This document shows, one piece after another, positions 1 through 64,000 of a stretch of 64,000 nucleotides of DNA. The translations under genes and the position numbers were made by a program. This stretch comes from a bacterium D16-76 (GTDB lineage: Bacteria > Bacillota > Clostridia > Oscillospirales > Acutalibacteraceae). The stretch covers positions 1 through 64,000 of the forward strand of contig QZEE01000013.1 in the NCBI GenBank assembly GCA_009917445.1, in the 5' to 3' direction. The notes under the pieces were generated by a model. It made no database searches. It was not told where the DNA came from and saw nothing but the letters and a program-made list of their open reading frames with translations. Position 1 is the first letter of the stretch. Every line of letters starts with the position of its first letter.

Positions 1-2
1 CG

Positions 3-53
3 GGCTGGCATTGGCTGATGAACAACGGCGGCATTTGCAAAGTGTACGACTAA
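3..53 (+). CDS. 3' end of an unidentified phage gene
   Basis: The window opens inside a reading frame that ends with TAA at 51-53 and yields only 16 residues (ending KVYD). Too little is visible to name it. It is followed by a GC-rich spacer and then a ribosome binding site for the next gene on the same strand, so it probably belongs to the same early operon. Confidence 0.4.
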   Translation, partial: GWHWLMNNGGICKVYD

Positions 54-108
54 AAAGAAGATCGGGCGCGGCAAATGACCGCCGCGCCCGCCTGAAAGGG
101 GCGGAAGA

Positions 109-489
109 ATGAAACTTGACGGGGATTTTGTGCGCGAGGTCAGAAAAAAAGCAAATGGCGACGGAAGCCGTGAAGCGCGATTCGCTTTCATAAAAGAGGT
201 TAAGGAAGCAAGAAAGAAGCTTTCTACCCCGGAAGTGCGGCGCACGTTCGGGGAGTGTATCAAAGAATACGGGAGGGTTCCCGTCGCAATTTGTGTTGGC
301 GCAACGATTATTGAACGCCGCGACAGACTGAAAACACGCACAGTTCGATGGGCAACATCGGTTTTAGAGTTATGGACAAACAAGCCATATTCGGGAATTG
401 CCTTTGCACACATAAATGACAATTTGCACCCCACAAGAATTGAAGAATACGCGGGGGAGTTTATGCGGCTGACAACGGAAGAACCATAA
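109..489 (+). CDS. hypothetical phage early protein, 126 aa
   Basis: The ATG follows a purine-rich ribosome binding site (ggggcgga). The N-terminal 50 residues are strongly basic and helical; the middle has a short hydrophobic segment (VPVAICVGATII), followed by basic residues. No family was recognised. It is first in a chain of closely spaced same-strand small genes, which suggests an early operon accessory role in replication or recombination, but that is position only. Confidence 0.6.
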   Translation: MKLDGDFVREVRKKANGDGSREARFAFIKEVKEARKKLSTPEVRRTFGECIKEYGRVPVAICVGATIIERRDRLKTRTVRWATSVLELWTNKPYSGIAFAHINDNLHPTRIEEYAGEFMRLTTEEP

Positions 490-514
490 ACACAAGAAAC
501 GGGGGTGAAGAATC

Positions 515-802
515 TTGCGGAAATACAGATATTTGACATTCGCAGACCGAAAGCAGATTTCCGCATGGTATCAGTCAAACGACCGTGCGGCGGACATAGC
601 GGTTCGGCTGGGTATGAGCGTAAAAACGATATACCTTGAATTGAAGCGCGGGGAAGAAACGGACGAAAGCGGGGCCGTTATCCTTGACCGCAACCAGCGG
701 CCCGCATACAACCCCGTTCTTGCCCAGCAGAGGTTACAAGCGAACTTCAAGCGGCGCGGGCGCGTCGCGGCGGAGGAAGCGGCAGAAACGGCGGGGGCAT
801 AA
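515..802 (+). CDS. HTH protein resembling the IS30-type N-terminal DNA-binding domain
   Basis: The TTG start follows ggggtgaag. Residues 5-45 (YLTFADRKQISAW...IAVRLGMSVKTIYLELKRG) fit the HTH_38 helix-turn-helix found at the N-terminus of IS30 transposases and in phage regulators. Only about 95 residues are present and there is no DDE catalytic domain, so it is a regulator or small DNA-binding protein rather than a transposase. The C-terminus is Arg/Ala rich. A full-length IS30-type protein lies at the other end of the phage (46871-47908); a functional link between the two is speculative. Confidence 0.6.
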   Translation: MRKYRYLTFADRKQISAWYQSNDRAADIAVRLGMSVKTIYLELKRGEETDESGAVILDRNQRPAYNPVLAQQRLQANFKRRGRVAAEEAAETAGA

Positions 803-833
803 GCCCGCGAAAATCAAACAGGAGGTTTTGACA

Positions 834-1220
834 GTGACAGAGTTTGAACGAATCACAGAAAGCACAGAAACGCTGGCGGCGTTCCTTGCGTCCTTGCCCT
901 GCATTGAGGGGCCGTGGAACGAAGCTTTTCACGAACGGTTCTGCAATTACTGTCCGGCGAAAGATTGCGACAACTGCCAGTATGAGGAATACCGCAACAA
1001 TCCCCTTTGGTGGCTGAAATTGAGGGACGAACCCAGCGAGGGGACGAAACAGGCGGCGAAAAAGCTTGCAGACCTTGTAAAGCGATATTCCGCGCTGGAA
1101 GCCGCAGAACTGCTGGATATATCCTTGAACGCGGCAAAAATTCTGAACGAAGAAAAAGACATTGATTGGGCAATGGCTATCAGCGCGGCGCAGTCAATAG
1201 GAATCTATGACCGGGGATAG
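834..1220 (+). CDS. cysteine-rich hypothetical phage protein, 128 aa
   Basis: The GTG start was chosen because a strong site (aggagg) sits 8 bases upstream; a longer in-frame extension overlaps the preceding gene and lacks such a site. Residues about 38-50 contain C-x2-C-x4-C-x2-C (CNYCPAKDCDNCQ), probably a metal site. The C-terminal half is helical with an HTH-like stretch (SALEAAELLDISLNAAKIL). It ends two bases before a convergent minus-strand gene. Function not recognised; DNA binding is plausible. Confidence 0.6.
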   Translation: MTEFERITESTETLAAFLASLPCIEGPWNEAFHERFCNYCPAKDCDNCQYEEYRNNPLWWLKLRDEPSEGTKQAAKKLADLVKRYSALEAAELLDISLNAAKILNEEKDIDWAMAISAAQSIGIYDRG

Positions 1221-1221
1221 T

Positions 1222-1443
1222 TCACGGGAGAACACGAACGGCACTAATAACCGAATCAAGCCGGAAAACTTCAAGTTTTTGCTGGCGTTCTAACTGTTCT
1301 ATTCTCCATCTTATAGAATCCTGATCTTCACCATACGGCGACAAGGCTTTATAGATATTCCCAAAGCCGACAGCGGGGCCTATATCTTCATATATAGTGG
1401 GCTGAATATGACTTATCAGGTTAAGAAATTGAGCGTCGTTCAT
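1222..1443 (-). CDS. small minus-strand hypothetical protein, 73 aa
   Basis: A lone reverse-strand gene in an otherwise rightward early region. The start MNDAQFLN was chosen because ggaggg lies 9 bases upstream on that strand; a longer form starting at 1485 lacks a site. The sequence is helical and mildly acidic (NLISHIQPTIYEDIG, RWRIEQLERQQKLEV). It converges with the preceding gene across a 1-base gap. No family recognised. Being antisense to the operon direction, it may be expressed in the prophage state. Confidence 0.5.
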   Translation of the reverse strand: MNDAQFLNLISHIQPTIYEDIGPAVGFGNIYKALSPYGEDQDSIRWRIEQLERQQKLEVFRLDSVISAVRVLP

Positions 1444-1515
1444 AGGTGCGAACCCTCCATTCTGTATTTTATTGTATTTTACCACAGAACGGAGAAAAAA
1501 GAAAGGCGGTGAACC

Positions 1516-1872
1516 GTGGAAAAGGGAACTTATGTGATCGAACTTGAGCCGACAGGGCCTAAAGTGGCATTAACCGCAGAGGAACAGGAGTGTATGCGGC
1601 CTATGTTCCGTTATTCCGTTTCCGATTCAGCGGAGTTGACAGAAAGGGAAATTTCAGAAATGGAAGCCACAGAAACGGAAAAGGCCGTTTCCCGATTCCT
1701 TGCAAAGAACAATCCGGAAAAGCGGATAATTGAAATCGGGACGTTCGGGAAAAATGCAATCTTGCTTCATGGTGCGGCAGAGGTTGAAACATTTATAGCC
1801 CTGATTCGACAACAGAGCCGAGAAGCATTTTCAAAAGCGAACCCACAAAAGGAAAGGACGGTGAAAGCATGA
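1516..1872 (+). CDS. hypothetical phage protein, 118 aa
   Basis: Starts at GTG with an upstream aaaggcggtg site. It is acidic and mixed alpha/beta (TYVIELEPTGPKVALT; RIIEIGTFGKNAILLHG) and ends in a charged tail. It overlaps the next small gene by 4 bases (ATGA), indicating translational coupling in the early operon. No homologous family recognised. Confidence 0.55.
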   Translation: MEKGTYVIELEPTGPKVALTAEEQECMRPMFRYSVSDSAELTEREISEMEATETEKAVSRFLAKNNPEKRIIEIGTFGKNAILLHGAAEVETFIALIRQQSREAFSKANPQKERTVKA

Positions 1873-2036
1873 AGCGTCAATTCTGCTTGCCTTGCTTCCT
1901 TGAACTGCAAAAGGCCGGAAAGCACAACATAAAGCGCGTGGGCGGCAGGAATCAGAAAATCACGTGCTGGCGGTGCAAACGCCGCCGCTATGGGACTGAC
2001 TATGAGATTTCCCGAAAGGGGGGCAAAAATGATTAA
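1869..2036 (+). CDS. zinc-ribbon micro-protein, 55 aa
   Basis: This very short gene begins MKRQFCLPCF and carries two CxxC knuckles (CLPC at residues 6-9 and CWRC at 33-36), the arrangement of a small zinc ribbon. The rest is highly basic (KRRRYG). It overlaps the previous gene by 4 bases and the following methyltransferase by 8 bases, so the three are probably translated together. A nucleic-acid-binding role is inferred from charge and zinc-ribbon shape only. Confidence 0.6.
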   Translation: MKRQFCLPCFLELQKAGKHNIKRVGGRNQKITCWRCKRRRYGTDYEISRKGGKND

Positions 2037-3258
2037 GTTTTTAATCGGCGGTTCCCCTTGCACTCATTGGAGTATAGCGCAATGCAAGGCGAGGGAAACA
2101 GAGCCGGACGGAATCGGCTGGGAGTTGTTCAAGAATTATCTTATAGCAAAAGAAAAGTTCCGGCCTGACTTTTTCCTTTATGAAAACAACAAGAGCGCGG
2201 CGCAATCAATCAAAGACCGAATTTCGGAAGAGTTAGAAACGCCCTTGCAGTACATAAATTCCGCCCTTGTGTCGGCGCAGAACCGTTGGCGGTTTTATGC
2301 CCATAACATACCGAGAGTTGAACAGCCGGAAGATCGTCACATTATGCTGGCGGATATTCTGGAAAGCGGGATATGCGACCGCGAAAAAGCAACTTGCCTT
2401 TTGGGGACATACGACCATGCAGGAGCAAGAAACTATTTGAAGAAAAATCACGGGCAAATGATATTTGAGCCTGTAACAGAACAAAGGACTTTCCCCGTGG
2501 GAACTACAACAGACGGGAAAGCGTATTGCCTTACGGCGAACTATGCAAAAGGAAGCAATATCAAACAAACGGTAGGAAGCCGGAAAAGAACACTTGTCGC
2601 TGAAAGTGTGAGTACCCCGGCGGCGTTTGCGGGGCGTGTTGTAGGGTGGCGTATAAACGAAGCAGGACACAGGGACGACTACAACCCGGATATTCCGCAC
2701 ATACAACGCTTTGAAGTAAACATCGACCCGCAAAAGACAAACACAATTTCAACAGTTGGAAAAGATAACATGATAGCAATTCAAACAAACAACACGATGA
2801 AAGAACGCAAGATTTACGAAGTGAGAAATGGGAAAATCCTTTTCAACGGCGTTAGGTATGAAATTGCATTGCCGGACGGGTTTTACACCATTCGTCCGCT
2901 GACCGTTACGGAGTGTTGCCGATTACAGACCTTGCCGGACAATTACTGCTGGATGGCGAAAAAGTCACACGCATACCGAGGGCTGGGGAACGGGTGGACG
3001 GCGGAAGTTATTATACACATTCTTTCCCATGCGCTGGCCGGAATACCGAAAAATGAAGAAATTGTGGTTCTTTCCATGTATGACGGGATAGGAACCGGGC
3101 GTTATTGCTTTGAGAAGCTGGGGTACAAAAACATTCGGTATTTTGCGTATGAAATCGAAAAATCCGAAATGGAAATCGCGTCAACAAATTTCCCCGATAT
3201 AGTGCAATGCGGCGACGCATTCAGCGTTCGGGAAAGCGGATGGGGGTTGCCATTATGA
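2029..3258 (+). CDS. circularly permuted DNA (cytosine-5) methyltransferase
   Basis: Transfers methyl groups to C5 of cytosine in DNA. The 409-residue protein has the canonical motifs in swapped order: catalytic motif IV GGSPCTHWS (Cys11) is at the very N-terminus, then motif VI (YENNK, Glu52), motif VIII (QNRWR, 84-88), motif IX (CCRLQTLPDNY) and motif X (GLGNGW), followed near residue 345 by the cofactor motif I (LSMYDGIGTG), an acidic motif II and motif III (CGDAF). In the usual order motif I comes first. The motif I and IV wording resembles the DNMT3-like branch. Start ATG follows aaagggggg. Likely role: self-modification against host restriction or regulation; specificity unknown. Confidence 0.85.
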   Translation: MIKFLIGGSPCTHWSIAQCKARETEPDGIGWELFKNYLIAKEKFRPDFFLYENNKSAAQSIKDRISEELETPLQYINSALVSAQNRWRFYAHNIPRVEQPEDRHIMLADILESGICDREKATCLLGTYDHAGARNYLKKNHGQMIFEPVTEQRTFPVGTTTDGKAYCLTANYAKGSNIKQTVGSRKRTLVAESVSTPAAFAGRVVGWRINEAGHRDDYNPDIPHIQRFEVNIDPQKTNTISTVGKDNMIAIQTNNTMKERKIYEVRNGKILFNGVRYEIALPDGFYTIRPLTVTECCRLQTLPDNYCWMAKKSHAYRGLGNGWTAEVIIHILSHALAGIPKNEEIVVLSMYDGIGTGRYCFEKLGYKNIRYFAYEIEKSEMEIASTNFPDIVQCGDAFSVRESGWGLPL

Positions 3259-3470
3259 CACGTGACGAACTGAAAGCGGCGTTCGATGAACAATGCCCGG
3301 TCATTCACGGGGGCATTACATATCAGCGCATTTCCGCCCTGATTAGCCGCAGGGAACCCGGAAAGCGGCGGGCGTTCCTGCAAGCTGAACTAATGGACAG
3401 AACCGGGCGTTCGGTTACGATTGCCGACCCTGACAGAATCGAAAGGAGCGGGAGCAATGCCGAAATATGA
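3255..3470 (+). CDS. hypothetical phage protein, 71 aa
   Basis: ATG overlaps the methyltransferase stop (ATGA). The protein (MTRDELKAAFDEQCPV...) is basic in the middle (SRREPGKRRAF) and seems to fold as a small alpha/beta unit. It overlaps the next gene by 14 bases. Very similar short proteins are common in Clostridial phage early operons, but no function is known to me. Confidence 0.55.
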   Translation: MTRDELKAAFDEQCPVIHGGITYQRISALISRREPGKRRAFLQAELMDRTGRSVTIADPDRIERSGSNAEI

Positions 3471-3936
3471 GTTTGTCGCCGTCGATTTCGACGGGACACT
3501 TTGCGCCGACACATTCCCGGAAGTGGGAGAGCCGAAAGCCCTTGTCATTGACTATGTGAAGCGGCTGGCGGCGGAGGGGTCAAAGATCATTCTTTACACC
3601 AGCAGGGAGAACGGAACGCGCCCTTTGCTTAACGAAGCGGTGGCGTTCTGCAAGGCACAGGGAATCCCCCTGTATGCGGTCAATGAGAATCCGGGAAACC
3701 CGCACGCCGCGAAAAACGGTTTGAAGCATTCCGACGGGCGGAAAGTGTTTGCCGATCTTTACATCGACGACAAGGCCGTGAACCCGCTTGCAATCGAAGC
3801 TTTCGGCGCGGCGGAAATTATCGCCCCGGAAGTACAGAGGGTTTCGGCGGTTTTGGGTCAAGTTGTGGAAACGCTGACCCCACCTTTATGGAGAATTGCG
3901 GCATATATGCGGGCGGTCATGAGGGGGACACCATGA
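3457..3936 (+). CDS. HAD-superfamily hydrolase
   Basis: Motif I is VDFDGT with nucleophile Asp10 and acid/base Asp12; motif II is YTSREN; the terminal acidic motif IV is LYIDDKA. The size (159 aa) fits a minimal cap-less HAD phosphatase, such as the polynucleotide or nucleotide phosphatases seen in phages. ATG follows aaaggagcggga. It overlaps both neighbours by a few bases. Substrate unknown; a nucleotide or DNA-end phosphatase role in phage DNA metabolism is an inference from context. Confidence 0.75.
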   Translation: MPKYEFVAVDFDGTLCADTFPEVGEPKALVIDYVKRLAAEGSKIILYTSRENGTRPLLNEAVAFCKAQGIPLYAVNENPGNPHAAKNGLKHSDGRKVFADLYIDDKAVNPLAIEAFGAAEIIAPEVQRVSAVLGQVVETLTPPLWRIAAYMRAVMRGTP

Positions 3937-4223
3937 AGCCAATCAAGATTGAACGCCGGAAACCTGTACGGCCCCGCAGGAAGCGGCAGGGGGTCCCGTG
4001 GTATGAACGGGCGGAAGTCTGGACCGTTGCGAAATATGCGGTCCTGACCCTTGCGGGAATTATGCTTTTTCAAGCGGGACAAGCCCGCGCCCTGATCGAC
4101 CGCGGCTATGCCGCAATAGGCGGAGAAGTGTTCACCCTGTTTCTGCCAGCCTATTATTTCATCATTTCAAAGCTTGCCCGCGACGTTATCGCGGACAAGC
4201 AGGGCAATTCAAAAAATAATTAG
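3933..4223 (+). CDS. small membrane protein, 96 aa
   Basis: A strongly basic N-terminus (KIERRKPVRPRRKRQG) precedes two hydrophobic segments (about residues 31-48 and 64-80) separated by a short loop; the C-terminus is charged. By the positive-inside rule the N-terminus should be cytoplasmic. It overlaps the HAD gene (ATGA) and lies 14 bases before the distal DGR target gene, so the two may be co-expressed. No family recognised. Confidence 0.55.
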   Translation: MKPIKIERRKPVRPRRKRQGVPWYERAEVWTVAKYAVLTLAGIMLFQAGQARALIDRGYAAIGGEVFTLFLPAYYFIISKLARDVIADKQGNSKNN

Positions 4224-4237
4224 GAGGTCAAAGGACC

Positions 4238-5011
4238 ATGAAAAGACTACAACTTTCAACCCTGAAAGACGGTGCGCGGTTCGTTTATGGCGGCGTGGAA
4301 TGGGTCAAGCTTGAACATCTATACACTGAATCCGGCAAACTGGAAACGGTTGCCATTGCCGCCGAACCCGTCTTTGAACGGGCTTTCGATGAAGAAAACT
4401 GCAACGATTGGCGCAAGTCGTCCTTGCGCCGGGAACTGAACGGCCCGTTCCTTGACACGCTGATTGCAGAGGGCGCAGACCCGGCGGCGTTCAAGGAGTT
4501 TGAAAGCGATCTGACCGCCGACGACGGTATGACGGACTACGGAACCGCGCGGGACAAGATCGCCCTGATTACGTGCGATCTTTACCGCGAACACCGGGCT
4601 TTGCTTCCGAAAATCGGGTGCTGGTGGTGGACGCTGACCCCGTGGACGTGCGACCCTGAATACTCGTACTACGTCCGCGGCGTCGGTTCCTCCGGCGCGG
4701 TGAACTGGAACTACGCGTACTACGGCCACTGGGGCGTTCGCCCGCTTTGTCATTTGGAATCTTCAATCTTTGTATCTGTTCCAGATGAAGAGGGAATGCA
4801 GATGAACAGGGGCGAAGCTATCGAGGAAGCCCGCGACGCGGTGCTGGACACGCTGAACGACTACCCCGCGGACCTTTGGGGCGACGCGCTGGGCGCGGCG
4901 GTTGCGTCCCTCTTCCAATCAAAGCAGGACGCGGCAGACATGGCAGAGGAAGAAAAAGCAAGTCGAGAGATCAGCACGACCGAAACGGAACCGCCAGAGG
5001 GGATTTTTTAA
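4238..5011 (+). CDS. distal DGR target 1: DUF6273-type protein with variable repeat
   Basis: A 257-residue protein preceded by a strong taggagg site. The first 170 residues resemble the DUF6273 / C-type-lectin-like fold used as a DGR scaffold (EWVKLEH..., SSLRRELNGPFLDTL, ending GVRPLCHL). Residues 142-171 are the variable repeat, whose DNA matches the TR beside the reverse transcriptase except at TR adenines. The C-terminal 85 residues are acidic and helical and absent from the other target. There is no signal peptide or membrane segment, and the gene sits in the early region, 33 kb from the RT. Its ligand is unknown; an intracellular or regulatory binding role is only an inference. Confidence 0.85.
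   Translation: MKRLQLSTLKDGARFVYGGVEWVKLEHLYTESGKLETVAIAAEPVFERAFDEENCNDWRKSSLRRELNGPFLDTLIAEGADPAAFKEFESDLTADDGMTDYGTARDKIALITCDLYREHRALLPKIGCWWWTLTPWTCDPEYSYYVRGVGSSGAVNWNYAYYGHWGVRPLCHLESSIFVSVPDEEGMQMNRGEAIEEARDAVLDTLNDYPADLWGDALGAAVASLFQSKQDAADMAEEEKASREISTTETEPPEGIF
4661..4749 (+). repeat. DGR variable repeat VR1
   Basis: Aligned without gaps to TR 37512-37600, the 89 bases differ at 11 positions and every one is an adenine in TR (for example AAC to TAC, AAC to GGC, AAT to GGT, AGG to TGG). The 3' end is invariant (ggggcgttcgcccgctttg), the expected initiation-of-mutagenic-homing segment. Substituted codons are mostly AAC in TR, whose randomisation cannot create stop codons because the third base is C. 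Confidence 0.95.
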
Positions 5012-5118
5012 GCCCGCCGCGGTAAAAACTGCATAAGAAAACCGCCCCGCGCGTTTTGAGAGAACGCGCGAAGCAGATTCCGCCGATGAAAATAAATCAT
5101 CAATCAACCTATGGATAA

Positions 5119-5147
5119 AGTATAGCATAGATCGGCGGAAAAGTCAA
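5119..5147 (-). promoter_or_regulatory. leftward promoter with flanking inverted repeat
   Basis: Read on the minus strand there is TTGACT, a 17-base spacer and TATACT. A perfect 10-bp inverted repeat (ttccgccgat at 5078-5087, atcggcggaa at 5131-5140) places one arm in the spacer and the other about 30 bases into the transcript, centres 53 bp apart. A GC hairpin (5048-5055 with 5063-5070) lies about 45 bases downstream. The transcript would be a short RNA or antisense to the end of the distal DGR target. Confidence 0.5.
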
Positions 5148-5324
5148 CAAAGAACGCCGTTTTTATGCGGCGTGGCGGGCTTGTAGTGGGTATTAAGATT
5201 CCGGCGAAAGCTTGTCCACGTCATACAGGAAGCAACGGGGAGATCAGCAGGGTTCGGCCCTTGCCCTTTGTTCTTTTCTCTTGTCTATATCTCTTCATAC
5301 GCCGCCGAGGGTGATGGGGGGATT
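5148..5324. other. non-coding part of the intergenic region before rep
   Basis: No credible gene. A weak hairpin (acgccg at 5154-5159 with cggcgt at 5168-5173) lies just upstream of the leftward promoter. The rest is unremarkable sequence leading to the large inverted repeat before the replication initiator. Confidence 0.5.
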
Positions 5325-5375
5325 GCAAGGGGGGAAGAGGGAGGGGGCGATCATTGAACCCTCTTCCCCCCTTGC
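5325..5375. repeat. 17-bp perfect inverted repeat, candidate replication origin
   Basis: The arm gcaaggggggaagaggg (5325-5341) is the exact reverse complement of 5359-5375, with a 17-base loop. The purine arm is followed on the same strand by a pyrimidine arm, giving a very stable hairpin 73 bases upstream of the HUH initiator gene. HUH initiators typically nick in or next to such hairpins, so this is the best origin candidate. A terminator is less likely because no T-run follows. Confidence 0.5.
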
Positions 5376-5448
5376 ATGGATTAGTTAGCAGACAGCCGGA
5401 AACAGAACACGCCCGCTTCATTCATCGACAGAAAGAGGGTGAAGCACG

Positions 5449-6270
5449 GTGCGAAGTTTCATTCGTGAAAAGAAAATCTATTGCGGCAAGCAATATCGGG
5501 AGGTTGATATTTTTTCATACACCGACGCGCAATGCAGGGCAGTAAAACGCGGCACACGGTCAAAGAAGATCAAAGAATCGGAGCAGAAGCAAAAGAACCT
5601 GAACGACAAGAACGCCCGCCGCTATTTCATTCAGACCGCAAACTTGAATTTCGGGGACGACCCGGACGCGTTGCACGTGACGGCTACATATAGCGCGAAA
5701 TATCTTCCAGCGACCATAGAGGAAGCCGAACGGGAAGTGACAAACTACTTGCGCCGGATTCAGTATCAGCGGAAGAAAGAGGGGTTGCCGCCCCTAAAGT
5801 ATATGCTTGTCACGGCCTACGCCACAAAGAAAAACAGCGAAAAGCCCGTTCGCATTCACCATCATATCATCATGAACGGCGGACTTGATCGGGACGCGGT
5901 GGAAGAGTTGTGGCGCAAGCGAAAGCGCAAGGGGCAGAAAAAGGGCGACCGAATCGGCTATTGCAACGCCGACCGTCTGCAAGCAAGCGACGACGGCATT
6001 GCCGCCCTTTGCAATTACCTTGTCAAACAGGCTGGCGGGAAAAAGCGGTGGACATCTTCACACAATTTGGAGCGGCCCACAAGCCGAACGAACGACGGCA
6101 AGTACAATCGGCGGCAGATTGAGAAATGGGCGCGGGAGCGTCCGGGCCGGGAGTTTTGGGAAAAGAAATACCCCGGCTGGACCCTGACAGACAGCGATTA
6201 CGGGGTTCAGTACGAATATAACGATTACACAGGCTGGTCAATCTATCTGAAATTGCGAAAGAAAGAATAG
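5449..6270 (+). CDS. rep: HUH-type replication initiator (Rep)
   Basis: A 273-residue protein starting at GTG after gagggtgaag. Residues 133-143 (PVRIHHHIIMN) hold the His-hydrophobic-His metal motif of HUH endonucleases. Downstream, Tyr190 in CNYLVKQ is in the right position for the nicking tyrosine. The N-terminal half is basic with a YFIQTANLNFG strand. The family nicks one strand at an origin and starts rolling-circle replication, staying on the 5' end. The upstream hairpin and distant ParA/ParB genes suggest replication of an episomal form. Relaxase activity for mobilisation cannot be excluded. Confidence 0.75.
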   Translation: MRSFIREKKIYCGKQYREVDIFSYTDAQCRAVKRGTRSKKIKESEQKQKNLNDKNARRYFIQTANLNFGDDPDALHVTATYSAKYLPATIEEAEREVTNYLRRIQYQRKKEGLPPLKYMLVTAYATKKNSEKPVRIHHHIIMNGGLDRDAVEELWRKRKRKGQKKGDRIGYCNADRLQASDDGIAALCNYLVKQAGGKKRWTSSHNLERPTSRTNDGKYNRRQIEKWARERPGREFWEKKYPGWTLTDSDYGVQYEYNDYTGWSIYLKLRKKE

Positions 6271-6285
6271 AAAGGGGTGGTTATC

Positions 6286-6471
6286 ATGGGAAAGCCTTAC
6301 AGGGAATGCCCCCATTGCGGGGCGCATTTGGACGCGGGCGAACGGTGCGATTGCGGGGAACCTGAACAACAGGAACAGACCGCGGCGGAAGAACGACCGC
6401 GAATGCGGCTGATTGCCGTTTGCCGGGAAGTGGACAAGGACACGGGCAGAATCGCCGTTATCTGCTTGTGA
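6286..6471 (+). CDS. zinc-ribbon protein, 61 aa
   Basis: Four cysteines in CPHCGAHLDAGERCDCG (residues 8-24) form a rubredoxin-like zinc knuckle, followed by an acidic linker. The ATG is 7 bases after aaagggg. It shares its stop with the start of the next gene (GTGA), so translation is coupled. Function unknown; a small adaptor or nucleic-acid-binding role is typical for such phage proteins. Confidence 0.6.
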   Translation: MGKPYRECPHCGAHLDAGERCDCGEPEQQEQTAAEERPRMRLIAVCREVDKDTGRIAVICL

Positions 6472-6689
6472 CAAAGGACATCGAAAACGCCGCATACCGT
6501 GTCGAGCGGCTAAAGCGGTTAAAGGGTATCAACCTTTACGCACAGGCGGAGCGGAACGACCGAAAAGGCATTGTTCCGAACGCATTACAAAAAGAGTTCG
6601 CCCAGCGGTTTGTCTATGGGCGGTGCTATCTGAAAGAAAGCTGGGCCGAATACCTGACCCGGCATAAAGAAAAGAGGTTGCGGCAATGA
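6468..6689 (+). CDS. hypothetical basic protein, 73 aa
   Basis: The GTG start overlaps the preceding stop codon (GTGA). The product (VTKDIENAAYRVERLKRLKGINL...) is helical, basic and ends KEKRLRQ; it overlaps the HD-domain gene by 4 bases. An upstream TTG at 6420 in the same frame is possible but would run 52 bases into the zinc-ribbon gene. No family recognised. Confidence 0.5.
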   Translation: MTKDIENAAYRVERLKRLKGINLYAQAERNDRKGIVPNALQKEFAQRFVYGRCYLKESWAEYLTRHKEKRLRQ

Positions 6690-7228
6690 CGAACGCAAAA
6701 CGCTTCAAGGAAATTTTCGTGTCGCAGATTGACCGCCCCGGCGCGGCTGATCTGATAGCATGGCTTGAAAGCACAGACTTTTTCACAGCCCCGGCAAGCA
6801 CAAAACATCACGGCGCATTCCCCAGCGGGCTTGTCGGTCACAGTCTGAACGTATATTACGAACTGATTACACGGCAGAACGTCGGAACCCCGGAAAGCCG
6901 GGCCGTTTGCGCCCTACTGCATGACATTTGCAAGGCGGACTATTACGAACCGCAGGACGGCGGCGGGTATCAGGTGAAAGACCGCTTCCCGTTCGGACAC
7001 GGTGAAAAGTCGGTTTTCCTGATTTCGCGGTTTATGCGGCTGACCGATGAAGAAGCCCTTGCAATCCGCTGGCACATGGGAGCGTATGACGACGCGGCCC
7101 GCGGCGGAAGCCGGACACTTTCGGCGGCAATGGCGGTTTCCCCTCTTGTCTATGAACTTCACGCGGCGGACATGAGGGCGACACAGCAGGAACAGCGGCA
7201 GGAAGCGGGGGCAGAAAATGAACAGTGA
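6686..7228 (+). CDS. HD-domain phosphohydrolase
   Basis: The 180-residue protein shows the HD signature: His52 (LVGHSLNVYYEL), His79-Asp80 (ALLHDICKADYY), further histidines in FGHGEKS and RWHMGAYD, and a downstream aspartate. Such small HD proteins hydrolyse phosphomonoesters or phosphodiesters in nucleotides, and in phages they may alter nucleotide pools or second messengers. Start overlaps the preceding stop (ATGA) and the 3' end overlaps the next gene by 11 bases. The exact substrate cannot be read from sequence. Confidence 0.75.
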   Translation: MTNAKRFKEIFVSQIDRPGAADLIAWLESTDFFTAPASTKHHGAFPSGLVGHSLNVYYELITRQNVGTPESRAVCALLHDICKADYYEPQDGGGYQVKDRFPFGHGEKSVFLISRFMRLTDEEALAIRWHMGAYDDAARGGSRTLSAAMAVSPLVYELHAADMRATQQEQRQEAGAENEQ

Positions 7229-7601
7229 TTACTTACGAAAACAGATCGAGCGGCAAAGCGACCTTTTGAAAAAAAGATGGAACGGCGAAGAGGGCGACCC
7301 GGACGTTTGGAATCTGGAATACATGATTACAGAGATTCGCCCCGGTTCCCGCGCATGGAATAGGGGGGTTATACGGTCCTTGCGGCGAGCAATTAAAGCT
7401 TTGGAGCGGGAGGGCAGAGAAAGCGGCGGGGGCTTGATATGCGCCGTATGCGGAAAGCCCGTCGAGCGGGTCAAGCCGTGCGGGTACGAACGCTGGAACG
7501 GGCAAGTTACTTGCGACGAATGTTGCGAAGAATGCTTTCGATCAGAGCCGTTCCCGTGTCGGGACCATGACGAACGAATGAAAGAGAAATCGGAGGGATA
7601 G
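7218..7601 (+). CDS. cysteine-rich zinc-binding phage protein, 127 aa
   Basis: The N-terminal 70 residues are helical and basic (DYLRKQIERQSDLLKKRW). The C-terminal part has many cysteines: CAVCGKPV, then CDECCEECF and CRDHDERM, enough for two zinc sites. It overlaps the HD gene by 11 bases and is followed by an ATG after gagggatag. No named family recognised; zinc binding is inferred from the cysteine spacing. Confidence 0.55.
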   Translation: MNSDYLRKQIERQSDLLKKRWNGEEGDPDVWNLEYMITEIRPGSRAWNRGVIRSLRRAIKALEREGRESGGGLICAVCGKPVERVKPCGYERWNGQVTCDECCEECFRSEPFPCRDHDERMKEKSEG

Positions 7602-7604
7602 CAA

Positions 7605-8204
7605 ATGCAGATCGACAAGCGGCGTGCGGCCTTGCAGTATCAAAACAAGGTGAACAACGCGCAGGGGCATTTTTTCGAGGGGGCCATAAAAGCCGCGTGC
7701 GCCCTGTATTCGGAGCGGGAGCGGGCCGACGTGGACAAGACCCCCGAACCGTTCCGCGTCATAGAGAAAGGCCGCGACGGGATTTTCAAGGGGCGGTTCA
7801 CAGCCCGCGCCCAGCCGGACTTTCAAGGAACCCTTGCGGGCGGGCGGTCAATCGTCTTTGAAGCAAAGTACACAACGACCGACCGCATGAAACGGGACGT
7901 TCTGACAAAGGAACAGCAGGACGCGCTGGAGCGTCACGCCGCCCGCGGTGCGCTTGCCGCGGTATGCGCCGGAATCGGCGACAAGTTCTTTTTCGTGCCG
8001 TGGCAAATGTGGCGGGATATGAAACAGCTTTACGGGCGAAAGTACGTGACAGCGGCAGACCTTGAGCCGTGGCGGGTGCGGTTCAATGGCGCGGTTCTCT
8101 TTCTTGACTATATCCACGAAAGGAGCGGGAATAATGCAAAAGCAGAAACAGCACAAGCGGAAATTAACGGTTCGTGTCACGCCGCAAACGGCGTTCAACC
8201 TTGA
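7605..8204 (+). CDS. RecU-like Holliday junction resolvase
   Basis: A PD-(D/E)xK nuclease core is visible: ARAQPDFQGTLAGGRSIVFEAKYT with Asp72, Glu86 and Lys88, the arrangement of RecU / penicillin-binding-protein-related-factor nucleases. The N-terminal helix (NKVNNAQGHFFEGAIKA) is also typical. Length of 199 aa is close to RecU. It would cut four-way junctions during phage recombination or replication. The last 24 codons overlap the next small gene in another frame. Confidence 0.75.
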   Translation: MQIDKRRAALQYQNKVNNAQGHFFEGAIKAACALYSERERADVDKTPEPFRVIEKGRDGIFKGRFTARAQPDFQGTLAGGRSIVFEAKYTTTDRMKRDVLTKEQQDALERHAARGALAAVCAGIGDKFFFVPWQMWRDMKQLYGRKYVTAADLEPWRVRFNGAVLFLDYIHERSGNNAKAETAQAEINGSCHAANGVQP

Positions 8205-8304
8205 ACGGCTTATGCAGATCAGCGGGCAGAAAACGCCGGGCCGGGTGGTTGACAAGCTGGTTCGGGAGAAAATGCTGGCGTTAAGGGGCCGCGGGGAGGA
8301 ATAA
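8134..8304 (+). CDS. ribbon-helix-helix-type small protein, 56 aa
   Basis: ATG follows aaaggagcgggaata. After a Lys/Gln-rich leader, KLTVRVTPQTAFNLERLMQ gives a beta strand and helix in the style of Arc/CopG RHH DNA-binding proteins, with a second helix (TPGRVVDKLVREKM). It overlaps the end of the resolvase by 71 bases. It could be a local repressor; its target is unknown. Confidence 0.55.
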   Translation: MQKQKQHKRKLTVRVTPQTAFNLERLMQISGQKTPGRVVDKLVREKMLALRGRGEE

Positions 8305-8307
8305 GCC

Positions 8308-9294
8308 GTGTTTGACCTGAACCGCCTTTATAACGCTGATTGCATGGAAGCAATGAAAGAAATACCCGACAAATTCTTTCAGCTTGCTATATGTGACCCG
8401 CCTTATGGTATCGGGCATGACGGACAGCGCAAGCGGGTACATAACAACGTGAAGCACAACCGCAAGTTTCACGCCCGCAAGGGCTGGGACAGAGAAACGC
8501 CGCCGCCTGAATACTTCCGCGAACTGGAACGGGTTTCGGAAAATCAAATAATTTTCGGTGGGAATTACTTTGTCCCCATGCTGAACCGCGGGACAAAGGG
8601 CTGGGTGGTTTGGGACAAGGGCCAGCACGGGCTATCAATGAGCGATTGCGAACTTGCCTATTCGTCCTTTGACTGTCCGACGCGGGTTGTCGTTATCAAT
8701 CGGGCTGAACTGCAACGGGACGGGGACACCATACACCCGACACAAAAGCCCGTCCGCCTGTATGAATGGATATTGCGCAACTATGCCCGCCCCGGCGACA
8801 GAATCCTTGACACACACGCCGGGAGCGCGTCAAGCCTGATTGCGTGCTGGCGGCAGGGGTTCGAGTTCGTCGGCTTTGAGATTGACCGCGACTATTACAA
8901 GAAAGCGTCGGAGCGGTTAGCGGTAGAAATGGCGCAAATTCGCCTTTGGGACTATGACGCGCAAACAAAGATCGAAGATCGAAATGGAGGAATCAACATG
9001 AGAGCGGGAGCAATTCTAATTGTCGTCTATTGGGCGATATTCACGGTGAAAAGGCACTTCACGCCGCGCCTGACAGCGGCTATAAAGGCGAACACGTATG
9101 ACCTGAACAGGAATGACCCGGAAGCAAAGCGGGCCGCACAGCGCAAGCGTGGGCCGCTTACGGCGGCAAAATGGGCCTTGCGTGTAGCGGGATGGGCTGA
9201 AAACGTCCTGATTACCCTTGTTCTGGCTTGGCTTGTGTTCGTTGTCGGCACGGTGCTGACTGGAACCGTCGTCGTATTTGGGAAACCGTTGTAA
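8308..9294 (+). CDS. N6-adenine/N4-cytosine DNA methyltransferase fused to a membrane domain
   Basis: Residues 1-230 form a beta-class amino-methyltransferase: catalytic DPPY at residues 30-33, then the S-adenosylmethionine motif LDTHAGSASSLIAC near residue 170 and GFEFVGFEIDRDYY. Family members normally stop soon after this point. Here the frame stays open for 98 more residues with two hydrophobic segments. A strong ribosome binding site and ATG occur at the junction (8998), so the downstream part probably also has its own product. GTG start at 8308. Confidence 0.8.
   Translation: MFDLNRLYNADCMEAMKEIPDKFFQLAICDPPYGIGHDGQRKRVHNNVKHNRKFHARKGWDRETPPPEYFRELERVSENQIIFGGNYFVPMLNRGTKGWVVWDKGQHGLSMSDCELAYSSFDCPTRVVVINRAELQRDGDTIHPTQKPVRLYEWILRNYARPGDRILDTHAGSASSLIACWRQGFEFVGFEIDRDYYKKASERLAVEMAQIRLWDYDAQTKIEDRNGGINMRAGAILIVVYWAIFTVKRHFTPRLTAAIKANTYDLNRNDPEAKRAAQRKRGPLTAAKWALRVAGWAENVLITLVLAWLVFVVGTVLTGTVVVFGKPL
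8998..9294 (+). CDS. internal start: small membrane protein, 98 aa
   Basis: In the same frame as the methyltransferase, ATG is preceded by atggaggaatcaac, one of the best ribosome sites in this operon. The product has a hydrophobic segment at residues 3-14 (GAILIVVYWAIF) and another near the C-terminus (VLITLVLAWLVFVVGTVLTG), with a basic loop between. Independent translation is therefore likely; loss of a stop codon would explain the apparent fusion. No family recognised. Confidence 0.55.
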   Translation: MRAGAILIVVYWAIFTVKRHFTPRLTAAIKANTYDLNRNDPEAKRAAQRKRGPLTAAKWALRVAGWAENVLITLVLAWLVFVVGTVLTGTVVVFGKPL

Positions 9295-9308
9295 GGGAGG
9301 TGGCGGCG

Positions 9309-9521
9309 GTGAAATATCAGGAATGCGCGAAATGCGGAAAGCGGATTGCAAAGAGCGAAACCGTTTGCCCGTGTTGCCTGAAAGAAACCGCGGAAGCCGC
9401 GGCCCATGAATTGTGGGACATTGCCCGCATTCTGGAAATAACAGCAGGGACAGACGCAAACATTCGGGACGCGGCGCGGGGTATCACAAGCATTGCGGAG
9501 AAGTTAGAAAGGGGGAAATAA
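9309..9521 (+). CDS. zinc-ribbon protein, 70 aa
   Basis: GTG follows gggagg. Cysteines in YQECAKCGKRI and VCPCCLKET form a two-knuckle zinc ribbon, followed by a helical tail (AHELWDIARILEITAG). Fifteen bases separate it from the membrane-protein gene. Small zinc-ribbon proteins recur in this operon; their function is unknown. Confidence 0.6.
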   Translation: MKYQECAKCGKRIAKSETVCPCCLKETAEAAAHELWDIARILEITAGTDANIRDAARGITSIAEKLERGK

Positions 9522-9523
9522 TC

Positions 9524-9763
9524 ATGGAATTTATCAGATTCATTCTTTCGGGGTTTTGGACATGGGGCGGGTTCCTGATTCTGCTTGTTGCGGCGGGGAA
9601 TGCCGCCGCGGAGATCGTCAAGGCCATTTGCCCGCGCCGGAAAATCGACGCATACCGAATCGGAGAACGCTGGCACGTCCAGATCGAGGGCGCACGCCGC
9701 GGCGACGTTGCCGAAATGCTGAAAGCGGCGGGAGCGGCAGACGACACGGGGGTGGGTGTATGA
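9524..9763 (+). CDS. small single-pass membrane protein, 79 aa
   Basis: ATG follows aaagggggaaataatc. Residues 4-32 (IRFILSGFWTWGGFLILLVAAGNAAAEIV) span the membrane, followed by a basic cytoplasmic part. It overlaps the next gene by 4 bases. No family recognised. Confidence 0.55.
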   Translation: MEFIRFILSGFWTWGGFLILLVAAGNAAAEIVKAICPRRKIDAYRIGERWHVQIEGARRGDVAEMLKAAGAADDTGVGV

Positions 9764-10215
9764 ATGCCGCGCTTTTCAGCAGTAAGAAGATGGACTATTG
9801 CACGCCGCAAGCCTTTTTCGACGCGCTGAACAGGGAATTTCATTTCACCCTTGACGCGGCGGCAACGGCAAAAAGCGCAAAATGCCCCGCATACTACACG
9901 CCCGAAACCGACGGGCTGAAAAGCCCGTGGAAAGTTGCGGAGGGTGCTGTATTCTGCAACCCTCCATACGGGCGCGAAGTCGGCAAGTGGGTTCGCAAAG
10001 CCTATGAGGAAGCGCAGGGCGGCGCGACCGTCGTTTTGCTGATTCCGGCCCAGACGGACACAACATACTTTCACGACTACATATACGGGAAAGCTGAAAT
10101 CAGATTTATTCGCGGGCGGTTGCGCTTCACCGATGAAGAGGGCAACGCATACGCCCCCGCCCCGTTTCCGTCAATGGTAGTTGTCTACAATGGAGAAAAG
10201 GAGGTTCAGACGTGA
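9760..10215 (+). CDS. phage DNA N6-adenine methyltransferase (Dam_phage type)
   Basis: This 151-residue protein begins MNAALFSSKKMDYCTP and contains catalytic NPPY at 67-70 inside VFCNPPYGREVGKW, a hallmark of the phage Dam-like N6-adenine family. Length agrees with that family. It is the third methyltransferase in the early region. ATG overlaps the preceding stop; the end overlaps the ASCH gene by 4 bases. Probable role: methylation of phage DNA to resist host restriction. Confidence 0.85.
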   Translation: MNAALFSSKKMDYCTPQAFFDALNREFHFTLDAAATAKSAKCPAYYTPETDGLKSPWKVAEGAVFCNPPYGREVGKWVRKAYEEAQGGATVVLLIPAQTDTTYFHDYIYGKAEIRFIRGRLRFTDEEGNAYAPAPFPSMVVVYNGEKEVQT

Positions 10216-10625
10216 AAGCCTACACGGTATATCAACCCTACGCATACGCGACCGTTGCGGGGCTGAAACATTACGAAACCCGCCCGCGGCGGACAAGCAT
10301 TCGGGGCCGCGTCGCGGTTCATGCGGGGAAAGCAGAATTGAAGCGTGCAACAATGGGGCTTTCAGATAATGACTTTTGGGGCCTTATGCAAGCCGTCGGC
10401 GGGAAAACGGTATTGCCGCTGGGCGCAGTTGTCGGCACGGTTGAAATTGTCGATTGCGTCCCCGTGGAAGAGATCATGCACAAGCTGACCGAGCGGGAGC
10501 GGGTGCTGGGCGACTATTCGCCGGGGCGGTTCGCATGGGTGCTTCAAAACCCCATCATGTTTGAAAAGTCCATTCCGGCCCGCGGCAAGCAAGGCTGGTG
10601 GAATTGGGAGGGGGACGCGGAATGA
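10212..10625 (+). CDS. ASCH-domain protein
   Basis: The N-terminus KAYTVYQPYAYATVAGLKHYETR and the segment GRVAVHAGK...LGAVVGTVEIVDC fit the ASCH beta-barrel, an RNA-binding fold related to PUA that some members use as a nuclease or hydrolase of modified cytidine. The GTG start overlaps the Dam gene; the end overlaps the next gene. It may act on RNA or modified nucleosides; the substrate is unknown. Confidence 0.75.
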   Translation: MKAYTVYQPYAYATVAGLKHYETRPRRTSIRGRVAVHAGKAELKRATMGLSDNDFWGLMQAVGGKTVLPLGAVVGTVEIVDCVPVEEIMHKLTERERVLGDYSPGRFAWVLQNPIMFEKSIPARGKQGWWNWEGDAE

Positions 10626-11230
10626 AACTGAAAAAGGTTGTCGCCCTATGCAATAAAGCAAAGGGGTTCCGCCTGTTTGACAAGCTGGACAGCACGGGGG
10701 AAATCACGCAATGGCTGGGCGACGGTTACGCGATATACCCTTTGATCGGGCTTCCCATACTGGACGAAGAAACCCTTTGCGCCGTGTTCGACATATCGGA
10801 GAAACAGCGGGAAAACATCGTTGTTCGGCGATCTGAAATGCCAGAAGCGGTCAACGTGGACGACACAGACCCGGCGGAGCGGGTTTTGTGCGACGACGAC
10901 TTTTCGATCATCTACGGCGGCGCGGAACTGCAACCGCTAAAGACCCGAAACGGAATCACGTTCATTCAGAGGAAATACCTTGCCCCGTTGGAGGACGTGC
11001 TGGACATGGTGCAACTATACGAGCGGGTCACGCCGGACGGTCAAAGCTATATCGCGGCGAAAGCGGGCCTTTTGCTTGCGGCGGTTATCTTCCCTTACAA
11101 AGTCGTGAATGAAAAGTTCGTAACGCGCCTTGAAGAAATGGCGCGGGAATGCCGCAAGGTGCTTGACGCGCCGCCGCCCGTCCGCCCATTGGAGCGGGAC
11201 GACACGCAAGGGAACCTATTTGAAGCATAA
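10622..11230 (+). CDS. hypothetical phage protein, 202 aa
   Basis: ATG follows gggaggggg and overlaps the ASCH stop. The product is mixed alpha/beta and acidic, with a hydrophobic stretch YIAAKAGLLLAAVIFPYKV and a C-terminal DDTQGNLFEA, which looks like a sliding-clamp binding peptide (QxxLF). That resemblance suggests association with the replication clamp but is weak. No family recognised. Confidence 0.55.
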   Translation: MKLKKVVALCNKAKGFRLFDKLDSTGEITQWLGDGYAIYPLIGLPILDEETLCAVFDISEKQRENIVVRRSEMPEAVNVDDTDPAERVLCDDDFSIIYGGAELQPLKTRNGITFIQRKYLAPLEDVLDMVQLYERVTPDGQSYIAAKAGLLLAAVIFPYKVVNEKFVTRLEEMARECRKVLDAPPPVRPLERDDTQGNLFEA

Positions 11231-11248
11231 CAAGGACGGTGAAAATGA

Positions 11249-11731
11249 ATGACTTATCAACCGAAAATTATTCGTTGCCGCCTGAACATGGCGTGCAAGA
11301 CAATTCCTGAAATTCGGGAGAGATACGCCGGGCAGGGGCTTACTTATCGGGATTTCGAGAACATACAGCGGGCGAATGAACAGTTCGACGGCCTGATTCT
11401 CCCGCTTACCCTTTGGGAATATGACGACTATTCCGCGTATCACCTTTTCACATGGGACACAGCGGACGACGAACGCATGATGATGGCTTTGTATTACTCC
11501 GAACAGACCCACCCTTATCCCCGCTATAAGGACGCGCTGGACGCATTCAAAGCGGCGTGGGCCGCGGGCGAATATGATTCCGGCGGGTGCGTGATTGTCT
11601 TTGACCCGCGGGACGTGGAGGAAATCGAAGTCATAAGCGAAGAGGTAAAGCCGGAACAGGCCGCGCCGCCCTCCCCTCCCGCTCCACGGAAACAGGGAAA
11701 GAAAAAGAAGAAAGGCAGGAAACGGAAATGA
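11249..11731 (+). CDS. hypothetical phage protein with lysine-rich tail, 160 aa
   Basis: An N-terminal globular part (about 130 residues, rich in aromatic residues) is followed by an acidic then Pro/Lys-rich tail (APRKQGKKKKKGRKRK) that could bind nucleic acid. A competing upstream ATG (11245) in another frame gives only a 21-residue peptide. It overlaps the following gene by 4 bases. Function unknown. Confidence 0.55.
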   Translation: MTYQPKIIRCRLNMACKTIPEIRERYAGQGLTYRDFENIQRANEQFDGLILPLTLWEYDDYSAYHLFTWDTADDERMMMALYYSEQTHPYPRYKDALDAFKAAWAAGEYDSGGCVIVFDPRDVEEIEVISEEVKPEQAAPPSPPAPRKQGKKKKKGRKRK

Positions 11732-11949
11732 TAAAGGCACAGTTTAGCGCATTTTGCCCGCTTGAAATCGGCGACAAAATCAGGGACACAACGGGGAAGC
11801 TTCACACGATCACAGACATTGCGTGCGTTCATTACGTCCGCACGGGGAAAGTTGAATTTCGCTTTGAACTGGACCGTTCCGGGCAGTATGCCCCGATTGA
11901 GATTCAGGACGCGCCGCCGGAAGTGCGGGTGCATTTGATTCAGCGATAG
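11728..11949 (+). CDS. hypothetical small beta-rich protein, 73 aa
   Basis: Starts by ATG overlap with the preceding gene. The sequence alternates short strands (EIGDKIRDTTGKLHTITDIACVHYV) and looks like an SH3-like barrel. A GC-rich hairpin (gccccgcc/ggcggggc) lies at its end, followed after 25 bases by the ribosome site of parA. No specific family recognised. Confidence 0.5.
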   Translation: MIKAQFSAFCPLEIGDKIRDTTGKLHTITDIACVHYVRTGKVEFRFELDRSGQYAPIEIQDAPPEVRVHLIQR

Positions 11950-11993
11950 CCCCGCCGCCCGGCGGGGCAAAATCAGAACAGGAGGTTTGCACG

Positions 11994-12766
11994 GTGAAAA
12001 TCATTTCAATTATCAACCTGAAAGGCGGCGTTGCAAAAACGCTGACCGCTGACAACATGGCCCACGTTCTGGCAGTTTTCCACAGTAAGCGGGTGTTGAT
12101 TGTGGATAACGACAAGCAAGGAAACACGTCAAAAATGTTCGGGGTTCATTCCTACGACGACAAGAGCATTTCGGACGTACTGACCGCGCGACGTCTGGAC
12201 ATTCACGAAGCCATAAAGAAAACCCGTTTCGAGGGTATCGACGTATTGCCCGCTAATATGACGCTGATTCGCGCGAATCTGGAAGTCATGATGGAGATAG
12301 TACCCGCCCGCAACAAACGCGCTTGCGGGCCGCGCTGGACCCCATAGCGGGCGAATATGACTATTGCTTGATAGACAATGCCCCTGACATAAATATTTCG
12401 ACCATAAACGCCCTTGTCGCGTCCGACGACGTGATTATTCCGATCAAGATTGACAAATACGCCTTTGACGGTTTGGCGGAACTGAAAGAACAGATCAAGG
12501 ACACGCGGGACGACCTAAACCCCCGCTTGCGGCTGGCGGGTTGCCTGATTACCTGTTTTCAGCGGACGGACGCGGACAAGCAAGGTGAAGAGTGGTTGCG
12601 GAGCCAGCCGGAATACCCGGTTTTCGACACGCACATTCGCTATTCGGAAAAGGTCACGGAAAGCACCTTTGCAGAATCCCCCATTGCCGAATACAGCCGC
12701 CGGAGCGGGGCCGCAATGGACTATATAGCGTTTGTGCGGGAGTATTTAGAGCGCGGGAAGAAATAG
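11994..12766 (+). pseudogene. parA: ParA/Soj-like partition ATPase interrupted by a one-base frameshift
   Basis: The first frame (11994-12347) has the deviant Walker A motif KGGVAKT (residues 10-16) and VDNDKQGNTS. The second (12323-12766) continues the family with YCLIDNAPDI and DVIIPIKIDKYAFDG. Adding one G within 12294-12297 (atggagatag to atggaggatag) restores a single 258-residue frame reading MEDSTRPQQTRLRAALDP. No slippery heptamer is present, so a sequencing/assembly error or a recent mutation are the two explanations. If intact it would segregate the episome together with ParB, encoded immediately downstream. Confidence 0.8.
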
Positions 12767-12768
12767 CT

Positions 12769-12783
12769 TGTCCGATTCGGACA
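12769..12783. promoter_or_regulatory. candidate parS / ParB-binding palindrome
   Basis: TGTCCGATTCGGACA is a 6+3+6 inverted repeat between parA and parB. Its 14-base core recurs at 44509-44522 and, inverted, at 34603-34616, and a 12-base version is at 25769-25780. A centromere site next to parAB is expected. Which protein binds it is inferred. Confidence 0.55.
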
Positions 12784-12799
12784 GAAAGGGGCGTACATC

Positions 12800-14002
12800 A
12801 TGGCAAAATTTAACCTGAATCAGATTTTGAGTGAAGCGTCAAAGGCGGCGGCAAGCGGCGGGGAGCCTATCCCCCGCCCCGCTGAAAGCCGGATTGAAAG
12901 AATCAGCGTCTTTGACCTTGTGCCGTCGGAAGAAAACTTCTATTCAATGCGGGAGATCGACGAACTGAAAGCGGCAATCGAAATCGCCGGAAAAGTTCTG
13001 CAAAACCTTGTCGTCGTGCCGATGGACGGCGGGAAATATAAGGTCATAGCGGGACACAGGCGGCGGCTTGCGTCGATTGCCCTTGTAGAAGAGGGAAAGC
13101 CGCAATTCGAGTTTGTACCGTGCGACATTGAGCCGAACGAGGAAGCGGCGGAAGATCAGGAAGTGCGCGACGGCCTTATGCTGATTGTCACAAATTCACA
13201 GCGGGAGAAAACCGCATGGGACAAAATCGAAGAAGTGCGGTTCTTGCGGGAAGTGCTGGAGAAAGCACGCACAAAGCCCCGTTTCGTCGCCGTCCTGCAA
13301 AACATCGTTGCAACGGCGTTCGGCGGTGCAGAGGTTCAGGCGGACGGGACGCGGGATTTCATTGCAAAGGTGCTTCATACCAGCACAACACAGATCGGGA
13401 GGTATGACGCGATTATTCGGAACCTTTGCCCCGCATTCAAAGCAGAGTTGCAAGAGGACCGCATAAACATTTCGACGGCCTATGAACTTTCCGGCCTGAA
13501 TCCGGCAGATCAGCAAGCGGCGTTTGAAGATTACAGGGAAAGCGGGGAAATCTCGATCAGAACCGCACGGGAGCGGAAGCAGGACACGCCGCCCGCGGCG
13601 GAAGTCAAGGAACCGCCCGCGCCCCCGATTGAATATCAGGAAGAGCCGCCAGCGTCCCCCGTAAGTGCGCCACAGCCCGCCGCACAGACCACGGAAACAA
13701 AGCGGCGGGAAGAAATGCCGCCAACAGTGGAAACGCCCGCAGAGGGCCGCACAGAGCCGCAGGAACAGCCGGAAACCGTCGAGCGGGATAAATCGCACGC
13801 CCCCTCTTCCCCGCCGCCTATAAGCGCGGAGCGGGCAGACAATCAAGGAATGAGCGTTGACCGCGCCGCCCTGCAATTAAAGAATCTGCTGGAATACTGC
13901 ATGGGGAAAGGGGAATCTTTCGACCATTCGCGGGACTGGACGGCAGACGTTCACGCCCTTTATATAGCCCTTGAAGCTATGGAGGGCCGCGCCGATGAAT
14001 AA
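12800..14002 (+). CDS. parB: ParB/Spo0J-like partition protein
   Basis: A 400-residue protein with the ParB N-terminal nuclease/CTPase signature VIAGHRRRLASI near residue 80, a preceding VLQNLVVVPM segment and a central helical HTH region (TTQIGRYDAIIRNLCPAF; INISTAYELSGL). The C-terminal third is a Pro/Glu-rich disordered linker followed by a short helical domain. It directly follows parA and the palindrome. It would bind centromere sites and load ParA-dependent segregation; some phage ParB-like proteins act as nucleases or regulators instead. Confidence 0.8.
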   Translation: MAKFNLNQILSEASKAAASGGEPIPRPAESRIERISVFDLVPSEENFYSMREIDELKAAIEIAGKVLQNLVVVPMDGGKYKVIAGHRRRLASIALVEEGKPQFEFVPCDIEPNEEAAEDQEVRDGLMLIVTNSQREKTAWDKIEEVRFLREVLEKARTKPRFVAVLQNIVATAFGGAEVQADGTRDFIAKVLHTSTTQIGRYDAIIRNLCPAFKAELQEDRINISTAYELSGLNPADQQAAFEDYRESGEISIRTARERKQDTPPAAEVKEPPAPPIEYQEEPPASPVSAPQPAAQTTETKRREEMPPTVETPAEGRTEPQEQPETVERDKSHAPSSPPPISAERADNQGMSVDRAALQLKNLLEYCMGKGESFDHSRDWTADVHALYIALEAMEGRADE

Positions 14003-14351
14003 CGAAAGGGAAATTCAAGGATATTTTGCCCGAATGACGCTGACGGACGATGAAGCACAGTTGTTATATAACCTTGCGCGGGCGTGGGCGGAAAGGGTTA
14101 CTTGCACCATAGAGGAAATCGCGGAAGAAATCGCATATATAATGCAGAAATCGGCGGAAACGCTGGTTGACCTTGCGGGGAAAATCCTTGAAGAGTTGGA
14201 AAAGGCGATTTCAGACATAGAAACGGAACCCCGCGCACGCCGCCGCAAAGCGGAGCGGGACAGGGCGCGACGCATTGAACAGAGATACCGGGCGGAAATC
14301 AGGCGGTGCGAACGGGAAAGGCCCTATCGCCGGATATACAAGCCGCCCTAA
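13995..14351 (+). CDS. hypothetical basic coiled-coil protein, 118 aa
   Basis: ATG overlaps the parB end by 8 bases. After an N-terminal YFARMTLTDDEAQLLYNLARAW segment, the protein is almost entirely helical with heptad spacing (IAEEIAYIMQKSAETLVDLAGKILEELEKAI) and ends in an extremely Arg-rich tail (RARRRKAERDRARRIEQRYR). Probably a DNA-binding or scaffold protein; family unknown. Confidence 0.55.
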   Translation: MNNEREIQGYFARMTLTDDEAQLLYNLARAWAERVTCTIEEIAEEIAYIMQKSAETLVDLAGKILEELEKAISDIETEPRARRRKAERDRARRIEQRYRAEIRRCERERPYRRIYKPP

Positions 14352-14378
14352 AAGCAGACACAGGAGGAAAAACAGACG

Positions 14379-14852
14379 ATGAAGCGGGAAAAGGTTATTT
14401 CGGTTTTGCGGTTTTACCGTGACATTGAAAAATCAATCAAACTGAACGAGCGGGTTATAAAGAACCTTGAAGATCAGTATTACACGACGCTGGGCGCGGT
14501 AAATATGGACGGAATGCCCCACGGAAGCGGCGGGGGTGAAAGCCCCGTCGAGCGGGCCGCGCTGAACATTCCCCGTTCGGTTACGAACACGATTGAAAGC
14601 TTGAACCGGGAAAACAGCAGACTTGAAAAGATCGGGGCGGAAATCCTTTCGGAATTAAACCGACTGACATACCATGAAAGGGCGGTTGTTTTGGGGTTCT
14701 ACATAGACGGCCTACAATGGGAACAGATTTCGGCACGGGTCAATTATAGCCCCCGTCAATGCCGGAATATTCGGAACAACGCTTTGAATCGGCTTGCAAG
14801 GCTTTTTTCACAGAACAAGGCGGTTTCGCGATTCAATTTCCCGCAAAAATAA
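14379..14852 (+). CDS. ArpU/RinA-like late transcription regulator
   Basis: The C-terminal third (LTYHERAVVLGFYIDGLQWEQISARVNYSPRQCRN...) is a sigma-70 region-4-like HTH as in the ArpU / phage late-regulator family. The N-terminal half is a helical dimerisation segment. Its position immediately before the terminase operon, with an extended -10 promoter just downstream, is the classic place for a late-gene activator. Start ATG follows aggaggaaa. Confidence 0.75.
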   Translation: MKREKVISVLRFYRDIEKSIKLNERVIKNLEDQYYTTLGAVNMDGMPHGSGGGESPVERAALNIPRSVTNTIESLNRENSRLEKIGAEILSELNRLTYHERAVVLGFYIDGLQWEQISARVNYSPRQCRNIRNNALNRLARLFSQNKAVSRFNFPQK

Positions 14853-14878
14853 GATTGCCACCCATTGCCTGATTTATC

Positions 14879-14887
14879 TGCTATAAT
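14879..14887 (+). promoter_or_regulatory. extended -10 promoter before the late operon
   Basis: TGCTATAAT (TATAAT at 14882-14887 with the TGn extension) lies 27 bases after the regulator gene. No correctly spaced -35 is seen (TTGCCA is 21 bases away), which suits a promoter that needs the preceding ArpU-like activator. It would drive a short leader RNA and then the late genes. Confidence 0.55.
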
Positions 14888-14894
14888 TGGTATC

Positions 14895-14987
14895 GTGAAA
14901 AGTGAACACAACGAAACGGGCGGCGGAATCCTCCACGCCGCCCGCATGATGAAAAACGGACCATGTTTTGAACACGGCCCGTTTTTT
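14895..14987 (+). ncRNA. possible short leader RNA or micro-ORF between late promoter and terminator
   Basis: The stretch begins just after the extended -10 promoter, contains a GC hairpin (gggcggcg/cgccgccc, 14919-14942) and ends at a strong terminator-like stem. The same DNA also has an open GTG-initiated frame of 42 codons running past the stem to 15023. Either a small RNA, an attenuated leader or a short peptide is possible; the sequence does not decide. Confidence 0.35.
14952..14987 (+). terminator. intrinsic terminator or attenuator before the terminase operon
   Basis: An 8-bp stem (aaaaacgg/ccgttttt) continues, with two mismatches, through cc/gg and tgtt/aaca to a three-base loop, and is followed by a run of T. 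It separates the late promoter from the packaging genes, so late expression may need read-through or antitermination. Confidence 0.6.
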
Positions 14988-15050
14988 ATGCGCTTCCGCC
15001 GGGGTACGCAGGGCGGAAAATGAAAAACAAACGAAAGGGGGCGCGGGCGC

Positions 15051-15989
15051 ATGGCACGCGAAAGAAGCCCGGCGCGGGACGAAGCCCGCCGGGTGTGGCT
15101 GGAATCCGGCGGGACCATGACCGCCCGACAGGTTGCGGAGAGCGTCGGCACGACCCCCGCGCAGGTTCGCAAGTGGAAGAGCGCGGACGGGTGGCAAGCC
15201 GCGCTTGAAGCGCAGAAACCGCCCCGGAAACGCGGCGGACAACCGGGCAACAAGAACGCCGCGGGAGCGGGTGCGCCCGCAGGGAACAGGAATGCGGAAA
15301 CACACGGCGCATATACCACGGTTCGCCTTGACGATCTCCAGCCGGAACAGCGGGCATATATTGAGAGCCTAACGCTGGACACAGAAACAAATATGCTTGA
15401 AGAGTTGCGACAGCTTTTAGCAAAGGAAATCGACCTGCAAAACAAGATTGCCACGCTTGAAGCGGCGGAGCCTGACAGCCTGTATATAGACCGCGTGGTG
15501 GAAATGAGAACGCCGAAAGGTCAAGAGCGGTTGAAGCAACAGCGGGAAAAGCTGGAAGCCCTGCAACGGGAAGAAGATTCCTTGCTTTGGGATATGGACG
15601 GCGGAGAGGGAGGAAAGCCGCCGACGCGCCAGCAGGAAAAGAAGCTGGAACGTCTGCAACGGGAGATTGCGGCCTTGCAGGACACCACAGGCGACAGGGC
15701 GCGGGAACTGGAAGAGAGCGCATATAACGTCACTATGCAGACGGTTATAAAAGCCAGCACGTTTGAACGAACGATGAAGCTTGAAGCAGAGTTGAACAAG
15801 ATACACGGGCGCGTTATCAAACTGCTTGATTCAATCAAGGGATATGAACTGGAATGCCGCCGGGTGCGGCTTGAAGAACGCAAGTACAATCTTGCAAAGC
15901 AAAAATTATCCGGCGCATTCGAGATAAACCCGGAAACAGGCGAGATCGACGACGAAAGCGACGATCTTTCGGGCGATTTAGACGTGTGA
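15051..15989 (+). CDS. terminase small subunit (YqaS-like)
   Basis: The N-terminus (ARDEARRVWLESGGTMTARQVAESVGTTPAQVRKWKSADGW) is the HTH of YqaS/terminase-small-like proteins, followed by a GN-rich turn (GQPGNKNAAG...GNRNAETHGAY) typical of that family and a long coiled coil (residues 130-270). It would recognise the packaging site and hand DNA to the large subunit. A second small-subunit-like protein follows at 16161, which is unusual. Confidence 0.75.
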   Translation: MARERSPARDEARRVWLESGGTMTARQVAESVGTTPAQVRKWKSADGWQAALEAQKPPRKRGGQPGNKNAAGAGAPAGNRNAETHGAYTTVRLDDLQPEQRAYIESLTLDTETNMLEELRQLLAKEIDLQNKIATLEAAEPDSLYIDRVVEMRTPKGQERLKQQREKLEALQREEDSLLWDMDGGEGGKPPTRQQEKKLERLQREIAALQDTTGDRARELEESAYNVTMQTVIKASTFERTMKLEAELNKIHGRVIKLLDSIKGYELECRRVRLEERKYNLAKQKLSGAFEINPETGEIDDESDDLSGDLDV

Positions 15990-16077
15990 CTGCGGCCCGG
16001 CGATAGGTTCTTTCGGCGGCTGACAAAGCTTGCGGGTTCGGCGACCCCAGCGCAGGGGCAGGGACAAAAAAATTTTG

Positions 16078-16107
16078 AACGCTTCCGCGGTTCGGCGGGC
16101 GTTTTTT
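16078..16107 (+). terminator. terminator-like hairpin between the two small terminase genes
   Basis: aacgc pairs with gcgtt and ccgc with gcgg around a short loop, followed by TTTTTT. It lies in a 170-base gene-free gap that also holds an A-run; a packaging (cos or pac) site could be here but no signature proves it. Confidence 0.5.
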
Positions 16108-16160
16108 AGGGGGAGGGGGTCAAAAAAGCGGTTCGCGCAGATCGGGAGGGGTGAAAAAAC

Positions 16161-16655
16161 TTGAAACTTTACGACGTGAAAGCGGTTGCCCGATTTATGG
16201 ACGTGTCCGAACGGCGGGTGCGGCAGTTGCGCGACGAAAAAGTGATTGCAGAGGTTCGCCCCGGCCTGTACGACCTGATCGACACAAACCGCCGCTATAT
16301 AAACTACCTACGAAAGCGGAACCCGGAAAGCGAAGAAGCGATAGACTACAACACCGAGCGGGCAAAACTGGTTCGGGCGAAGCGGAAAAACGAAGAATAC
16401 GAATTGCAGTTGAAAGAAAACCGACTTCATGCGTCGGAGGACATAGAAGCCGTCATGAAAGATATGTTGGTGAACTTCAAAGCGCGGCTTATGGCTATCC
16501 CCGCGAAGCTGGCCCCGGTTCTTTGCAGGAAAACGGACAGGGCGGAAATATTCAAACTGCTAAAAGAGCATATCGACGAAGCATTGCAGGAACTTTCAGA
16601 CTTCAACGCCGCATTTGGAGAGGGGGCAAAGGACGATGAAGCAAGCGACGGTTGA
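16161..16655 (+). CDS. Nu1-like small terminase / DNA-packaging protein
   Basis: TTG start after gaggggtg. The N-terminal MerR-like winged HTH (KLYDVKAVARFMDVSERRVRQLRDEKVI) followed by a helical, charged middle (YNTERAKLVRAKRKNEEYELQLKENRL) is the layout of lambda Nu1. It overlaps the GpA-type large terminase by 20 bases, as in lambda-like packaging modules, and likely is the true partner of that subunit. Confidence 0.75.
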   Translation: MKLYDVKAVARFMDVSERRVRQLRDEKVIAEVRPGLYDLIDTNRRYINYLRKRNPESEEAIDYNTERAKLVRAKRKNEEYELQLKENRLHASEDIEAVMKDMLVNFKARLMAIPAKLAPVLCRKTDRAEIFKLLKEHIDEALQELSDFNAAFGEGAKDDEASDG

Positions 16656-18456
16656 TTTGTTTTGCCGGATTTTCGCGGTTCTTGCCCCGCCGCCGGACAT
16701 GACAATTTCGGAATGGGCGGACGAATACCGCCGTCTTTCGTCTGAATCGTCGGCAGAGCCGGGCCGCTGGCGCACGTCAAAGGCCCCGTATCAGAAAGAA
16801 ATCATGGACGCGATATGCGACGTAAGCATTCAAAAAGTTGTCGTCATGAGCGCGGCGCAGATCGGAAAGACGGACGGGTTCATTCTAAACCCGATAGGCT
16901 ATTTCATGCACTACGACCCGTCGCCGATCATGGTATTGCAACCCACTATACAGATGGGCGAATCATTCAGCAAAGACCGTCTTTCCCCCATGTTGCGCGA
17001 CACCCCCGTTTTGCGGGACAAGGTAAACGACAAGGCAAGAAACAGCGGAAACACGATCTTGCAAAAGATTTTCCCTGGCGGTCATGTAACGATCGTCGGG
17101 GCAAATTCCCCGTCGTCCCTTGCTTCCCGTCCAATTCGGATATTGCTTGCCGACGAAATCGACAGATACCCGGCGACGGCGGGCAATGAGGGCGACCCCC
17201 TTTTGCTTGCGGGGAAGCGGCTTACAACATTCTGGAACAAAAAAGAAGTTGACGTGTCAACGCCGACGATCAAGGGGCTTTCCAGAATTGAAGTTGAGTA
17301 CGAACACAGCACGCAAGAGGAATGGAACGTGCCTTGCCCGGCGTGCGGTGCGCTGACCCCTCTTGAATGGGCGAACATCGTATTCGACGCGAACAACCTT
17401 GAAGAAATTTCGTGCGCGTGTCCAGAATGCGGCGTTGTGTCAAGTGAAACAGAGTGGAAAGAGCATTTCGGCGGCGGAAAGTTCGTCGCACGGTTCCCCG
17501 AACGGAAAGTGCGGGGCTTTCACCTGAACGCCCTTGCTTCAATGTTTGTCGAGTGGCGGGAGATCGTACAGAAATTCATTACCGCAAACGACGAAAAGAA
17601 GAAAGGGAATATTGAACTTCTCAAAGTCTGGACTAATACCGAAATGGGGCAGACATGGGAAGAAGAGGGCGAACAGATCGAAACCGACGATCTTTACAAG
17701 CGGCGGGAAAAATATAATTGCGAAGTGCCGGAAGAAGTGCTGGTGCTGACCGCGGGCGTTGACGTGCAGGACGACCGTTTCGAGGTTGAAGTTGTCGGCT
17801 GGGGCGTTGACAAGGAAAGCTGGGGCATTCGGTATCAAGCGATATACGGCGACTTGAAATTAAAGCCTGTTTGGAATGAACTTGACGCTTTTCTTTCACA
17901 GACGTTCACGACGGCGGACGGGCGGCGGCTGAAAATAATTTGTACTTGCGTGGATTCCGGCGGTCACTTTACGAATCAGGTTTACCGTTTCTGCAAAGAG
18001 CGGACGGCCCGCCGTGTCTTTGCTATCAAAGGCAAAGGCGGCGCAGACGTGCCGTATTTCAATAGGCCGTCAACCGCAAACAGTGTAAAAACGCCCCTGT
18101 TCACGATTGGAGTTGACACGGGCAAGGCGATTTTATATCAGCGGCTGGCGGTGCAGGAAGAGGGGCCGAACTACTGCCATTTTCCAAAAGACAAAGACCG
18201 GGGATATACGCAAGAATATTTTCGGGGGCTGACCGCTGAAAAAATGGTTATGACCTACAAAAAAGGTAAAGCACAATACGTCTGGACCCTGAAAGACGGC
18301 GGGTACAAGCGAAATGAACCGCTGGACATTCGGAATTATGCGACCGTCGCGCTTGAAATTGCGAACCCGGTTTTGAAAAAGCCTGACCCGTCCGCGCCAG
18401 CGGCAACGCCGAAAAAGCGCGGCAGACGGTCAAGAACGAACGGAGGTATTCTATAA
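16636..18456 (+). CDS. terminase large subunit (GpA family)
   Basis: A 606-residue packaging ATPase-nuclease. Walker A-like SAAQIGKT at 72-79, Walker B LLADEID ending at 176, a four-cysteine zinc site (CPACG near 235 and CACPECG near 258) as in GpA proteins, and nuclease acidic residues in GVDVQDDRFEVEV and CVDSGGHF. The tail is Lys/Arg-rich. It translocates DNA into proheads and cuts concatemers. Confidence 0.95.
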   Translation: MKQATVDLFCRIFAVLAPPPDMTISEWADEYRRLSSESSAEPGRWRTSKAPYQKEIMDAICDVSIQKVVVMSAAQIGKTDGFILNPIGYFMHYDPSPIMVLQPTIQMGESFSKDRLSPMLRDTPVLRDKVNDKARNSGNTILQKIFPGGHVTIVGANSPSSLASRPIRILLADEIDRYPATAGNEGDPLLLAGKRLTTFWNKKEVDVSTPTIKGLSRIEVEYEHSTQEEWNVPCPACGALTPLEWANIVFDANNLEEISCACPECGVVSSETEWKEHFGGGKFVARFPERKVRGFHLNALASMFVEWREIVQKFITANDEKKKGNIELLKVWTNTEMGQTWEEEGEQIETDDLYKRREKYNCEVPEEVLVLTAGVDVQDDRFEVEVVGWGVDKESWGIRYQAIYGDLKLKPVWNELDAFLSQTFTTADGRRLKIICTCVDSGGHFTNQVYRFCKERTARRVFAIKGKGGADVPYFNRPSTANSVKTPLFTIGVDTGKAILYQRLAVQEEGPNYCHFPKDKDRGYTQEYFRGLTAEKMVMTYKKGKAQYVWTLKDGGYKRNEPLDIRNYATVALEIANPVLKKPDPSAPAATPKKRGRRSRTNGGIL

Positions 18457-18699
18457 ATGGCACAGGGAAAAACACGGCTTGAAATCGCGCGAAAACACCT
18501 TGACGCATGGTTAAACGCCGAATTGGAGGTTACGACCCACCAAAGTTACACGATAGGTTCGCGGAGCCTGACAAAAGCGAATCTTTCGGAGATCAGGAAA
18601 GAAATTGAATACTGGACGAACGAAGTTGCCCGGCTGGAGAACATCGAAAAGCGCGGCGGCAGGAACCGCATATACAGGGCAGTTCCGCGGGACCTATAA
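18457..18699 (+). CDS. gpW-like head-completion protein (DUF6148 type)
   Basis: 80 residues, mostly helical (TRLEIARKHLDAWLNAELEVTTHQSYTIGSRSLTKANLSEIRKEIEYW). Its position between GpA terminase and lambda-type portal, and the conserved SYTIGSRSLTKANL block, match the small proteins that sit in the gpW slot. It probably helps close the head after packaging. Confidence 0.65.
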   Translation: MAQGKTRLEIARKHLDAWLNAELEVTTHQSYTIGSRSLTKANLSEIRKEIEYWTNEVARLENIEKRGGRNRIYRAVPRDL

Positions 18700-18718
18700 G
18701 AAAGGACGGTGAAACGCC

Positions 18719-20278
18719 TTGAACATCTTTGACAGAGCGGTTGCCGCCGTATTTCCGCAAACGGCGGTGAAACGCGCCGCGGCCCGGCGGAAGCTGGAAA
18801 TTCTGGACAGCGGGTATAGCAATTACGGTGCGTCGCATACCAAAAAGGGCATGATCGGCTGGACATATGGCGGCGGTTCAGCAAAAGAGGACATTCAAGA
18901 AAACCTTTCGACCCTCCGCCAGCGTTGCCGCGATCTTTACATGGGGGTTCCCCTTGCAACGGGCGCGTTGAAAACGTGTAGAACAAACGTCGTCGGTTCC
19001 GGCCTGAAACTGAAAAGTCAAGTTGATTATGAGGTTTTGGGAATGACAGAGGAAGCCGCGCGGGAACTTGAAAGCAAGATCGAACGGGAATTTGCTTTGT
19101 GGGCTGATTCCCCGGCGTGCGATTTGGAGCGGCTGGACAATTTCTATGAATTACAACAGCTTGCTTTCCTGAATTGGCTTATGAGCGGCGACGTTATAGC
19201 GACGCTTCCCATTACAACGCGGGTAAATATGCCCTATGACCTTAGAATCTGCCTGATTGAAGCGGACAGGTTAAGCAATCCAAACGGGACACTTGACCCG
19301 CACATTGTCGGCGGCGTTGAAACAAACGACGCGGGGGAAGTCGTCGCATACCATATCAGCAAACACCATCCCTTGTCATACGATATGACCGAAAGGGGCT
19401 GGACGCGGGTTGAAGCATGGGGCGAAAAGACGGGGCGGCGGAACGTGATTCACATAATGAACCGGGAACGGATAGGACAGCGACGCGGCGTGCCGTTCCT
19501 TGCCCCAGTCATTGAAGCGTTAAAACAGTTAGGCCGCTATACAGAGGCGGAACTTGTCGCCGCCGTGGTTTCTGGCCTGTTTGCTATCTTCATCGAAAAG
19601 GAATCAGCGTCCAGCAACGGCGGTTTCGGCGAAGTCGTTTCGTCGGAAGATCAGGTGGACGCGGGGGACGAAAATTCGATTGAACTTGCCCCCGGCCTGA
19701 TTATGGACTTGAACGAGGGCGAAAAGGCCCACGACGTAAACCCCGGCAGACCGAACACAGCCTTTGACGGGTTCGTGGTTGCCATTTGCCGACAGATCGG
19801 CGCGGCCCTTGAAATCCCTTACGAACTGCTGGTAAAGAATTTCAACGCGTCGTATAGCGCGTCGCGGGGTGCGCTTTTGGAAGCATGGAAAATGTTCAAA
19901 ATGTATCGGACATGGCTTGCGAATGACTTTTGCCAGCCGATTTATGAAGAATGGTTCGCGGAAGCCGTCGCAAAGGGAAGAATCCCCGCGCCCGGCTTTT
20001 TTAGTGACCCGATCAGGCGAAAGGCTTTCACAGGTGCGGAATGGAACGGCCCCGCGCAGGGGCTTTTGAATCCTGTTCAGGAAGTCACAGCGGCAGAAAA
20101 GCGGGTGCAAAACGGCTTTTCTACCCGTGGACGTGAAGCAATGGAAATGAACGGGTCCGATTATGACCGCAACATTGCACAACTAAAACGTGAAGAAAAA
20201 GCATTAAGGGAGGTCAAACAGGATGGCACAGGAACAGAAAAACCCGAAATCCCCGGCACAGAGCAAGGGGAGCAATAA
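18719..20278 (+). CDS. lambda-type portal protein
   Basis: 519 residues starting at TTG after aaaggacgg. Matches the lambda gpB family: ARRKLEILDSGYSNYGAS near the N-terminus, MGVPLATGALKTCRTNVVGSGLKLKS, FLNWLMSGDVIATLPI and YELLVKNFNASYSASRGALLEAW. It forms the dodecameric ring through which DNA passes. It overlaps the protease gene by 56 bases. Confidence 0.95.
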   Translation: MNIFDRAVAAVFPQTAVKRAAARRKLEILDSGYSNYGASHTKKGMIGWTYGGGSAKEDIQENLSTLRQRCRDLYMGVPLATGALKTCRTNVVGSGLKLKSQVDYEVLGMTEEAARELESKIEREFALWADSPACDLERLDNFYELQQLAFLNWLMSGDVIATLPITTRVNMPYDLRICLIEADRLSNPNGTLDPHIVGGVETNDAGEVVAYHISKHHPLSYDMTERGWTRVEAWGEKTGRRNVIHIMNRERIGQRRGVPFLAPVIEALKQLGRYTEAELVAAVVSGLFAIFIEKESASSNGGFGEVVSSEDQVDAGDENSIELAPGLIMDLNEGEKAHDVNPGRPNTAFDGFVVAICRQIGAALEIPYELLVKNFNASYSASRGALLEAWKMFKMYRTWLANDFCQPIYEEWFAEAVAKGRIPAPGFFSDPIRRKAFTGAEWNGPAQGLLNPVQEVTAAEKRVQNGFSTRGREAMEMNGSDYDRNIAQLKREEKALREVKQDGTGTEKPEIPGTEQGEQ

Positions 20279-21383
20279 GCGATTTTGGGATTTCCGGGCC
20301 GCGGCGGATGAAAACGCCGCCCCGGAATTGATTTTATACGGCGACATTGCTTCCGAAACATGGTGGGGCGACGAAGTAACGCCCCTGCAATTCACGGAGG
20401 AATTGAACGCGCTGGGGAACGTCCCTGAAATCGTCGTGCGAATCAACAGCGGCGGCGGGGACGTGTTCGCCGCAAATGCCATTTATACCCGGCTGAAAGA
20501 CAATGCGGCGAAAATCACGGTCAAGATCGACGGCTGGGCCGCGTCCGCGGCGACAATCGTTGCAATGGCGGGCGACGTGATCGAGATTCCGGGAAACGGC
20601 GTGTTCATGGTGCATGACCCGGCAATCGGCCTTTTAGGTTACTTCAACGAAGCTGACCTTGCGAAAGCGTCGGAAGAATTGAAAGTGATAAAACAAAGCA
20701 TTATAAACGGTTATGCCCTGAAAACGGGTAAGGCCGCGGAAGAAATCGCCGCGATTATGGCGGCGGAAACATGGTTTGACGGGAAACAGGCGGTTGACGC
20801 GGGCTTTTGTGATCGGCTTATGTTTGAGGAAGCCGACACGACCGTTGAAAACGCCGCAAAGGTCATTGTAAACAGCGTTTCAATGAACCTTGAACAATTC
20901 CCGAATATGCCCGTTTCGTTGTTAAACCGCCTTGCGGCCCACACGCCGGGCGGTTTTTCAAATACAAAATCTAAAACAGAACCGAAAAGGAGCGATCAGA
21001 ACATGGACGGAATCAAGGACATAAAGACGGTTGCCGACCTGAAAGCGGCATTCCCTGAACTGACAAAGCAGATCGAGGAAGCGGCAACCGCGGCGGAGCG
21101 CACACGGATTCAGGACATTGAAGAAGTGGCGCTTCCCGGCTTTGAAGCTATTGTGAACGAAGCAAAGTTCACGAAGCCGACCGCGGCGGGCGACGTTGCG
21201 AAAAAGATTATCGCTGAACAGCGCAAGCAGGGCGGCAAGTACATTCAGGACCGCGCCGACGACGCGAAGAACAGCAACGCGGGCGACGTGGGAGCGGGCG
21301 CAGGAATTGAGGGAGCGGCGGACAAGGACGACGACAAAGAGGTTGACGCGGTTCTTGACAAGCTTTTCCCCGCGGCGAAATAA
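20223..21383 (+). CDS. ClpP-type prohead protease fused to scaffold domain
   Basis: The first 220 residues form a ClpP-like protease: strand/loop RINSGGGDVFAANAIY, nucleophile Ser108 in GWAASAAT and His131 in MVHDPAIG. The C-terminal 125 residues are the scaffold part, separated by a linker. An internal ribosome site and ATG at the junction indicates a separate scaffold product, as in lambda C/Nu3. It matures the prohead by cleaving scaffold. Confidence 0.9.
   Translation: MAQEQKNPKSPAQSKGSNKRFWDFRAAADENAAPELILYGDIASETWWGDEVTPLQFTEELNALGNVPEIVVRINSGGGDVFAANAIYTRLKDNAAKITVKIDGWAASAATIVAMAGDVIEIPGNGVFMVHDPAIGLLGYFNEADLAKASEELKVIKQSIINGYALKTGKAAEEIAAIMAAETWFDGKQAVDAGFCDRLMFEEADTTVENAAKVIVNSVSMNLEQFPNMPVSLLNRLAAHTPGGFSNTKSKTEPKRSDQNMDGIKDIKTVADLKAAFPELTKQIEEAATAAERTRIQDIEEVALPGFEAIVNEAKFTKPTAAGDVAKKIIAEQRKQGGKYIQDRADDAKNSNAGDVGAGAGIEGAADKDDDKEVDAVLDKLFPAAK
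21003..21383 (+). CDS. nested scaffold protein from an internal start
   Basis: Inside the protease gene, aaaaggagcgatcagaac precedes an in-frame ATG (residue 261 of the long form). The product MDGIKDIKTVADLKAAFPEL... is 126 residues, helical and acidic with a disordered Gly/Asp linker and conserved last helix (VDAVLDKLFPAAK), the features of capsid scaffolds. The overlap mirrors the lambda C/Nu3 design. Confidence 0.7.
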   Translation: MDGIKDIKTVADLKAAFPELTKQIEEAATAAERTRIQDIEEVALPGFEAIVNEAKFTKPTAAGDVAKKIIAEQRKQGGKYIQDRADDAKNSNAGDVGAGAGIEGAADKDDDKEVDAVLDKLFPAAK

Positions 21384-21396
21384 GGAGGAAAACACC

Positions 21397-21720
21397 ATGT
21401 ATGAAATCCAAAAGGACCAGACAAGCCCCGTGAATTTCTTTGCGGGCGACTTTCCCGTTGTAACGGAAGCCGGGGACGTGAAGAGCGGCGAAACCGTCCG
21501 CAAATATGCCCCCGTTATTAAGACCGCAGACGGAATCAGCGAAGCCACGGCAGACGGGCTGGCCGATTTGTACGGTATTGCGGCAGACGACAGCACCGAC
21601 GGCGGCGTTGTGTGTTGTCTGACAGGCGAATTTTTCGCCGACGCGTTGCCGTTGCAAGACGGCGTAACCGTCGAAGCCCTGAAACCCGCTTTCCGCAAGC
21701 TGGGAATCTTTTTGAAGTGA
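21397..21720 (+). CDS. head decoration protein
   Basis: 107 residues with a strong aaggagg site. The sequence (PVNFFAGDFPVVTEAGDVKSGETVRKYAPVIKTADG...YGIAADDSTDGG) matches phage head decoration proteins of the lambda gpD group, located between protease/scaffold and major capsid as expected. It binds on the outer capsid surface and stabilises it after expansion. Confidence 0.85.
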   Translation: MYEIQKDQTSPVNFFAGDFPVVTEAGDVKSGETVRKYAPVIKTADGISEATADGLADLYGIAADDSTDGGVVCCLTGEFFADALPLQDGVTVEALKPAFRKLGIFLK

Positions 21721-21735
21721 TAGGAGGAAAAGAAA

Positions 21736-22794
21736 ATGGCTATCGAAACAAGCATTTATACTCCCCGCACAATGGGGAAAATTGTGGAGCGTATGCCCCC
21801 CGTGCATACGTTTTTCCGCGACACCTTTTTCAAGAACCGCCAGACGTTCGTGACAAAGAGCGTTGACGTGGATTTCAGGAAAGGAAACCGCGCCCTTGCC
21901 CCGTTCGTTCACCCGAAAATCGGCGGCAGGACGGTTCCGAACAATGGGTATCAGACAAAGACCTATACCGCGCCCATGCTTGCCCCGAACAAGGTAACGA
22001 CCGTTGACGATCTGCTGGAACGGTCCGCGGGCGAAAACCCGTATAGCGGCAGAACCCCCGCAGAACGGGCCGTTGAAAAGCTGGCGCGTGATTTCCGCGA
22101 ACTGGACGAAATGAACGTGCGCCGGGAAGAGTGGATGGCGGCGACCGCCCTTTTCACGGGGCAGATTCCCATTATCGGCGAGGGGCTGAACGAAGTGATT
22201 GACTTTGGTTTCAGCAATACCGAAACCGTCGTGACCGACACGCTGAAATGGTCCGCCGACACGTCCGACCCGCTGGCTGACATTGAGCGGTGGCACGAAA
22301 CCGTACAGAAAAACGGTTTCATTAACTGCAACGTCTGCATTATGGCGAAAGACGTTGCAAACGCGTTCGTCAAACACCCGAAAGTCAAGGACGTTTTGGA
22401 CGTGCGGGCGTATGATCTGGCAGTTATCAAGCCCCGCCAGCTTCCGAACGGCGTAACCTACATCGGAACCATCCACAAGCTGGGGCTGGATATTTACCAG
22501 TATAACGAATGGTTCCTTGACGACTGGACAGGCCCCGACGCGCCGCAGGATAAACCGCTGGTTCCCGACGGTGCGCTGGCCTTGCTTTCCACAGAAGCGG
22601 ACTATTCCATTTACTACGGAGCAATTACCATGATTCCCGAAGAGGGCAAGGGATTTGCGACCGTAGAGGGTGACAGAGTACCGCAGACATGGGTGGAGCG
22701 TCGGCCTGACCGCCGTTTCCTGCAACTGAACAGCCGCCCGCTGACCGTGCCGCATGAGGTCAATAGCTGGTTCGTTGCAAAGGACCTTGTATGA
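21736..22794 (+). CDS. major capsid protein (lambda gpE type)
   Basis: 352 residues. N-terminus YTPRTMGKIVERMPPVHTFFRDTFFKNRQTF, RTYTAPMLAPNKVTTVDDLL and the C-terminal VVERRPDRRFLQLNSRPLTVPHEV-like ending match the lambda E / major capsid family. Strong aggaggaaaa site. It builds the icosahedral shell. Confidence 0.95.
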   Translation: MAIETSIYTPRTMGKIVERMPPVHTFFRDTFFKNRQTFVTKSVDVDFRKGNRALAPFVHPKIGGRTVPNNGYQTKTYTAPMLAPNKVTTVDDLLERSAGENPYSGRTPAERAVEKLARDFRELDEMNVRREEWMAATALFTGQIPIIGEGLNEVIDFGFSNTETVVTDTLKWSADTSDPLADIERWHETVQKNGFINCNVCIMAKDVANAFVKHPKVKDVLDVRAYDLAVIKPRQLPNGVTYIGTIHKLGLDIYQYNEWFLDDWTGPDAPQDKPLVPDGALALLSTEADYSIYYGAITMIPEEGKGFATVEGDRVPQTWVERRPDRRFLQLNSRPLTVPHEVNSWFVAKDLV

Positions 22795-23129
22795 ACTTCA
22801 AAGCGCAAGTCGAGCGGGATTTGACGGCGGTATTCCACAACAGCACCGAACACGCCGACGTGATCGAATTTTGGATTTCAGGGACCCGCTATAAAGGCCC
22901 TGTCATTATTGACGATGGCGGCGCACAGGACAGGAAAAAGCCGTCTACGGACCATGTAGACGGCTTGGTTCTTGTCGATCTTGTCATGTACGTTCCCCTT
23001 TCCCTGCTGAAACGAACCCCGAAAAAAGGTGAACCCGTGGAGATCGGCGACGTCCTTTACACGATTACAAAGGTTCACCCGGAAGCTGGGGAAATTGTGC
23101 TTTACTTGGAGGGGTTGACGGAAGAATGA
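22791..23129 (+). CDS. head-tail connector protein (FII-like)
   Basis: 112 residues; overlaps the capsid stop by 4 bases. Beta-rich (DVIEFWISGTRYKGPVIIDDGG; GEPVEIGDVLYTITKVHPEAGEIVLYL). Size and gene order (after major capsid, before minor tail Z) suggest a head-tail joining protein. Family assignment is by position and general fold. Confidence 0.55.
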   Translation: MNFKAQVERDLTAVFHNSTEHADVIEFWISGTRYKGPVIIDDGGAQDRKKPSTDHVDGLVLVDLVMYVPLSLLKRTPKKGEPVEIGDVLYTITKVHPEAGEIVLYLEGLTEE

Positions 23130-23686
23130 TTGAGATTACAAACGAACAGATCGAGCGGGTCAATTTGCTTTTGGGCGATTTGCACGGTGCGCCGAACCGG
23201 GTTCTTTTCAATGTGATAAACCGTGCGCTGGGTACGGTGCGATCGCAATCGGGAAAAAAAATCCGGCAGACGTACAACATCAAGCAAGGGGACATTACCG
23301 CGAATCAAAACATGAAGATGAAGCGGGCGACCGCGGGCGACTTGGTGGGTTCAATCGAGTTTGCCGGGACGGTCATTCCGCTAAAACGATTCAAGGTTTC
23401 CCCGTCGGCCCCGGCGCAAAAGACGGTTTCCGTTTCGGTGCTGAAAGCAGAGGGCGGAAAGCGGCTGGAACACGCTTTCGTCGCTAATTTGGGAAAGTAC
23501 GGTGTGGGCGTATTTGAACGAATGACGCGGCGGCGCGATTCCTCCGAACAGCTTTTCGGGCCGTCAACCGCGCACATGATGGCAAACGAAAACGTGCTTG
23601 ACAAGGTGGAGGAAGCGGCACAAGACACCATCGACAAGCGCGTTGAGCATGAAATAACCCGCATTCTGAACGGGTACGGGAGGTAG
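23126..23686 (+). CDS. minor tail protein Z-like
   Basis: 186 residues. The segment LFNVINRALGTVRSQSGKKIRQTYNIKQGDI is characteristic of the minor-tail-Z family, which completes tails at the head-proximal end. The C-terminal helix has heptad spacing (LDKVEEAAQDTIDKRVEHEITRIL). Start overlaps the preceding gene. Confidence 0.7.
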   Translation: MIEITNEQIERVNLLLGDLHGAPNRVLFNVINRALGTVRSQSGKKIRQTYNIKQGDITANQNMKMKRATAGDLVGSIEFAGTVIPLKRFKVSPSAPAQKTVSVSVLKAEGGKRLEHAFVANLGKYGVGVFERMTRRRDSSEQLFGPSTAHMMANENVLDKVEEAAQDTIDKRVEHEITRILNGYGR

Positions 23687-23687
23687 T

Positions 23688-24176
23688 ATGACACCTTTGG
23701 ATTTACTGGACGCAATGAAAGCGTTCATCGAAAAGGAAACAAAAGACCTGATTTTGCCCGTTCGGGTAGACAGGAAGAGCGGAGAACACAAGGAACGCCC
23801 GCCGGAAGTCTATACAATGCGGTTGCCTGACAAGGGCGCGGAAACAAAGCGGATTCCCTATGTTCTTTTGCAGTACATCAAGAGCAACGACACGCAGGAG
23901 CCGGGGGAACACCCCGAAAGCCTTTGCATGGTGCGAATCGTTGCCGCGACGTATTCAGAGGACGCGGAAGAGGGCGCACGGTGCGTTCTAAATCTGCTGA
24001 CCCGAATTAAAATTGCTTTCATGCGCGACGGTATGATTGCAGATCGGTATATTTTGCGCCCGCCCCTTGAAACGATTGTTTACCCGGACAGCACGCGCCC
24101 GTATTACTTGGGCGAAATGATGACTAATTGGAGTATGCCAATTATAGAAAGCGAGGTTCAAAGGATATGGCAATAG
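23688..24176 (+). CDS. tail terminator-like protein
   Basis: 162 residues, alpha/beta, in the slot between gpZ and the sheath. Features such as IPYVLLQYIKSNDTQEPGEHPESLCMVRIVAATYSEDAEEGARCVLNLLTRIK fit tail-terminator/head-tail joining proteins of contractile phages. It overlaps the next gene by 10 bases. Confidence 0.55.
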   Translation: MTPLDLLDAMKAFIEKETKDLILPVRVDRKSGEHKERPPEVYTMRLPDKGAETKRIPYVLLQYIKSNDTQEPGEHPESLCMVRIVAATYSEDAEEGARCVLNLLTRIKIAFMRDGMIADRYILRPPLETIVYPDSTRPYYLGEMMTNWSMPIIESEVQRIWQ

Positions 24177-24853
24177 AGTTTAAGCCCAGCATGAAGAAAG
24201 ACGAATTGCTGGAAATCGCCGTTTTGAACGGAATTGCCGCCGACGACAGCATGACAAGAGCGCAGATCATGGACGCGCTGAAAGCGGCGGGAGCGGCACA
24301 AACCGCAGAACAGCCCGAAAGCGGCCCGCAGAGTGGCGCAGAGGACGGCGGAACGTCCGGGCAGGGTAACGACACCCCCGGCGGAGAAAACGCCGTACAG
24401 AGCGGCACAGAGGGCCAGCAGGACGCGCCCGGCGGCGGAGCGGGAGAGAACGAAAACGGCGGCGACGGGGCGGGCGACGGGGAGGCCCCCACAGACGGCC
24501 CGCAGAGCGGCACAGAGGACAGCGACGGAGCCGGGGAGGATAACAACACCACCCAGCCGGAAAAGCCCTTAGAGGGCAAGCAGGAAGCCCCGCAGGGGTA
24601 TAACCTGTTTGTTTACGCTGGGCCGTCGCTTCCCCGCGGACGGCTGAAAGAAAATACCGTGTTCCGCGGGACGTTCGAGGACGTGAAAAATTACCTTTCC
24701 GACGCGCTGGAAGATTACCCGCAGATCGAAAAACTGATTGTTCCGGCGGACAAGCTGGCGGCATTTTCCGTCAAGGTGAAAACCCCCGGAAATATCGCCC
24801 ACAAGCATTACGGCGACATTGTTTCGGCAATGCGCGGAAATAAGGAGGTTTAA
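24167..24853 (+). CDS. HeH/LEM-like N-domain protein with Gly/Glu-rich linker, 228 aa
   Basis: Residues 8-42 (SMKKDELLEIAVLNGIAADDSMTRAQIMDALKAAG) look like a SAP/HeH helix-extension-helix. Residues 45-145 are a low-complexity linker with repeated blocks such as GPQSGAEDGG and GPQSGTEDSDG. The C-terminal 80 residues are globular and begin YNLFVYAGPSLPRGRL. Its position just before the sheath suggests a structural role; the repeated linker makes slippage possible. Confidence 0.55.
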   Translation: MAIEFKPSMKKDELLEIAVLNGIAADDSMTRAQIMDALKAAGAAQTAEQPESGPQSGAEDGGTSGQGNDTPGGENAVQSGTEGQQDAPGGGAGENENGGDGAGDGEAPTDGPQSGTEDSDGAGEDNNTTQPEKPLEGKQEAPQGYNLFVYAGPSLPRGRLKENTVFRGTFEDVKNYLSDALEDYPQIEKLIVPADKLAAFSVKVKTPGNIAHKHYGDIVSAMRGNKEV

Positions 24854-24855
24854 TC

Positions 24856-26313
24856 ATGCCTAACTATTATCACGGTGTATCGACAAGACAGGTTGACACG
24901 TCGCTTTCGACCCCTGTTACAGCTGATTGCGGCGTTGCTTTTGTGGTGGGAGCGGCCCCGGTTCATACCGTCGGCGGCCCCGTCAATGAGCCTGTCATGG
25001 TTCAGAATTACGCGGAAGCCGTTTCCGCTTTGGGGTATAGCGACGACTGGGAGAAATACCCGCTTTGCGAAATGATCTATTCGCAATTCAAGCTTTATAG
25101 CGTTTCCCCCGTCGTGTTCGTCAATATCCTTGACCCCGCAAAGCACAAAAAGGCGGTAGAGGAAAAGAACTATCCGATCAGCGACAGCAAGGTTCTTTTG
25201 CCCCTTGAAGCCCTGAAAGAAACCGTGCGCGTAAAGAACAACGGCGCGGCAGAGGGGCAAAGCCAGTATTACGCCGCTGGGACAGATTACGACCTGTTCT
25301 ATGAGGGCGAAAGCCTGATTCTTGAAGTGCTGGAGGACGGAGCGATTCCCGCAAGCACGGGCGAACTGACAATTTCGTTTGACGCGGTGGACCCCGCCGC
25401 GATTACGGAGAATGAGATCATCGGCGGCTTTGACACGAACACGAAAAAGAGTTCGGGCCTTGAACTGTACGATTCCATTTTCCCGAAATATGGGATTGTC
25501 GCCGATTTGGTGCTTTGCCCCGGCTGGTCCCATAAATCCACGGTTGCGGCGGTCATGGTTGCAAAGGCCGCGTCGATCAACGGCGTGTTCGAGGGAAAAG
25601 CCCTGATTGACGTTGACACGGCGGAAGCGACCCATTACGCAGACGTTCCCGCGTGGAAGAAAGCACAGAACATCAACAACAAAGGGCAGATTCTTTGCTG
25701 GCCTATGGTGAAGCTGGGGGACCGCGTTTTTCATCTTTCCGTACAGATGGCGGGCCGCATGGGGCAGACCGATTCGGACAACGGCGGTTGTCCGGCGGAA
25801 AGCCCGTCGAATAAGCTTTTGCAGATTGACAGCGCGGTTCTTGCCGACGGCACGGAAATTCTGCTTGACTTGCAGAATGCAAACTACCTGAACAGCAACG
25901 GCATTGTTACCGCGTTGAACTTCATCGGCGGTTATGTGCTTTGGGGCAATGAAACCGCCTGTTATCCGGCTGATACCGACGTGAAGAACTATTTCACGTG
26001 TGTTTCCCGTATGTTCGGCTGGGTTGCAAATTCCCTGATTCTGACCTATTGGAGCAAGGTTGACAAGAAAATGACCCGTCGGCTGATCGACAGCATTGTT
26101 GATTCGGTCAATATTTGGCTGAACGGCCTTGTCAATGAAGAGAAGTTGCTGGGCGGGCGCGTCGAGTTCAGGGAGGACGAAAACAGCACGGTTGCACTTA
26201 TGGCGGGCAAGGCCGTTTTCCATATCTTCATGACCCCGCCCAGCCCTATGAAAGAATGCGAATTTGTGCTTGAATACGACGTGGACTATGTTTCCGCGGC
26301 GTTGACGGCGTAA
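24856..26313 (+). CDS. contractile tail sheath protein
   Basis: 485 residues beginning MPNYYHGVSTRQVDTSLSTPVTADCGVAFVVGAAPVH, the typical sheath N-terminus. Further markers are PVVFVNILDPAKHK, VADLVLCPGWSHKSTVAAVM, RMFGWVANSLILTYWSKVD and a C-terminal YDVDYVSAALTA. It forms the contractile outer tube that drives DNA injection. Confidence 0.95.
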   Translation: MPNYYHGVSTRQVDTSLSTPVTADCGVAFVVGAAPVHTVGGPVNEPVMVQNYAEAVSALGYSDDWEKYPLCEMIYSQFKLYSVSPVVFVNILDPAKHKKAVEEKNYPISDSKVLLPLEALKETVRVKNNGAAEGQSQYYAAGTDYDLFYEGESLILEVLEDGAIPASTGELTISFDAVDPAAITENEIIGGFDTNTKKSSGLELYDSIFPKYGIVADLVLCPGWSHKSTVAAVMVAKAASINGVFEGKALIDVDTAEATHYADVPAWKKAQNINNKGQILCWPMVKLGDRVFHLSVQMAGRMGQTDSDNGGCPAESPSNKLLQIDSAVLADGTEILLDLQNANYLNSNGIVTALNFIGGYVLWGNETACYPADTDVKNYFTCVSRMFGWVANSLILTYWSKVDKKMTRRLIDSIVDSVNIWLNGLVNEEKLLGGRVEFREDENSTVALMAGKAVFHIFMTPPSPMKECEFVLEYDVDYVSAALTA

Positions 26314-26326
26314 GGAGGAAGCAACA

Positions 26327-26842
26327 ATGAGAGCAGATATAGGCATTAACAGTTTTGCCGTATATGAGGACGCAACCGAATTTTACGGCATGGCGGAAGT
26401 GACGCTTCCCGAAGTTTCGCAGATTGCGGAAGAGGTCAAGGGCGCGGGCATTTCCGGCGCATTCAACGGCGCGTTCACAGGTCAAATTGAATCCATGACG
26501 CTGACGCTGAATTTCCGCACAGTGACCCCGTATGCAATCAAGCTGAACGAACCGCGTAACCACCAGCTTGATCTCCGCGCGTCCCAGCAGTATTGGGACA
26601 ATGTAGCGGGAAAACACGTGCAACAGGCAGTAAAACACGTCCTGATGGTAACGCCGACGAAGTTTGCCCCCGGCAAGCTTGCCCCCGCCGCGTCCGCGGA
26701 AGCGTCCGGGGAGTATGCGGCAACCTATTTCGCCACGTACATCAACGGGGAAAAGGTCATGGAAATCGACATTCTGAATTTCATTTACTTTATCAACGGC
26801 GTTGACTACTTGGCAGAAGTACGAAAGGCGTTGGGCAAGTAA
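26327..26842 (+). CDS. major tail tube protein (FII type)
   Basis: 171 residues, 13 bases after the sheath with ggaggaagc site. The DATEFYGMAEVTLPEVSQIAEEVKGAGISG start and GQIESMTLTLNFRT strand match P2-type major tail tube proteins. It polymerises into the inner tube. Confidence 0.9.
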   Translation: MRADIGINSFAVYEDATEFYGMAEVTLPEVSQIAEEVKGAGISGAFNGAFTGQIESMTLTLNFRTVTPYAIKLNEPRNHQLDLRASQQYWDNVAGKHVQQAVKHVLMVTPTKFAPGKLAPAASAEASGEYAATYFATYINGEKVMEIDILNFIYFINGVDYLAEVRKALGK

Positions 26843-26873
26843 GCCCGGTAGGGATTTTCCCGCCGGGCTTTCC
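26842..26873 (+). terminator. hairpin after the tube gene
   Basis: agcccgg pairs with ccgggct, with an inner ggg/ccc pair, followed by a short mixed T-run (ttcc). It directly follows the tube stop codon. It may reduce downstream tail-operon expression relative to sheath and tube, which are needed in large amounts. Confidence 0.5.
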
Positions 26874-26927
26874 TATGCCCTTTTTCTGTATCTGAAAATA
26901 TGAAATTTTGAATCGGAGGAAAAGACG

Positions 26928-27338
26928 ATGAGCGACAAGGTAACAAATATAGCCGAAATCGGCGCAGAGCAGGCCACAGGAGCGGCGGAAGCCGCCACCC
27001 CTACATCTACCACGGAAGCGGCGGGAAAGGCCACAGAGGGCGACGTGGGCGTTTATACGCACAAGTTCAAGCGTCCCTTTGAGTACAGCGGCGCGACCTA
27101 CACCGAATTGACGTTCAATTTCGAGCGGTTGACCGGGCGGGACATGGTGGCCATTGAAACCGAAATGCAGATGAACAACGAATATGCCCTTTCACCCGAA
27201 ATTTCCCGCAACTTCCAGAGCAAGCTGGCGGCGCGGGCCGCGGGTATCGGAAGCGACGTGCTGGACGCTATGCCGTTGCCCGAATTTAACCGCATTACCA
27301 ATGCGGCGCGGGATTTTTTACTGTCTACGGGCTATTAA
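26928..27338 (+). CDS. tail assembly chaperone, short form (gpE-like)
   Basis: 136 residues; start after atcggaggaaaag. After a low-complexity N-terminus, YTHKFKRPFEYSGATYTELTFNFERLTGRDMVAIETEM matches the P2 gpE / tail assembly chaperone family. The 0-frame product ends at TAA 27336 (LSTGY). A slippery TTTTTTA at 27314-27320 near its end gives the longer form. Confidence 0.85.
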   Translation: MSDKVTNIAEIGAEQATGAAEAATPTSTTEAAGKATEGDVGVYTHKFKRPFEYSGATYTELTFNFERLTGRDMVAIETEMQMNNEYALSPEISRNFQSKLAARAAGIGSDVLDAMPLPEFNRITNAARDFLLSTGY

Positions 27339-27517
27339 AAAGCCCGGCCCGCTGGTGGCGGCGGGAATGTTACCGCCTTGCACGGGCGACGAACACGCCG
27401 ATTCCGTTTTGGTTAGATATGACCCCGGCGGAAATTATGACGTGGATTCGTGACATAAACGCCGCCGCCGCGGAGGACAGAGAACGCGCAAGGAAAGAAC
27501 AGGCGCAAAGGGGGTAG
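26928..27517 (+). CDS. tail assembly chaperone, -1 frameshift product (gpE+E'-like)
   Basis: Codons GAT TTT TTA form the classic heptamer T TTT TTA. Slipping back one base there and continuing gives a 60-plus residue extension (…KSPARWWRRECYRL, then PIPFWLDMTPAEIMTWIRDI), which looks like the conserved E' part. Most contractile and siphophage tails make this pair by programmed frameshifting to chaperone the tape measure. The extension ends at TAG 27515-27517. Confidence 0.8.
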
Positions 27518-27522
27518 GAACC

Positions 27523-27551
27523 TTGACAACCTACACGCATAAGCCTATAAT
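27523..27551 (+). promoter_or_regulatory. consensus sigma-70 promoter of the moron gene
   Basis: TTGACA and TATAAT are separated by exactly 17 bases. Such a perfect promoter is out of place in the middle of a late operon and points to independent expression from the prophage. Confidence 0.85.
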
Positions 27552-27626
27552 AGAGTTAAGAATATGTTAAAGATAAGAATATATCGCACCTTTAGCATAT
27601 CAAAACTTCAAGGAGGTTTGTTGCGT

Positions 27627-28232
27627 ATGGGGCTTTTCTCAAAACTGTTTTCCCAAAAACAGCCAGATTCACGCCAAACGCAGGAACAAAGAGCGATTCC
27701 GCCTAAAATGACACATTGGGCAGGCTTAAACGAAGAGGACGCATTTGAAGATCAGTACGGGGCGAAAATCGACCGTCTGCAAGAAAAAATCGATGACGCA
27801 ACGTGGGTGGAAAGTGACAACCCCGCCGATCAGATCAAGGCGTATGAAAAAGCCCTTGAACTATGCGATCAACTGGAAGATTTTTGCGCTGAATGCGGCC
27901 CGTATGGAAGTACCTATTTTCTGAATCATTGCGCAGGCATAAAGCCGCGCATTGAAGCGGCATACAGGACCTACATGGAACGTGACTATCCACAGCAAAA
28001 AGCGGAATGGGACAAGGAACAGGCAAAGAAAAAGGCGTTTGCGGCAAAGAAGCGTAAGATTCTTAAATTCGCAAGTGAACATGACGGCGTAATGCGAAAA
28101 GAAATCTACGCCTTATTTGCTGAGGAAGAGCAAGCAGAGGTTCTAAAGGCCCTAAACGCGCTTATTCAGGACGGCAAAATGACAAAGCAGATGGACGGAA
28201 AACGTCTGTTATTCTATGGCGCAAAAAAATAA
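27627..28232 (+). CDS. moron: unknown 201-aa protein between tail chaperone and tape measure
   Basis: Start ATG is 10 bases after aaggagg. The N-terminus MGLFSKLFSQKQ is amphipathic and basic; residues 50-130 form helical repeats with two cysteines (CDQLEDFCAECG, a CxxC). The C-terminal 60 residues (FASEHDGVMRKEIYALFAEEEQAEVLKALNALIQDGKMTKQ) look like a winged helix. Codon use is less GC-biased than the neighbouring tail genes. Own promoter and terminator make this a lysogenic-conversion candidate, for example against superinfection; no function is recognisable. Confidence 0.7.
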   Translation: MGLFSKLFSQKQPDSRQTQEQRAIPPKMTHWAGLNEEDAFEDQYGAKIDRLQEKIDDATWVESDNPADQIKAYEKALELCDQLEDFCAECGPYGSTYFLNHCAGIKPRIEAAYRTYMERDYPQQKAEWDKEQAKKKAFAAKKRKILKFASEHDGVMRKEIYALFAEEEQAEVLKALNALIQDGKMTKQMDGKRLLFYGAKK

Positions 28233-28250
28233 AACGGCCTAATCGTATGG

Positions 28251-28285
28251 GGCAACCAGCCGGGATTCCGGGTGGTTGCCTTTTT
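28251..28285 (+). terminator. terminator of the moron gene
   Basis: ggcaacca pairs with tggttgcc around a GC-rich loop and is followed by TTTTT. It lies between the moron and the tape measure gene, whose TTG start follows aaagggggtg. Confidence 0.85.
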
Positions 28286-28310
28286 CATGCCATAAAAAGG
28301 GGGTGAAAAT

Positions 28311-31300
28311 TTGGCGGGAAGAAAAGAATTTGAATTGCTTTTCAAACTGCAAGCTACGCTGGGAAGCGGGTTTAATTCTAGTTTTAACAGCGCAATGAAC
28401 GCTTCAAGGCAGTTACAAGGAAATCTTTCCAAAATCAAAACACTTTCCGGGAAGATCGAGGGATTCCAAAAGCAGAGCGCGGCCCTGCAAGCGAACAAGG
28501 ACAAGCTGGCGCAACTGACAGAGGAACACGACCGTTTGCAACGCGAAATGAGCCAAACGGAACAACCGTCGGAAGCCTTGCGGCAGAAGATGGAGCGGAA
28601 CGCCCGCCAGATTGAACAGACAACCGCCCGAATCGAGGAACAGGAAGCCCGGCTGGGACAGCTTGGAAGCGAACTAAGCGAAGCAGGAATAAATACCGAC
28701 CGTTTAAGTCAAGAAAATGACAAGCTTGCTAAAAGCTACGAACGCATAAAAAAGAATAAGGAACACCTTGCGAACATAGCACAGGCACAGCAAAAGAACA
28801 ATGAAGCCATAGCACAAACAAAATCGCGGTTGAACGGGACGCTTGGAGCATTTGCCGCCGTCGGTGCGGCGATTTACGCTGGGCCTGTTAAAAGTTCAAT
28901 GGCGTTTGAAAAGCAGATGTCAAACGTCGGGACTTTGCTTGACGGTGACGTTGCGGGCAGAATCGCAGAGTTAAAGAAAAGTGTTATCAGTATTTCCAAT
29001 ATAACCGGGGCGGGAACCGATAACTTGACAGACGGTTTATATCAAGTTATATCCGCCTTTGGAGATACAGCAGAAAGCGCAAAACTGCTTGAAATTGCTT
29101 CAAAGGCCGCAACAGCAGGCGGAGCAACAACGACAGATTCAATTAACCTACTTTCCGCAGTAACAAAAGGCTATGGCGATATATCCGCAGAAGCACAGCA
29201 AAAAGCTGCCGATTTAGCATTTCAGACGGTTAAGTTGGGGCAAACGTCATTCCCGGAACTTGCGTCGTCGGTTGGCAAGGTTATTCCTCTTGCGGCTACA
29301 TTAAGCCTAAAACAGGAAGATTTATTCGGGGCAATGGCAACGCTTACGGGCGTAACTGGAAGCACGGCAGAGGTCACAACACAGCTAAAGGCGACCATGC
29401 AGGGCTTTTTGTCGCCCTCCAAAGATATGACAGCGTCGCTGGAGAAGCTGGGATATGCGAACGGCAAGGCCCTTTTGGAAAGTAAGGGATTGCAAGGCGC
29501 ACTTGACGCTTTAAGGCAAAGCGTGGGCGGTGATGAACTTGCGTTTGCAAAGCTGTTCAGTTCTGTTGAAGCCCAAACAGCGGTGCTGGCCCTTGCCGGA
29601 GAACAAGCCGACAACTTCAAAAGCAAAACGGCGGAAATGTATAGCGCGTCGGGGGCGGCGGCAACAGCATTCGCAACCGCGACGGACAATGCAGAATCCA
29701 AAATGCAAAAAGCCAAAAATGCGATAGCTAATTTGGGAATTGTGCTGGGCGACACATTTTTACCCTATGTGACGACCGCGGCGGAAAAACTGTCCGGGCT
29801 GGTCACGAAGTTTTCGGAATGGGCGCAGGAAAACCCGGAATTGTTGTCAACTATCGTTAAAGTTGCCGCCGCCCTTGCGGGCCTGAAAGTCGGCGCGCTT
29901 GCCGGGAAGCTTGGATTCTTGGAGATCAAAGGCGGCGTTCTTGCGGTTCAAGGCGCATTCACGAAGTTAAAAGCATTTGCCGGAACGGGCGGAGGTATAA
30001 AAAGCCTGTTTTCGGGGTTAGGAGGTATCGGAGGAAAGCTTTTGCCCATTGTCGGCATAATCGGCGGCGTTGCCCTTGCAATCAAACTGATTTCCGGCAA
30101 CCTTGAAGAAGTGCGCGGCTGGATTCAACAGACATTCGGCGACGGTGCGCTGGCCGTCTTTGATAAAGTGTGGGGCGTGATTCAGAACGTCGGCGCGGCA
30201 ATCAAGGGCGTTTTCAGCGGTGAAAATATGGGGAATGCCCGCAATTTCTTTCAAGAGCATTTCGGCGACGCGGGCGTTGCCGTGTTCGATTCAATCATCG
30301 GCGTTGTGGAACAGCTAAAAGCAATTTTGCCGGGCTTGTTAGACCAGTTCGGACAGCTTGCAACTTCCCTGCTTCCCGTTATTGGGAGCCTGATTCAACA
30401 AATTGTACCTTTAATTGGGGAAATCATTGCAACGGTGCTTCCCGTACTGTTTGACCTTATCGCACAGTTATTGCCCGTCATAGGGCAGATTGTGGAAGCG
30501 ATCTTGCCCGTGCTGATTCAGCTTGTCGAAACCCTTGTACCCATCATCATGCAGATTATAGAAGCGGTGCTTCCCATTCTGCAACAGTTACTTGAAGCAC
30601 TAATGCCGATTATCCAGCAGATCATAGACGGGATTTTGCCCGTTGCGATCGACCTGATTATGATGGTGGTTTCGGCGGTTATGCCGCTGGTAGAAATGAT
30701 TCTGCCATTACTGCAACAGTTACTTGAAGCCCTTATGCCTATTATTCAGATGGTGGCAGAGTTGTTCGGGAATCAGTTAGCGACAGCCGTTACAATGATT
30801 TCCGGCATTATAGACGGGCTGACACAGATTTTGAGCGGGCTAATTACCTTTATCACGGGAGTTTTTACAGGCAACTGGAAGCAAGCGTGGGAGGGTGTGA
30901 AAAGCATTTTCAGCGGTATATGGGAATCAATCAAGAGCATTTGCACAGGCGTTGTAAACGGAATTATCAATGTGATAAATACCGTGATCGGCGGGCTGAA
31001 CAGGCTTAAAATTCCCGATTGGGTCCCCGGAATCGGCGGAAAAGGTATCAATATTCCCTTGATTCCCGCGCTGGCGAAAGGTTCAAGATTTACCCCCGAC
31101 ACATTCATTGCGGGTGAAGCCGGGGCAGAACTTATCACAAACGCCCGCGGGCGGACCGTGTTTACAGCGGCGCAGACCGGGCGAATCTTTGACAACATCA
31201 ACGCGGCCCGCGAAGCGCAGGACGGAACGACGGTTGTTACTCTGCTTCCTCTACTGCAAGCCGCACTTTCGGCGGCACGCGTCGGAGCGGGCGGCGTATC

Positions 31301-31499
31301 GGCTCCGTCCGTGACAGCGGCAGAGCCGCGGGGCGCGGGTATCGTCATTCACAGTGCGCCCGTTTTCCACGTTGGAAGCGACGCACAGGCGGAGGACATA
31401 GAAGCAATATTGAACGAGCGGGACGAAAGACTTTTGAACGAGTTTGACGACCGCATGAAGCAACAGGAAGAGGACGAAAGGCGGCGGAACTATGACTAA
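28311..31499 (+). CDS. tail tape measure protein
   Basis: 1062 residues from a TTG start. The first 180 residues are coiled coil. Residues 190-520 contain a TP901-type core (SSMAFEKQMSNVGTLLDG..., STAEVTTQLKATMQGFLSPSKD). Around residues 690-820 a repeated hydrophobic leucine/isoleucine/proline block (LLPVIGQIVEAILPVLIQLV and similar) recurs many times; such blocks form transmembrane pores on DNA ejection. Its length sets tail length. The last part is Arg/Glu rich. It overlaps the X gene by 8 bases. Confidence 0.95.
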   Translation: MAGRKEFELLFKLQATLGSGFNSSFNSAMNASRQLQGNLSKIKTLSGKIEGFQKQSAALQANKDKLAQLTEEHDRLQREMSQTEQPSEALRQKMERNARQIEQTTARIEEQEARLGQLGSELSEAGINTDRLSQENDKLAKSYERIKKNKEHLANIAQAQQKNNEAIAQTKSRLNGTLGAFAAVGAAIYAGPVKSSMAFEKQMSNVGTLLDGDVAGRIAELKKSVISISNITGAGTDNLTDGLYQVISAFGDTAESAKLLEIASKAATAGGATTTDSINLLSAVTKGYGDISAEAQQKAADLAFQTVKLGQTSFPELASSVGKVIPLAATLSLKQEDLFGAMATLTGVTGSTAEVTTQLKATMQGFLSPSKDMTASLEKLGYANGKALLESKGLQGALDALRQSVGGDELAFAKLFSSVEAQTAVLALAGEQADNFKSKTAEMYSASGAAATAFATATDNAESKMQKAKNAIANLGIVLGDTFLPYVTTAAEKLSGLVTKFSEWAQENPELLSTIVKVAAALAGLKVGALAGKLGFLEIKGGVLAVQGAFTKLKAFAGTGGGIKSLFSGLGGIGGKLLPIVGIIGGVALAIKLISGNLEEVRGWIQQTFGDGALAVFDKVWGVIQNVGAAIKGVFSGENMGNARNFFQEHFGDAGVAVFDSIIGVVEQLKAILPGLLDQFGQLATSLLPVIGSLIQQIVPLIGEIIATVLPVLFDLIAQLLPVIGQIVEAILPVLIQLVETLVPIIMQIIEAVLPILQQLLEALMPIIQQIIDGILPVAIDLIMMVVSAVMPLVEMILPLLQQLLEALMPIIQMVAELFGNQLATAVTMISGIIDGLTQILSGLITFITGVFTGNWKQAWEGVKSIFSGIWESIKSICTGVVNGIINVINTVIGGLNRLKIPDWVPGIGGKGINIPLIPALAKGSRFTPDTFIAGEAGAELITNARGRTVFTAAQTGRIFDNINAAREAQDGTTVVTLLPLLQAALSAARVGAGGVSAPSVTAAEPRGAGIVIHSAPVFHVGSDAQAEDIEAILNERDERLLNEFDDRMKQQEEDERRRNYD

Positions 31500-31704
31500 A
31501 TACACCACCATTGCCGGGGATATGTGGGACGGAATCGCCTACAAGACGCTGGGCGACGAAGCCTATACCGACAAGCTGATAAAAGCGAATCCGCAGTTTC
31601 GCCGCCTTGTCATTTTCCCCGCAGGAATCACGCTTGATATTCCAGAGCCGGAAGCGCGGATTCCGGCAGAGTTGCCGCCGTGGAAAAGGGGGCGGACGCT
31701 ATGA
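31492..31704 (+). CDS. tail protein X, LysM-like
   Basis: 70 residues (TKYTTIAGDMWDGIAYKTLGDEAYTDKLIKANPQ...FPAGITLDIP), a textbook P2 gpX with the LysM fold that helps baseplate assembly and binds peptidoglycan-like structure. It overlaps tape measure and gpD. Confidence 0.9.
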   Translation: MTKYTTIAGDMWDGIAYKTLGDEAYTDKLIKANPQFRRLVIFPAGITLDIPEPEARIPAELPPWKRGRTL

Positions 31705-33008
31705 ACGCAAGACGGGCAGAGGTCCGCTTGACCTTTGAGGGCGTGGACATTTCGGCGGACATTAACAAACACTTGCTTTCGCTGACCTATACGGACAACG
31801 AAGAGGATAAAACAGACGATTTGCAATTATCCCTTGACGACCGGGAGGGCGTGTGGCTGGGCGATTGGCTGAACGCCGACGCACAGCCCGCCCCGGCCCC
31901 GGCAAAGAAAGATAGTGAAAGCGGCGGCTGGAAGATCGGCGACGAAGTAACCGTAAGCGGCAGGCCGCAATATAGCAGTTACGGAAACGGCAACCCCGGC
32001 GCGACGCTTTCAAACTATCAGGGGAAAATAACACACCTGAACTTGAAAAGCGGTATTCCATACCCCATCCACGTCGATCAAAAGGGGTGGTTCGCCGAAA
32101 GTCAAGTAACAAAGACTGCGGCAAAACAAGACACCATGACGCAGAGCGGCGGCGCAAAGGGCGCAGAGATTTCCGCTGTTATCATTCAAAAGAATTGGGA
32201 ATCGGACGGGAAAGACCGGGTTCTTGATTGCGGCGTTTTTCAGGTTGACAGCGTGGACGGCAACGGCCCGCCCGCGAAAGTCACAATCAAGGCCGGGTCA
32301 ATCCCCTATACTTCCACAATTCGGACACAGAAAAAGACAAAGGCGTGGGAGAAAATCAAGCTTTCGGGCATTGCAAACGAAATAGCCGCCGCAAACGGCT
32401 TGAAATGCCTGTTTGAATCGGATTTTGACCCGCTTTACAACCGCCGGGAGCAAGTGACAGAATCGGACATTGTATTTTTGCAAAGGCTTTGCAAAGCCGC
32501 GGGAATTTCCTTAAAAGTTACCGCGAAAATGATTGTTCTTTTCGACGCGGCGGCGTATGAGCAAAAAGACGCGGTGCGGACGATCAAGCGCGGCGACGGC
32601 GACTATTCAAAATATACATTCGGGACCAGCTTTCACGACACGGCTTACAGCAGTTGCCGGGTCAAGTATACGGACCCTACTTCAAAAACGACCTATGAAG
32701 CAACCTACAAGGCCCCTGACGCAGAAAAGGACGGAAGCGGACAGGTGCTGGAGGTAAACGAAAAGGTTTCAAGCAATGCGGAAGCCCTGACCCTTGCAAA
32801 AAAGCGGTTGCGCGAAAAAAATTCACAAGAGTTCAAAGCAAGCTTTAATCTTGCGGGCGACGCGCGGCTGGTGGCGGGGGTAACTGTCAAAGTTGAGGGG
32901 TTTGGAGCGTTCGACGGAAAGTACATCATCGAAACCGCGTCGCACACGATTTCGTCGAGCGGCTATAAAACTAATATCACATTGCGGCGCGTCTTGGAGG
33001 GTTACTAA
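31701..33008 (+). CDS. late control / baseplate hub protein D with embedded SH3-like domain
   Basis: 435 residues. N-terminal EVRLTFEGVDISADINKHLLSLTYTD and the later KIKLSGIANEIAAANGLKCLFESDF...SDIVFLQRLCKAAG match P2 gpD hub proteins. Inserted at residues 79-136 is a small beta domain (IGDEVTVSGRPQYSSYGN..., ending IHVDQKGWFAESQV) whose pattern resembles the two SH3-like repeats at the end of this phage's own endolysin. It probably binds cell wall during puncture. Start overlaps gpX stop. Confidence 0.85.
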   Translation: MNARRAEVRLTFEGVDISADINKHLLSLTYTDNEEDKTDDLQLSLDDREGVWLGDWLNADAQPAPAPAKKDSESGGWKIGDEVTVSGRPQYSSYGNGNPGATLSNYQGKITHLNLKSGIPYPIHVDQKGWFAESQVTKTAAKQDTMTQSGGAKGAEISAVIIQKNWESDGKDRVLDCGVFQVDSVDGNGPPAKVTIKAGSIPYTSTIRTQKKTKAWEKIKLSGIANEIAAANGLKCLFESDFDPLYNRREQVTESDIVFLQRLCKAAGISLKVTAKMIVLFDAAAYEQKDAVRTIKRGDGDYSKYTFGTSFHDTAYSSCRVKYTDPTSKTTYEATYKAPDAEKDGSGQVLEVNEKVSSNAEALTLAKKRLREKNSQEFKASFNLAGDARLVAGVTVKVEGFGAFDGKYIIETASHTISSSGYKTNITLRRVLEGY

Positions 33009-33340
33009 TGGGCGAACTAACCGCATTAAAGAATATTATTCGAGCGGGCTGGGTTTCGTCCGTGGATATTGCGGAACGGACCGCCCGCGTTACCTTTAAG
33101 GACAAGGGCGACACGTTCGTTTCCGGCCCGCTGAAAGTGCTTAAAAACCCGCCGTGGGTTCCCGAATATTACGCCCCGTATCGGACGGAGTACGAAAGCG
33201 GCGGGAGCGGCGACGCGGCCTTTCAAAGCCACAAGCACGACTTGATTATAAAGCCGTGGTTGCCGTCACCCGGCGATTTTGTGCTTTGTATCTACTTGCC
33301 AAACGGCGACGGCGACGGGTTCGTGATTGGGGGGATTTAA
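33008..33340 (+). CDS. baseplate assembly protein V / spike
   Basis: 110 residues: RAGWVSSVDIAERTARVTFKDKGDTFVSGPLKVLKN... and LPSPGDFVLCIYLPNGDGDGFVIGGI match phage baseplate V / Mu gp45-like spike proteins. Four-base distance to the next gene. It forms the tail tip that pierces the envelope. Confidence 0.8.
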   Translation: MGELTALKNIIRAGWVSSVDIAERTARVTFKDKGDTFVSGPLKVLKNPPWVPEYYAPYRTEYESGGSGDAAFQSHKHDLIIKPWLPSPGDFVLCIYLPNGDGDGFVIGGI

Positions 33341-33343
33341 GAA

Positions 33344-33745
33344 ATGGCCTTGATCGGGTGCTGGGGCGACATTACCTTTGCCGTTTCCAGAAATGAAGTA
33401 AAGACGTTTACGGGCCTGAAATGGGACAGCGGCGCGAAGTATTCGACCCATGACAGGCATTTGAAAGAGCCGCTTTTGGAGTACACAGGGCGGGAAGTGG
33501 AAAGCATGAGTTTTTCCATGTTCTTTTCCGTCTTTTTAGGCGTGAATCCCATTTCAGAGGTTGCAAAACTGCTTCAAGCAATGCGCCGGGGAGAAGTTCA
33601 CCCGCTTATCATCGGGCCGAAAGCCTACGGCACAAACAAGTGGGTTATTACGAAAGTTTCGACTTCCCTTGACCGTTACGACAACCGCGGCAATCTGCTT
33701 GTTTCAAAAGTAAGCGTAACAATGAAATCATATTCCAGCAGATAA
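33344..33745 (+). CDS. tail protein U-like
   Basis: 133 residues starting MALIGCWGDITFAVSRNEVKTFTG, with GPKAYGTNKWVITKVSTSLDRYDNRGNLLVSKVSVTMKSY, the P2 gpU family. Such proteins sit at the tail tip or termination platform of contractile phages. Confidence 0.85.
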   Translation: MALIGCWGDITFAVSRNEVKTFTGLKWDSGAKYSTHDRHLKEPLLEYTGREVESMSFSMFFSVFLGVNPISEVAKLLQAMRRGEVHPLIIGPKAYGTNKWVITKVSTSLDRYDNRGNLLVSKVSVTMKSYSSR

Positions 33746-33757
33746 AGGGGTGAGAAA

Positions 33758-34078
33758 ATGGCGTACATTGTGAAAGCCTACGACTTAACGAAAATCAATC
33801 TTGCGCCCGCAACACGGGAAGAAGAGATTTTGCAGAATGTAGCGGTCATTATCTCGACCCCGAAATTTTCCGTTCCTCTTGACAGGGGGCTGGGCATGGC
33901 ACAACGGTTTCTTGACAAGCCGATTCAGACGGCCCAGCCTATCCTGATTTCAGAGGTTTTAGAAGCGGTGGAACAATACGAACCACGGGCGCAGATCGGC
34001 GACGTGACTTTTGAATTAGGGGAACGGCCCGGCGCGTTGATTCCAGTTGTGGAGGTGAACATAATTGACGACGAATAA
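33758..34078 (+). CDS. baseplate wedge protein W (gp25-like)
   Basis: 106 residues with the gp25 pattern: NLAPATREEEILQNVAVIISTPKFSVPLDRGLGM and a C-terminal LIPVVEVNII. It starts sheath polymerisation at the baseplate. It overlaps J by 14 bases. Confidence 0.9.
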   Translation: MAYIVKAYDLTKINLAPATREEEILQNVAVIISTPKFSVPLDRGLGMAQRFLDKPIQTAQPILISEVLEAVEQYEPRAQIGDVTFELGERPGALIPVVEVNIIDDE

Positions 34079-35195
34079 CCGGGGCTATCCCGAAATTTCC
34101 TTTGTAGACACGGACACGGCGACACTTGAAAACGCCCTGATTCAGTCTTACGAAGCATTCACGGGGCGGACGCTATACCCGGCAGACCCCGCGCGTCTGT
34201 TTATCCTTTGGGTGGCGGACATTATCATTCAAGAGCGGGTCAACATTGATTTTTCGGCAAAACAAAACGTGCCGCGGTATGCAGAGGGGGAATATTTAGA
34301 TTCCCTTGCAGAGATATTCAAAGACGCTTACCGTTTGGAGCCGGAAAAGGCGAAAACGACGTTGCGGTTCACGCTTTCCATTCCGCTGGAGGTTGCGACA
34401 ATCATTCCGGCGGGGACACGCGCAACGGTTGACGGGGAAATCATGTTTCAAACGCTGGAAACCCTGACAATCCTTGCGGGCGACACAAGCGGGGACGTTG
34501 CCGCGGAATGCCTGACCGCGGGGGAAATCGGAAACGGGTTCGTTCCGGGACAGATCAATCAGCTTGTAGACATCTTCCCGTATTTTGGAACCGTGCAAAA
34601 TGTGTCCGAATCGGACGGCGGAGCGGACAAGGAAAGCGACGCGGCCTTTTATGACCGAATGCGGGAGAGCATGGAAACCTTTTCGACCGCAGGGCCGCTG
34701 GGGGCTTATGAGTATTTCGCAAAAACCGCGTCGGCCTTGATTGTGGACGTGAAAGCAACTTCCCCGGAACCGGGGGAAGTTGACGTGCGGGTTCTGCTTG
34801 CAGGGGGCGAATTGCCGGGAACGGAAATGCTGAAAACCGTTTCGGACATTCTGAACGCGGACAATGTGCGCCCCCTGACCGATCACGTTACCGTTGCGGC
34901 CCCTGAAACGGTTTCGTATGCTATCGACTTCACCTATTACACGCAAGAGGGCGGAGCGGTAAGCGCGGAAACGGTGGCGGCAAATATCGCCGCGGCGGTT
35001 CAGACGTTCCGCGAATGGCAGGGGGCAAGAATGGGGCGGGACGTGAACCCGTCCTATTTAACCGCCCTGCTTATGCAAGCGGGCGCAAAGCGCGTTGAAA
35101 TCCGTTCCCCGGCCTTTGCCGTCGTTCCTGACAATGCGGTTGCGCTTTTGAGCGGGAGCGCGTCGGCGGTGAACGGGGGTGCAGAGAGTGAATGA
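34065..35195 (+). CDS. baseplate protein J
   Basis: 376 residues from TTG after ggaggtgaacata. NIDFSAKQNVPRYAEGEYLDSLAEIF, YDRMRESMETFSTAGPLGAYEYFAKTAS and a C-terminal segment typical of P2 gpJ / Mu gp47. It forms the baseplate wedge with W and I. A parS-like palindrome lies inside its coding sequence at 34603-34616. Confidence 0.95.
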   Translation: MTTNNRGYPEISFVDTDTATLENALIQSYEAFTGRTLYPADPARLFILWVADIIIQERVNIDFSAKQNVPRYAEGEYLDSLAEIFKDAYRLEPEKAKTTLRFTLSIPLEVATIIPAGTRATVDGEIMFQTLETLTILAGDTSGDVAAECLTAGEIGNGFVPGQINQLVDIFPYFGTVQNVSESDGGADKESDAAFYDRMRESMETFSTAGPLGAYEYFAKTASALIVDVKATSPEPGEVDVRVLLAGGELPGTEMLKTVSDILNADNVRPLTDHVTVAAPETVSYAIDFTYYTQEGGAVSAETVAANIAAAVQTFREWQGARMGRDVNPSYLTALLMQAGAKRVEIRSPAFAVVPDNAVALLSGSASAVNGGAESE

Positions 35196-35931
35196 CCTGT
35201 ATTCAATCGACTTTACACGTTCGCTTCCGCCCGCCCTGAAAAACGACCCGAATATGCTTGCGCTTGCACAGACCATAGCGGAGCAATTACAGGTCACGGC
35301 ACGGCAGATCAAGCAAAACATAATCTATGCCCGCATTGACGAACTGGACGAACAGACCCTTGATATTTTGGCCTATGATCTCCACGTCGATTGGTACGAC
35401 TATTCTTACCCGATAGAGGTAAAACGGCGGACTATTAAAGACAGCGTAAGGGTACACAGGCGGCTGGGGACAAAGTACGCCGTTGAAACCGCGCTGGGAG
35501 CCGTATTCCCTGGCACAAAGGTTCAAGAGTGGTTCGAGTACGGCGGCGACCCGTTCCGCTTCAAAGTGATTATCGGTGCGGCGGAGGGCGTGACAGCCGA
35601 ACAGCAAGCGGCAGTATTGGAGCGGGTGCGGTTCTATAAAAATTTGCGTTCCCATTTGGAAACGATCAGTTACCAGATGGAGCAAGCGACGACAATTCAC
35701 GTCGCCGGGTATCACGCAATCGGAACCCGCCTTGAAGTGTGGCCGTATTTGGCGGACAACTTCACAGAGGAAGCAACCGTGTTTGTCGGGGCCGTTGCGA
35801 CGTTTGCGACGCGGCTTGAAATCAATCCGTCGCTTACAAACTTCATCACGTCCAGCGGGTCAATGCTTTTCGGCGGCTACACACAGCAGACGCGAAAGCT
35901 TCAAATTCAACCTTTGAGAAATGAGGGATAG
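35188..35931 (+). CDS. tail protein I
   Basis: 247 residues from the second GTG (VNDLYSIDFTRSLPPALKNDPN), which has the better-spaced ribosome site and overlaps J. LDEQTLDILAYDLHVDWYDYSYPIEVKRRTIKDSVRVHRRLGTKYAVE is the P2 gpI signature. It completes the baseplate wedge and links to fibres. Confidence 0.9.
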   Translation: MNDLYSIDFTRSLPPALKNDPNMLALAQTIAEQLQVTARQIKQNIIYARIDELDEQTLDILAYDLHVDWYDYSYPIEVKRRTIKDSVRVHRRLGTKYAVETALGAVFPGTKVQEWFEYGGDPFRFKVIIGAAEGVTAEQQAAVLERVRFYKNLRSHLETISYQMEQATTIHVAGYHAIGTRLEVWPYLADNFTEEATVFVGAVATFATRLEINPSLTNFITSSGSMLFGGYTQQTRKLQIQPLRNEG

Positions 35932-35934
35932 ACA

Positions 35935-36819
35935 ATGCCAGAGGAAACGACAAAAAAATTCGGAACTATCGTAACCGACGTGGGGACCATGCGAACCCGC
36001 GAAGCGGTGTTGGAGGGTAAAAAAATCAACCTGACAACCCTTGCCGTCGGCGACGGCGGCGGGGCCTATTACGTGCCGTCGGCAGATATGCAGGGCTTAA
36101 AAAATGAAACTTGGCGCGGGGACGTGTCCAGCGTGACCGTCAACCCTGATTCCCCGAACATGATTGACGTTGTGGCGGTTATCCCCTCCGACGTGGGCGG
36201 GTTCACTATCCGCGAAATGGCGGTTCTGGACGACGGCGAATACACGATTGCCATTTGCAACACGCCGGACACGGAAAAAGTCATAATTACCAGCGGCGCG
36301 GCGGGCGAAGTTGAAGTGACAATGCACATCGAGTTTTCAAACACGGGAATTATTACGTTCATCGTTGATCCCTACGCCCTGACCGCGACGAAAAAGGACA
36401 TTCAGGAACACAACGCCGCGCAGACGGCCCATGAAGCAAAGTTCGAGCAGAAAGCGGACGTTACCGACCTGAACGCCCATGTAAACAACAGCGATATTCA
36501 CGTGAACCCCACCACAATGGGAAACTATGACACGGCTATTTCCGGCCTGATCGAGCATACAGAGGACGCAGACATTCACGTTTCGGCGGAAGAAAAGGCC
36601 GCATGGAGCGCGGCGGTTGAAACAGCGGCAAAGGCGGCAGAGGACGCGGCGCAAGCCCTGAATCTTGCCGCGGGCCTTGAAAGCCGCATTGCCCGTGTGG
36701 AAGATGGACTTTTCAATAACATTACCGGGAACCCGTTTCTTGTGTCTTTTGATTCCCTTGACGGAATCATTCTGACTAAGGGTATTTGGAACGCGGAACG
36801 GCAGAGAATCGAATGTTGA
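35935..36819 (+). CDS. tail fibre / collar protein
   Basis: 294 residues. The first 150 residues (TKKFGTIVTDVGTMRTREAVLEGKKINLTTLAVGDGGG...) match the DUF3751 tail-collar fibre N-terminus that plugs into the baseplate. A helical and His-rich shaft follows (LIEHTEDADIHVSAEEK). It is much shorter than usual fibres and lacks a receptor-binding head, consistent with the DGR-variable protein downstream providing binding. Confidence 0.8.
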   Translation: MPEETTKKFGTIVTDVGTMRTREAVLEGKKINLTTLAVGDGGGAYYVPSADMQGLKNETWRGDVSSVTVNPDSPNMIDVVAVIPSDVGGFTIREMAVLDDGEYTIAICNTPDTEKVIITSGAAGEVEVTMHIEFSNTGIITFIVDPYALTATKKDIQEHNAAQTAHEAKFEQKADVTDLNAHVNNSDIHVNPTTMGNYDTAISGLIEHTEDADIHVSAEEKAAWSAAVETAAKAAEDAAQALNLAAGLESRIARVEDGLFNNITGNPFLVSFDSLDGIILTKGIWNAERQRIEC

Positions 36820-37043
36820 CGGAATATGCTTGCACACGCCGGGAACTGTCCTGCATAATTGGGAACCTGTTTACAGAGATTGAACCGCCTTGCGAACGGT
36901 GCGGGGCCGCTGACGTGCTGACGATCAGCGGGACAACCTACACCGGGGCGCGGGCGGTTCTTACTGTCACAGAACACGGGTTCACGTTTGACGGGGACCC
37001 GGCGGAGGTTGCGCGAATCAGGGAAAGGCGGTGTTTGAAATGA
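36813..37043 (+). CDS. small cysteine-containing protein between fibre and Avd, 76 aa
   Basis: ATG was chosen by overlap with the fibre stop. Four cysteines (ACTRRELSCI..., PPCERCGAAD) could bind metal. It overlaps the avd start (ATGA), so it is probably translated with the DGR operon. It could be a tail-tip accessory protein. No family recognised. Confidence 0.5.
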   Translation: MLTEYACTRRELSCIIGNLFTEIEPPCERCGAADVLTISGTTYTGARAVLTVTEHGFTFDGDPAEVARIRERRCLK

Positions 37044-37471
37044 ACCCGCCGCCGAAACAAGCTGAACAAAGCGAATTTACCATAATCGCAAAGGCGAAAG
37101 ACCTTGTAAAGCATACATTCCGAATGACGAATGACAGGCGTTTTCCGAAAAAGTATCGCTTTACCATTGTAAACCGATTACACGACCTGACGATTGATAT
37201 TTTCCAGCATATACAGGAAGCAAACGAACTTGACCTTGCCGACCTGCAAGAGTTCCGCGAACGGAGATACGAACAGAAAAAGGCTTTGACAAAATGCAAG
37301 ACAGTCCTTTTTCTGATTGAACTTTCCCTTGAACTGGAACTTATTTCAAACGATCAATGCGCCGCATGGACAAAAGCCGTTTTGGACGTTAAGTACATGA
37401 CGGCGAAGTGGCGCAAGCAAGATCAGCAGAGGGCGGCAACTATGCAGAGAGGGACCCCGGCGCGGCGATAA
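37040..37471 (+). CDS. avd: accessory variability determinant Avd
   Basis: 143 residues, almost entirely helical: EFTIIAKAKDLVKHTFRMTNDRRFPKKYRFTIVNRLHDLTIDIFQHIQEAN, then a KKALTKCKTVLFLIELSLELELISND helix and a basic tail. This is the five-helix barrel Avd family, which binds DGR RT and TR RNA. The ATG is 7 bases after aaaggcgg and overlaps the preceding stop. Order Avd-TR-RT is the standard DGR layout. Confidence 0.85.
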   Translation: MNPPPKQAEQSEFTIIAKAKDLVKHTFRMTNDRRFPKKYRFTIVNRLHDLTIDIFQHIQEANELDLADLQEFRERRYEQKKALTKCKTVLFLIELSLELELISNDQCAAWTKAVLDVKYMTAKWRKQDQQRAATMQRGTPARR

Positions 37472-37490
37472 AGCCCGCCGGGTTTTCTTT
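37456..37490 (+). terminator. hairpin with T-rich tail at the end of avd
   Basis: cccggcg (37456-37462) pairs with cgccggg (37476-37482), followed by ttttcttt. It spans the avd stop codon and lies 16 bases before the template repeat. It may uncouple avd from the TR/RT transcript or be part of the structured TR RNA. Confidence 0.5.
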
Positions 37491-37505
37491 GGGGTATGCC
37501 TTGTA

Positions 37506-37600
37506 GCGTCCAACTCGTACAACGTCCGCAACGTCAATTCCTCCGGCGCGATGAACTGGAACAACGCGTACAACGGCAACAGGGGCGTTCGCCCGCTTTG
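37506..37600 (+). repeat. DGR template repeat TR
   Basis: 95 non-coding bases between Avd and RT contain 22 adenines, nine AAC codons among them, in the frame of the targets. It aligns without gaps to VR2 over 95 bases and to VR1 over 89 bases. It ends in the invariant ggggcgttcgcccgctttg. Transcribed RNA would be copied by the RT with adenine-specific errors and the cDNA would replace VR. Confidence 0.95.
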
Positions 37601-37836
37601 GTGGATTTCCGCGATTGAGTAAGCCAAAAGCCGAAAACAGAGGCCCACTATCAAAGGAAGGTGTATCCCTCCGCCGCGGTGAGAGGGCGGCGGTAAATAC
37701 AAGATTGGTGAAGCAAGGCCCACGGGAACCAGCTTCCGCCCCGCCGCGGGCGCGTGGCGGGGTCCGATGATGAAGCATTGACGGGGTGGGAAACGCCCTG
37801 CAAGGCGGATTCTATACACGGCAAGGAGTTTTTATA
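37601..37836 (+). other. non-coding spacer from TR to RT
   Basis: No credible gene. The region is GC-rich and able to fold. In DGRs the RNA downstream of TR is required for cDNA priming, so this is probably the 3' part of the TR RNA. The RT start at its end is set by aaggag 10 bases upstream. Confidence 0.6.
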
Positions 37837-38913
37837 ATGACAGACGCAGATTTTACGCGGGTATATGATTTCGGAAACCTGTATGCGGGGTTCCTGAAAG
37901 CCCGCAGAGGTAAAAGGGGCAAAGCCAGCGTCGCAAAGTTTGAAGCGAATTTGCTGGAAGCAATTTGCCTACTTTCGGAAATGCTGAAAAACAGGACGTA
38001 TAAACCGTCTGACTATTTCGTTTTTCGGGTGTACGAACCGAAAGAGCGCGTCGTTATGACAAACGCGTTCAAAGATAAAGTCGTTCAGCATTCCCTATGC
38101 GATAACATACTTGAACCAGCATTTTCCCGCGCCTTTATCCGGGACAACTACGCTTCACAGCGCGGGCGCGGGACGCATGACGGCCTATACAGGCTGGAAG
38201 AGTTCATGCGGTCCTATTATTTTTCACACAAGGCAAAGGCGGAGCGGGAGGGCCGGGAGGAGGGGTTGCCGCGGCCCGCCCCGCAAGCCGCCGATTACGC
38301 CGACGGCTGGGTTCTCAAATGCGACATATCGAAGTATTTCTATTCGATTCAGCATGAACCGTTAAAACAGATGGTACGGCAGTACGTCAAAAGCCCCGGC
38401 GTTCTATGGCTTGTCGATATGATTATTGACAGTACGGAGAATCCGGGCGTTCCGATTGGAAATCAAACTTCACAATGGTTCGCGGTCATGTACCTTTCGG
38501 GGTTAGATCATTTCATCAAGGAAAAGCTGGGTATTCGCTATTATGGGCGGTATATGGACGACTTTTACTTGATACATGAGGACAAGGCGTACTTGCAGTA
38601 TTGCCGCCGCGAAATAGAACGGTATGTTGCCCGGCTGGGGCTGACCTTGAACAACAAAACGAACATCTTTCCTTTGCGGAACGGTATTGACTTTTTAGGG
38701 TTTCATTCATACCTGACCGACAGCGGCAAAGTGATTCGGAAAGTAAGGAGGGCAAGCAAGAGCAATGAACAACGGAAGCTAAAGAAACAGCGGGCTTTGC
38801 TGGACCGCGGAAAAATCACCATGCGGGAGATTAAACAATCCTACGGAAGCTGGCGGAGCCACGCGGAAAAGGGGAATTGCTATCACCTTATCCGCGAAAT
38901 GGACCAACTATAA
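37837..38913 (+). CDS. DGR reverse transcriptase
   Basis: 358 residues, ATG after gcaaggag. RT core: KCDISKYFYS with Asp163, the DGR-specific motif 4 IGNQTSQ at 207-213 (most RTs have QGxxxSP), and catalytic YMDD at 239-242 in YGRYMDDFYLI, then LTLNNKTNIF and FLGFHSYLT. There is no protease, RNase H or maturase domain. With Avd it makes adenine-mutagenised cDNA from TR RNA and directs mutagenic retrohoming into VRs. Confidence 0.97.
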   Translation: MTDADFTRVYDFGNLYAGFLKARRGKRGKASVAKFEANLLEAICLLSEMLKNRTYKPSDYFVFRVYEPKERVVMTNAFKDKVVQHSLCDNILEPAFSRAFIRDNYASQRGRGTHDGLYRLEEFMRSYYFSHKAKAEREGREEGLPRPAPQAADYADGWVLKCDISKYFYSIQHEPLKQMVRQYVKSPGVLWLVDMIIDSTENPGVPIGNQTSQWFAVMYLSGLDHFIKEKLGIRYYGRYMDDFYLIHEDKAYLQYCRREIERYVARLGLTLNNKTNIFPLRNGIDFLGFHSYLTDSGKVIRKVRRASKSNEQRKLKKQRALLDRGKITMREIKQSYGSWRSHAEKGNCYHLIREMDQL

Positions 38914-38958
38914 AACCCTATTTGAAGAAAAACTTTCAGAAAAGGAGTGTGTCACATA

Positions 38959-40677
38959 ATGGCAAAAGCTTTAAGTTCTCTTGCCGTCGGTACATTGGTA
39001 AAGGACACGGGAACGCTTTACAATGGCAAGCCCATTGTCTGGAAGATTGCCGACAAGGGCCACGCGGGTTATCCTGCAAATTCCGTGACGCTGATTACAG
39101 AACGCATTATTTCGCTGAAATGCTTTGACGCTATCGAATCAGGCAACAGCGACAGCAACCGCCGATCTTACGGCAATAACCGCTGGATTTACTCAAATAT
39201 CCGGCGGTGGTTGAACAGTCAAGCGGCGGCGGGCAAATGGTACGCCGCACAGCACAGCGCAGACGCGCCCCCGTCGAACGCTAATGTATGGAGCAACTAC
39301 AACGAATACGACGGGGAAGCGGGATTTCTTGCGGGGTTCTCGGCAAGCTTTGTCGCCGCCCTGCTTACTACAACGCATACCGTCGGCAAAGCGTCGGTGG
39401 ACGGCGGCGGAACTGAAACTTGCACCGACAAAATCTTTTTTGCGTCGTCAACGGAAGTCGGCTTGACGGGCGACGTTGTATGCGGGAGCAAGCTGGCCCT
39501 GTTCACGGACGACGCTTCCAGACGGGCGAAACCCACGGCGGAATGTGTGTCGAAAAGTGAGTACACAAACAGCAGTTTCAACACAAATTCGTTTTGGTAC
39601 TACTGGCTTTGCGACGCTTACGCGTCCAGCTCGTCCTACGTCCGCAGCGTCCTTTCCTCCGGCGCGGTGGTCTGGGACAGCGCGTGCCACGGCTACTGGG
39701 GCGTTCGCCCGCTTTGTAATTTGTTATCTTCAATCTTGGTATCTGATTCCCCGGATTCTGACGGCGCATACACAATCATTTGGAATCGCGCCCCCAGCAC
39801 GCCGCCCAGCCTGACCGTTCCGACGACGGTTCGCGGGGGGCAAAGCCTGACCGTAACATGGGGAACGTCCACGGACGCAGACGGCAATTTGTCCGGGTAC
39901 ATTTTGGAGCGGCAGAACAACGGCGGCGCGTGGAAACAGCTTTACAAAGGTATCAATAAAACCTATACCGACACGATCACGCAGGGCTGGGAAAGCGTCG
40001 CATACAGGGTTAAAGCCTACGACAGCGCGGGCGCAGAATCAGCATACAGCACCAGCCCGACCCGAACCGTCATAAACAACACGCCGCCCACAATCAGCGG
40101 GAACAACGGCGATCTTGGAACGAAAACCGGGGCGTTCAATCAGGCTTACACAGTCACAGACCCGGACAGCGGGCAAACGCTGTCCGTCACGGAAAAGATC
40201 GACAACACGGTGAAGCGAACCTATACCGCGACCAGTGGGCAGAACTATTCGTTCAACGTCACGGCGGCGGAGTGGGTGAAGCTTGCCAACGGGTCCCATA
40301 CCCTGACAATCTCCGCCGCGGATAACGTCGGCGGAACCGCCACCCGAACCTATACGTTCACAAAGAACGAAACCGAAATCGAAATGACGCTGGCCACCCC
40401 GCTGACTTCCGACGACGCGGTTACAAAGGCAATCATGAGCGTTACGCGGCAGATTCCGACGGGGGCAACCTTTACCGTTGAAGCCTGCAACAATGCCTTT
40501 GACGCGTCGCCCACGTGGGAGGACGTGACACAGGCCGTCACAAGCGGGAACAAGTTCTTTTTGAATAACACCACAAAGACCGCGGCACAATGGGGGTTCA
40601 ATCTCCGAATCAAGGTCAAGAGAAACGGGGCAACGGGCGATTGCTACATTGTTTCGGCAGGGGGGAATTTTGAATGA
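38959..40677 (+). CDS. proximal DGR target 2: variable DUF6273 protein with fibronectin-like domains
   Basis: 572 residues; ATG chosen 12 bases after aaaggag. Residues 1-265 are a DUF6273 / formylglycine-enzyme-like fold with a C-type-lectin-style variable surface (NNRWIYSNIRRWLNSQ, then FWYYWLCDAYASS...WGVRPLCNL). VR2 encodes residues 222-253. Residues 275-360 look like a fibronectin type III domain and 365-480 like a second Ig-like domain. By location after tail genes it is probably a virion or host-binding surface protein; binding partner unknown. Confidence 0.9.
   Translation: MAKALSSLAVGTLVKDTGTLYNGKPIVWKIADKGHAGYPANSVTLITERIISLKCFDAIESGNSDSNRRSYGNNRWIYSNIRRWLNSQAAAGKWYAAQHSADAPPSNANVWSNYNEYDGEAGFLAGFSASFVAALLTTTHTVGKASVDGGGTETCTDKIFFASSTEVGLTGDVVCGSKLALFTDDASRRAKPTAECVSKSEYTNSSFNTNSFWYYWLCDAYASSSSYVRSVLSSGAVVWDSACHGYWGVRPLCNLLSSILVSDSPDSDGAYTIIWNRAPSTPPSLTVPTTVRGGQSLTVTWGTSTDADGNLSGYILERQNNGGAWKQLYKGINKTYTDTITQGWESVAYRVKAYDSAGAESAYSTSPTRTVINNTPPTISGNNGDLGTKTGAFNQAYTVTDPDSGQTLSVTEKIDNTVKRTYTATSGQNYSFNVTAAEWVKLANGSHTLTISAADNVGGTATRTYTFTKNETEIEMTLATPLTSDDAVTKAIMSVTRQIPTGATFTVEACNNAFDASPTWEDVTQAVTSGNKFFLNNTTKTAAQWGFNLRIKVKRNGATGDCYIVSAGGNFE
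39622..39716 (+). repeat. DGR variable repeat VR2
   Basis: Gap-free alignment with TR 37506-37600 shows 15 differences among 95 bases, all at TR adenines (AAC to AGC, TAC, GTC, GAC, CAC; AAT to CTT; TAC to TCC, TGC; ATG to GTG; AGG to TGG). The last 19 bases are identical to TR and VR1. Downstream, about 29 bases resemble the flank of VR1 but not of TR. Confidence 0.97.
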
Positions 40678-41162
40678 GCGTACAGCACAAGCAAGACAGT
40701 ATTCGCAATATGCGGCTGGAGCGGATGGGGATTCAGCCCCCCGCCGACTGGAACGACGTTGCACAGGTCCGCGCGGTGAAAAAGCAAGAGATCGGCGCGG
40801 CCTGTTCCGCCGCGATCTATGCGGGGATTGAAGTTGACGGGTCACGGTATAGCCTGACCGAACACGACCAAACAGAATTGATGGCACAGGCGCAGACGGT
40901 CAAAGAGGGCGCGGCGGCGGTTCCCTATCACGCAGACGGGGAACTTTGCCGTATGTACCCGGCGGAAGAGTTTACCGCGCTTGCACAGGCGGCAACGGCC
41001 CACGTGTTCTACCATCGGACATACTGCAATCACATGAACGCGTGGATTGCGCGGGCCGATCTGGAAGAACTGCCCGCGATTGTCTACGGGGCGGAACTTC
41101 CGAAAGACCTTGCGGCAAGCATGGCGGCAATTATCGCCGCCGCAGGCGGGGGTGCGGCATGA
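40674..41162 (+). CDS. tail-associated protein, DUF4376-like
   Basis: 162 residues overlapping the target gene by 4 bases. SVQHKQDSIRNMRLERMGIQ and the following VKKQEIGAACSAAIYAGIEVDGSRYSLTEHDQTEL fit the DUF4376-type proteins that accompany tail fibres and variable tail proteins. It may chaperone or attach the DGR target. The Ala-rich C-terminus is disordered. Confidence 0.55.
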   Translation: MSVQHKQDSIRNMRLERMGIQPPADWNDVAQVRAVKKQEIGAACSAAIYAGIEVDGSRYSLTEHDQTELMAQAQTVKEGAAAVPYHADGELCRMYPAEEFTALAQAATAHVFYHRTYCNHMNAWIARADLEELPAIVYGAELPKDLAASMAAIIAAAGGGAA

Positions 41163-41635
41163 AACGCGTTTTGACGATTTGGGCCGCGCTGGGGGCCGTG
41201 TATGTTACCCTTGAAATCCTCTTTCGGGGACGTTCCCACCCTGCAATGCTGATTGTCGGCGGGCTTTGCGGGGTTCTTGTGGGGGCAATCAATCAGCGGC
41301 CCGGTTTTTACCGCGCCCCGGTCATTGTGCAAGCAATGATCGGGGCGTTGATCGTCCTTGCCGTCGAGTTTGTAAGCGGGTGCGTTCTGAACCTTTGGCT
41401 GGGGCTGGGCGTTTGGGATTATAGCAATCAGCCCGGCAACGTGCTGGGGCAGATTTGCCCAGCGTTCGGCCTTTTGTGGTTCTTTATTATGCCCCTTGCG
41501 ATTTGGGCGGAGGACACGGCACGGTGGCTTATATGGGCCTATGAATGCGCCGTGTACGGTAAAACAGAGAAACCGCCTGACATTGCCCCGTATTCGCTGA
41601 AAAGCGTTTACAAAGATTTCTTTTTCAGGAGGTAG
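41159..41635 (+). CDS. membrane protein of the ABC_trans_CmpB-like (PF06541) type
   Basis: 158 residues with three or four hydrophobic segments. The block VWDYSNQPGNVLGQICPAFGLLWFFIM matches the CmpB/YardB-type conserved region (W-Y-S--P-N-L-GQIC---LLWF). In bacteria this family is a putative transporter-like membrane protein. Here it starts the lysis cassette, so it might be a holin or membrane-permeabilising partner. Confidence 0.65.
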   Translation: MKRVLTIWAALGAVYVTLEILFRGRSHPAMLIVGGLCGVLVGAINQRPGFYRAPVIVQAMIGALIVLAVEFVSGCVLNLWLGLGVWDYSNQPGNVLGQICPAFGLLWFFIMPLAIWAEDTARWLIWAYECAVYGKTEKPPDIAPYSLKSVYKDFFFRR

Positions 41636-41640
41636 AGAAC

Positions 41641-42063
41641 GTGACGATTGCACAGTTATTGACCAGTGGAGGCGGGGTTTTCCTTGTTCTTGTCACGCTG
41701 ATTCAGATTGCCCCTATCAAGCTTAACCCGTGGACGGCTATTGCACGGGCGATAGGACGCGCAATCAACAAAGACGTACTTTCAAAACTGGACGAAACGC
41801 GGAAAACCCTTGATGAACACATCAAAACGGACGACGCGCGAAATGCAGATTTACACAGATCAAGAATCCTGCAATTCAACAATGAGTTATTGCGGGATAT
41901 TCCGCACACAAGGGAAGATTTCATAGAAATTTTGGCGGAAATCGACTTTTACGAAAAGTATTGCGATACCCACCCGGACTATGAAAACAACCGCGCAACA
42001 CACGCCGTCGCACACATTAAACGCGTGTACGATGAACGGTTGATAAAACACGATTTCTTGTGA
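41641..42063 (+). CDS. membrane-anchored phage protein in lysis cassette
   Basis: 140 residues from GTG after caggaggtag. A hydrophobic segment at residues 9-30 (GGGVFLVLVTLIQIAPIKLN) is followed by a cytoplasmic coiled coil (KLDETRKTLDEHIKTDDARNAD) and a helical domain. Similar proteins are frequent next to endolysins in Clostridial phages and are often annotated as holin-like. Exact role unproven. Confidence 0.6.
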   Translation: MTIAQLLTSGGGVFLVLVTLIQIAPIKLNPWTAIARAIGRAINKDVLSKLDETRKTLDEHIKTDDARNADLHRSRILQFNNELLRDIPHTREDFIEILAEIDFYEKYCDTHPDYENNRATHAVAHIKRVYDERLIKHDFL

Positions 42064-42076
42064 AAGGCGGTGCGGC

Positions 42077-42475
42077 ATGGGATATGTATTCGCCGTCGCC
42101 GCAGGACTGATCGGCGGCATTGCCGCCCTTGCGCTGATTGAGCGGCGGCAGTATAGGAAACGCCGACACGCGCGAAGCAGAGCCGCACAGACTGTCAAAG
42201 AGGAAAAAGGAACCGACCGAAAGATTGAGTTTTCAAAGCTTGTTCTTTCGGCGGTTCTTTTGACTTATTTTGCGGGATTCGGGCTGGGCTTTTGGGCGGT
42301 GCTGATTGATCTTTCGCAATTAGGGGTTTTTCTTGCATACGTGGGAACCCCTACGGCAACGGTTATCGGTTTCTATTCGTGGAAAGCAAAGGCGGAAAAC
42401 GTCGTGAAGATCAAAAAGGCGAACCCGTCCGAAACAGAGGGGTTGCCCGTTGACCTGAACAACATTCAGCCTTAA
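42077..42475 (+). CDS. two-segment membrane protein in lysis cassette
   Basis: 132 residues. Hydrophobic segments near residues 2-22 (GYVFAVAAGLIGGIAALALIE) and 55-100, with a basic loop between (RRQYRKRRHARSRA). It lies between the anchored protein and the endolysin, so it may be a second holin/antiholin component. Family not recognised. Confidence 0.55.
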   Translation: MGYVFAVAAGLIGGIAALALIERRQYRKRRHARSRAAQTVKEEKGTDRKIEFSKLVLSAVLLTYFAGFGLGFWAVLIDLSQLGVFLAYVGTPTATVIGFYSWKAKAENVVKIKKANPSETEGLPVDLNNIQP

Positions 42476-42491
42476 ACGGGAGGTTTTACAA

Positions 42492-44054
42492 ATGGCATTG
42501 AGAGGAAAAACGGCGGAAGAACAGATTTATAATTTCCTGATCGGAAAGGGCATGACCCCGGCGGGAGCCGCGGGCCTTATGGGGAATCTGTACGCCGAAA
42601 GCGGCTTGAAGCCGACGAACATTCAAAACAGCTATGAAAAGAAGCTGGGATTCACAGACGAAACGTACACGGCGGCGGTAGATTCCGGCGCATACGGAAA
42701 TTTCGTGAACGATTCCGCTGGGTACGGCCTTGCACAATGGACCTATTGGAGCCGAAAAAAGGCCCTTTTAGAGTTCGTCAAAGCGCGGGGCGCGTCGGTG
42801 GGCGATCTTGAAACACAGCTTGAATTTTTGCTTCATGAACTGAACACGGGTTATGCGGCGGTTCTGTCCGTCCTGAAAACGACGGGTTCGGTTCGGGCCG
42901 CGTCCGACGCGGTTTTGCTGAAATTCGAGCGGCCCGCAGATCAAAGCACAGCGGCGCAGGAACGCCGCGCTGGGTACGGGCAGACCTACTATAACAAGTA
43001 CGCCGCGGGAGCGGAGAAAGGGCAAGGAACTATGACAGCAAAAGAGAAGCAGAACCGGGCAAACATCGTTGCAATCGCTGAAAGCTTTTTCGGGTGCAAA
43101 GAGAGCGACGGGAGCCACAAGAAGATAATCGACATTTACAATGCGGACAAGCCGCTGGCCCGCGGCTACCCCATGAAGTACACCGACGCGTGGTGCGCGT
43201 GCTTTGTGTCCGTTGTAAGCATTCGGGGCGGCGCATTGGCGGTCATGCCAAAGGAAGTCGGTTGCGGAAAAATGATTGAACTATACCAAAAGCTGGGACG
43301 CTGGCAGGAAAACGACGCATACGTTCCGGCCCCCGGCGACGTGGTTTTTTACGACTGGAACGACGGCCCGAATTATGCGGAAACCGACAATACAGCCGCG
43401 CCCGATCACGTCGGAATCGTGGTATCTGTCACAGGGTCCACAATCAAAGTGATTGAGGGCAACATGAGCAACGCGGTGGGGTATAGAAGCCTTGCCGTCA
43501 ATGGGCGGTATATTCGCGGGTTCGGATTGCCTGATTTTTCGGCGGTTACGGTCAAAGCCCCCGCTGGAACCGCCACGCGGCCCACAGAGCCGCCCGCAAC
43601 GTCTACGGGGTCAAATGATACGCAGGGCGCGGGAATGCCCGTTGTGGGCGACGTGGTGCATTTTACGGGCGCGGCGCATTATGCAAGTGCAAACGCAAAC
43701 AGCGGCCCCGCGTGTAAGCCGGGAACGGCAAAGGTCACACAGCTTGCGCTGGGGGCAAAACACCCGGTTCACCTTATCGCGCAAAGCGGCGGCGGGTCCA
43801 CGGTTTACGGCTGGGTTGACCTTGCAGACATTCAGGGTGCAACGTCCACAGGGACCGCCCCGGCCCCGAAAATGCGCGTCGGTGCGCGGGTGAAGTATTC
43901 CGGCCCCTTATACCGGGATAGCAACGGGAACGGGCAGGGAAAGGCCGTAAACGGCACATACACAGTTAAATATTATTATCCGGGCCGCAAATGCGGCGTA
44001 CACATTGACGGGCTGGGCTGGGTTCCTGAATCCGCCTGTTCCGTCGTCGGCTAA
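42492..44054 (+). CDS. modular endolysin: tip-lysozyme, CHAP and two SH3-like repeats
   Basis: 520 residues. Residues 8-170 match the phage tail-tip lysozyme / Lysozyme-2 family (GNLYAESGL with Glu36). Residues 190-345 are a CHAP amidase/peptidase (DAWCACFVS with Cys235, His306 in DHVGIV, IEGN). Residues 383-447 and 460-519 are SH3-like repeats (VGDVVHFTGAAHYASAN...; VGARVKYSGPLYRDSNGN...). Such enzymes cut glycan and peptide bonds of the wall to release phage. Confidence 0.9.
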   Translation: MALRGKTAEEQIYNFLIGKGMTPAGAAGLMGNLYAESGLKPTNIQNSYEKKLGFTDETYTAAVDSGAYGNFVNDSAGYGLAQWTYWSRKKALLEFVKARGASVGDLETQLEFLLHELNTGYAAVLSVLKTTGSVRAASDAVLLKFERPADQSTAAQERRAGYGQTYYNKYAAGAEKGQGTMTAKEKQNRANIVAIAESFFGCKESDGSHKKIIDIYNADKPLARGYPMKYTDAWCACFVSVVSIRGGALAVMPKEVGCGKMIELYQKLGRWQENDAYVPAPGDVVFYDWNDGPNYAETDNTAAPDHVGIVVSVTGSTIKVIEGNMSNAVGYRSLAVNGRYIRGFGLPDFSAVTVKAPAGTATRPTEPPATSTGSNDTQGAGMPVVGDVVHFTGAAHYASANANSGPACKPGTAKVTQLALGAKHPVHLIAQSGGGSTVYGWVDLADIQGATSTGTAPAPKMRVGARVKYSGPLYRDSNGNGQGKAVNGTYTVKYYYPGRKCGVHIDGLGWVPESACSVVG

Positions 44055-44071
44055 AGAAAGGGGAAACAACA

Positions 44072-44506
44072 ATGAATATTATTCAATTTCTGTTCGCAAA
44101 TTGGGACAGCGTGCTGGTTATCCTTGCGTTCCTTGCCCTGATCGTCGTACTTGTCAAGCGCGGCGAAACAAAGGTGCTGAACAAGGTTCTTTTTAGCCTT
44201 GTTACACAGGCAGAAAAGCAGTTCGGTGGCGGAACAGGAAAGTTGAAGCTTGCCGCCGTGTCCGACTGGATTTACCAGCGGATTCCCGCCGTTCTAAAAC
44301 TGCTTTTCAGCGAAAAGGACATTGAAAGCATGATCGAAACCGCGCTGGAGGAAGCGAAAAAGGCGTGGGGCAACAATGAGAACATAGCGGCGTATATTGA
44401 ACCGACGACCGAAATTGTCGTTACTGCTTCCCCGCTGGAAGTGGAAGCAATCGCCACAGAATTGAAAGCAGAGCCGGGGATGATAGTTCCCATGAACGAA
44501 AAATAA
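44072..44506 (+). CDS. phage holin, LLH family
   Basis: 144 residues with one N-terminal transmembrane helix (VLVILAFLALIVVLV), then KVLNKVLFSLVTQAEKQFGGGTGKLKLAAVSDWIYQRIPAVL, the LLH holin signature, and an acidic tail. It follows the endolysin with 17 bases between. It opens the membrane for the endolysin at a set time. Confidence 0.85.
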   Translation: MNIIQFLFANWDSVLVILAFLALIVVLVKRGETKVLNKVLFSLVTQAEKQFGGGTGKLKLAAVSDWIYQRIPAVLKLLFSEKDIESMIETALEEAKKAWGNNENIAAYIEPTTEIVVTASPLEVEAIATELKAEPGMIVPMNEK

Positions 44507-44508
44507 CC

Positions 44509-44532
44509 GTCCGATTCGGACAGGTTCGGACA
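44509..44532. promoter_or_regulatory. parS-like palindrome plus half site
   Basis: GTCCGATTCGGACA (44509-44522) is identical over 14 bases to the site between parA and parB; TTCGGACA follows at 44525-44532 as an extra half site. It lies in the short gap after the holin and just before the terminator. Confidence 0.5.
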
Positions 44533-44537
44533 ACATG

Positions 44538-44573
44538 AAAGCCCGCCGGGATTTTGCCCCGGCGGGCTTTTTT
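44538..44573 (+). terminator. late operon terminator
   Basis: A 10-bp perfect stem (gcccgccggg/cccggcgggc) with a 7-base loop is followed by TTTTTT. It ends rightward late transcription before the minus-strand lipoprotein gene. Confidence 0.9.
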
Positions 44574-44590
44574 GTGTTGGCTGGCGGTAT

Positions 44591-45289
44591 TTAGTCGGCC
44601 TGTTCGTATGTGTAAGAGCCGTCCACGCCGCGCGTGATAAATCCGGCGGTATCAGTAACGCGCCCGTCGTCGTCGAGGGTTCCATAAACGGGAATCGTTA
44701 CGTCGGAGCCGTCAAAGACAATCCCTGTTCCGTCGTCACACTTAATCGTGAAATAGTTGTACCCGCTATCTTTTACGACGGTTTCGGCAAATTCGGCGAA
44801 ATTTTCCGCCGTAAGTTCTGCAAGTTGGGACTTTAGGACGCTGACAAAAGCCCGTTGCCCGATCACGTCGCCGGAACCGCTTTTCACATCGGAAGTTTTC
44901 ACGTCACAGTCAAGCAAGAAGTTATATTGTTTGTATTCAGGATAAAGAACGTCTTTGCCGTCGCTGATTTCGGAAATCGTGCCGTCGTCGTTCATCATAA
45001 CTTCAAGGGTATTTGTCCCCCAGCGAACCTTGTAAACGCCGTCGGTTTCGGAAACCGTGCTGATCTTCCCGTCAAGGCCGCAGGACACAAGCGCAATGAA
45101 AACGTCGTCGGCCTGTTCCGGCGTGATCTGCATATCTGCCCGAATTGTGTTCATCGAATCCGGGTAGAAATCATATTGCGCGGAAAGTTCGCTTGATTTC
45201 GGCGTGTCGAGATCAACCAGCACGTCGCCGCACGCGGAGAGGGACAGCGCAAGCCCCACCGCAAGGATAAGAGAAAGAACCCTTTTCAT
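44591..45289 (-). CDS. phage-encoded lipoprotein
   Basis: 232 residues; start fixed by ggagg 8 bases upstream. MKRVLSLILAVGLALSLSACGD has a lipobox with Cys20, so the mature protein is anchored on the outer face of the membrane. The rest is acidic and beta-rich (YKVRWGTNTLEVMMNDDGTISEISDG). Transcribed leftward from its own promoter in the lysogeny control region, opposite to late genes. It could be a superinfection-exclusion or adhesion moron; function unknown. Confidence 0.75.
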   Translation of the reverse strand: MKRVLSLILAVGLALSLSACGDVLVDLDTPKSSELSAQYDFYPDSMNTIRADMQITPEQADDVFIALVSCGLDGKISTVSETDGVYKVRWGTNTLEVMMNDDGTISEISDGKDVLYPEYKQYNFLLDCDVKTSDVKSGSGDVIGQRAFVSVLKSQLAELTAENFAEFAETVVKDSGYNYFTIKCDDGTGIVFDGSDVTIPVYGTLDDDGRVTDTAGFITRGVDGSYTYEQAD

Positions 45290-45378
45290 TTTGGAATCCT
45301 CCATTCCGCCGCCCGAAAGGTTAGGCGGCTTGCTTATTTTTTCAAAGGTGGAACCGTCTGTTTCAACGTCGTTCTGAC

Positions 45379-45439
45379 CTTTAACACAATTATACACTTG
45401 CCACGTGTTAAAGTAAAGAATAAAGCGGAACTTTAACAC
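45379..45439. promoter_or_regulatory. triple operator for the XRE repressor
   Basis: Three 9-bp sites with ctttaacac/gtgttaaag occur at 45379-45387, 45405-45413 and 45431-45439, spaced exactly 26 bp apart with the middle one inverted. They cover the leftward lipoprotein promoter (-10 downstream edge and spacer) and the ribosome site region of the repressor. This suits a cooperative repressor controlling both directions. Confidence 0.7.
45389..45417 (-). promoter_or_regulatory. leftward lipoprotein promoter
   Basis: On the minus strand TTTACT, 17 bases, TATAAT. The middle operator sits mostly in the spacer, touching the -35, and the first lies at the transcription start, so binding should block RNA polymerase. 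Confidence 0.65.
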
Positions 45440-45456
45440 ATAGGAGGGAAGCCGCG

Positions 45457-45702
45457 TTGAAGATTTACGAATACAAAGGCCGAAAGAACCTTTGCGGACA
45501 GCGGATAAAAGAAGCCCGCGCCCGTCGGAACATAACGCAAGCCGAACTTGCCGCCCGCTTGCAGATTGCAGGGGTAACAATGGAGCGGGACAGCGTAAGC
45601 CGAATTGAGATCGGGACCCGCTTTGTTACCGACTACGAATTGACTGTGCTTGCAAAGGTGCTGGGCGTGTCTATGGAATGGCTGACAGAACAGGAAGATT
45701 AA
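45457..45702 (+). CDS. XRE-family phage repressor
   Basis: 81 residues from TTG after taggaggg. RIKEARARRNITQAELAARLQIAGVTMERDSVSRIEIGTRFVTDYELTVLAKVLGVS is a standard XRE/Cro-type HTH. It is transcribed divergently from the lipoprotein gene across the three 26-bp-spaced operators. Likely role: prophage repressor or local autorepressor of this control region. Confidence 0.8.
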   Translation: MKIYEYKGRKNLCGQRIKEARARRNITQAELAARLQIAGVTMERDSVSRIEIGTRFVTDYELTVLAKVLGVSMEWLTEQED

Positions 45703-45735
45703 AAGCCCGCCGGGAATGGAACCCGGCGGGCTTTT
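45701..45735. terminator. bidirectional terminator
   Basis: A perfect 10-bp stem (gcccgccggg/cccggcgggc) is flanked by AAAA on one side and TTTT on the other, between convergent genes. Confidence 0.85.
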
Positions 45736-45745
45736 GTGTTAAGTA

Positions 45746-46318
45746 TCAGCAGACGAACACGCCCAGGGGGGAGCCGCCCGCAGAACGCCAGCCCCGGCGG
45801 TGAATATCGGAAAGGCGGACCCGTTCGGGCTTGCCGGGGCGTTCGTCCCAGCGAATCAAGGCGAAAACGCCGCCGCGGGTGAAGCGTCCGGCGGGTTCGT
45901 CGCAGAATCCGACGACCGTTCCGCCCTGAACGGGATAGCAAGCCCCGCACACGCATTCGACGCGCTGACCCAGCATGACAATAACTGTGCCGTCGTCGGC
46001 GGGCTGGGAGATCGTCACGATTTTAGAGGGGGCCGCGTCCCCTGCAACGGGCGCGGGGGCGGCGGGTTTCTCCACGACGGCGGGTGCTTCCTCTGCTTGA
46101 ATTTCACGGGAAGCCCGAAAAACAGGGGCCATACTGTACCGATCAGGCTGGATATATTCGCCGGAATCGTCAACCCGAATCTTGGAACGCCGGGATTCAC
46201 CCATATATTCATAAGAAACCGTTTTAGCGGTGCGCTTGGTGATTTTGATGGTGAAAACGCAATCGTGGTTGCAAATACTACGGGAAAAGTATTCCTTGCC
46301 GATTTCAAACTTGTTCAT
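45746..46318 (-). CDS. hypothetical protein of the lysogeny block, 190 aa
   Basis: Start with tggaggtaatcac ribosome site. N-terminal 70 residues are beta-rich and basic (FEIGKEYFSRSICNHDCVFTIKITKRTAKTVSYEYMG). Then comes a Pro/Ala linker (EEAPAVVEKPAAPAPVAG) and a C-terminal domain with cysteines (ECVCGACY). It is transcribed from a strong promoter overlapped by the palindromic operators. Unrecognised family. Confidence 0.55.
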   Translation of the reverse strand: MNKFEIGKEYFSRSICNHDCVFTIKITKRTAKTVSYEYMGESRRSKIRVDDSGEYIQPDRYSMAPVFRASREIQAEEAPAVVEKPAAPAPVAGDAAPSKIVTISQPADDGTVIVMLGQRVECVCGACYPVQGGTVVGFCDEPAGRFTRGGVFALIRWDERPGKPERVRLSDIHRRGWRSAGGSPLGVFVC

Positions 46319-46466
46319 GTGATTACCTCCATATATTAAACGAAATGTTGACGTTACCTTTTACCGTGTCGGCCCCCTTTTCGTGTCGGCCCGTAAGGTT
46401 AGCCCCCGCCGTATTCTTAAACGCCCCGGCGGGTGGGCGGCTTGTGTTTCCCTCTTTCTGTCTATT

Positions 46467-46495
46467 ATTATACTCGCGTGAGTATGAAAAGTCAA
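46467..46495 (-). promoter_or_regulatory. leftward promoter overlapped by palindromic operator 1
   Basis: Minus strand TTGACT, 17 bases, TATAAT. The near-palindrome atactcgcgtgagtat (46470-46485) lies in the spacer and overlaps the -10, so an occupied site must block this promoter. Confidence 0.8.
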
Positions 46496-46557
46496 CACGC
46501 AAAATTGCACAAAGATACTCGCGTGAGATTGTGCAATATTCATACTTGCGCGAGTAT
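46470..46557. promoter_or_regulatory. three near-palindromic operators
   Basis: atactcgcgtgagtat (46470-46485), atactcgcgtgagatt (46515-46530) and atacttgcgcgagtat (46542-46557) share the ATACTC...GAGTAT arms. The middle one lies inside a second inverted repeat (ttgcaca...tgtgcaa). Together they cover divergent promoters and probably bind the small regulator encoded just to the right. Confidence 0.75.
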
Positions 46558-46574
46558 TTGAAAAGTGCTATAAT
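46546..46574 (+). promoter_or_regulatory. rightward promoter of the small regulator gene
   Basis: TTGCGC, 17 bases, TATAAT with an extended TGn. The third palindromic operator overlaps the -35, suggesting autoregulation. Confidence 0.75.
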
Positions 46575-46603
46575 CTCAAAGGAAGCAGAAAGGAGGGGCA
46601 AGC

Positions 46604-46801
46604 ATGGAAAAAAAGAAATACGCAAGCAACACCCGCGCAAAAAACAAATGGAACGCGGCGAACTATGATCGTCTTTACCCTTATGTGAAAAAAGGGAAAA
46701 AAGCGACGTATCTTGCCGCGGCACAAGCGGCGGGAAAGTCGTTGAATGAATGGATAGAAACGACGCTTGACGCGGCGGCACAGCAGACGAACGGGGAATA
46801 A
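46604..46801 (+). CDS. RHH-like small regulator, 65 aa
   Basis: ATG after aaaggagggg. A basic N-terminus is followed by NKWNAANYDRLYPYVKKGKKATYLAAAQAAGKSLNEWIETTLDAAAQ, one strand and two helices as in ribbon-helix-helix proteins that act as dimers on palindromes. Its promoter and the divergent one carry matching palindromes, so it is probably their repressor, perhaps the lysogeny switch component. Confidence 0.65.
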   Translation: MEKKKYASNTRAKNKWNAANYDRLYPYVKKGKKATYLAAAQAAGKSLNEWIETTLDAAAQQTNGE

Positions 46802-46818
46802 CAAAGAATAGAGAAAAC

Positions 46819-46854
46819 GAAAACCCGCCCTTGCTTATAGCTTGGGCGGGTTTT
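46819..46854. terminator. bidirectional terminator before the recombinase gene
   Basis: aaaacccgccc pairs with gggcgggtttt (11-bp stem). It separates the regulator from the recombinase, which has its own ggaggg ribosome site. Confidence 0.8.
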
Positions 46855-46870
46855 CCTGCATGGAGGGCCT

Positions 46871-47908
46871 ATGAATTACAAAGGGAATCAGCATTTGAAG
46901 TGGGAAGATCGGCTTTCCCTTGAACGTATGCTAAAGATAAAAACGCCGAAACCGAAAATTGCGGAAGCTTTGGGCGTTTGCCTGAAAACCGTATACAATG
47001 AAATTGCGCGGGGAATGTGCGAACAGCTTACAAGCGAACTGGAACCCGTGTCGCGCTATTGCGCGGACGTTGCGGAACGAAAGTATCAAGAGCATTTGCG
47101 GGCAAAGGGGCCGGACATAAAGCTGGGGAAAGACTTTGCTTTTGCGGAGTATATCGAAGAACAGATTATTGAAAAGAAGAGGTCCCCCGGCGCGGCTTTG
47201 GCGCAAATTGCGATTGACGGAATGGAGTTCGACACCCATATTTGCGAAACGACCCTTTATAACTGGATTTATCGGGGCGACATTTTCTTGAATGTTACGG
47301 CGGAACACCTTTTGTATAAGGGGGACCACAGAAAGCCAGAGGACAGGGACAGGCAGAAACGGGCGCGGCCCGCAAAGGGGGACACCATAGAGGAACGCCC
47401 ACAGGAAGTAGCAGACCGCGAAACTTTCGGGAATTGGGAAATGGATAGCATTATAGGTTGTAAGGGAAGCAAGGCCGCGCTGGTGGTGCTGACAGAGCGG
47501 TTGACCCGTTACCCCGTGATTTTTCGCGTTCCCGATCACACGATGGAAAGCGTCGTGCGGGGGCTTGACCGTATAGAGCGGAGGATGGGCGCGGGGTTCC
47601 GGCAAGTGTTCAGGTCAATAACGGTTGACAACGGAAGCGAATTTCAGGATTGCGCCGGAATGGAGAGGTCAAAGCGGGCGCGGAAGCCCCGCACAAAGAT
47701 TTATTATTGCCACCCGTATTCTGCATACGAAAGGGGGAGCAATGAAAACATGAACCGCATTATCCGGCGGTTCTTTCCAAAGGGAACAAGCTTTGATGAA
47801 GTGACCGCGGCGGAGGTTGCAGAAGTTGAAGAGTGGCTGGCGAACTATCCCCGGCGGATATTGGGCTGGGCAACGCCGCAAATGCTTTTCGAGCGGTACA
47901 TAACATAG
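46871..47908 (+). CDS. IS30-family DDE recombinase at the prophage end
   Basis: 345 residues. N-terminal HTH (LKWEDRLSLERMLKIKTPKPKIAEALGVCLKTVYNEIARG). DDE catalytic triad: Asp192 in WEMDSIIG, Asp253 in TVDNGSEF and Glu292 in ERGSNENMNRIIRRFFPKGT, with the IS30 signature of the last motif. No terminal inverted repeats of a normal IS flank the gene. Sitting between the lysogeny block and host DNA, it occupies the position of a phage integrase. Confidence 0.85.
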   Translation: MNYKGNQHLKWEDRLSLERMLKIKTPKPKIAEALGVCLKTVYNEIARGMCEQLTSELEPVSRYCADVAERKYQEHLRAKGPDIKLGKDFAFAEYIEEQIIEKKRSPGAALAQIAIDGMEFDTHICETTLYNWIYRGDIFLNVTAEHLLYKGDHRKPEDRDRQKRARPAKGDTIEERPQEVADRETFGNWEMDSIIGCKGSKAALVVLTERLTRYPVIFRVPDHTMESVVRGLDRIERRMGAGFRQVFRSITVDNGSEFQDCAGMERSKRARKPRTKIYYCHPYSAYERGSNENMNRIIRRFFPKGTSFDEVTAAEVAEVEEWLANYPRRILGWATPQMLFERYIT

Positions 47909-47988
47909 CCCCCGAAAAATTGAACAGAAAGGGAGCGGAGCCGGAAGCGAAAAAACGCCCGGTTTGGTTTCCTGTTGCCTTTTTGCAC
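47909..47988. other. short non-coding stretch after the recombinase
   Basis: No gene and no inverted repeat matching the left side of the recombinase was found, so a simple IS border is not evident. Confidence 0.4.
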
Positions 47989-48027
47989 AAAAGCGGGGGT
48001 TCCAAACGCGCCGGAACCCCCGCTTTT
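47989..48027. terminator. strong bidirectional terminator at the phage right end
   Basis: A perfect 15-bp stem (arms 47989-48003 and 48013-48027, core gcgggggttcc/ggaacccccgc) with A-run and T-run on opposite sides. It insulates the recombinase from the host. Confidence 0.9.
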
Positions 48028-48141
48028 CACAAGTCGGGAAAATTTATTGAACTTTTTTGTAATTTAGTCTTGACATTTGGCGAATTCACAGAAAATGGTG
48101 GGATTTGGCTTTTTTTGGCCTCCGGCGGTTTAGGGACGTTG
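48028..48141. other. probable prophage-host junction interval
   Basis: The last phage-style feature is the terminator ending at 48027; a host-type dispersed repeat begins at 48142. The junction (attR or transposition end) therefore lies in this AT-richer stretch. The exact point cannot be fixed without the left end or an empty-site strain. Confidence 0.5.
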
Positions 48142-48164
48142 GTCTCGCCTGCCGGCTCGGTCGG
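48142..48164 (+). repeat. dispersed host intergenic repeat, copy A
   Basis: The 23 bases, core ctcgcctgccggctcggtcg, are identical to copy B at 52100-52122. Diverged reverse-orientation copies lie at 50617-50636 and 50721-50741. All lie in non-coding host DNA, none in the phage. Confidence 0.8.
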
Positions 48165-48295
48165 CTCGGGACGGTTGCCACCGGCAACCCTCGCCCCTAA
48201 AAACCCTACCACCTTTGAAAAGGTGGACGAAACTTTTGTGTGTGGCAGTTGTTTGTTGAAGTTTGCGTGCGGATGTTCCTCTTGGGAACAAAATA

Positions 48296-48324
48296 TTGCG
48301 CCGTGCTGTAAACCATGCTATACT
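48296..48324 (+). promoter_or_regulatory. apbE promoter
   Basis: TTGCGC, 17 bases, TATACT, about 29 bases before the start codon and its gaggtgg ribosome site. Confidence 0.65.
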
Positions 48325-48352
48325 TTAGGAAATTGTCCCCTGAGGTGGTACT

Positions 48353-49351
48353 ATGCCTAAAAAGAAACGTGTCCTTTTTATAGCTGCTGCGGCTGCTGCC
48401 CTTCTTTTGGCGGCTTTTGCTTTTTATTATGTTAGGGGCCGGGAGCCCCATTCTGTTACGGCTTTTGCTATGGGGTCTTATGTCCAGCAGACCTTGTATG
48501 GGTATGGCGCCCAGCAGGCAGGGCAGGATGCTTACCAGGCTATTGCCGGGTTGGAAAACCGTATTTCTTGGAGGCGGGGGCACAGCGCCGTTGGCCTTGT
48601 GAACCAGGGGGCGGGGGGCGGGCCTGTGGCCATAGACGCGGACACCCGGGTGATTTTGGAAACGGCCCTTTCTGTTAGTGAAAAAAGCGGCGGGGCTTTT
48701 GATGTGACGGTGGCCCCTTTAAGCCGGCTGTGGGATTTTGACACCGACCCGCATCTGCCGGATGGGGAAAGCATTGCCCGGGCTTTATCTTTTGTGGACT
48801 ACCGGCGGCTGGGGCTGTCTGATGAGGGGGTGGTCCTGCCCCGGGGCATGGCGGTGGATTTGGGCGCTGCCGGCAAGGGGGCGGCTTGTGATGCGGCTGT
48901 GGAAATCTACAAGAGGGATGGCGTAAAGGGGGCGGTGGTAGCGGTAGGCGGCAGCGTGGGCTTATACGGCCAGAAGCCGGGGGGCGGGCCCTGGCAGGTA
49001 AGCGTGCGGGACCCTTGGGGGGAAGGGTCCATAGGGGTGCTGGCGCTGGAGGGGGGCTTTGTGTCTACATCGGGCAGCTATGAGAAGTTTTTTGAGGAAG
49101 GGGGCCGGGTGTACCACCATTTGCTGGACCCTAAGACTGGCTACCCGGCGGAAAGCGGCTTGGTTTCGGTGACGGTTTGCAGCGACAATGGGGCCCTTAG
49201 CGACTGTTTGGCTACAGCGTGCTTTGTGCTGGGGTATGAGGAAAGCTTGGCGCTGCTGGAAGGGTTTGGGGCCCAGGCGGTGTTTGTGGATGAGGGGGGG
49301 AAAATCACCTGCACAGAGGGGCTGCGGGGATGTTTTACGCCGGGGCCCTAA
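48353..49351 (+). CDS. apbE: FAD:protein FMN transferase (ApbE)
   Basis: 332 residues with an N-terminal membrane anchor (residues 7-26). Markers of the ApbE family are AFAMGSYVQQTLYG, DVTVAPLSRLWDFD, GMAVDLGAAGKGAACD and YHHLLDPKTGYPAESGLVSVTV. It attaches FMN covalently to threonine of flavoproteins such as Rnf or Nqr subunits, outside the membrane. Monocistronic, with its own promoter; the prophage lies directly upstream. Confidence 0.95.
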   Translation: MPKKKRVLFIAAAAAALLLAAFAFYYVRGREPHSVTAFAMGSYVQQTLYGYGAQQAGQDAYQAIAGLENRISWRRGHSAVGLVNQGAGGGPVAIDADTRVILETALSVSEKSGGAFDVTVAPLSRLWDFDTDPHLPDGESIARALSFVDYRRLGLSDEGVVLPRGMAVDLGAAGKGAACDAAVEIYKRDGVKGAVVAVGGSVGLYGQKPGGGPWQVSVRDPWGEGSIGVLALEGGFVSTSGSYEKFFEEGGRVYHHLLDPKTGYPAESGLVSVTVCSDNGALSDCLATACFVLGYEESLALLEGFGAQAVFVDEGGKITCTEGLRGCFTPGP

Positions 49352-49358
49352 AAAACTT

Positions 49359-49387
49359 TTGCCTGGCCCGCCTGTGTGTGGTATAAT
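49359..49387 (+). promoter_or_regulatory. asnA promoter
   Basis: TTGCCT, 17 bases, TATAAT, starting seven bases after the apbE stop. The leader to the start codon is about 65 bases and holds one small hairpin (gagcctgcgggctc). Confidence 0.75.
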
Positions 49388-49459
49388 AGGGGGCAAAGAG
49401 CCTGCGGGCTCGGGCAAATCAAAAAAACCGTATGGTACGGGCGGAAAGAAGAGATCAGC

Positions 49460-50461
49460 ATGACAGTAATCCCTGCACGGTACAAGGCCGCTTTGCGGCT
49501 GTATGAGACGCAAAAGGCCATTGGGCTTATCAAGAACGCGTTTTTGGTAAAGCTTTGCGCGGCGCTGCACTTGAAGCGGGTGACCGCGCCGCTGTTTGTG
49601 GACCCGGCCACGGGCCTGAACGACGATTTGAACGGCGTAGAGCGGCCGGTAAGCTTTGACATACCCGCGGTGGGCAAGGATGCCCAGGTGGTGCACTCGT
49701 TGGCAAAGTGGAAGCGGCTGGCGCTGCATGACTACGAGTTTTTTGTGGGCAACGGGCTGGTTACGGACATGAACGCCATACGGCGGGATGAAGAGCTGGA
49801 TAACCTGCACTCGGTATATGTGGACCAGTGGGACTGGGAAAAGGTCATAGACCGGGGGATGCGCAGCGAAGCTTTCCTGCGGGAGACCGTGGAACGGATT
49901 GTAAGCGCTATATGCGGCACGTTGGATGAATTGAAATGGCAGTTTCCGGATTTGGATACGCAGCTGTGCCGGGAGGTATATTTTGTCACGTCCCAGGAGC
50001 TGGAGGACCGGTGGCCGGAGCTTACGCCTAAGGAGCGGGAAGAGGTCATTGCCCGGGAATACCGGACGGTGTTTATTGAACAGATTGGCGGGAAGATGAA
50101 AAGTGGGCAGCGCCATGACGGCCGGGCGCCGGACTATGACGACTGGCAGCTTAACGGGGACTTGATTTTCTGGCATGAGACCTTGCAGCGGGCGTTGGAG
50201 ATCAGCAGTATGGGCATACGGGTGGACAGCGAAAGCCTGGCCCGGCAGCTGGCGGAGGCGGGCTGTGAAGAGCGGCGGGAGCTGCCTTTCCATAAGATGC
50301 TGCTGCAGGGGGATTTGCCGCTTAGCATTGGCGGGGGCATAGGACAAAGCCGGCTGTGTATGCTGCTGCTGGGCAAGGCGCATATTGGCGAGGTGCAGGC
50401 GTCGCTGTGGGATGAGGAAACGCGGCGTGTCTGTAAAGAGGCGCATGTGACGTTGCTGTAA
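49460..50461 (+). CDS. asnA: aspartate-ammonia ligase (asparagine synthetase A)
   Basis: 333 residues. AVGKDAQVVHSLAKWKRLALHDYEFFVGNGLVTDMNAIRRDEELDNLHSVYVDQWDWEKVI and the C-terminal LSIGGGIGQSRLCMLLLGKAHIGEVQASLW are class II tRNA-synthetase-like AsnA motifs. It makes asparagine from aspartate, ammonia and ATP in the cytoplasm. Length matches the family (about 330). Confidence 0.97.
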   Translation: MTVIPARYKAALRLYETQKAIGLIKNAFLVKLCAALHLKRVTAPLFVDPATGLNDDLNGVERPVSFDIPAVGKDAQVVHSLAKWKRLALHDYEFFVGNGLVTDMNAIRRDEELDNLHSVYVDQWDWEKVIDRGMRSEAFLRETVERIVSAICGTLDELKWQFPDLDTQLCREVYFVTSQELEDRWPELTPKEREEVIAREYRTVFIEQIGGKMKSGQRHDGRAPDYDDWQLNGDLIFWHETLQRALEISSMGIRVDSESLARQLAEAGCEERRELPFHKMLLQGDLPLSIGGGIGQSRLCMLLLGKAHIGEVQASLWDEETRRVCKEAHVTLL

Positions 50462-50495
50462 AAGCGGCGCTGGATAGGGCAGTAAAACGCGGCCA

Positions 50496-50560
50496 AGGGG
50501 CGTAGATGTTCGCAAGGCGAACGTCTGGCCACTTCTAGGGGCCTCGGGGGAAAAGCCCCT
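50496..50560. repeat. second type of dispersed host repeat, copy 1
   Basis: aggggcgtagatgttcgcaa...gcgaacgtctggcc is closely similar to 54968-55030 and contains an internal hairpin (gttcgc/gcgaac). The whole 50462-50922 gap is non-coding and built mainly of such repeats and GC hairpins. Confidence 0.6.
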
Positions 50561-50616
50561 GAGTGGGGGTTGGTGGTGAGCGTATGCCGTGTGGCAAAAT
50601 GTTTACAGGCTGCGGA

Positions 50617-50636
50617 CCGACCGGGTCGGCAGACGA
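50617..50636 (-). repeat. dispersed host repeat, copy C (reverse)
   Basis: ccgaccgggtcggcagacga resembles the reverse complement of copies A and B. Confidence 0.5.
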
Positions 50637-50720
50637 CACAGCCCCAAGGTCTTGCCGCGGGCGCGGGGAGGGTAGCCATGTGGGCAAACGCATGGCTTCG
50701 CAAGGTGTTGCCGTTCTGAC

Positions 50721-50741
50721 CCGACCGAACCGGCAGGTGAG
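50721..50741 (-). repeat. dispersed host repeat, copy D (reverse)
   Basis: Begins ccgaccgaaccggcaggtga and is closer to the reverse complement of A/B than copy C. Confidence 0.5.
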
Positions 50742-50922
50742 GCACTTGGCGCCGGGGGCTCTACAAGCGTTAGCGGGGTCTTAGGGGTGTAACCCCTGGA
50801 GTCTGTTTTAAAACCGGGGGAATGCCAGGATTTTAGACGTAAAGGCGGCGTTTCGGAGTTTTAGAACAGACTTTAGGGTCTTCCCAGCCCCCAAAACCAA
50901 TAAAATGCAGGAGGTAAGCACC

Positions 50923-52077
50923 ATGAAAAAGGTCAAGCTGGGTATCATTGGCGTGGGGAACATCGGTACTACCCACGTGAAAAACATCTTGCAGGGGCGG
51001 TGCCCGGAAATCGAGGTGGCGGCGGTGGCCGACCGCAGGCAGGCCCGCCGGGACTGGGCCAGGGGAGCGCTGCTAGAGGGCACGGCGGTCCTGGAAGAAG
51101 GGGAACAACTGCTGGAAAGCGGCCTGTGTGAAGCCGTGCTGCTTGCGGTGCCCCATTACCAGCACCCGGTGCTGGCCCAGCAAGCTTTTGCAAAAGGGCT
51201 GCATGTTATGTGCGAAAAGCCCGCGGGCGTCTACACAAAAGCCGTGGAGGAAATGAATAAAGCCGCCGAGAAAAGCGGCCTTACCTTTGGCATGATGTTC
51301 AACCAGCGCACCAACTGCCTATACCGCAAAATGCGGGAAATGGTGCAGGGCGGCGCCTTGGGTGAAATGAAGCGTGTTAACTGGATCATCACCGACTGGT
51401 ACCGCACCCAGATCTATTATGATTCCGGCGACTGGCGGGCCACCTGGGCCGGGGAAGGCGGGGGCGTCCTGCTGAACCAGTGCCCCCACCAGCTGGATTT
51501 GCTGCAATGGATTTGCGGCCTGCCTGCTAAGGTGCAGGCCTTTTGCCACGAGGGCAAGTGGCACGATATTGAGGTAGAGGACGACGTGACAGCCTACTTG
51601 GAATTTGCCAACGGCGCTACCGGCGTCTTTGTCACCACTACCGGCGACGCCCCGGGCACCAACCGTTTTGAGGTCACCGGCACAAAGGGCAAGCTGGTCT
51701 GCGAAAACGACACCCTCACGTTCTGGCAGCTGGAACAGGACGAACGGGAATTCTGCCGCACCGCCCAGGACGGCTTCCAGAAGCCCCCCTGCAAGGTCTC
51801 TACGGTAGAGACGGATGGGGAGAACCCCCAGCATTCCGGCGTGCTTAACGCTTTTGCCGCCAACATCCTCCGGGGCGGGGCACTTGTGGCCGACGGCAAG
51901 GAGGGTATACGCGGCCTTACCCTCTCTAACGCCATGCACCTCTCTTCTTGGCTGGCTAAGCCGGTTTCTATCCCCTTTGACCAGGAGCTTTTCTTGGCCG
52001 AGCTGGACAAGCGGCGGCAGGGGTCGCGGCTTAAGGTTTCTCGGGATATTACGTTCTCTACGGAGGGCAGCTATTAG
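50923..52077 (+). CDS. Gfo/Idh/MocA-family oxidoreductase
   Basis: 384 residues, ATG 8 bases after caggagg. Rossmann start KLGIIGVGNIGTTHVKNIL, CEKPAGVYTKAVEEM with the conserved EKP lysine, and GGGVLLNQCPHQLDLLQWICG. This family reduces or oxidises sugars and inositols with NAD(P). The substrate is not evident; the gene is monocistronic between repeat-rich gaps. Confidence 0.9.
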   Translation: MKKVKLGIIGVGNIGTTHVKNILQGRCPEIEVAAVADRRQARRDWARGALLEGTAVLEEGEQLLESGLCEAVLLAVPHYQHPVLAQQAFAKGLHVMCEKPAGVYTKAVEEMNKAAEKSGLTFGMMFNQRTNCLYRKMREMVQGGALGEMKRVNWIITDWYRTQIYYDSGDWRATWAGEGGGVLLNQCPHQLDLLQWICGLPAKVQAFCHEGKWHDIEVEDDVTAYLEFANGATGVFVTTTGDAPGTNRFEVTGTKGKLVCENDTLTFWQLEQDEREFCRTAQDGFQKPPCKVSTVETDGENPQHSGVLNAFAANILRGGALVADGKEGIRGLTLSNAMHLSSWLAKPVSIPFDQELFLAELDKRRQGSRLKVSRDITFSTEGSY

Positions 52078-52099
52078 GGGCGGCGACCTTGGGGCTTCG

Positions 52100-52122
52100 G
52101 TCTCGCCTGCCGGCTCGGTCGG
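52100..52122 (+). repeat. dispersed host intergenic repeat, copy B
   Basis: Identical over 23 bases to copy A. The 52078-52373 gap also contains further GC-rich hairpins (ccagggggtgt/acaccccctgg) and no credible gene. Confidence 0.8.
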
Positions 52123-52373
52123 TTCGCAGAGTGTCTGCCACTGGCAGACGCTCACCCCAAGCCCCGCCAGGGGGTGTGACACCCCCTGGACCCCCAACGC
52201 TTGGCCCTCGGTTAGCTCGCCCGCCCGGGCTGCTTACGCAGCCTGCGCAGGACCGGGACACCCCCCTCTGTGAGCAAGCTCACGCCGGGGGATGCTCCGG
52301 TCCTGCTTGTTTTCCTGCGGAAAACCGGGCGGGCTTGTTCTGACTTTTAAAAAACATACACTACGATAAAAAA

Positions 52374-52403
52374 GCGCGGTTTGAGAGGGACTCTCAAACC
52401 GCG
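52374..52403 (-). terminator. terminator of the dnaC-like gene
   Basis: gcgcggtttgagag pairs with ctctcaaaccgcg (13 bp); read leftward it ends in TTTTTTA. It follows the minus-strand helicase-loader gene. Confidence 0.85.
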
Positions 52404-52463
52404 TGTTTGCCAGATTTTTTACGTTTTCGCTTGGGGGGTGCGCTTTTTTGTCTTTTCCCGTGT

Positions 52464-53447
52464 TTATTGGGGCCTTGGGCGCCGCCTTTTTTCGATTCTT
52501 ACATCGTGGCCGATGAATTCCAGCATGCCGTAAAAACCAGCCAGGCGGGAGGCGAATCGGTCTGAGTAGCGGTTTTCCAGCTCTTGCATATTTAAATTGG
52601 TGCTGATTAGGGTGGGCTTGGCGGCTAACAGGCGGGAGTTGACAACGTGGTATAGGGCGGCGTTTACGTATTGTGAGGGGAATTCGGTGCCCAGGTCGTC
52701 TAGAATCAGCAAGTCGCAGGACATCAGCTGGGAATTGGCGTCGGTGGGGGTATCGGGGTCGGGGCGGTCAAAGCGTTCCCGCTCTAGGGCTACGGCAAAG
52801 GTTTGGGCCGAGCCGTACAGTACCCCATAGCCTTTTTCCAGGACTTTCCCCGCTATAGCCAGGGAAAGGTGGGTTTTGCCTAGGCCGGTGGCCCCTTTAA
52901 AAAGCAGGCTGGGAGAATCGCTGCGGAAGTTGGCGGCGTAGCGCTGGCAGGCTTCCAGCACGTTTTGCATTTGGTGCAGGGCGCGGGGGTCGTCCCGGTA
53001 ATAGTCTAGGGAGAAGCTTTCAAAAGTGCTTTTTTCCAGGGGGGCGTTCATGCTCAGGCTTTCATAGGCCATGGCCCGCTGCAACTGCTTTAGGCATGCA
53101 CACATGCGGCCGTCTACTACGCCGGTATCTTGGCAGAGGGGGCAGGCGTAGCGGGGCTGCAAGTCCCCGGGGGTGTAGCCGTGCCGGGCCAGCAGGCTTT
53201 CATATTCGGCTTGCAGGGCCAGGCCGCGGTCTCGCAATTTTTCTATTTCGGCCCGCACATTGCCGCCGTGCAGGACCGCTTTAGCGGCGCGGGCGGCATT
53301 GGCGCCCATTTCCTCTTTGACTTTTCGGGCCTCTGGGCATTTTTGATAAAAGGCCTCTGTTTGGCTGGCCGCGAGCTCTTCGGCTTTCCGCCGCGAAAGC
53401 TCTAACTGGCCCCGGGCCTCTTCATAGATTTTTTTCCCGTACCCCAT
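52464..53447 (-). CDS. dnaC: DnaC/DnaI-like helicase loader
   Basis: 327 residues. Zinc-like CPLCQDTGVVDGRMCACL near residue 118, Walker A LLFKGATGLGKTHLSLAIAG and Walker B LLILDDLGTEF, then TLISTNLNMQELENRYSDRFASRL. It loads the replicative helicase with DnaD. Encoded just downstream of the DnaD-like gene but with terminator-like hairpins between them. Confidence 0.95.
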   Translation of the reverse strand: MGYGKKIYEEARGQLELSRRKAEELAASQTEAFYQKCPEARKVKEEMGANAARAAKAVLHGGNVRAEIEKLRDRGLALQAEYESLLARHGYTPGDLQPRYACPLCQDTGVVDGRMCACLKQLQRAMAYESLSMNAPLEKSTFESFSLDYYRDDPRALHQMQNVLEACQRYAANFRSDSPSLLFKGATGLGKTHLSLAIAGKVLEKGYGVLYGSAQTFAVALERERFDRPDPDTPTDANSQLMSCDLLILDDLGTEFPSQYVNAALYHVVNSRLLAAKPTLISTNLNMQELENRYSDRFASRLAGFYGMLEFIGHDVRIEKRRRPRPQ

Positions 53448-53482
53448 AGTGATCCTCCCTGTTGATGCCGTTGTGGTTTGTT

Positions 53483-53518
53483 TTTTCTCTATTATTTCTG
53501 AAAAAATAATAGAGAAAA
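53483..53518. repeat. 15-bp AT-rich inverted repeat upstream of dnaC
   Basis: ttttctctattattt (53483-53497) and its exact complement (53504-53518) enclose a six-base loop. On the minus strand it lies between the dnaD terminator and dnaC start, so it could act as a second terminator or as an operator. Confidence 0.55.
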
Positions 53519-53524
53519 ATAGCC

Positions 53525-53559
53525 GTGTATTCCCCCGCCCGCAGGGCGGAGGAATACAC
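53525..53559 (-). terminator. terminator after the dnaD-like gene
   Basis: gtgtattcc/ggaatacac (9 bp) plus ccgccc/gggcgg (6 bp) with one mismatch and a three-base loop; on the minus strand ggctatttttctc follows. Confidence 0.7.
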
Positions 53560-53632
53560 CCAATTTCCTACTATTGTGTGCAGAAGTAATAATAAATTGG
53601 TAGTGGATGAGCTGCTTTATATTTTTATGAGT

Positions 53633-54685
53633 TTAGAGGTTGTCCGGCAGGTCGAAAAAGCTCATGCGTTCCAGCTCATCGATGTCGTAGCTTTTTTCGC
53701 TGGGGGGCTTGGTGTGGCCTTTGGTATTGGGCTGGGCGGGGGCTCTTTTCTTTTCTTCGTAGGCGGCCAGCTCGTCCAGGTTGCGGATGTTGGCGGTGCG
53801 CCAGGTTTCCAGTACCCGGTCTATGTAGGCGGCGCTGAATTTGCCGGTGTTGTCTGCGCAGCGTTCATAGGCGGCGGTGAGCATTTCTTGGGTAAAGCCC
53901 CATTCTTGTACCCAGCGCAGGGCAGAGGCTTCTTCTTTCTTAGTGGGGGAGCGCGTGGGCAGGCCGGCGGCGGCGCAGACTTTGTTCCAGGCCAGGCGGC
54001 GCTGGCTGAGCTCTTGGAGTTTGGCGTCGGCGGCTTCTAGGGAGAAGACGTTGCTTTCGGCCCAGTCTCGGGCTACGGAATCGATATAAGCGGTGCCGGT
54101 TTTGCCTACTTCCTGGACGTAATGGAGAAGCATGACGGTAACTTCGGGCGGCAGGCCGTAATCGTCGGTGATGGTGAGCAGGAGGGTTGTCATGGCGGGG
54201 GAAAGGGTGCGGCCCAGGATGTTTTCGGCTTCCTGCATGAGAAAGCGTATGCCTTCGGATTCCTCCATGCGGGCGGCAAGCTGGACGGTGTCTGGGCGCA
54301 CCATGCGTTTTTTGGGGGGAAGGGCTGGGGGTGCGGGTTCCTCTGGGGGAGGAGTTGGGAGGGGGGCTGCGGTGGCGGGGGGGATGTAGGGCGTGGGGAT
54401 GGGGGCTGGCTCTGGTTCTGGCTGGGGGGCGGGGCAGAGCTGGCCGGCGGACTCGGCTAAGAGGCCGCGGCTTGTCCAATATTCCAGGGCTTCTTGGGCG
54501 TTTTCTTCCGGCATGGAAAGGGACTGGGCCATGGTTTGGGAGGTAAAAGCCTCGCCGGCGTGGCGCAGGGCCCAAAGGAGCACTTGGAGCTGTTCTTTGC
54601 CGGCCAGTTTCAGATGCCGGTCTACTAGGGCGCAGGGCACGGCGAAGACTTGGTTCCAGAGCCCTAAATCAAGATGGTATTCCGT
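53633..54685 (-). CDS. DnaD-domain primosome protein, possible ACG start
   Basis: N-terminal wHTH (YHLDLGLWNQVFAVPCALVDRHLKLAGKEQLQVLLWALRHAG), a Pro-rich linker, then a DnaD/DnaB_2 domain (AENILGRTLSPAMTTLLLTITDDYGLPPEVTVMLLHYV; RRLAWNKVCAAAG) and a YIDRVLETW segment. It helps load the helicase with DnaC. The only strong ribosome site (aaaaggaggg) is followed by ACG, six bases on; the frame stays open upstream to a GTG at 54751 without a site. Confidence 0.85.
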   Translation of the reverse strand, partial: TEYHLDLGLWNQVFAVPCALVDRHLKLAGKEQLQVLLWALRHAGEAFTSQTMAQSLSMPEENAQEALEYWTSRGLLAESAGQLCPAPQPEPEPAPIPTPYIPPATAAPLPTPPPEEPAPPALPPKKRMVRPDTVQLAARMEESEGIRFLMQEAENILGRTLSPAMTTLLLTITDDYGLPPEVTVMLLHYVQEVGKTGTAYIDSVARDWAESNVFSLEAADAKLQELSQRRLAWNKVCAAAGLPTRSPTKKEEASALRWVQEWGFTQEMLTAAYERCADNTGKFSAAYIDRVLETWRTANIRNLDELAAYEEKKRAPAQPNTKGHTKPPSEKSYDIDELERMSFFDLPDNL

Positions 54686-55035
54686 GGGAAGCCCTCCTTT
54701 TGAAAAATTGCCAGGAGCGGATAAGATGATGTTAATGGTTTTGGCAAACACGCGAGACAGGCTTTGCCGGGATCGCGCTTTTTTAAAATAGAGAATGTAT
54801 TTATTTAGTATAGATAGAGCCTACCCGGTTTTCCGAAGGAAAACAAGCAGATTTAGAGTGGCTGCCAGAGGAAGCTTGCTTCCGGAGGCGGGTACTCTAA
54901 ATCTGCGCAGGCCGCGTGAGCGGCCCGGGGAGGCGGCGTGGGATAGACTGCCAAGGATTCGCGGTCCAGGGGCGTAAACGTTCGCAGGACGAACGCTTGG
55001 CCCCTGGCGGGGTTTGGGGTGGAGCCCCAAGGTCT
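54686..55035. other. non-coding region between MATE and DnaD genes
   Basis: Holds a 13-bp perfect inverted repeat, gcagatttagagt (54847-54859) with actctaaatctgc (54894-54906), enclosing ggaagcttgcttcc, and a copy of the second dispersed repeat (54968-55030). No credible gene was seen. Confidence 0.55.
54968..55030. repeat. second type of dispersed host repeat, copy 2
   Basis: aggggcgtaaacgttcgcag...cgaacgcttggcc is similar to the repeat at 50496-50560 and has the same internal hairpin. It lies right after the MATE stop and could act as its 3' structure. Confidence 0.55.
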
Positions 55036-56454
55036 TTAGTCCCCGAAGAGCGAAATGTGCAGCCACTTGCCGCGGTAAAGGCGAATCATAAAGATAAGGC
55101 CGCGGGCGCAAAGTTCGGCGGCCATGGCGAGCCAGACGCCTACCAAGCCCCAAGAACCGGCCAGCAAAAGGGAAAGGGTGATGCGCACGCCCCACATGGT
55201 GGCCAGGCTGATGTAAAAGGGGCCTTTGGAATCCCCGGCGCCGCGGAGGGCACCGGAGGCGACTATGGAAGCGCCGAAGAGGGGCTCGGCAAAGGCGACG
55301 ATGCGCAGGACCTGGGCACCGAGGGAAATCACCTGGGGGTCTTGGGAGAAGATGCGGATGAGCTGGGGGGCCAGGGTGAAGAGGAGGGCCCCGCCCAGGG
55401 TCATGATGGCGATGCCCATCCAGGAGACCATGCGGGCGAAACGTTTGGCTAAGTCTTTGCGGCCCGCGCCCATGGCCTGGCCTACCAGGGTGGTGCCGGC
55501 TACCGCTACGCCAGAGGCGGGGAGATAGCTGATGGATTCGGCGGTGACGGCCAGGTGGTTGGCGGCGACGGCTACGGTGCCGATGCCGGTTATGACGGCG
55601 GTAATGACGATTTGGGCTACGCAGAGGGTGGCGCGCTCTAAGGCGGCGGGGAGGCCCAGGCGCCAGACGGCCACCAGGCATTCTTTTTGGAAGCCGCAGC
55701 GTTCGCGCCATTTAATCTGCACGGGGGAACGCTTGTAGATGAGCACCACCACAAACAGAAGGAAAACTACGGCGGTGCTGCAGCCAGAGGCAAAGGCCGC
55801 GCCGCCTACGCCCCAGCCAGCACCCCATATGGCAAGCTGGCTGCCAAAGAGGGTGATGGTGCGGGAGGGGTAGATGAAGATGAAATTTAAGACTACGTTG
55901 AGGGCGTTGATCATCAGGTTTAGGACCATGGGGGTTTTGGTGTCGCCAGCGCAGCGCAGGATGGCGCTGCACATGTTGGCCCCCAGGGTGAAGGGCATGG
56001 CGCAGGCGATAATACGGAAATAAAGGGAGGCCTGGGGCCGCACGGCGGCCTCTGCGCCCAGCATGGCGGGCAGGGGGAAGGACAGGGCAAAGGCGATGCC
56101 GCCTAAGAGCAGGCCGAAAATCACCACAAAGCGCAGGGCCTGCCAGGTGACATCGCGGGCCTGCTTTTGCCGGCCTGCGCCCAGGTGCTGGGCCACCTGC
56201 ACCGAAAAGCCGATGGAGGCGGCGTTGAACATGCCGCCAAAAAGCCAGGTTGTGCTGGCGGTAAGCCCTACCGCTGCGGTGGCCATAGAGCCCAGCGAGC
56301 CCACCATGGCGGTGTCTACATACTGCACCAGGGTGATCATTAGCTGCTCGACAATGGCGGGCCAGGCCAGCAGCAGGATGGCCCCCATGGAGGCGCGCAG
56401 GCGGGGCGTGCCTTGGGCGGCAAGCAGCCCGGCTATTTTCTCGCCGGCTGTCAT
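55036..56454 (-). CDS. MATE-family multidrug exporter
   Basis: 472 residues with about 12 hydrophobic segments in two halves. LLLAWPAIVEQLMITLVQYVDTAMVG, ILRCAGDTKTPM, VVLNFIFIYPS and LRGAGDSKGPFY match MATE (NorM-like) exporters, which expel drugs using Na+ or H+ gradients. The start overlaps the end of the Dabb-domain gene, so both form an operon. Confidence 0.95.
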   Translation of the reverse strand: MTAGEKIAGLLAAQGTPRLRASMGAILLLAWPAIVEQLMITLVQYVDTAMVGSLGSMATAAVGLTASTTWLFGGMFNAASIGFSVQVAQHLGAGRQKQARDVTWQALRFVVIFGLLLGGIAFALSFPLPAMLGAEAAVRPQASLYFRIIACAMPFTLGANMCSAILRCAGDTKTPMVLNLMINALNVVLNFIFIYPSRTITLFGSQLAIWGAGWGVGGAAFASGCSTAVVFLLFVVVLIYKRSPVQIKWRERCGFQKECLVAVWRLGLPAALERATLCVAQIVITAVITGIGTVAVAANHLAVTAESISYLPASGVAVAGTTLVGQAMGAGRKDLAKRFARMVSWMGIAIMTLGGALLFTLAPQLIRIFSQDPQVISLGAQVLRIVAFAEPLFGASIVASGALRGAGDSKGPFYISLATMWGVRITLSLLLAGSWGLVGVWLAMAAELCARGLIFMIRLYRGKWLHISLFGD

Positions 56455-56762
56455 AGCTCGTAATCGATGCAGGTGCGGCCGTCGGGCTCCCGCAGCTCTT
56501 TGACAAACTGCCCAAAGGCCACGTGGGCCGGGTGGCGCTGGTAGGCTTCCAGCTGCTCAAGGGTTTCAAAGTCGGATACCAGAATATAGTCGAAATTGCC
56601 GGGGGCCTGGCCTGGGGCGCCAAAGTACACATCCAGGGTGGTAAGCTCGGGAATCTGGCCTTTCAGGGCCAGCATGCGGACTTTGGCTTCTTTCAGGTTT
56701 TCGGCTTTGGGCTTGCCGCCCGCGAAATCTTTAAATTTAAAACAGACAATGTGACGGATCAT
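56451..56762 (-). CDS. Dabb-domain (stress-responsive) protein
   Basis: 103 residues; start MIRHIVCFKFKD fits the aggag site 9 bases upstream better than an ATG nine bases earlier. LKGQIPELTTLDVYFG, NFDYILVSDFETLEQLEAYQRHPAHVAFGQFVKEL match the dimeric alpha/beta-barrel family. Its function is unknown; coupled with the exporter it may be stress related. Confidence 0.9.
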   Translation of the reverse strand: MIRHIVCFKFKDFAGGKPKAENLKEAKVRMLALKGQIPELTTLDVYFGAPGQAPGNFDYILVSDFETLEQLEAYQRHPAHVAFGQFVKELREPDGRTCIDYEL

Positions 56763-57124
56763 AATCCCCATCTCCTTTTCCTAATATAAGAATGTATGCA
56801 GGTATTGTACTCCATTTTGGGCAGGATTGCAAGGCTCGGGGCGTTCTTGGTAAGGATTTTTACATAGGGAGGGGGCGGCTTGTCTTTGGGCAGGAGACAT
56901 ATGGCCGTTCGTTGTGGAATTTTACCAGCATAACTCTAGAAACGAGATAACAATTTTGTAACAATTCCGTAACACATGGGCTGCGGACAGGTAAAGGCCG
57001 GGACGGGGCAAGCTGGGCAAACCGGCGGTGTAGAGCCATTTTTAGGAGATGTAAGGGTTTGCTTTCGTGTATTTTCGGCAAAATCAGCCAGGTGAACGCT
57101 ATGTGAAAAAACCATGAACAGCTG
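56763..57124. other. non-coding region before the transporter promoter
   Basis: No gene supported. The minus-strand reading frames here lack good starts and resemble no known protein. Confidence 0.45.
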
Positions 57125-57154
57125 TTGACAAGGGCTTTCCAGGCGTGATATAAT
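57125..57154 (+). promoter_or_regulatory. promoter of the peptide transporter operon
   Basis: TTGACA, 18 bases, TATAAT. It precedes a leader of about 380 bases to the binding-protein gene. Confidence 0.75.
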
Positions 57155-57536
57155 GTTGGCACAAAAAGCAGCATGGGCATTAGCTGTTTTTGGTGAAGTA
57201 TGACGGATTCTGTCCCTGGTGGACAAAATGCGCCGTACATGCGCCCCGGGCCTGTGCCGGCCTTAGGCGCGGCCCAATTATTACAACTGCCGGAATGGCA
57301 GACCGAGAGGCGGCAGCCAGAAAGGGAGGACATCGGAAAGGACCCTGCGGGGGACGTGGGGAACAGCCGGCATGGCACCCAAAAAGGGGATATCCCCTTT
57401 GGCGTGTTTCTATAATTTTTATAGAAACAATGGTTTAGGTGGCGGCAGGGCGTTCTGCACAGGTTTTCTGCGGAAAGGGCCAGAACTGTCGGACTTTTCC
57501 ACCAGTTGCCGCAATTTCAGAAGGAGGCATTACCAA
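57155..57536 (+). promoter_or_regulatory. long structured 5' leader of the transporter operon
   Basis: Contains a perfect 18-bp palindrome AAAGGGGATATCCCCTTT (57383-57400), a hairpin gtttctata/tatagaaac (57406-57428) and an open frame at 57200-57415 without a convincing start. The length and the structures suggest regulation at the RNA level or by an operator-binding protein. No known riboswitch was recognised. Confidence 0.5.
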
Positions 57537-59576
57537 ATGAAAAAAAGGACAGTAGCCGCTCTGCTGGCACTGGCATTGGTCCTCACCTGCATGCTGAGCG
57601 CATGCGGCGGCGGGGATACCAGCAGCGCCAGCACACCCGCTAGCCAGGGTGGTACACAGAGCACCGCTTCCACTCCCGCCGACGAGAGCAAGCCTGCCGA
57701 CGAGAGCAAGCCCGCTGAGGAGAATAAGCCCTCCAGCGGCGAAATGACCGACGTAGGCACCCCCCGCGAAGAAACCCTGATCTTCGAGGTGCAGATCAAG
57801 ACGGACGCCCCCGGCCAGTTCAACACCCTGATGCAGGGCACATCCGCCGGCTTCGGCATCCATCAGCTGATCAAGTCTGTTCTGTGGGAAATGGACACCG
57901 TGAAGGGCGAGCAGTTCCCCTCCATCGCGGAAGACTTCCCTGAGAGCAACGAGGACTTCACCGAGCACACCTTCCATGTCCGCAAGGGCCTGAAGTGGTC
58001 TGACGGCGAAGACCTGGATGCCAACGACGTTGTGTACACCTGGAACGCCATTAAGGATAACCCCAACATTGGCGCTTCTTCCTACTTCCAGGAAGTGTTC
58101 AAGTCCATTGAGGCTGTGGACGACTATACCGTTAAGGTAGTCACCAACGAGTCCTTCCCCCGTCTGGCCCTCAAGTTCGGCACCACCATTTATGGCAGCG
58201 ACCTGCGCATTATGCCCGAGCATGTGTACAGCCAGCAGGAAGACATCAGCGTCTTTAAGGATTCTGATCCCCTTTCCAGCGGCCCGTACGTTGTGAAGGA
58301 GTATGACGACCTGGGCAACTGGGTTCTGTACGAGCGCCGCGAAGACTGGGAAGCCAGCGACGTAGGCGTTGTAACCGGCAAAATGCCCAACCCCAAGTAC
58401 GTTCTGTGCAAGGTTCTGGGCGACGCCAACACCAAGCAGATGATGATGGTCAACAACGAAGTTGACATCATGAACGAGGTTACCCCCGAAATGTTCCAGG
58501 CGATGATCGCCCAGAACGACAACATCAAGGCTTGGTACGATGGCTGGCCCTATGCCACTTCTGACGACCCCTGCTCCAAGGGCTTGGCTTTCTCCATGGG
58601 CAAGGGCGCTCCCTATGACAACCCCGACTTCCGGTGGGCTCTGGCTCTGGCTCTTGACTTTGACCAGATCTCCATGAACGTGTTCGATGGCGTGGGCCGT
58701 GCGTCCCCCTTCACCGTTCTGACCGGCACCTATGCTATGCATAAGTTCTACTATGACGACCTGGCCGAGTGGGCTACCAACGAGCTGAAGCTCGACCTGG
58801 GCGACGGCAACGGCAAGACCTACTGCCCCTTCGATCCTGGCTATGCCGAGCGTATGGCGGAGACCATGCGGCAGCGCGGCGAGGATATCCCCGATGACCC
58901 CGAGTACCTGAAGGACGTCTTCGGTGTAGGCTGGTGGAAGCATGACCCCGAGGCTGCTGAGAAGCTGCTGGTCAAGGCCGGCTTGGAGAAGGGCTCTGAC
59001 GGCAAGTGGACCTTTGAAGGCCAGCCCTTCCAGATCGAGCTTTCCATGCTGAACGACGACTCCGAAGCTCAGCAGAAGCGCGGCGCCGAGGCTGCGTTCA
59101 ACCAGTGGACCGCTTTCGGCCTGGATGTAAACCTGGTTGGCAAGTCCTCCGCTTCTTGGAACACGGACAGCACTTCCGGCAACTATGAGATCGCCAGCTA
59201 CTGGCCCACCGGCGGCATCACAGAGGACATCTACTCTCAGATGAGCGGCTGGGACAATGCCCTGATTCAGCCCATGGGCGCTTCTACCAGCTCTGGCCAG
59301 GGCACCCGTTGGGACAACCAGGAAGCTTCCGACATCCTGCATGAGCTGGCTAAGGTTTCTCCTGATGATCCCAAGTCCCGCGAGTTGGGCATGGAATTCA
59401 TGAAGATTGCCGTGGAAGACATGGTATTCATGAGCTTCCACTCTGGTGTTAAGCTGGTTCCCACCAACAACACCTATTGGACCAACTATCCCACAGCCGA
59501 CAACAACTACAACGGCCCGTGGTGGTGGTGGGGCTGCTTCAAGTACATGCTGCCCGAGATCAAGGCTGTTGGCTAA
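57537..59576 (+). CDS. ABC transporter substrate-binding lipoprotein (peptide, family 5)
   Basis: 679 residues. Signal with lipobox LTCMLSACGG, then a low-complexity linker with DESKPA repeats, then the family 5 pattern (HTFHVRKGLKWSDGEDLDANDVVYTWNAIKDN, GSDLRIMPEHVYS, EVDIMNEVTP, FRWALALALDFDQI). Anchored outside the membrane, it captures oligopeptides or related ligands for the permease. Strong aaggagg site. Confidence 0.95.
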   Translation: MKKRTVAALLALALVLTCMLSACGGGDTSSASTPASQGGTQSTASTPADESKPADESKPAEENKPSSGEMTDVGTPREETLIFEVQIKTDAPGQFNTLMQGTSAGFGIHQLIKSVLWEMDTVKGEQFPSIAEDFPESNEDFTEHTFHVRKGLKWSDGEDLDANDVVYTWNAIKDNPNIGASSYFQEVFKSIEAVDDYTVKVVTNESFPRLALKFGTTIYGSDLRIMPEHVYSQQEDISVFKDSDPLSSGPYVVKEYDDLGNWVLYERREDWEASDVGVVTGKMPNPKYVLCKVLGDANTKQMMMVNNEVDIMNEVTPEMFQAMIAQNDNIKAWYDGWPYATSDDPCSKGLAFSMGKGAPYDNPDFRWALALALDFDQISMNVFDGVGRASPFTVLTGTYAMHKFYYDDLAEWATNELKLDLGDGNGKTYCPFDPGYAERMAETMRQRGEDIPDDPEYLKDVFGVGWWKHDPEAAEKLLVKAGLEKGSDGKWTFEGQPFQIELSMLNDDSEAQQKRGAEAAFNQWTAFGLDVNLVGKSSASWNTDSTSGNYEIASYWPTGGITEDIYSQMSGWDNALIQPMGASTSSGQGTRWDNQEASDILHELAKVSPDDPKSRELGMEFMKIAVEDMVFMSFHSGVKLVPTNNTYWTNYPTADNNYNGPWWWWGCFKYMLPEIKAVG

Positions 59577-59657
59577 AATTTAGACGCGATTGAGCTTTTC
59601 AAAAAGCAATACGCTGCTGCTAAATTTCTGAATTCGATCATTTGAAAATTTAGGAGG

Positions 59658-59690
59658 GAGGCGGCGAACTGATAGAATAGTTCCCGCCTC
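59658..59690 (+). terminator. partial terminator after the binding-protein gene
   Basis: gaggcgg/ccgcctc plus gaact/agttc stem with a bulged C, followed by tttctt. It probably lowers expression of the downstream permease and ATPase genes relative to the binding protein. Confidence 0.65.
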
Positions 59691-59769
59691 TTTCTTATTC
59701 TTTCATTCCTTTTTAACAATTTGTTTACACCATGCTCTGCTACTTTTGTGAGGTAAGGAAGTGTAGCTG

Positions 59770-60768
59770 TTGAAATTCCGTCAATTTTTACTTTCGAGAG
59801 TTTTAGCGTGGGCCATCACCATTTTTATCGGCGTTACTTTCATATTCTTCATCCCCCGCATGTTCCCTTCTGACCCGGTTGAGAATATGATTGGCCGTAT
59901 GGTAAACCTTAGCGGCAACATGGACCCCGCCCAGATGGATGCCCTGCGTACGACCCTTCGCAGGCAGTTTGGCCTGGAAGGCTCGCTGCTTTCCCAGTAC
60001 GGCTCTTTCCTGTGGAAAGGCCTGCTGCATTTCGACTTTGGCCCGTCTTTGATGAGCTATCCTACCCCTGTGAATGAAATCATTGGCAGGAACCTGCCCT
60101 ACACCATGGGACTTTCCATCATTTCTACTTTGGTGGCCTGGCTGTTCGGCAACACCATCGGCCTGCTGGCCGGTTTCCGTAAGAACGCCCGCTCTTCCAA
60201 GATTTTGGAAGGCATTGCAATCTGCATTTACCCCATCCCCTACTTCATCATCGCGCTGATCTTCCAGATCGTGTTCGCGTTTGTGCTGGGATGGTTCCCC
60301 ATCCAGACCAACATTTTGACAAACCAGGGCTTTGGAGTCTGGTTCAGCACCTTGATACAGGGTTCTGTGCTGCCGTTCCTGGCCATGTTCCTGGTAGGCA
60401 TGGGCTGGCAGATCATTTCTATGAAGTCCCTGGCCAGCACCACGGCCGAGGAAGACTTTGTACTGTTCGCCCGCTACCGCGGCCTGTCTGAAAAGACAAT
60501 CGGCCTGAGCTATGTGTTCCGCAACTCCATCCTTACTCAGATCACGGCCCTGGCAATGAGCTTGGGCGGCGCGTTCAGCGGCTCTATCATGACCGAGATT
60601 ATCTTTACCTATCCCGGCGTGGGCCAGCTGATCAATGGCGCCATCCTGCAGTCCGACTACAATATGATCCTGGGCTGCATCACCATTTCCATCGTAGCCG
60701 TGTCCACCGCGACGTTGATCGTTGACCTAGTTTACCCCTTCATCGATCCCCGTATCCGGTACGCATAA
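59770..60768 (+). CDS. peptide ABC transporter permease (DppB/OppB-like)
   Basis: 332 residues, TTG start. Six transmembrane segments; N-terminal LLSRVLAWAITIFIGVTFIFFIPRMFPSDPVENMIG and the EAA-type loop (FARYRGLSEKTIGLSYVFRNSILTQ) match the DppB type. Forms the channel with the next permease. Confidence 0.9.
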   Translation: MKFRQFLLSRVLAWAITIFIGVTFIFFIPRMFPSDPVENMIGRMVNLSGNMDPAQMDALRTTLRRQFGLEGSLLSQYGSFLWKGLLHFDFGPSLMSYPTPVNEIIGRNLPYTMGLSIISTLVAWLFGNTIGLLAGFRKNARSSKILEGIAICIYPIPYFIIALIFQIVFAFVLGWFPIQTNILTNQGFGVWFSTLIQGSVLPFLAMFLVGMGWQIISMKSLASTTAEEDFVLFARYRGLSEKTIGLSYVFRNSILTQITALAMSLGGAFSGSIMTEIIFTYPGVGQLINGAILQSDYNMILGCITISIVAVSTATLIVDLVYPFIDPRIRYA

Positions 60769-60788
60769 GGAAGGAGGAACCGTAGCAT

Positions 60789-61628
60789 ATGAAAAAGTTT
60801 TGGAAAAATGCAAATGTCCGTTTGAAAATGGGCATCATCATTACGGCGATTTTCTTCATCATCGGCTTCGTGGTTTATTTTATCCCCCATCAGGACCCGT
60901 TCCTGTACAATACATACCCGCCTAAGCTGGGCATGTCGGCCGAGCACTGGCTGGGCACCACAGGCATGGGGCAGGACATCGTCTGGCAGCTGGTGGAGGC
61001 TATCCATAACTCCCTGACCATGGGCTTGATCGTGGCCTTTATTGGTACGACGGTAGGTGTGTTTGTTGGGCTTTTGGCCGGTTTTGCCGGCGGCGCCCTG
61101 GACCGTGTGCTGACCGTTATTACCGATACCTTCGTGGTTATCCCCTCCCTGCCCATTTTGATTTTGATGACCTCCCTGATGCGGAACAGCAATTCCACTG
61201 TTGTCCTGATGGCCCTGGTGCTGGCCATGTTCGCCTGGGCCTGGCCCAGCCGGCAGATCCGCTCTATGGCCCTGACGATCAAGGAGCGCGACTTCATCCA
61301 CACGGCTAAGTTCTCTGGCGAGGGCACCCTGCAGATTGTTGCGACGGAGATTTTGCCCTTTGCCCTGACCTGGTCCCTGTCTAACTTTATGAACGCCGTC
61401 CTGTCCGCCATTGGCCAGGAATCCAGCCTGGCGGTTCTGGGCCTGTCCCCGGCGAACCTGCTGTCCCTGGGCAACATGATCCAGTGGGCCAGAGGCCGCA
61501 ACGCGATCTTCACCCAGCAGTGGCTGTGGATCGGCACCCCCATCGTGGCAACAGTCATCCTGTTCATCGGGCTGTTCCTGTTGATCACCGGGTACAATGA
61601 TTATCTATCCATGAAGAGAGGCAGGTAA
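60789..61628 (+). CDS. peptide ABC transporter permease (DppC/OppC-like)
   Basis: 279 residues, strong aaggaggaa site. HWLGTTGMGQDIVWQLVEAIHNSLTMGLIVAFIGTTVGV is the DppC hallmark; the EAA-type loop TIKERDFIHTAKFSGEGTLQIVATEILP follows. Partner of the preceding permease. Confidence 0.9.
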   Translation: MKKFWKNANVRLKMGIIITAIFFIIGFVVYFIPHQDPFLYNTYPPKLGMSAEHWLGTTGMGQDIVWQLVEAIHNSLTMGLIVAFIGTTVGVFVGLLAGFAGGALDRVLTVITDTFVVIPSLPILILMTSLMRNSNSTVVLMALVLAMFAWAWPSRQIRSMALTIKERDFIHTAKFSGEGTLQIVATEILPFALTWSLSNFMNAVLSAIGQESSLAVLGLSPANLLSLGNMIQWARGRNAIFTQQWLWIGTPIVATVILFIGLFLLITGYNDYLSMKRGR

Positions 61629-61633
61629 CGTAT

Positions 61634-62608
61634 ATGCTAAAAGTCGAAAATCTGTCCGCTTCTTATCAGACGATTGATGGCGACGTCCATGTTATAAAAG
61701 ACCTGGACTTTGAAATCCGGGACAACGAGATCTTCGGCATTGCCGGTGAATCTGGCTGCGGCAAGACTACGCTGCTGAAGACCCTTTATGATATCGTGGA
61801 ATTCCCGCTGGTCATCGACCAGGGCAAGGTTATCCTGAGCGGTGAGAAAAACGGGAAGCCGTTCTCTTATGAGTCTGGGCAGATCCGCAAGAGCTGGTGG
61901 AATAATATCTCTTATGTCCCCCAGGCGGCCCAGAGCGTGTTGAACCCCATTGTGCGTTTGAAGAAGCAGTTCCTCGATTCCATCCCCGCAGAGGACAAAA
62001 AGAATGAGACCGAGGAGCAGACCCTGGCCCGCGTGGCCAAATACCTGGAGGACTTGAGCCTGTCCCCTGACGTGCTGGAGTCTTATCCCTTCCAGCTGTC
62101 CGGCGGCATGCGGCAGCGTGTTATTATCGCGCTGGCCACCTTTATGTCCCCCAACGTGGTGCTGGCCGACGAGCCCACCACCGCCTTGGACGTGGTTGTG
62201 CAGCGTGGTATCTTGATGATGCTGATGCGCTTGCAGAAGCAGTTTAAGAACACGTTGGTTATTGTCAGCCATGACATGGGCGTGCACTATCAGATTACAA
62301 ACCGTATGGCGATTATGTACTCCGGCAGCGTCATTGAGCTGGGCGACACTGAGGACATCTTTAACGATCCTGTACATCCCTATACCCAGATGCTGGTGGC
62401 CGCCCTGCCCCGCGTAGGCGACAAGAGCCAGAAGGTGGGCATCCCCGGACGCCCGCCAGCCCTGAAGAATCCCCCTCCGGGCTGCCGTTTCGCACCCCGC
62501 TGCCCTAAGGCGACCGACCGCTGCCGCAGTGAAGTGCCTAAGTTCCGCGAGGTAAAACCCGGGCGCTTTGCCGCCTGCCATTTGCTGAATGAGGAGGTGG
62601 GCTTGTAA
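61634..62608 (+). CDS. peptide ABC transporter ATPase (DppD/OppD-like)
   Basis: 324 residues. Walker A GESGCGKTTLLKTL, signature QLSGGMRQRVIIALA, Walker B VVLADEPTTALDVVVQ, and the C-terminal oligopeptide-transporter extension (PLPRVGDKSQ-like, CRFAPRCPKATDRC) with cysteines that may bind an iron-sulfur cluster. It overlaps the next gene by one base. Confidence 0.95.
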   Translation: MLKVENLSASYQTIDGDVHVIKDLDFEIRDNEIFGIAGESGCGKTTLLKTLYDIVEFPLVIDQGKVILSGEKNGKPFSYESGQIRKSWWNNISYVPQAAQSVLNPIVRLKKQFLDSIPAEDKKNETEEQTLARVAKYLEDLSLSPDVLESYPFQLSGGMRQRVIIALATFMSPNVVLADEPTTALDVVVQRGILMMLMRLQKQFKNTLVIVSHDMGVHYQITNRMAIMYSGSVIELGDTEDIFNDPVHPYTQMLVAALPRVGDKSQKVGIPGRPPALKNPPPGCRFAPRCPKATDRCRSEVPKFREVKPGRFAACHLLNEEVGL

Positions 62609-63585
62609 TGGCTGAAAAATTGCTGGAAATCAAAAACGTCAGTAAGATATTCCGTATTGGCGGCATGATCCGCGGCAAAAAGCTGGTGGCTGTGGACAAT
62701 GTATCCCTGTCCATTGACAGCGACCGCCCGGTCATCCTGTCCGTCGTAGGCGAGTCTGGCTGCGGGAAGTCTACCCTGTGCAAGATGGTCCTCCGCCTGC
62801 ACCAGCCCGACATGGGCGACATTACCCTGCTGGGCAAGTCCTATAAGGACAAGAAGGGCTACGACCCCAAGCAGTTCCGCCTGGACGTACAGCCTATTTT
62901 CCAGAACCCCTATGAGTCCTTCTCCGCCCGTAAAACGGTGGATTCCTACCTGTACAACACGGCCCTGCGCCTTGGCATTGCCAAGAACCGGAAGGAAGCC
63001 GACGAGAAGGTAGATGAAGCCCTGAAGAGCGTGGGCATGTCTTTGGCGGTTGTCAAGGGCAAGTATCCTACCCAGTTCTCCGGCGGCGAGCTGCAGCGTG
63101 TTTCTATTGCCCGCGCTTTGATCACCCAGCCTAAGCTGATCATCGCCGACGAGCCTGTTGCGGCTATCGACGCTTCTATGAAGATGAACATTGTGAACCT
63201 CTTCAAGGAGTTGAAGGAGAAGTACAACGTTTCGTTTATCTATATTACCCATGACTTGTCTACCGCGTATTATGTATCCGACTACATTGCAACCCTGTAC
63301 CGCGGCTGCCTGATCGAATATGGCCCTGCCAAGGAGATCATGGACGAACCCGCCCATCCTTACACAGAGCTGTTGATGAACGCGGTGCCCCGCGTAGGCG
63401 ACAAGTGGAAGGAAGACCTGGTAATGCCGGACATGGAGGACAAGGAATTCTCCATTGAGTATTGCAAGTTTGCCCCCCGCTGCCCCTATGCCACGGATGA
63501 GTGCCGCAAAGAGCGGCCTAAGGAGACCTACCTCACCGAAGAGCGTAAGGTGCTCTGCTACCATCCGCTGAACAGCGGCAAGTAA
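62608..63585 (+). CDS. peptide ABC transporter ATPase (DppF/OppF-like)
   Basis: 325 residues. Walker A GESGCGKSTLCKMV, signature FSGGELQRVSIARAL, Walker B LIIADEPVAAID and the same cysteine-rich C-terminal extension (CKFAPRCPYATDEC). With the preceding ATPase it powers uptake through the two permeases. Confidence 0.95.
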   Translation: MAEKLLEIKNVSKIFRIGGMIRGKKLVAVDNVSLSIDSDRPVILSVVGESGCGKSTLCKMVLRLHQPDMGDITLLGKSYKDKKGYDPKQFRLDVQPIFQNPYESFSARKTVDSYLYNTALRLGIAKNRKEADEKVDEALKSVGMSLAVVKGKYPTQFSGGELQRVSIARALITQPKLIIADEPVAAIDASMKMNIVNLFKELKEKYNVSFIYITHDLSTAYYVSDYIATLYRGCLIEYGPAKEIMDEPAHPYTELLMNAVPRVGDKWKEDLVMPDMEDKEFSIEYCKFAPRCPYATDECRKERPKETYLTEERKVLCYHPLNSGK

Positions 63586-63597
63586 AAGAAAAGTGAA

Positions 63598-63633
63598 AAG
63601 CCCCCGCAGGCCGATGCTTGCGGGGGCTTTTTA
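63598..63633 (+). terminator. transporter operon terminator
   Basis: A perfect 11-bp stem (aagcccccgca/tgcgggggctt) with a 10-base loop, ending in TTTTT. It separates the operon from the convergent kinase gene. Confidence 0.95.
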
Positions 63634-63638
63634 TGTGG

Positions 63639-64000
63639 TTATTCAAAGATGGGGGCCGCGGCTTTTTGGGCCGGAAAGGCGGCTTTGTAAAGCTCTAGAT
63701 AGCGGGCAAAGCCTTCGGCGGTTTCGGGGCTGGGCGGCTGGCACTCTTCACGGGAGGAAGAGAAGACCTTGGTGTTTAGGTAGGACTCCAGGGCTTCGCC
63801 GGGCTCCCGGTTTTTGCGGAACATCGCCAGCAGGGCCATGCCCCAGGGGCCGCCTTCCCCGGCGGTCTCCAATACGGCTACAGGTACTTGCAGGGCGCTG
63901 GCCATCAAGTGGGGCGCCACCTGGGGGACCTTGAAGAGCCCGCCGTGGCCGTAGAGCTTATCCAAAGCGACCTTTTCCTGGGCTAACAGATCCATGCCCA
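63639..64000 (-). CDS. C-terminal part of an FGGY-family sugar kinase (partial)
   Basis: The frame is open at the window edge and encodes the FGGY C-terminal domain: LYGHGGLFKVPQVAPHLMASALQVPVAVLETAGEGGPWGMALLAMF, typical of the xylulokinase/ribulokinase group, with the GGxFK and GGP(W)G loops that bind the sugar and ATP. The family phosphorylates pentoses or related sugars. The N-terminus lies outside, so the substrate cannot be set. Confidence 0.8.
   Translation of the reverse strand, partial: GMDLLAQEKVALDKLYGHGGLFKVPQVAPHLMASALQVPVAVLETAGEGGPWGMALLAMFRKNREPGEALESYLNTKVFSSSREECQPPSPETAEGFARYLELYKAAFPAQKAAAPIFE

Follow-up and report, generated by a model that had tools for sequence, protein, structure and literature searches.

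Diversity-generating retroelements (DGRs) are usually read as tools for altering what the virion sticks to. The prophage within the stretch of DNA analysed here (the window; bases 1–64,000 of a 104,553-bp contig) carries a variable repeat (VR2) in the gene next to its reverse transcriptase (RT) and a second one (VR1) about 33 kb away, in the early region. This arrangement raises the question of whether the remote gene, tgt2, is a genuine target of the same template repeat (TR) and, if so, where its variable product would act.

One template repeat and two variable repeats

The DGR cassette of the window consists of an Avd-like gene, the TR, the RT gene and the first target, tgt1, which encodes a tentaclin (Table 1). 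tgt1 holds VR2, and is fed by the TR that it has in common with VR1. As originally predicted, VR1 aligns with the TR over 89 nt without gaps, and all 11 mismatches fall on TR adenines (P = 1.9e-8, hypergeometric, with 22 A in the 89 positions of the TR). A BLAST search of the TR neighbourhood (37301–37900) against the window returned two partners at E≤1e-3, VR1 (4662–4749, E 9.6e-28) and VR2 (39622–39716, with 15/15 mismatches at A); one further match at E≤0.01 is 27 nt long and unrelated. All six near-identical VR1 copies compared have a T at TR position 1. This position may be a fixed difference outside the mutated tract, which probably starts after 4662, and the safe count for VR1 is then 10/10 over 88 nt. 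Features that mark a DGR with a remote target were found: differences confined to adenines, an RT beside the TR, an Avd gene, and VRs that vary while the TR stays constant.

Table 1. Positions of the two targets, the DGR cassette and neighbouring features in the window.
Feature	Position	Strand	Evidence or remark
C5-methyltransferase	1990–3258		
Hydrophobic 111-aa ORF	3888–4223	+	15 nt gap upstream of tgt2; kept there in close relatives
tgt2, 257-aa DUF6273 / phrog_9958 protein with predicted C-type-lectin-like domain	4238–5011	+	profiles and AlphaFold2 model
VR1, variable repeat of the remote target	4661–4749	+	11/11 mismatches to TR at adenines
3′ tag after VR1	4760–4777	+	TCTTCAATCTTTGTATCT
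Acidic C-terminal extension of tgt2 (residues 185–257)	4790–5008	+	predicted helices 191–207 and 211–247
Replication initiator (Rep)	5449–6270	+	phrog_3584, 272 bits; Pfam REP_ORF2-G2P
RecU-like resolvase	7605–8204		
DNA methyltransferase	8344–9294		
Avd-like accessory protein	37040–37471	+	phrog_3206 (Avd protein of DGR), 106 bits
TR, template repeat between avd and RT	37512–37600	+	match to VR2 starts at 37506
DGR-type reverse transcriptase	37786–38913	+	Pfam RVT_1, 49.8 bits; phrog_1423, 434 bits (start taken at 37837)
tgt1, tentaclin / Hoc-like head decoration protein	38947–40677	+	DUF6273, 105 bits; phrog_10993 (Hoc-like), 806 bits
VR2 in tgt1	39622–39716	+	15/15 mismatches to TR at adenines
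3′ tag after VR2	39727–39744	+	TCTTCAATCTTGGTATCT

The TR region of ‘Clostridiaceae bacterium strain 9’ (locus L263 of genome G428, contig QXXE01000014.1) is identical to that of the window over 451 nt. The tgt2 genes of the two strains differ at 14 of 774 nt, all in VR1, and the tentaclin genes at 16 of 1731 nt, all in VR2; thus, all 30 changes in both target genes are at VR sites that correspond to TR adenines. The tgt2 genes of two metagenomes (L010 and L011) differ from each other at 10 positions, all in VR1 at TR adenines, and from the window gene at 12 and 13 sites, of which 10 and 11, respectively, are in VR1. For another relative (L264, genome G429), 9 of 27 differences in tgt2 lie in VR1 and 11 of 50 in the tentaclin gene lie in VR2, and every one of these VR differences is at a TR adenine (9/9 and 11/11). 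Six VR1 copies all agree with the TR at its 67 non-A sites, and 59 of their 132 A sites are changed; the corresponding figure for seven VR2 copies is 83 of 154 A sites. Aligning VR1 across strains was the check proposed with the original prediction, and nowhere among the strains compared was VR1 invariant where VR2 varies. The claim that one RT/TR pair diversifies both a virion-type and an early-region gene is likewise borne out, as both VRs are rewritten between strains. On these genome comparisons, tgt2 is a genuine DGR target that has been rewritten recently in nature. The strain pair also offers ready-made natural variants of both targets.

A second, deleted prophage in the same genome as the window (L038, G000:C103, 2736–3641) contains a VR that matches the window TR at 67 of 67 non-A sites. 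It was considered as a third target, a host gene rewritten in trans, and this was rejected because the gene is the truncated tentaclin of the deleted prophage. The prophage at L016/L041 (G010:C107) has been cut down by several deletions, one of which begins inside VR1. Its gene that matches only residues 1–145 was rejected as a different protein, being a deletion remnant from which VR1 and much else have been lost. Several TR-like and VR-like matches occur on five contigs (C1, C2, C4, C6 and C8; L277–L292) of the metagenomic genome G429, which suggests several two-target DGR prophages in one host.

Two-target phages and a shared 3′ tag

In ten other phages, a remote VR in tgt2 differs from the phage's own TR mostly or wholly at adenines. 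Eleven TR/VR/VR triplets were compared (the window, nd12, nd4, Lelie, Toutatis, G264, G146, G091 and L015, with 3300010280_7 and 3300006428_45 from IMG/VR), in which TR adenines account for 120 of 128 mismatches in tgt2 and 137 of 143 in tgt1; a twelfth phage, G004, gives 7/7 and 10/10, respectively. Four of the triplets are related and have 89-nt repeats; at non-A sites, both VRs in three of these are closest to the TR of the same phage, and VR1 of the remaining one (3300010280_7) agrees with its TR at 66 of 67. Such tracking would be the outcome of one TR being copied repeatedly into the two genes. In ten phages for which the distance was measured, tgt2 lies 11.7–37.9 kb from the TR (32.9 kb in the window), and the two are 5 kb apart in L015, a 10-kb contig without late genes. 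In the latter (1–10334), the early genes run directly into the DGR cassette and the late genes between them are absent, so that it is either a deletion form or an assembly artefact. Among ten host contigs with phrog_9958 matches, remote pairs are present in three (G264, G146 and G091), TR-VR pairs lie near the TR in G095, and G020 has VR2 only, the tgt2 region being absent from its contig. No TR-VR pair was found in the other five, for some of which part of the contig was searched.

Both target types, and many relatives, contain a linear, AT-rich tag 3′ of the VR, of the approximate form TCTNNNATCTTNGTATCT and with rare codons. Over the 30 nt after the cysteine codon, tgt2 and the tentaclin gene agree at 25 positions, a level reached by none of 50,000 random synonymous recodings. 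In a set of 32 different 18-mers taken from loci of both target types, the two tag serines are encoded by TCT in 25/32 and 23/29 cases (background 11%) and never by AGC or AGT, and the tag valine by GTA in 21/27 (background 18%), although these counts are inflated by shared descent and the background includes some non-coding open frames. Variants of the tag have TCC/ATC instead of TCT/GTA in the nd4/G146 group, and GTC in Lelie, Toutatis and G264. None of the TRs examined is followed by this block. With one mismatch allowed, ATYTTNGTATCT occurs at 3 sites in the window compared with 1.2 expected; this motif alone is weak evidence, and it is the codon-choice test that carries the argument for a tag. 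No inverted repeat of at least 7 was found within 160 nt around the end of VR1 or VR2, the best stems being 6 and 5, and a hairpin or cruciform of the BPP-1 type is present 3′ of neither VR. Described phage DGRs have such a hairpin, which is not an established requirement of DGRs in general. We propose that the shared 3′ block is a target tag, of which we found no report in the open-licence literature searched.

In the mechanism that we envisage, the RT would copy TR RNA with errors at adenines, and the resulting cDNA would replace the VR in the tentaclin gene and in tgt2, 33 kb away. The cDNA could reach the remote gene because tgt2 shares with the tentaclin gene both the 3′ end of the VR and the short 3′ tag. 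The tag thereby offers a way to approach the recognition of remote genes as targets. With each round, the lectin-like domain of tgt2 would acquire a new version of its hairpin (see below).

The scaffold of this domain outside the VR is under purifying selection, as judged from dN/dS values of 0.10–0.30 in seven pairwise comparisons; the tail gives 0.26–0.66. Values of dS are low in the VR (0 to 0.22) compared to the scaffold (0.35 to 1.02), as would follow from the resetting of synonymous sites by the TR. These ratios bear on whether VR1 is a passive by-product, that is, a duplicated lectin domain that still catches cDNA and gains nothing from the variation. Indeed, tgt2 is most like tentaclin in the VR and the following 30 nt, as might be expected of a by-product. 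However, the reading frames are intact, the scaffold is constrained as above, and the target VR, its 3′ end and the tag are kept in distant phages, so that we regard this already disfavoured explanation as very improbable.

The tgt2 protein and its early neighbours

The tgt2 protein matches Pfam DUF6273 (33.9 bits over residues 126–175) and phrog_9958, a family whose function is not annotated (217 bits, residues 2–189). The latter was detected in 41 of 394 genomes of the order, a figure to which distant, secreted DUF6273 proteins contribute, and which should not be read as the number of tgt2 genes. An AlphaFold2 model computed from 32 window and locus sequences has block-mean pLDDT values of 93–98 for residues 1–180; it supersedes a first model from 12 sequences, in which the VR was of low confidence and which had no significant PDB match. 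The model consists of one lectin-like domain followed by helices, with neither an Ig-like part nor a fibre-attachment domain in its 257 residues. The VR (residues 142–171) is predicted to form a surface hairpin with strands at 145–149 and 155–159. The tail helices are modelled at modest confidence (pLDDT 58–75). A Foldseek search of the PDB returned a single match at E≤0.001, the IgA peptidase 9qa6 (E 3.9e-7, TM 0.47), which is taken as fold similarity only. The search of viral models gave 21 matches, many of them named DUF6273, and these also include a ‘Receptor Binding Protein’ (E 1.8e-4) and long tail-like proteins.

The C-terminal extension had been described as acidic and unique. It is acidic, with a net charge of −13 over 73 residues, but it is not unique, since all five relatives measured have tails with net charges of −11 to −14; the distant relative L022 is without it. 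The lack of a signal peptide is consistent with hydropathy, on which this assignment rests (19-residue maximum of 0.15 within the first 45 residues). Virion proteins need no signal peptide and, therefore, its absence does not separate tgt2 from a virion protein.

Profile searches confirmed the predicted setting among replication and methylase genes, with tgt2 located between the C5-methyltransferase and Rep. A phosphohydrolase-like gene, the RecU-like resolvase and methyltransferases come after Rep, and the terminase, portal, capsid, sheath and tape-measure genes are found at 15–31 kb, well past tgt2. Neighbours were surveyed at 49 loci with clustering tgt2 genes (56 were considered, of which 6 had no usable gene call). 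In 19 of these 49 loci, Rep-like genes are among the six genes that follow tgt2; SSB-like genes are nearby in 12, and an exonuclease-like gene is at +1 in 9. Among the 25 commonest PHROG families, the 75 tgt2 neighbours (11 phages) include methyltransferases, replication initiation, a polymerase exonuclease subunit and a transcriptional regulator, as well as lipoprotein, endolysin and protease families with 2 members each, and the 50 tgt1 neighbours (8 phages), limited in the same way, include RT, Avd, endolysins, and head and virion proteins. The early-module position of tgt2 is also seen in nd12, nd4, Lelie and Toutatis.

Further along the window, a ParA-like gene is present as two overlapping ORFs (11994–12766), each matching a different part of phrog_164, and is followed by a ParB-like gene at 12800. 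Together with the rolling-circle-type Rep, these genes give a plasmid-like look to a contractile-tailed prophage.

Some relatives of tgt2 are in frame with additional domains. These include DUF3310 in L183 (4100–4972, 58 bits), a Lar restriction alleviation domain in L187 (5935–6810, 30.9 bits with a cut-off of 28.6; phrog_599, 34.8 bits), and a MazG-type pyrophosphatase in L164 (2755–3834; phrog_3301, 114 bits). The L187 junction contains a ribosome-binding-site-like AAAGGAG before an ATG, and the Lar and tgt2 parts may be made as separate products too. The tgt2 of nd12, which is of the fused type with DUF3310, has 13/13 mismatches to its own TR at A. No TR was found on the contigs of L164, L183, L187 and L189. 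Lar, DUF3310 and MazG-like domains are cytoplasmic, early types of phage protein. From these fusions and the early-module address, we infer that tgt2 acts inside the cell. The Lar and MazG-like fusions, of which we found no report in the open-licence literature searched, favour a cytoplasmic role over the published guess of receptor binding.

Thus, our preferred reading, to which we assign a probability of roughly 0.6, is that tgt2 is a recently active second DGR target and a cytoplasmic early protein, whose variable hairpin binds an intracellular partner. As a product of the early module, the protein would be synthesised in the cytoplasm, and its hairpin would bind a variable protein of the host or of a rival element, most likely one that is encountered during counter-defence or host takeover. 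What points to counter-defence is the gene neighbourhood and the one relative in frame with Lar. The lectin-like fold counts against this reading, since it is a common binding fold and the viral models matched include the ‘Receptor Binding Protein’ mentioned above. The lipoprotein, endolysin and protease families among the tgt2 neighbours, the possible separate products of L187 and the five contigs that gave no TR-VR pair weigh against it as well.

Alternatively, tgt2 may be a receptor-binding or other virion protein similar to Mtd, or may be encoded early, packaged and injected, with diversification serving host range. Phage DGR targets are mostly virion binding proteins, and the tgt2 proteins of nd4 and nd12, for which a C-lec model and variation have been described, were guessed to have a Mtd-like receptor-binding role, according to the available part of PMC10743442. 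The predicted location of the VR on a surface hairpin of a C-lec-like domain is in line with such a role. Set against it are the early-module address in five phages (the window, nd12, nd4, Lelie and Toutatis), the lack of a fibre-attachment domain, and the fusions of relatives to cytoplasmic-type domains. In addition, tgt2 is dispensable, since 39 of 54 nd4-like genomes have both targets and those with a single target retain tentaclin (PMC10743442, as available). We consider a virion role unlikely.

A further possibility is that tgt2 functions in the lysogen or at the membrane, where it could, for instance, contribute to superinfection exclusion together with the hydrophobic protein encoded 15 nt upstream, its variants being matched to rival phages. 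The prophage setting and the position of the upstream ORF, whose cluster is at −1 of tgt2 in 10 loci, fit this possibility. The ORF has no Pfam or PHROG match. However, its cluster is limited to closer relatives (11 of 49 loci) and tgt2 bears no export signal, which makes such a role less probable still than one in the virion.

If the preferred reading of an intracellular binder is correct, programmed hypermutation in phages may be directed at a protein with a role inside the host cell. A wider extension of it would be a form of adaptive counter-immunity, in which the DGR diversifies a binder that acts inside the cell, at times as a fusion with anti-restriction or nucleotide-processing domains, and in which many variants of this binder are tried on the defence proteins of each new host, while the same template diversifies the virion adhesin and the 3′ tag enrols any gene that carries it. 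We offer this idea tentatively, as one that is possible rather than probable.

Comparison with known systems

Remote second DGR targets, also beside methyltransferases, have already been published (PMC12629997, PMC10743442 and PMC11792537, each as available in part). The two-target arrangement itself is, therefore, already known and its novelty is low. The Lar and MazG-like fusions and the 3′ tag were not seen in the open-licence literature searched, and this locus adds a clear case of natural rewriting of the second target.

The window resembles nd4 and nd12 in having one TR, a tentaclin beside the RT and a small DUF6273 tgt2 away from the RT, with both VRs varying between related genomes (PMC10743442, available sections). 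The match of the TR to both VRs was found again here in the nd4 and nd12 records. The distance between TR and tgt2 is 11.7–14.1 kb in these phages compared to 32.9 kb in the window, and the nd12 protein has an N-terminal DUF3310-like part (PMC10743442, as above), whereas the tgt2 of the window does not. Early genes, replication and cytoplasm are not mentioned in the part of PMC10743442 covered by a term search.

The Faecalibacterium phages Lelie and Toutatis and the candidate CP11 have a large and a small DUF6273 target, as in the window (PMC11792537 and PMC5883640, the latter describing Faecalibacterium DGRs; both as available in part). Their tgt2 proteins share 33–35% identity with that of the window over most of the length. 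The remote VR mismatches are at TR adenines in 15 of 17 cases in Lelie and 13 of 14 in Toutatis. Population variation at both VRs has been described for CP11, and no VR activity for the Lelie reads, in the accessible portion of PMC11792537. Four inducible gut prophages, likened here by description only, have a distal second VR near counter-defence genes and, as in the window, close to DNA methyltransferase genes (PMC12629997, in part).

The Bordetella phage BPP-1 shares the RT, Avd, TR and adenine-specific rewriting with the window. In BPP-1, the 24 bp directly after the VR, which include a hairpin, are required, and moving the 3′ VR end with the hairpin to another gene resulted in retargeting (PMC3240598, available part). 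BPP-1 has one target, with a hairpin/cruciform 3′ of the VR (7–10 bp stem, GRNA loop), whereas the window has two targets, each followed by a linear tag.
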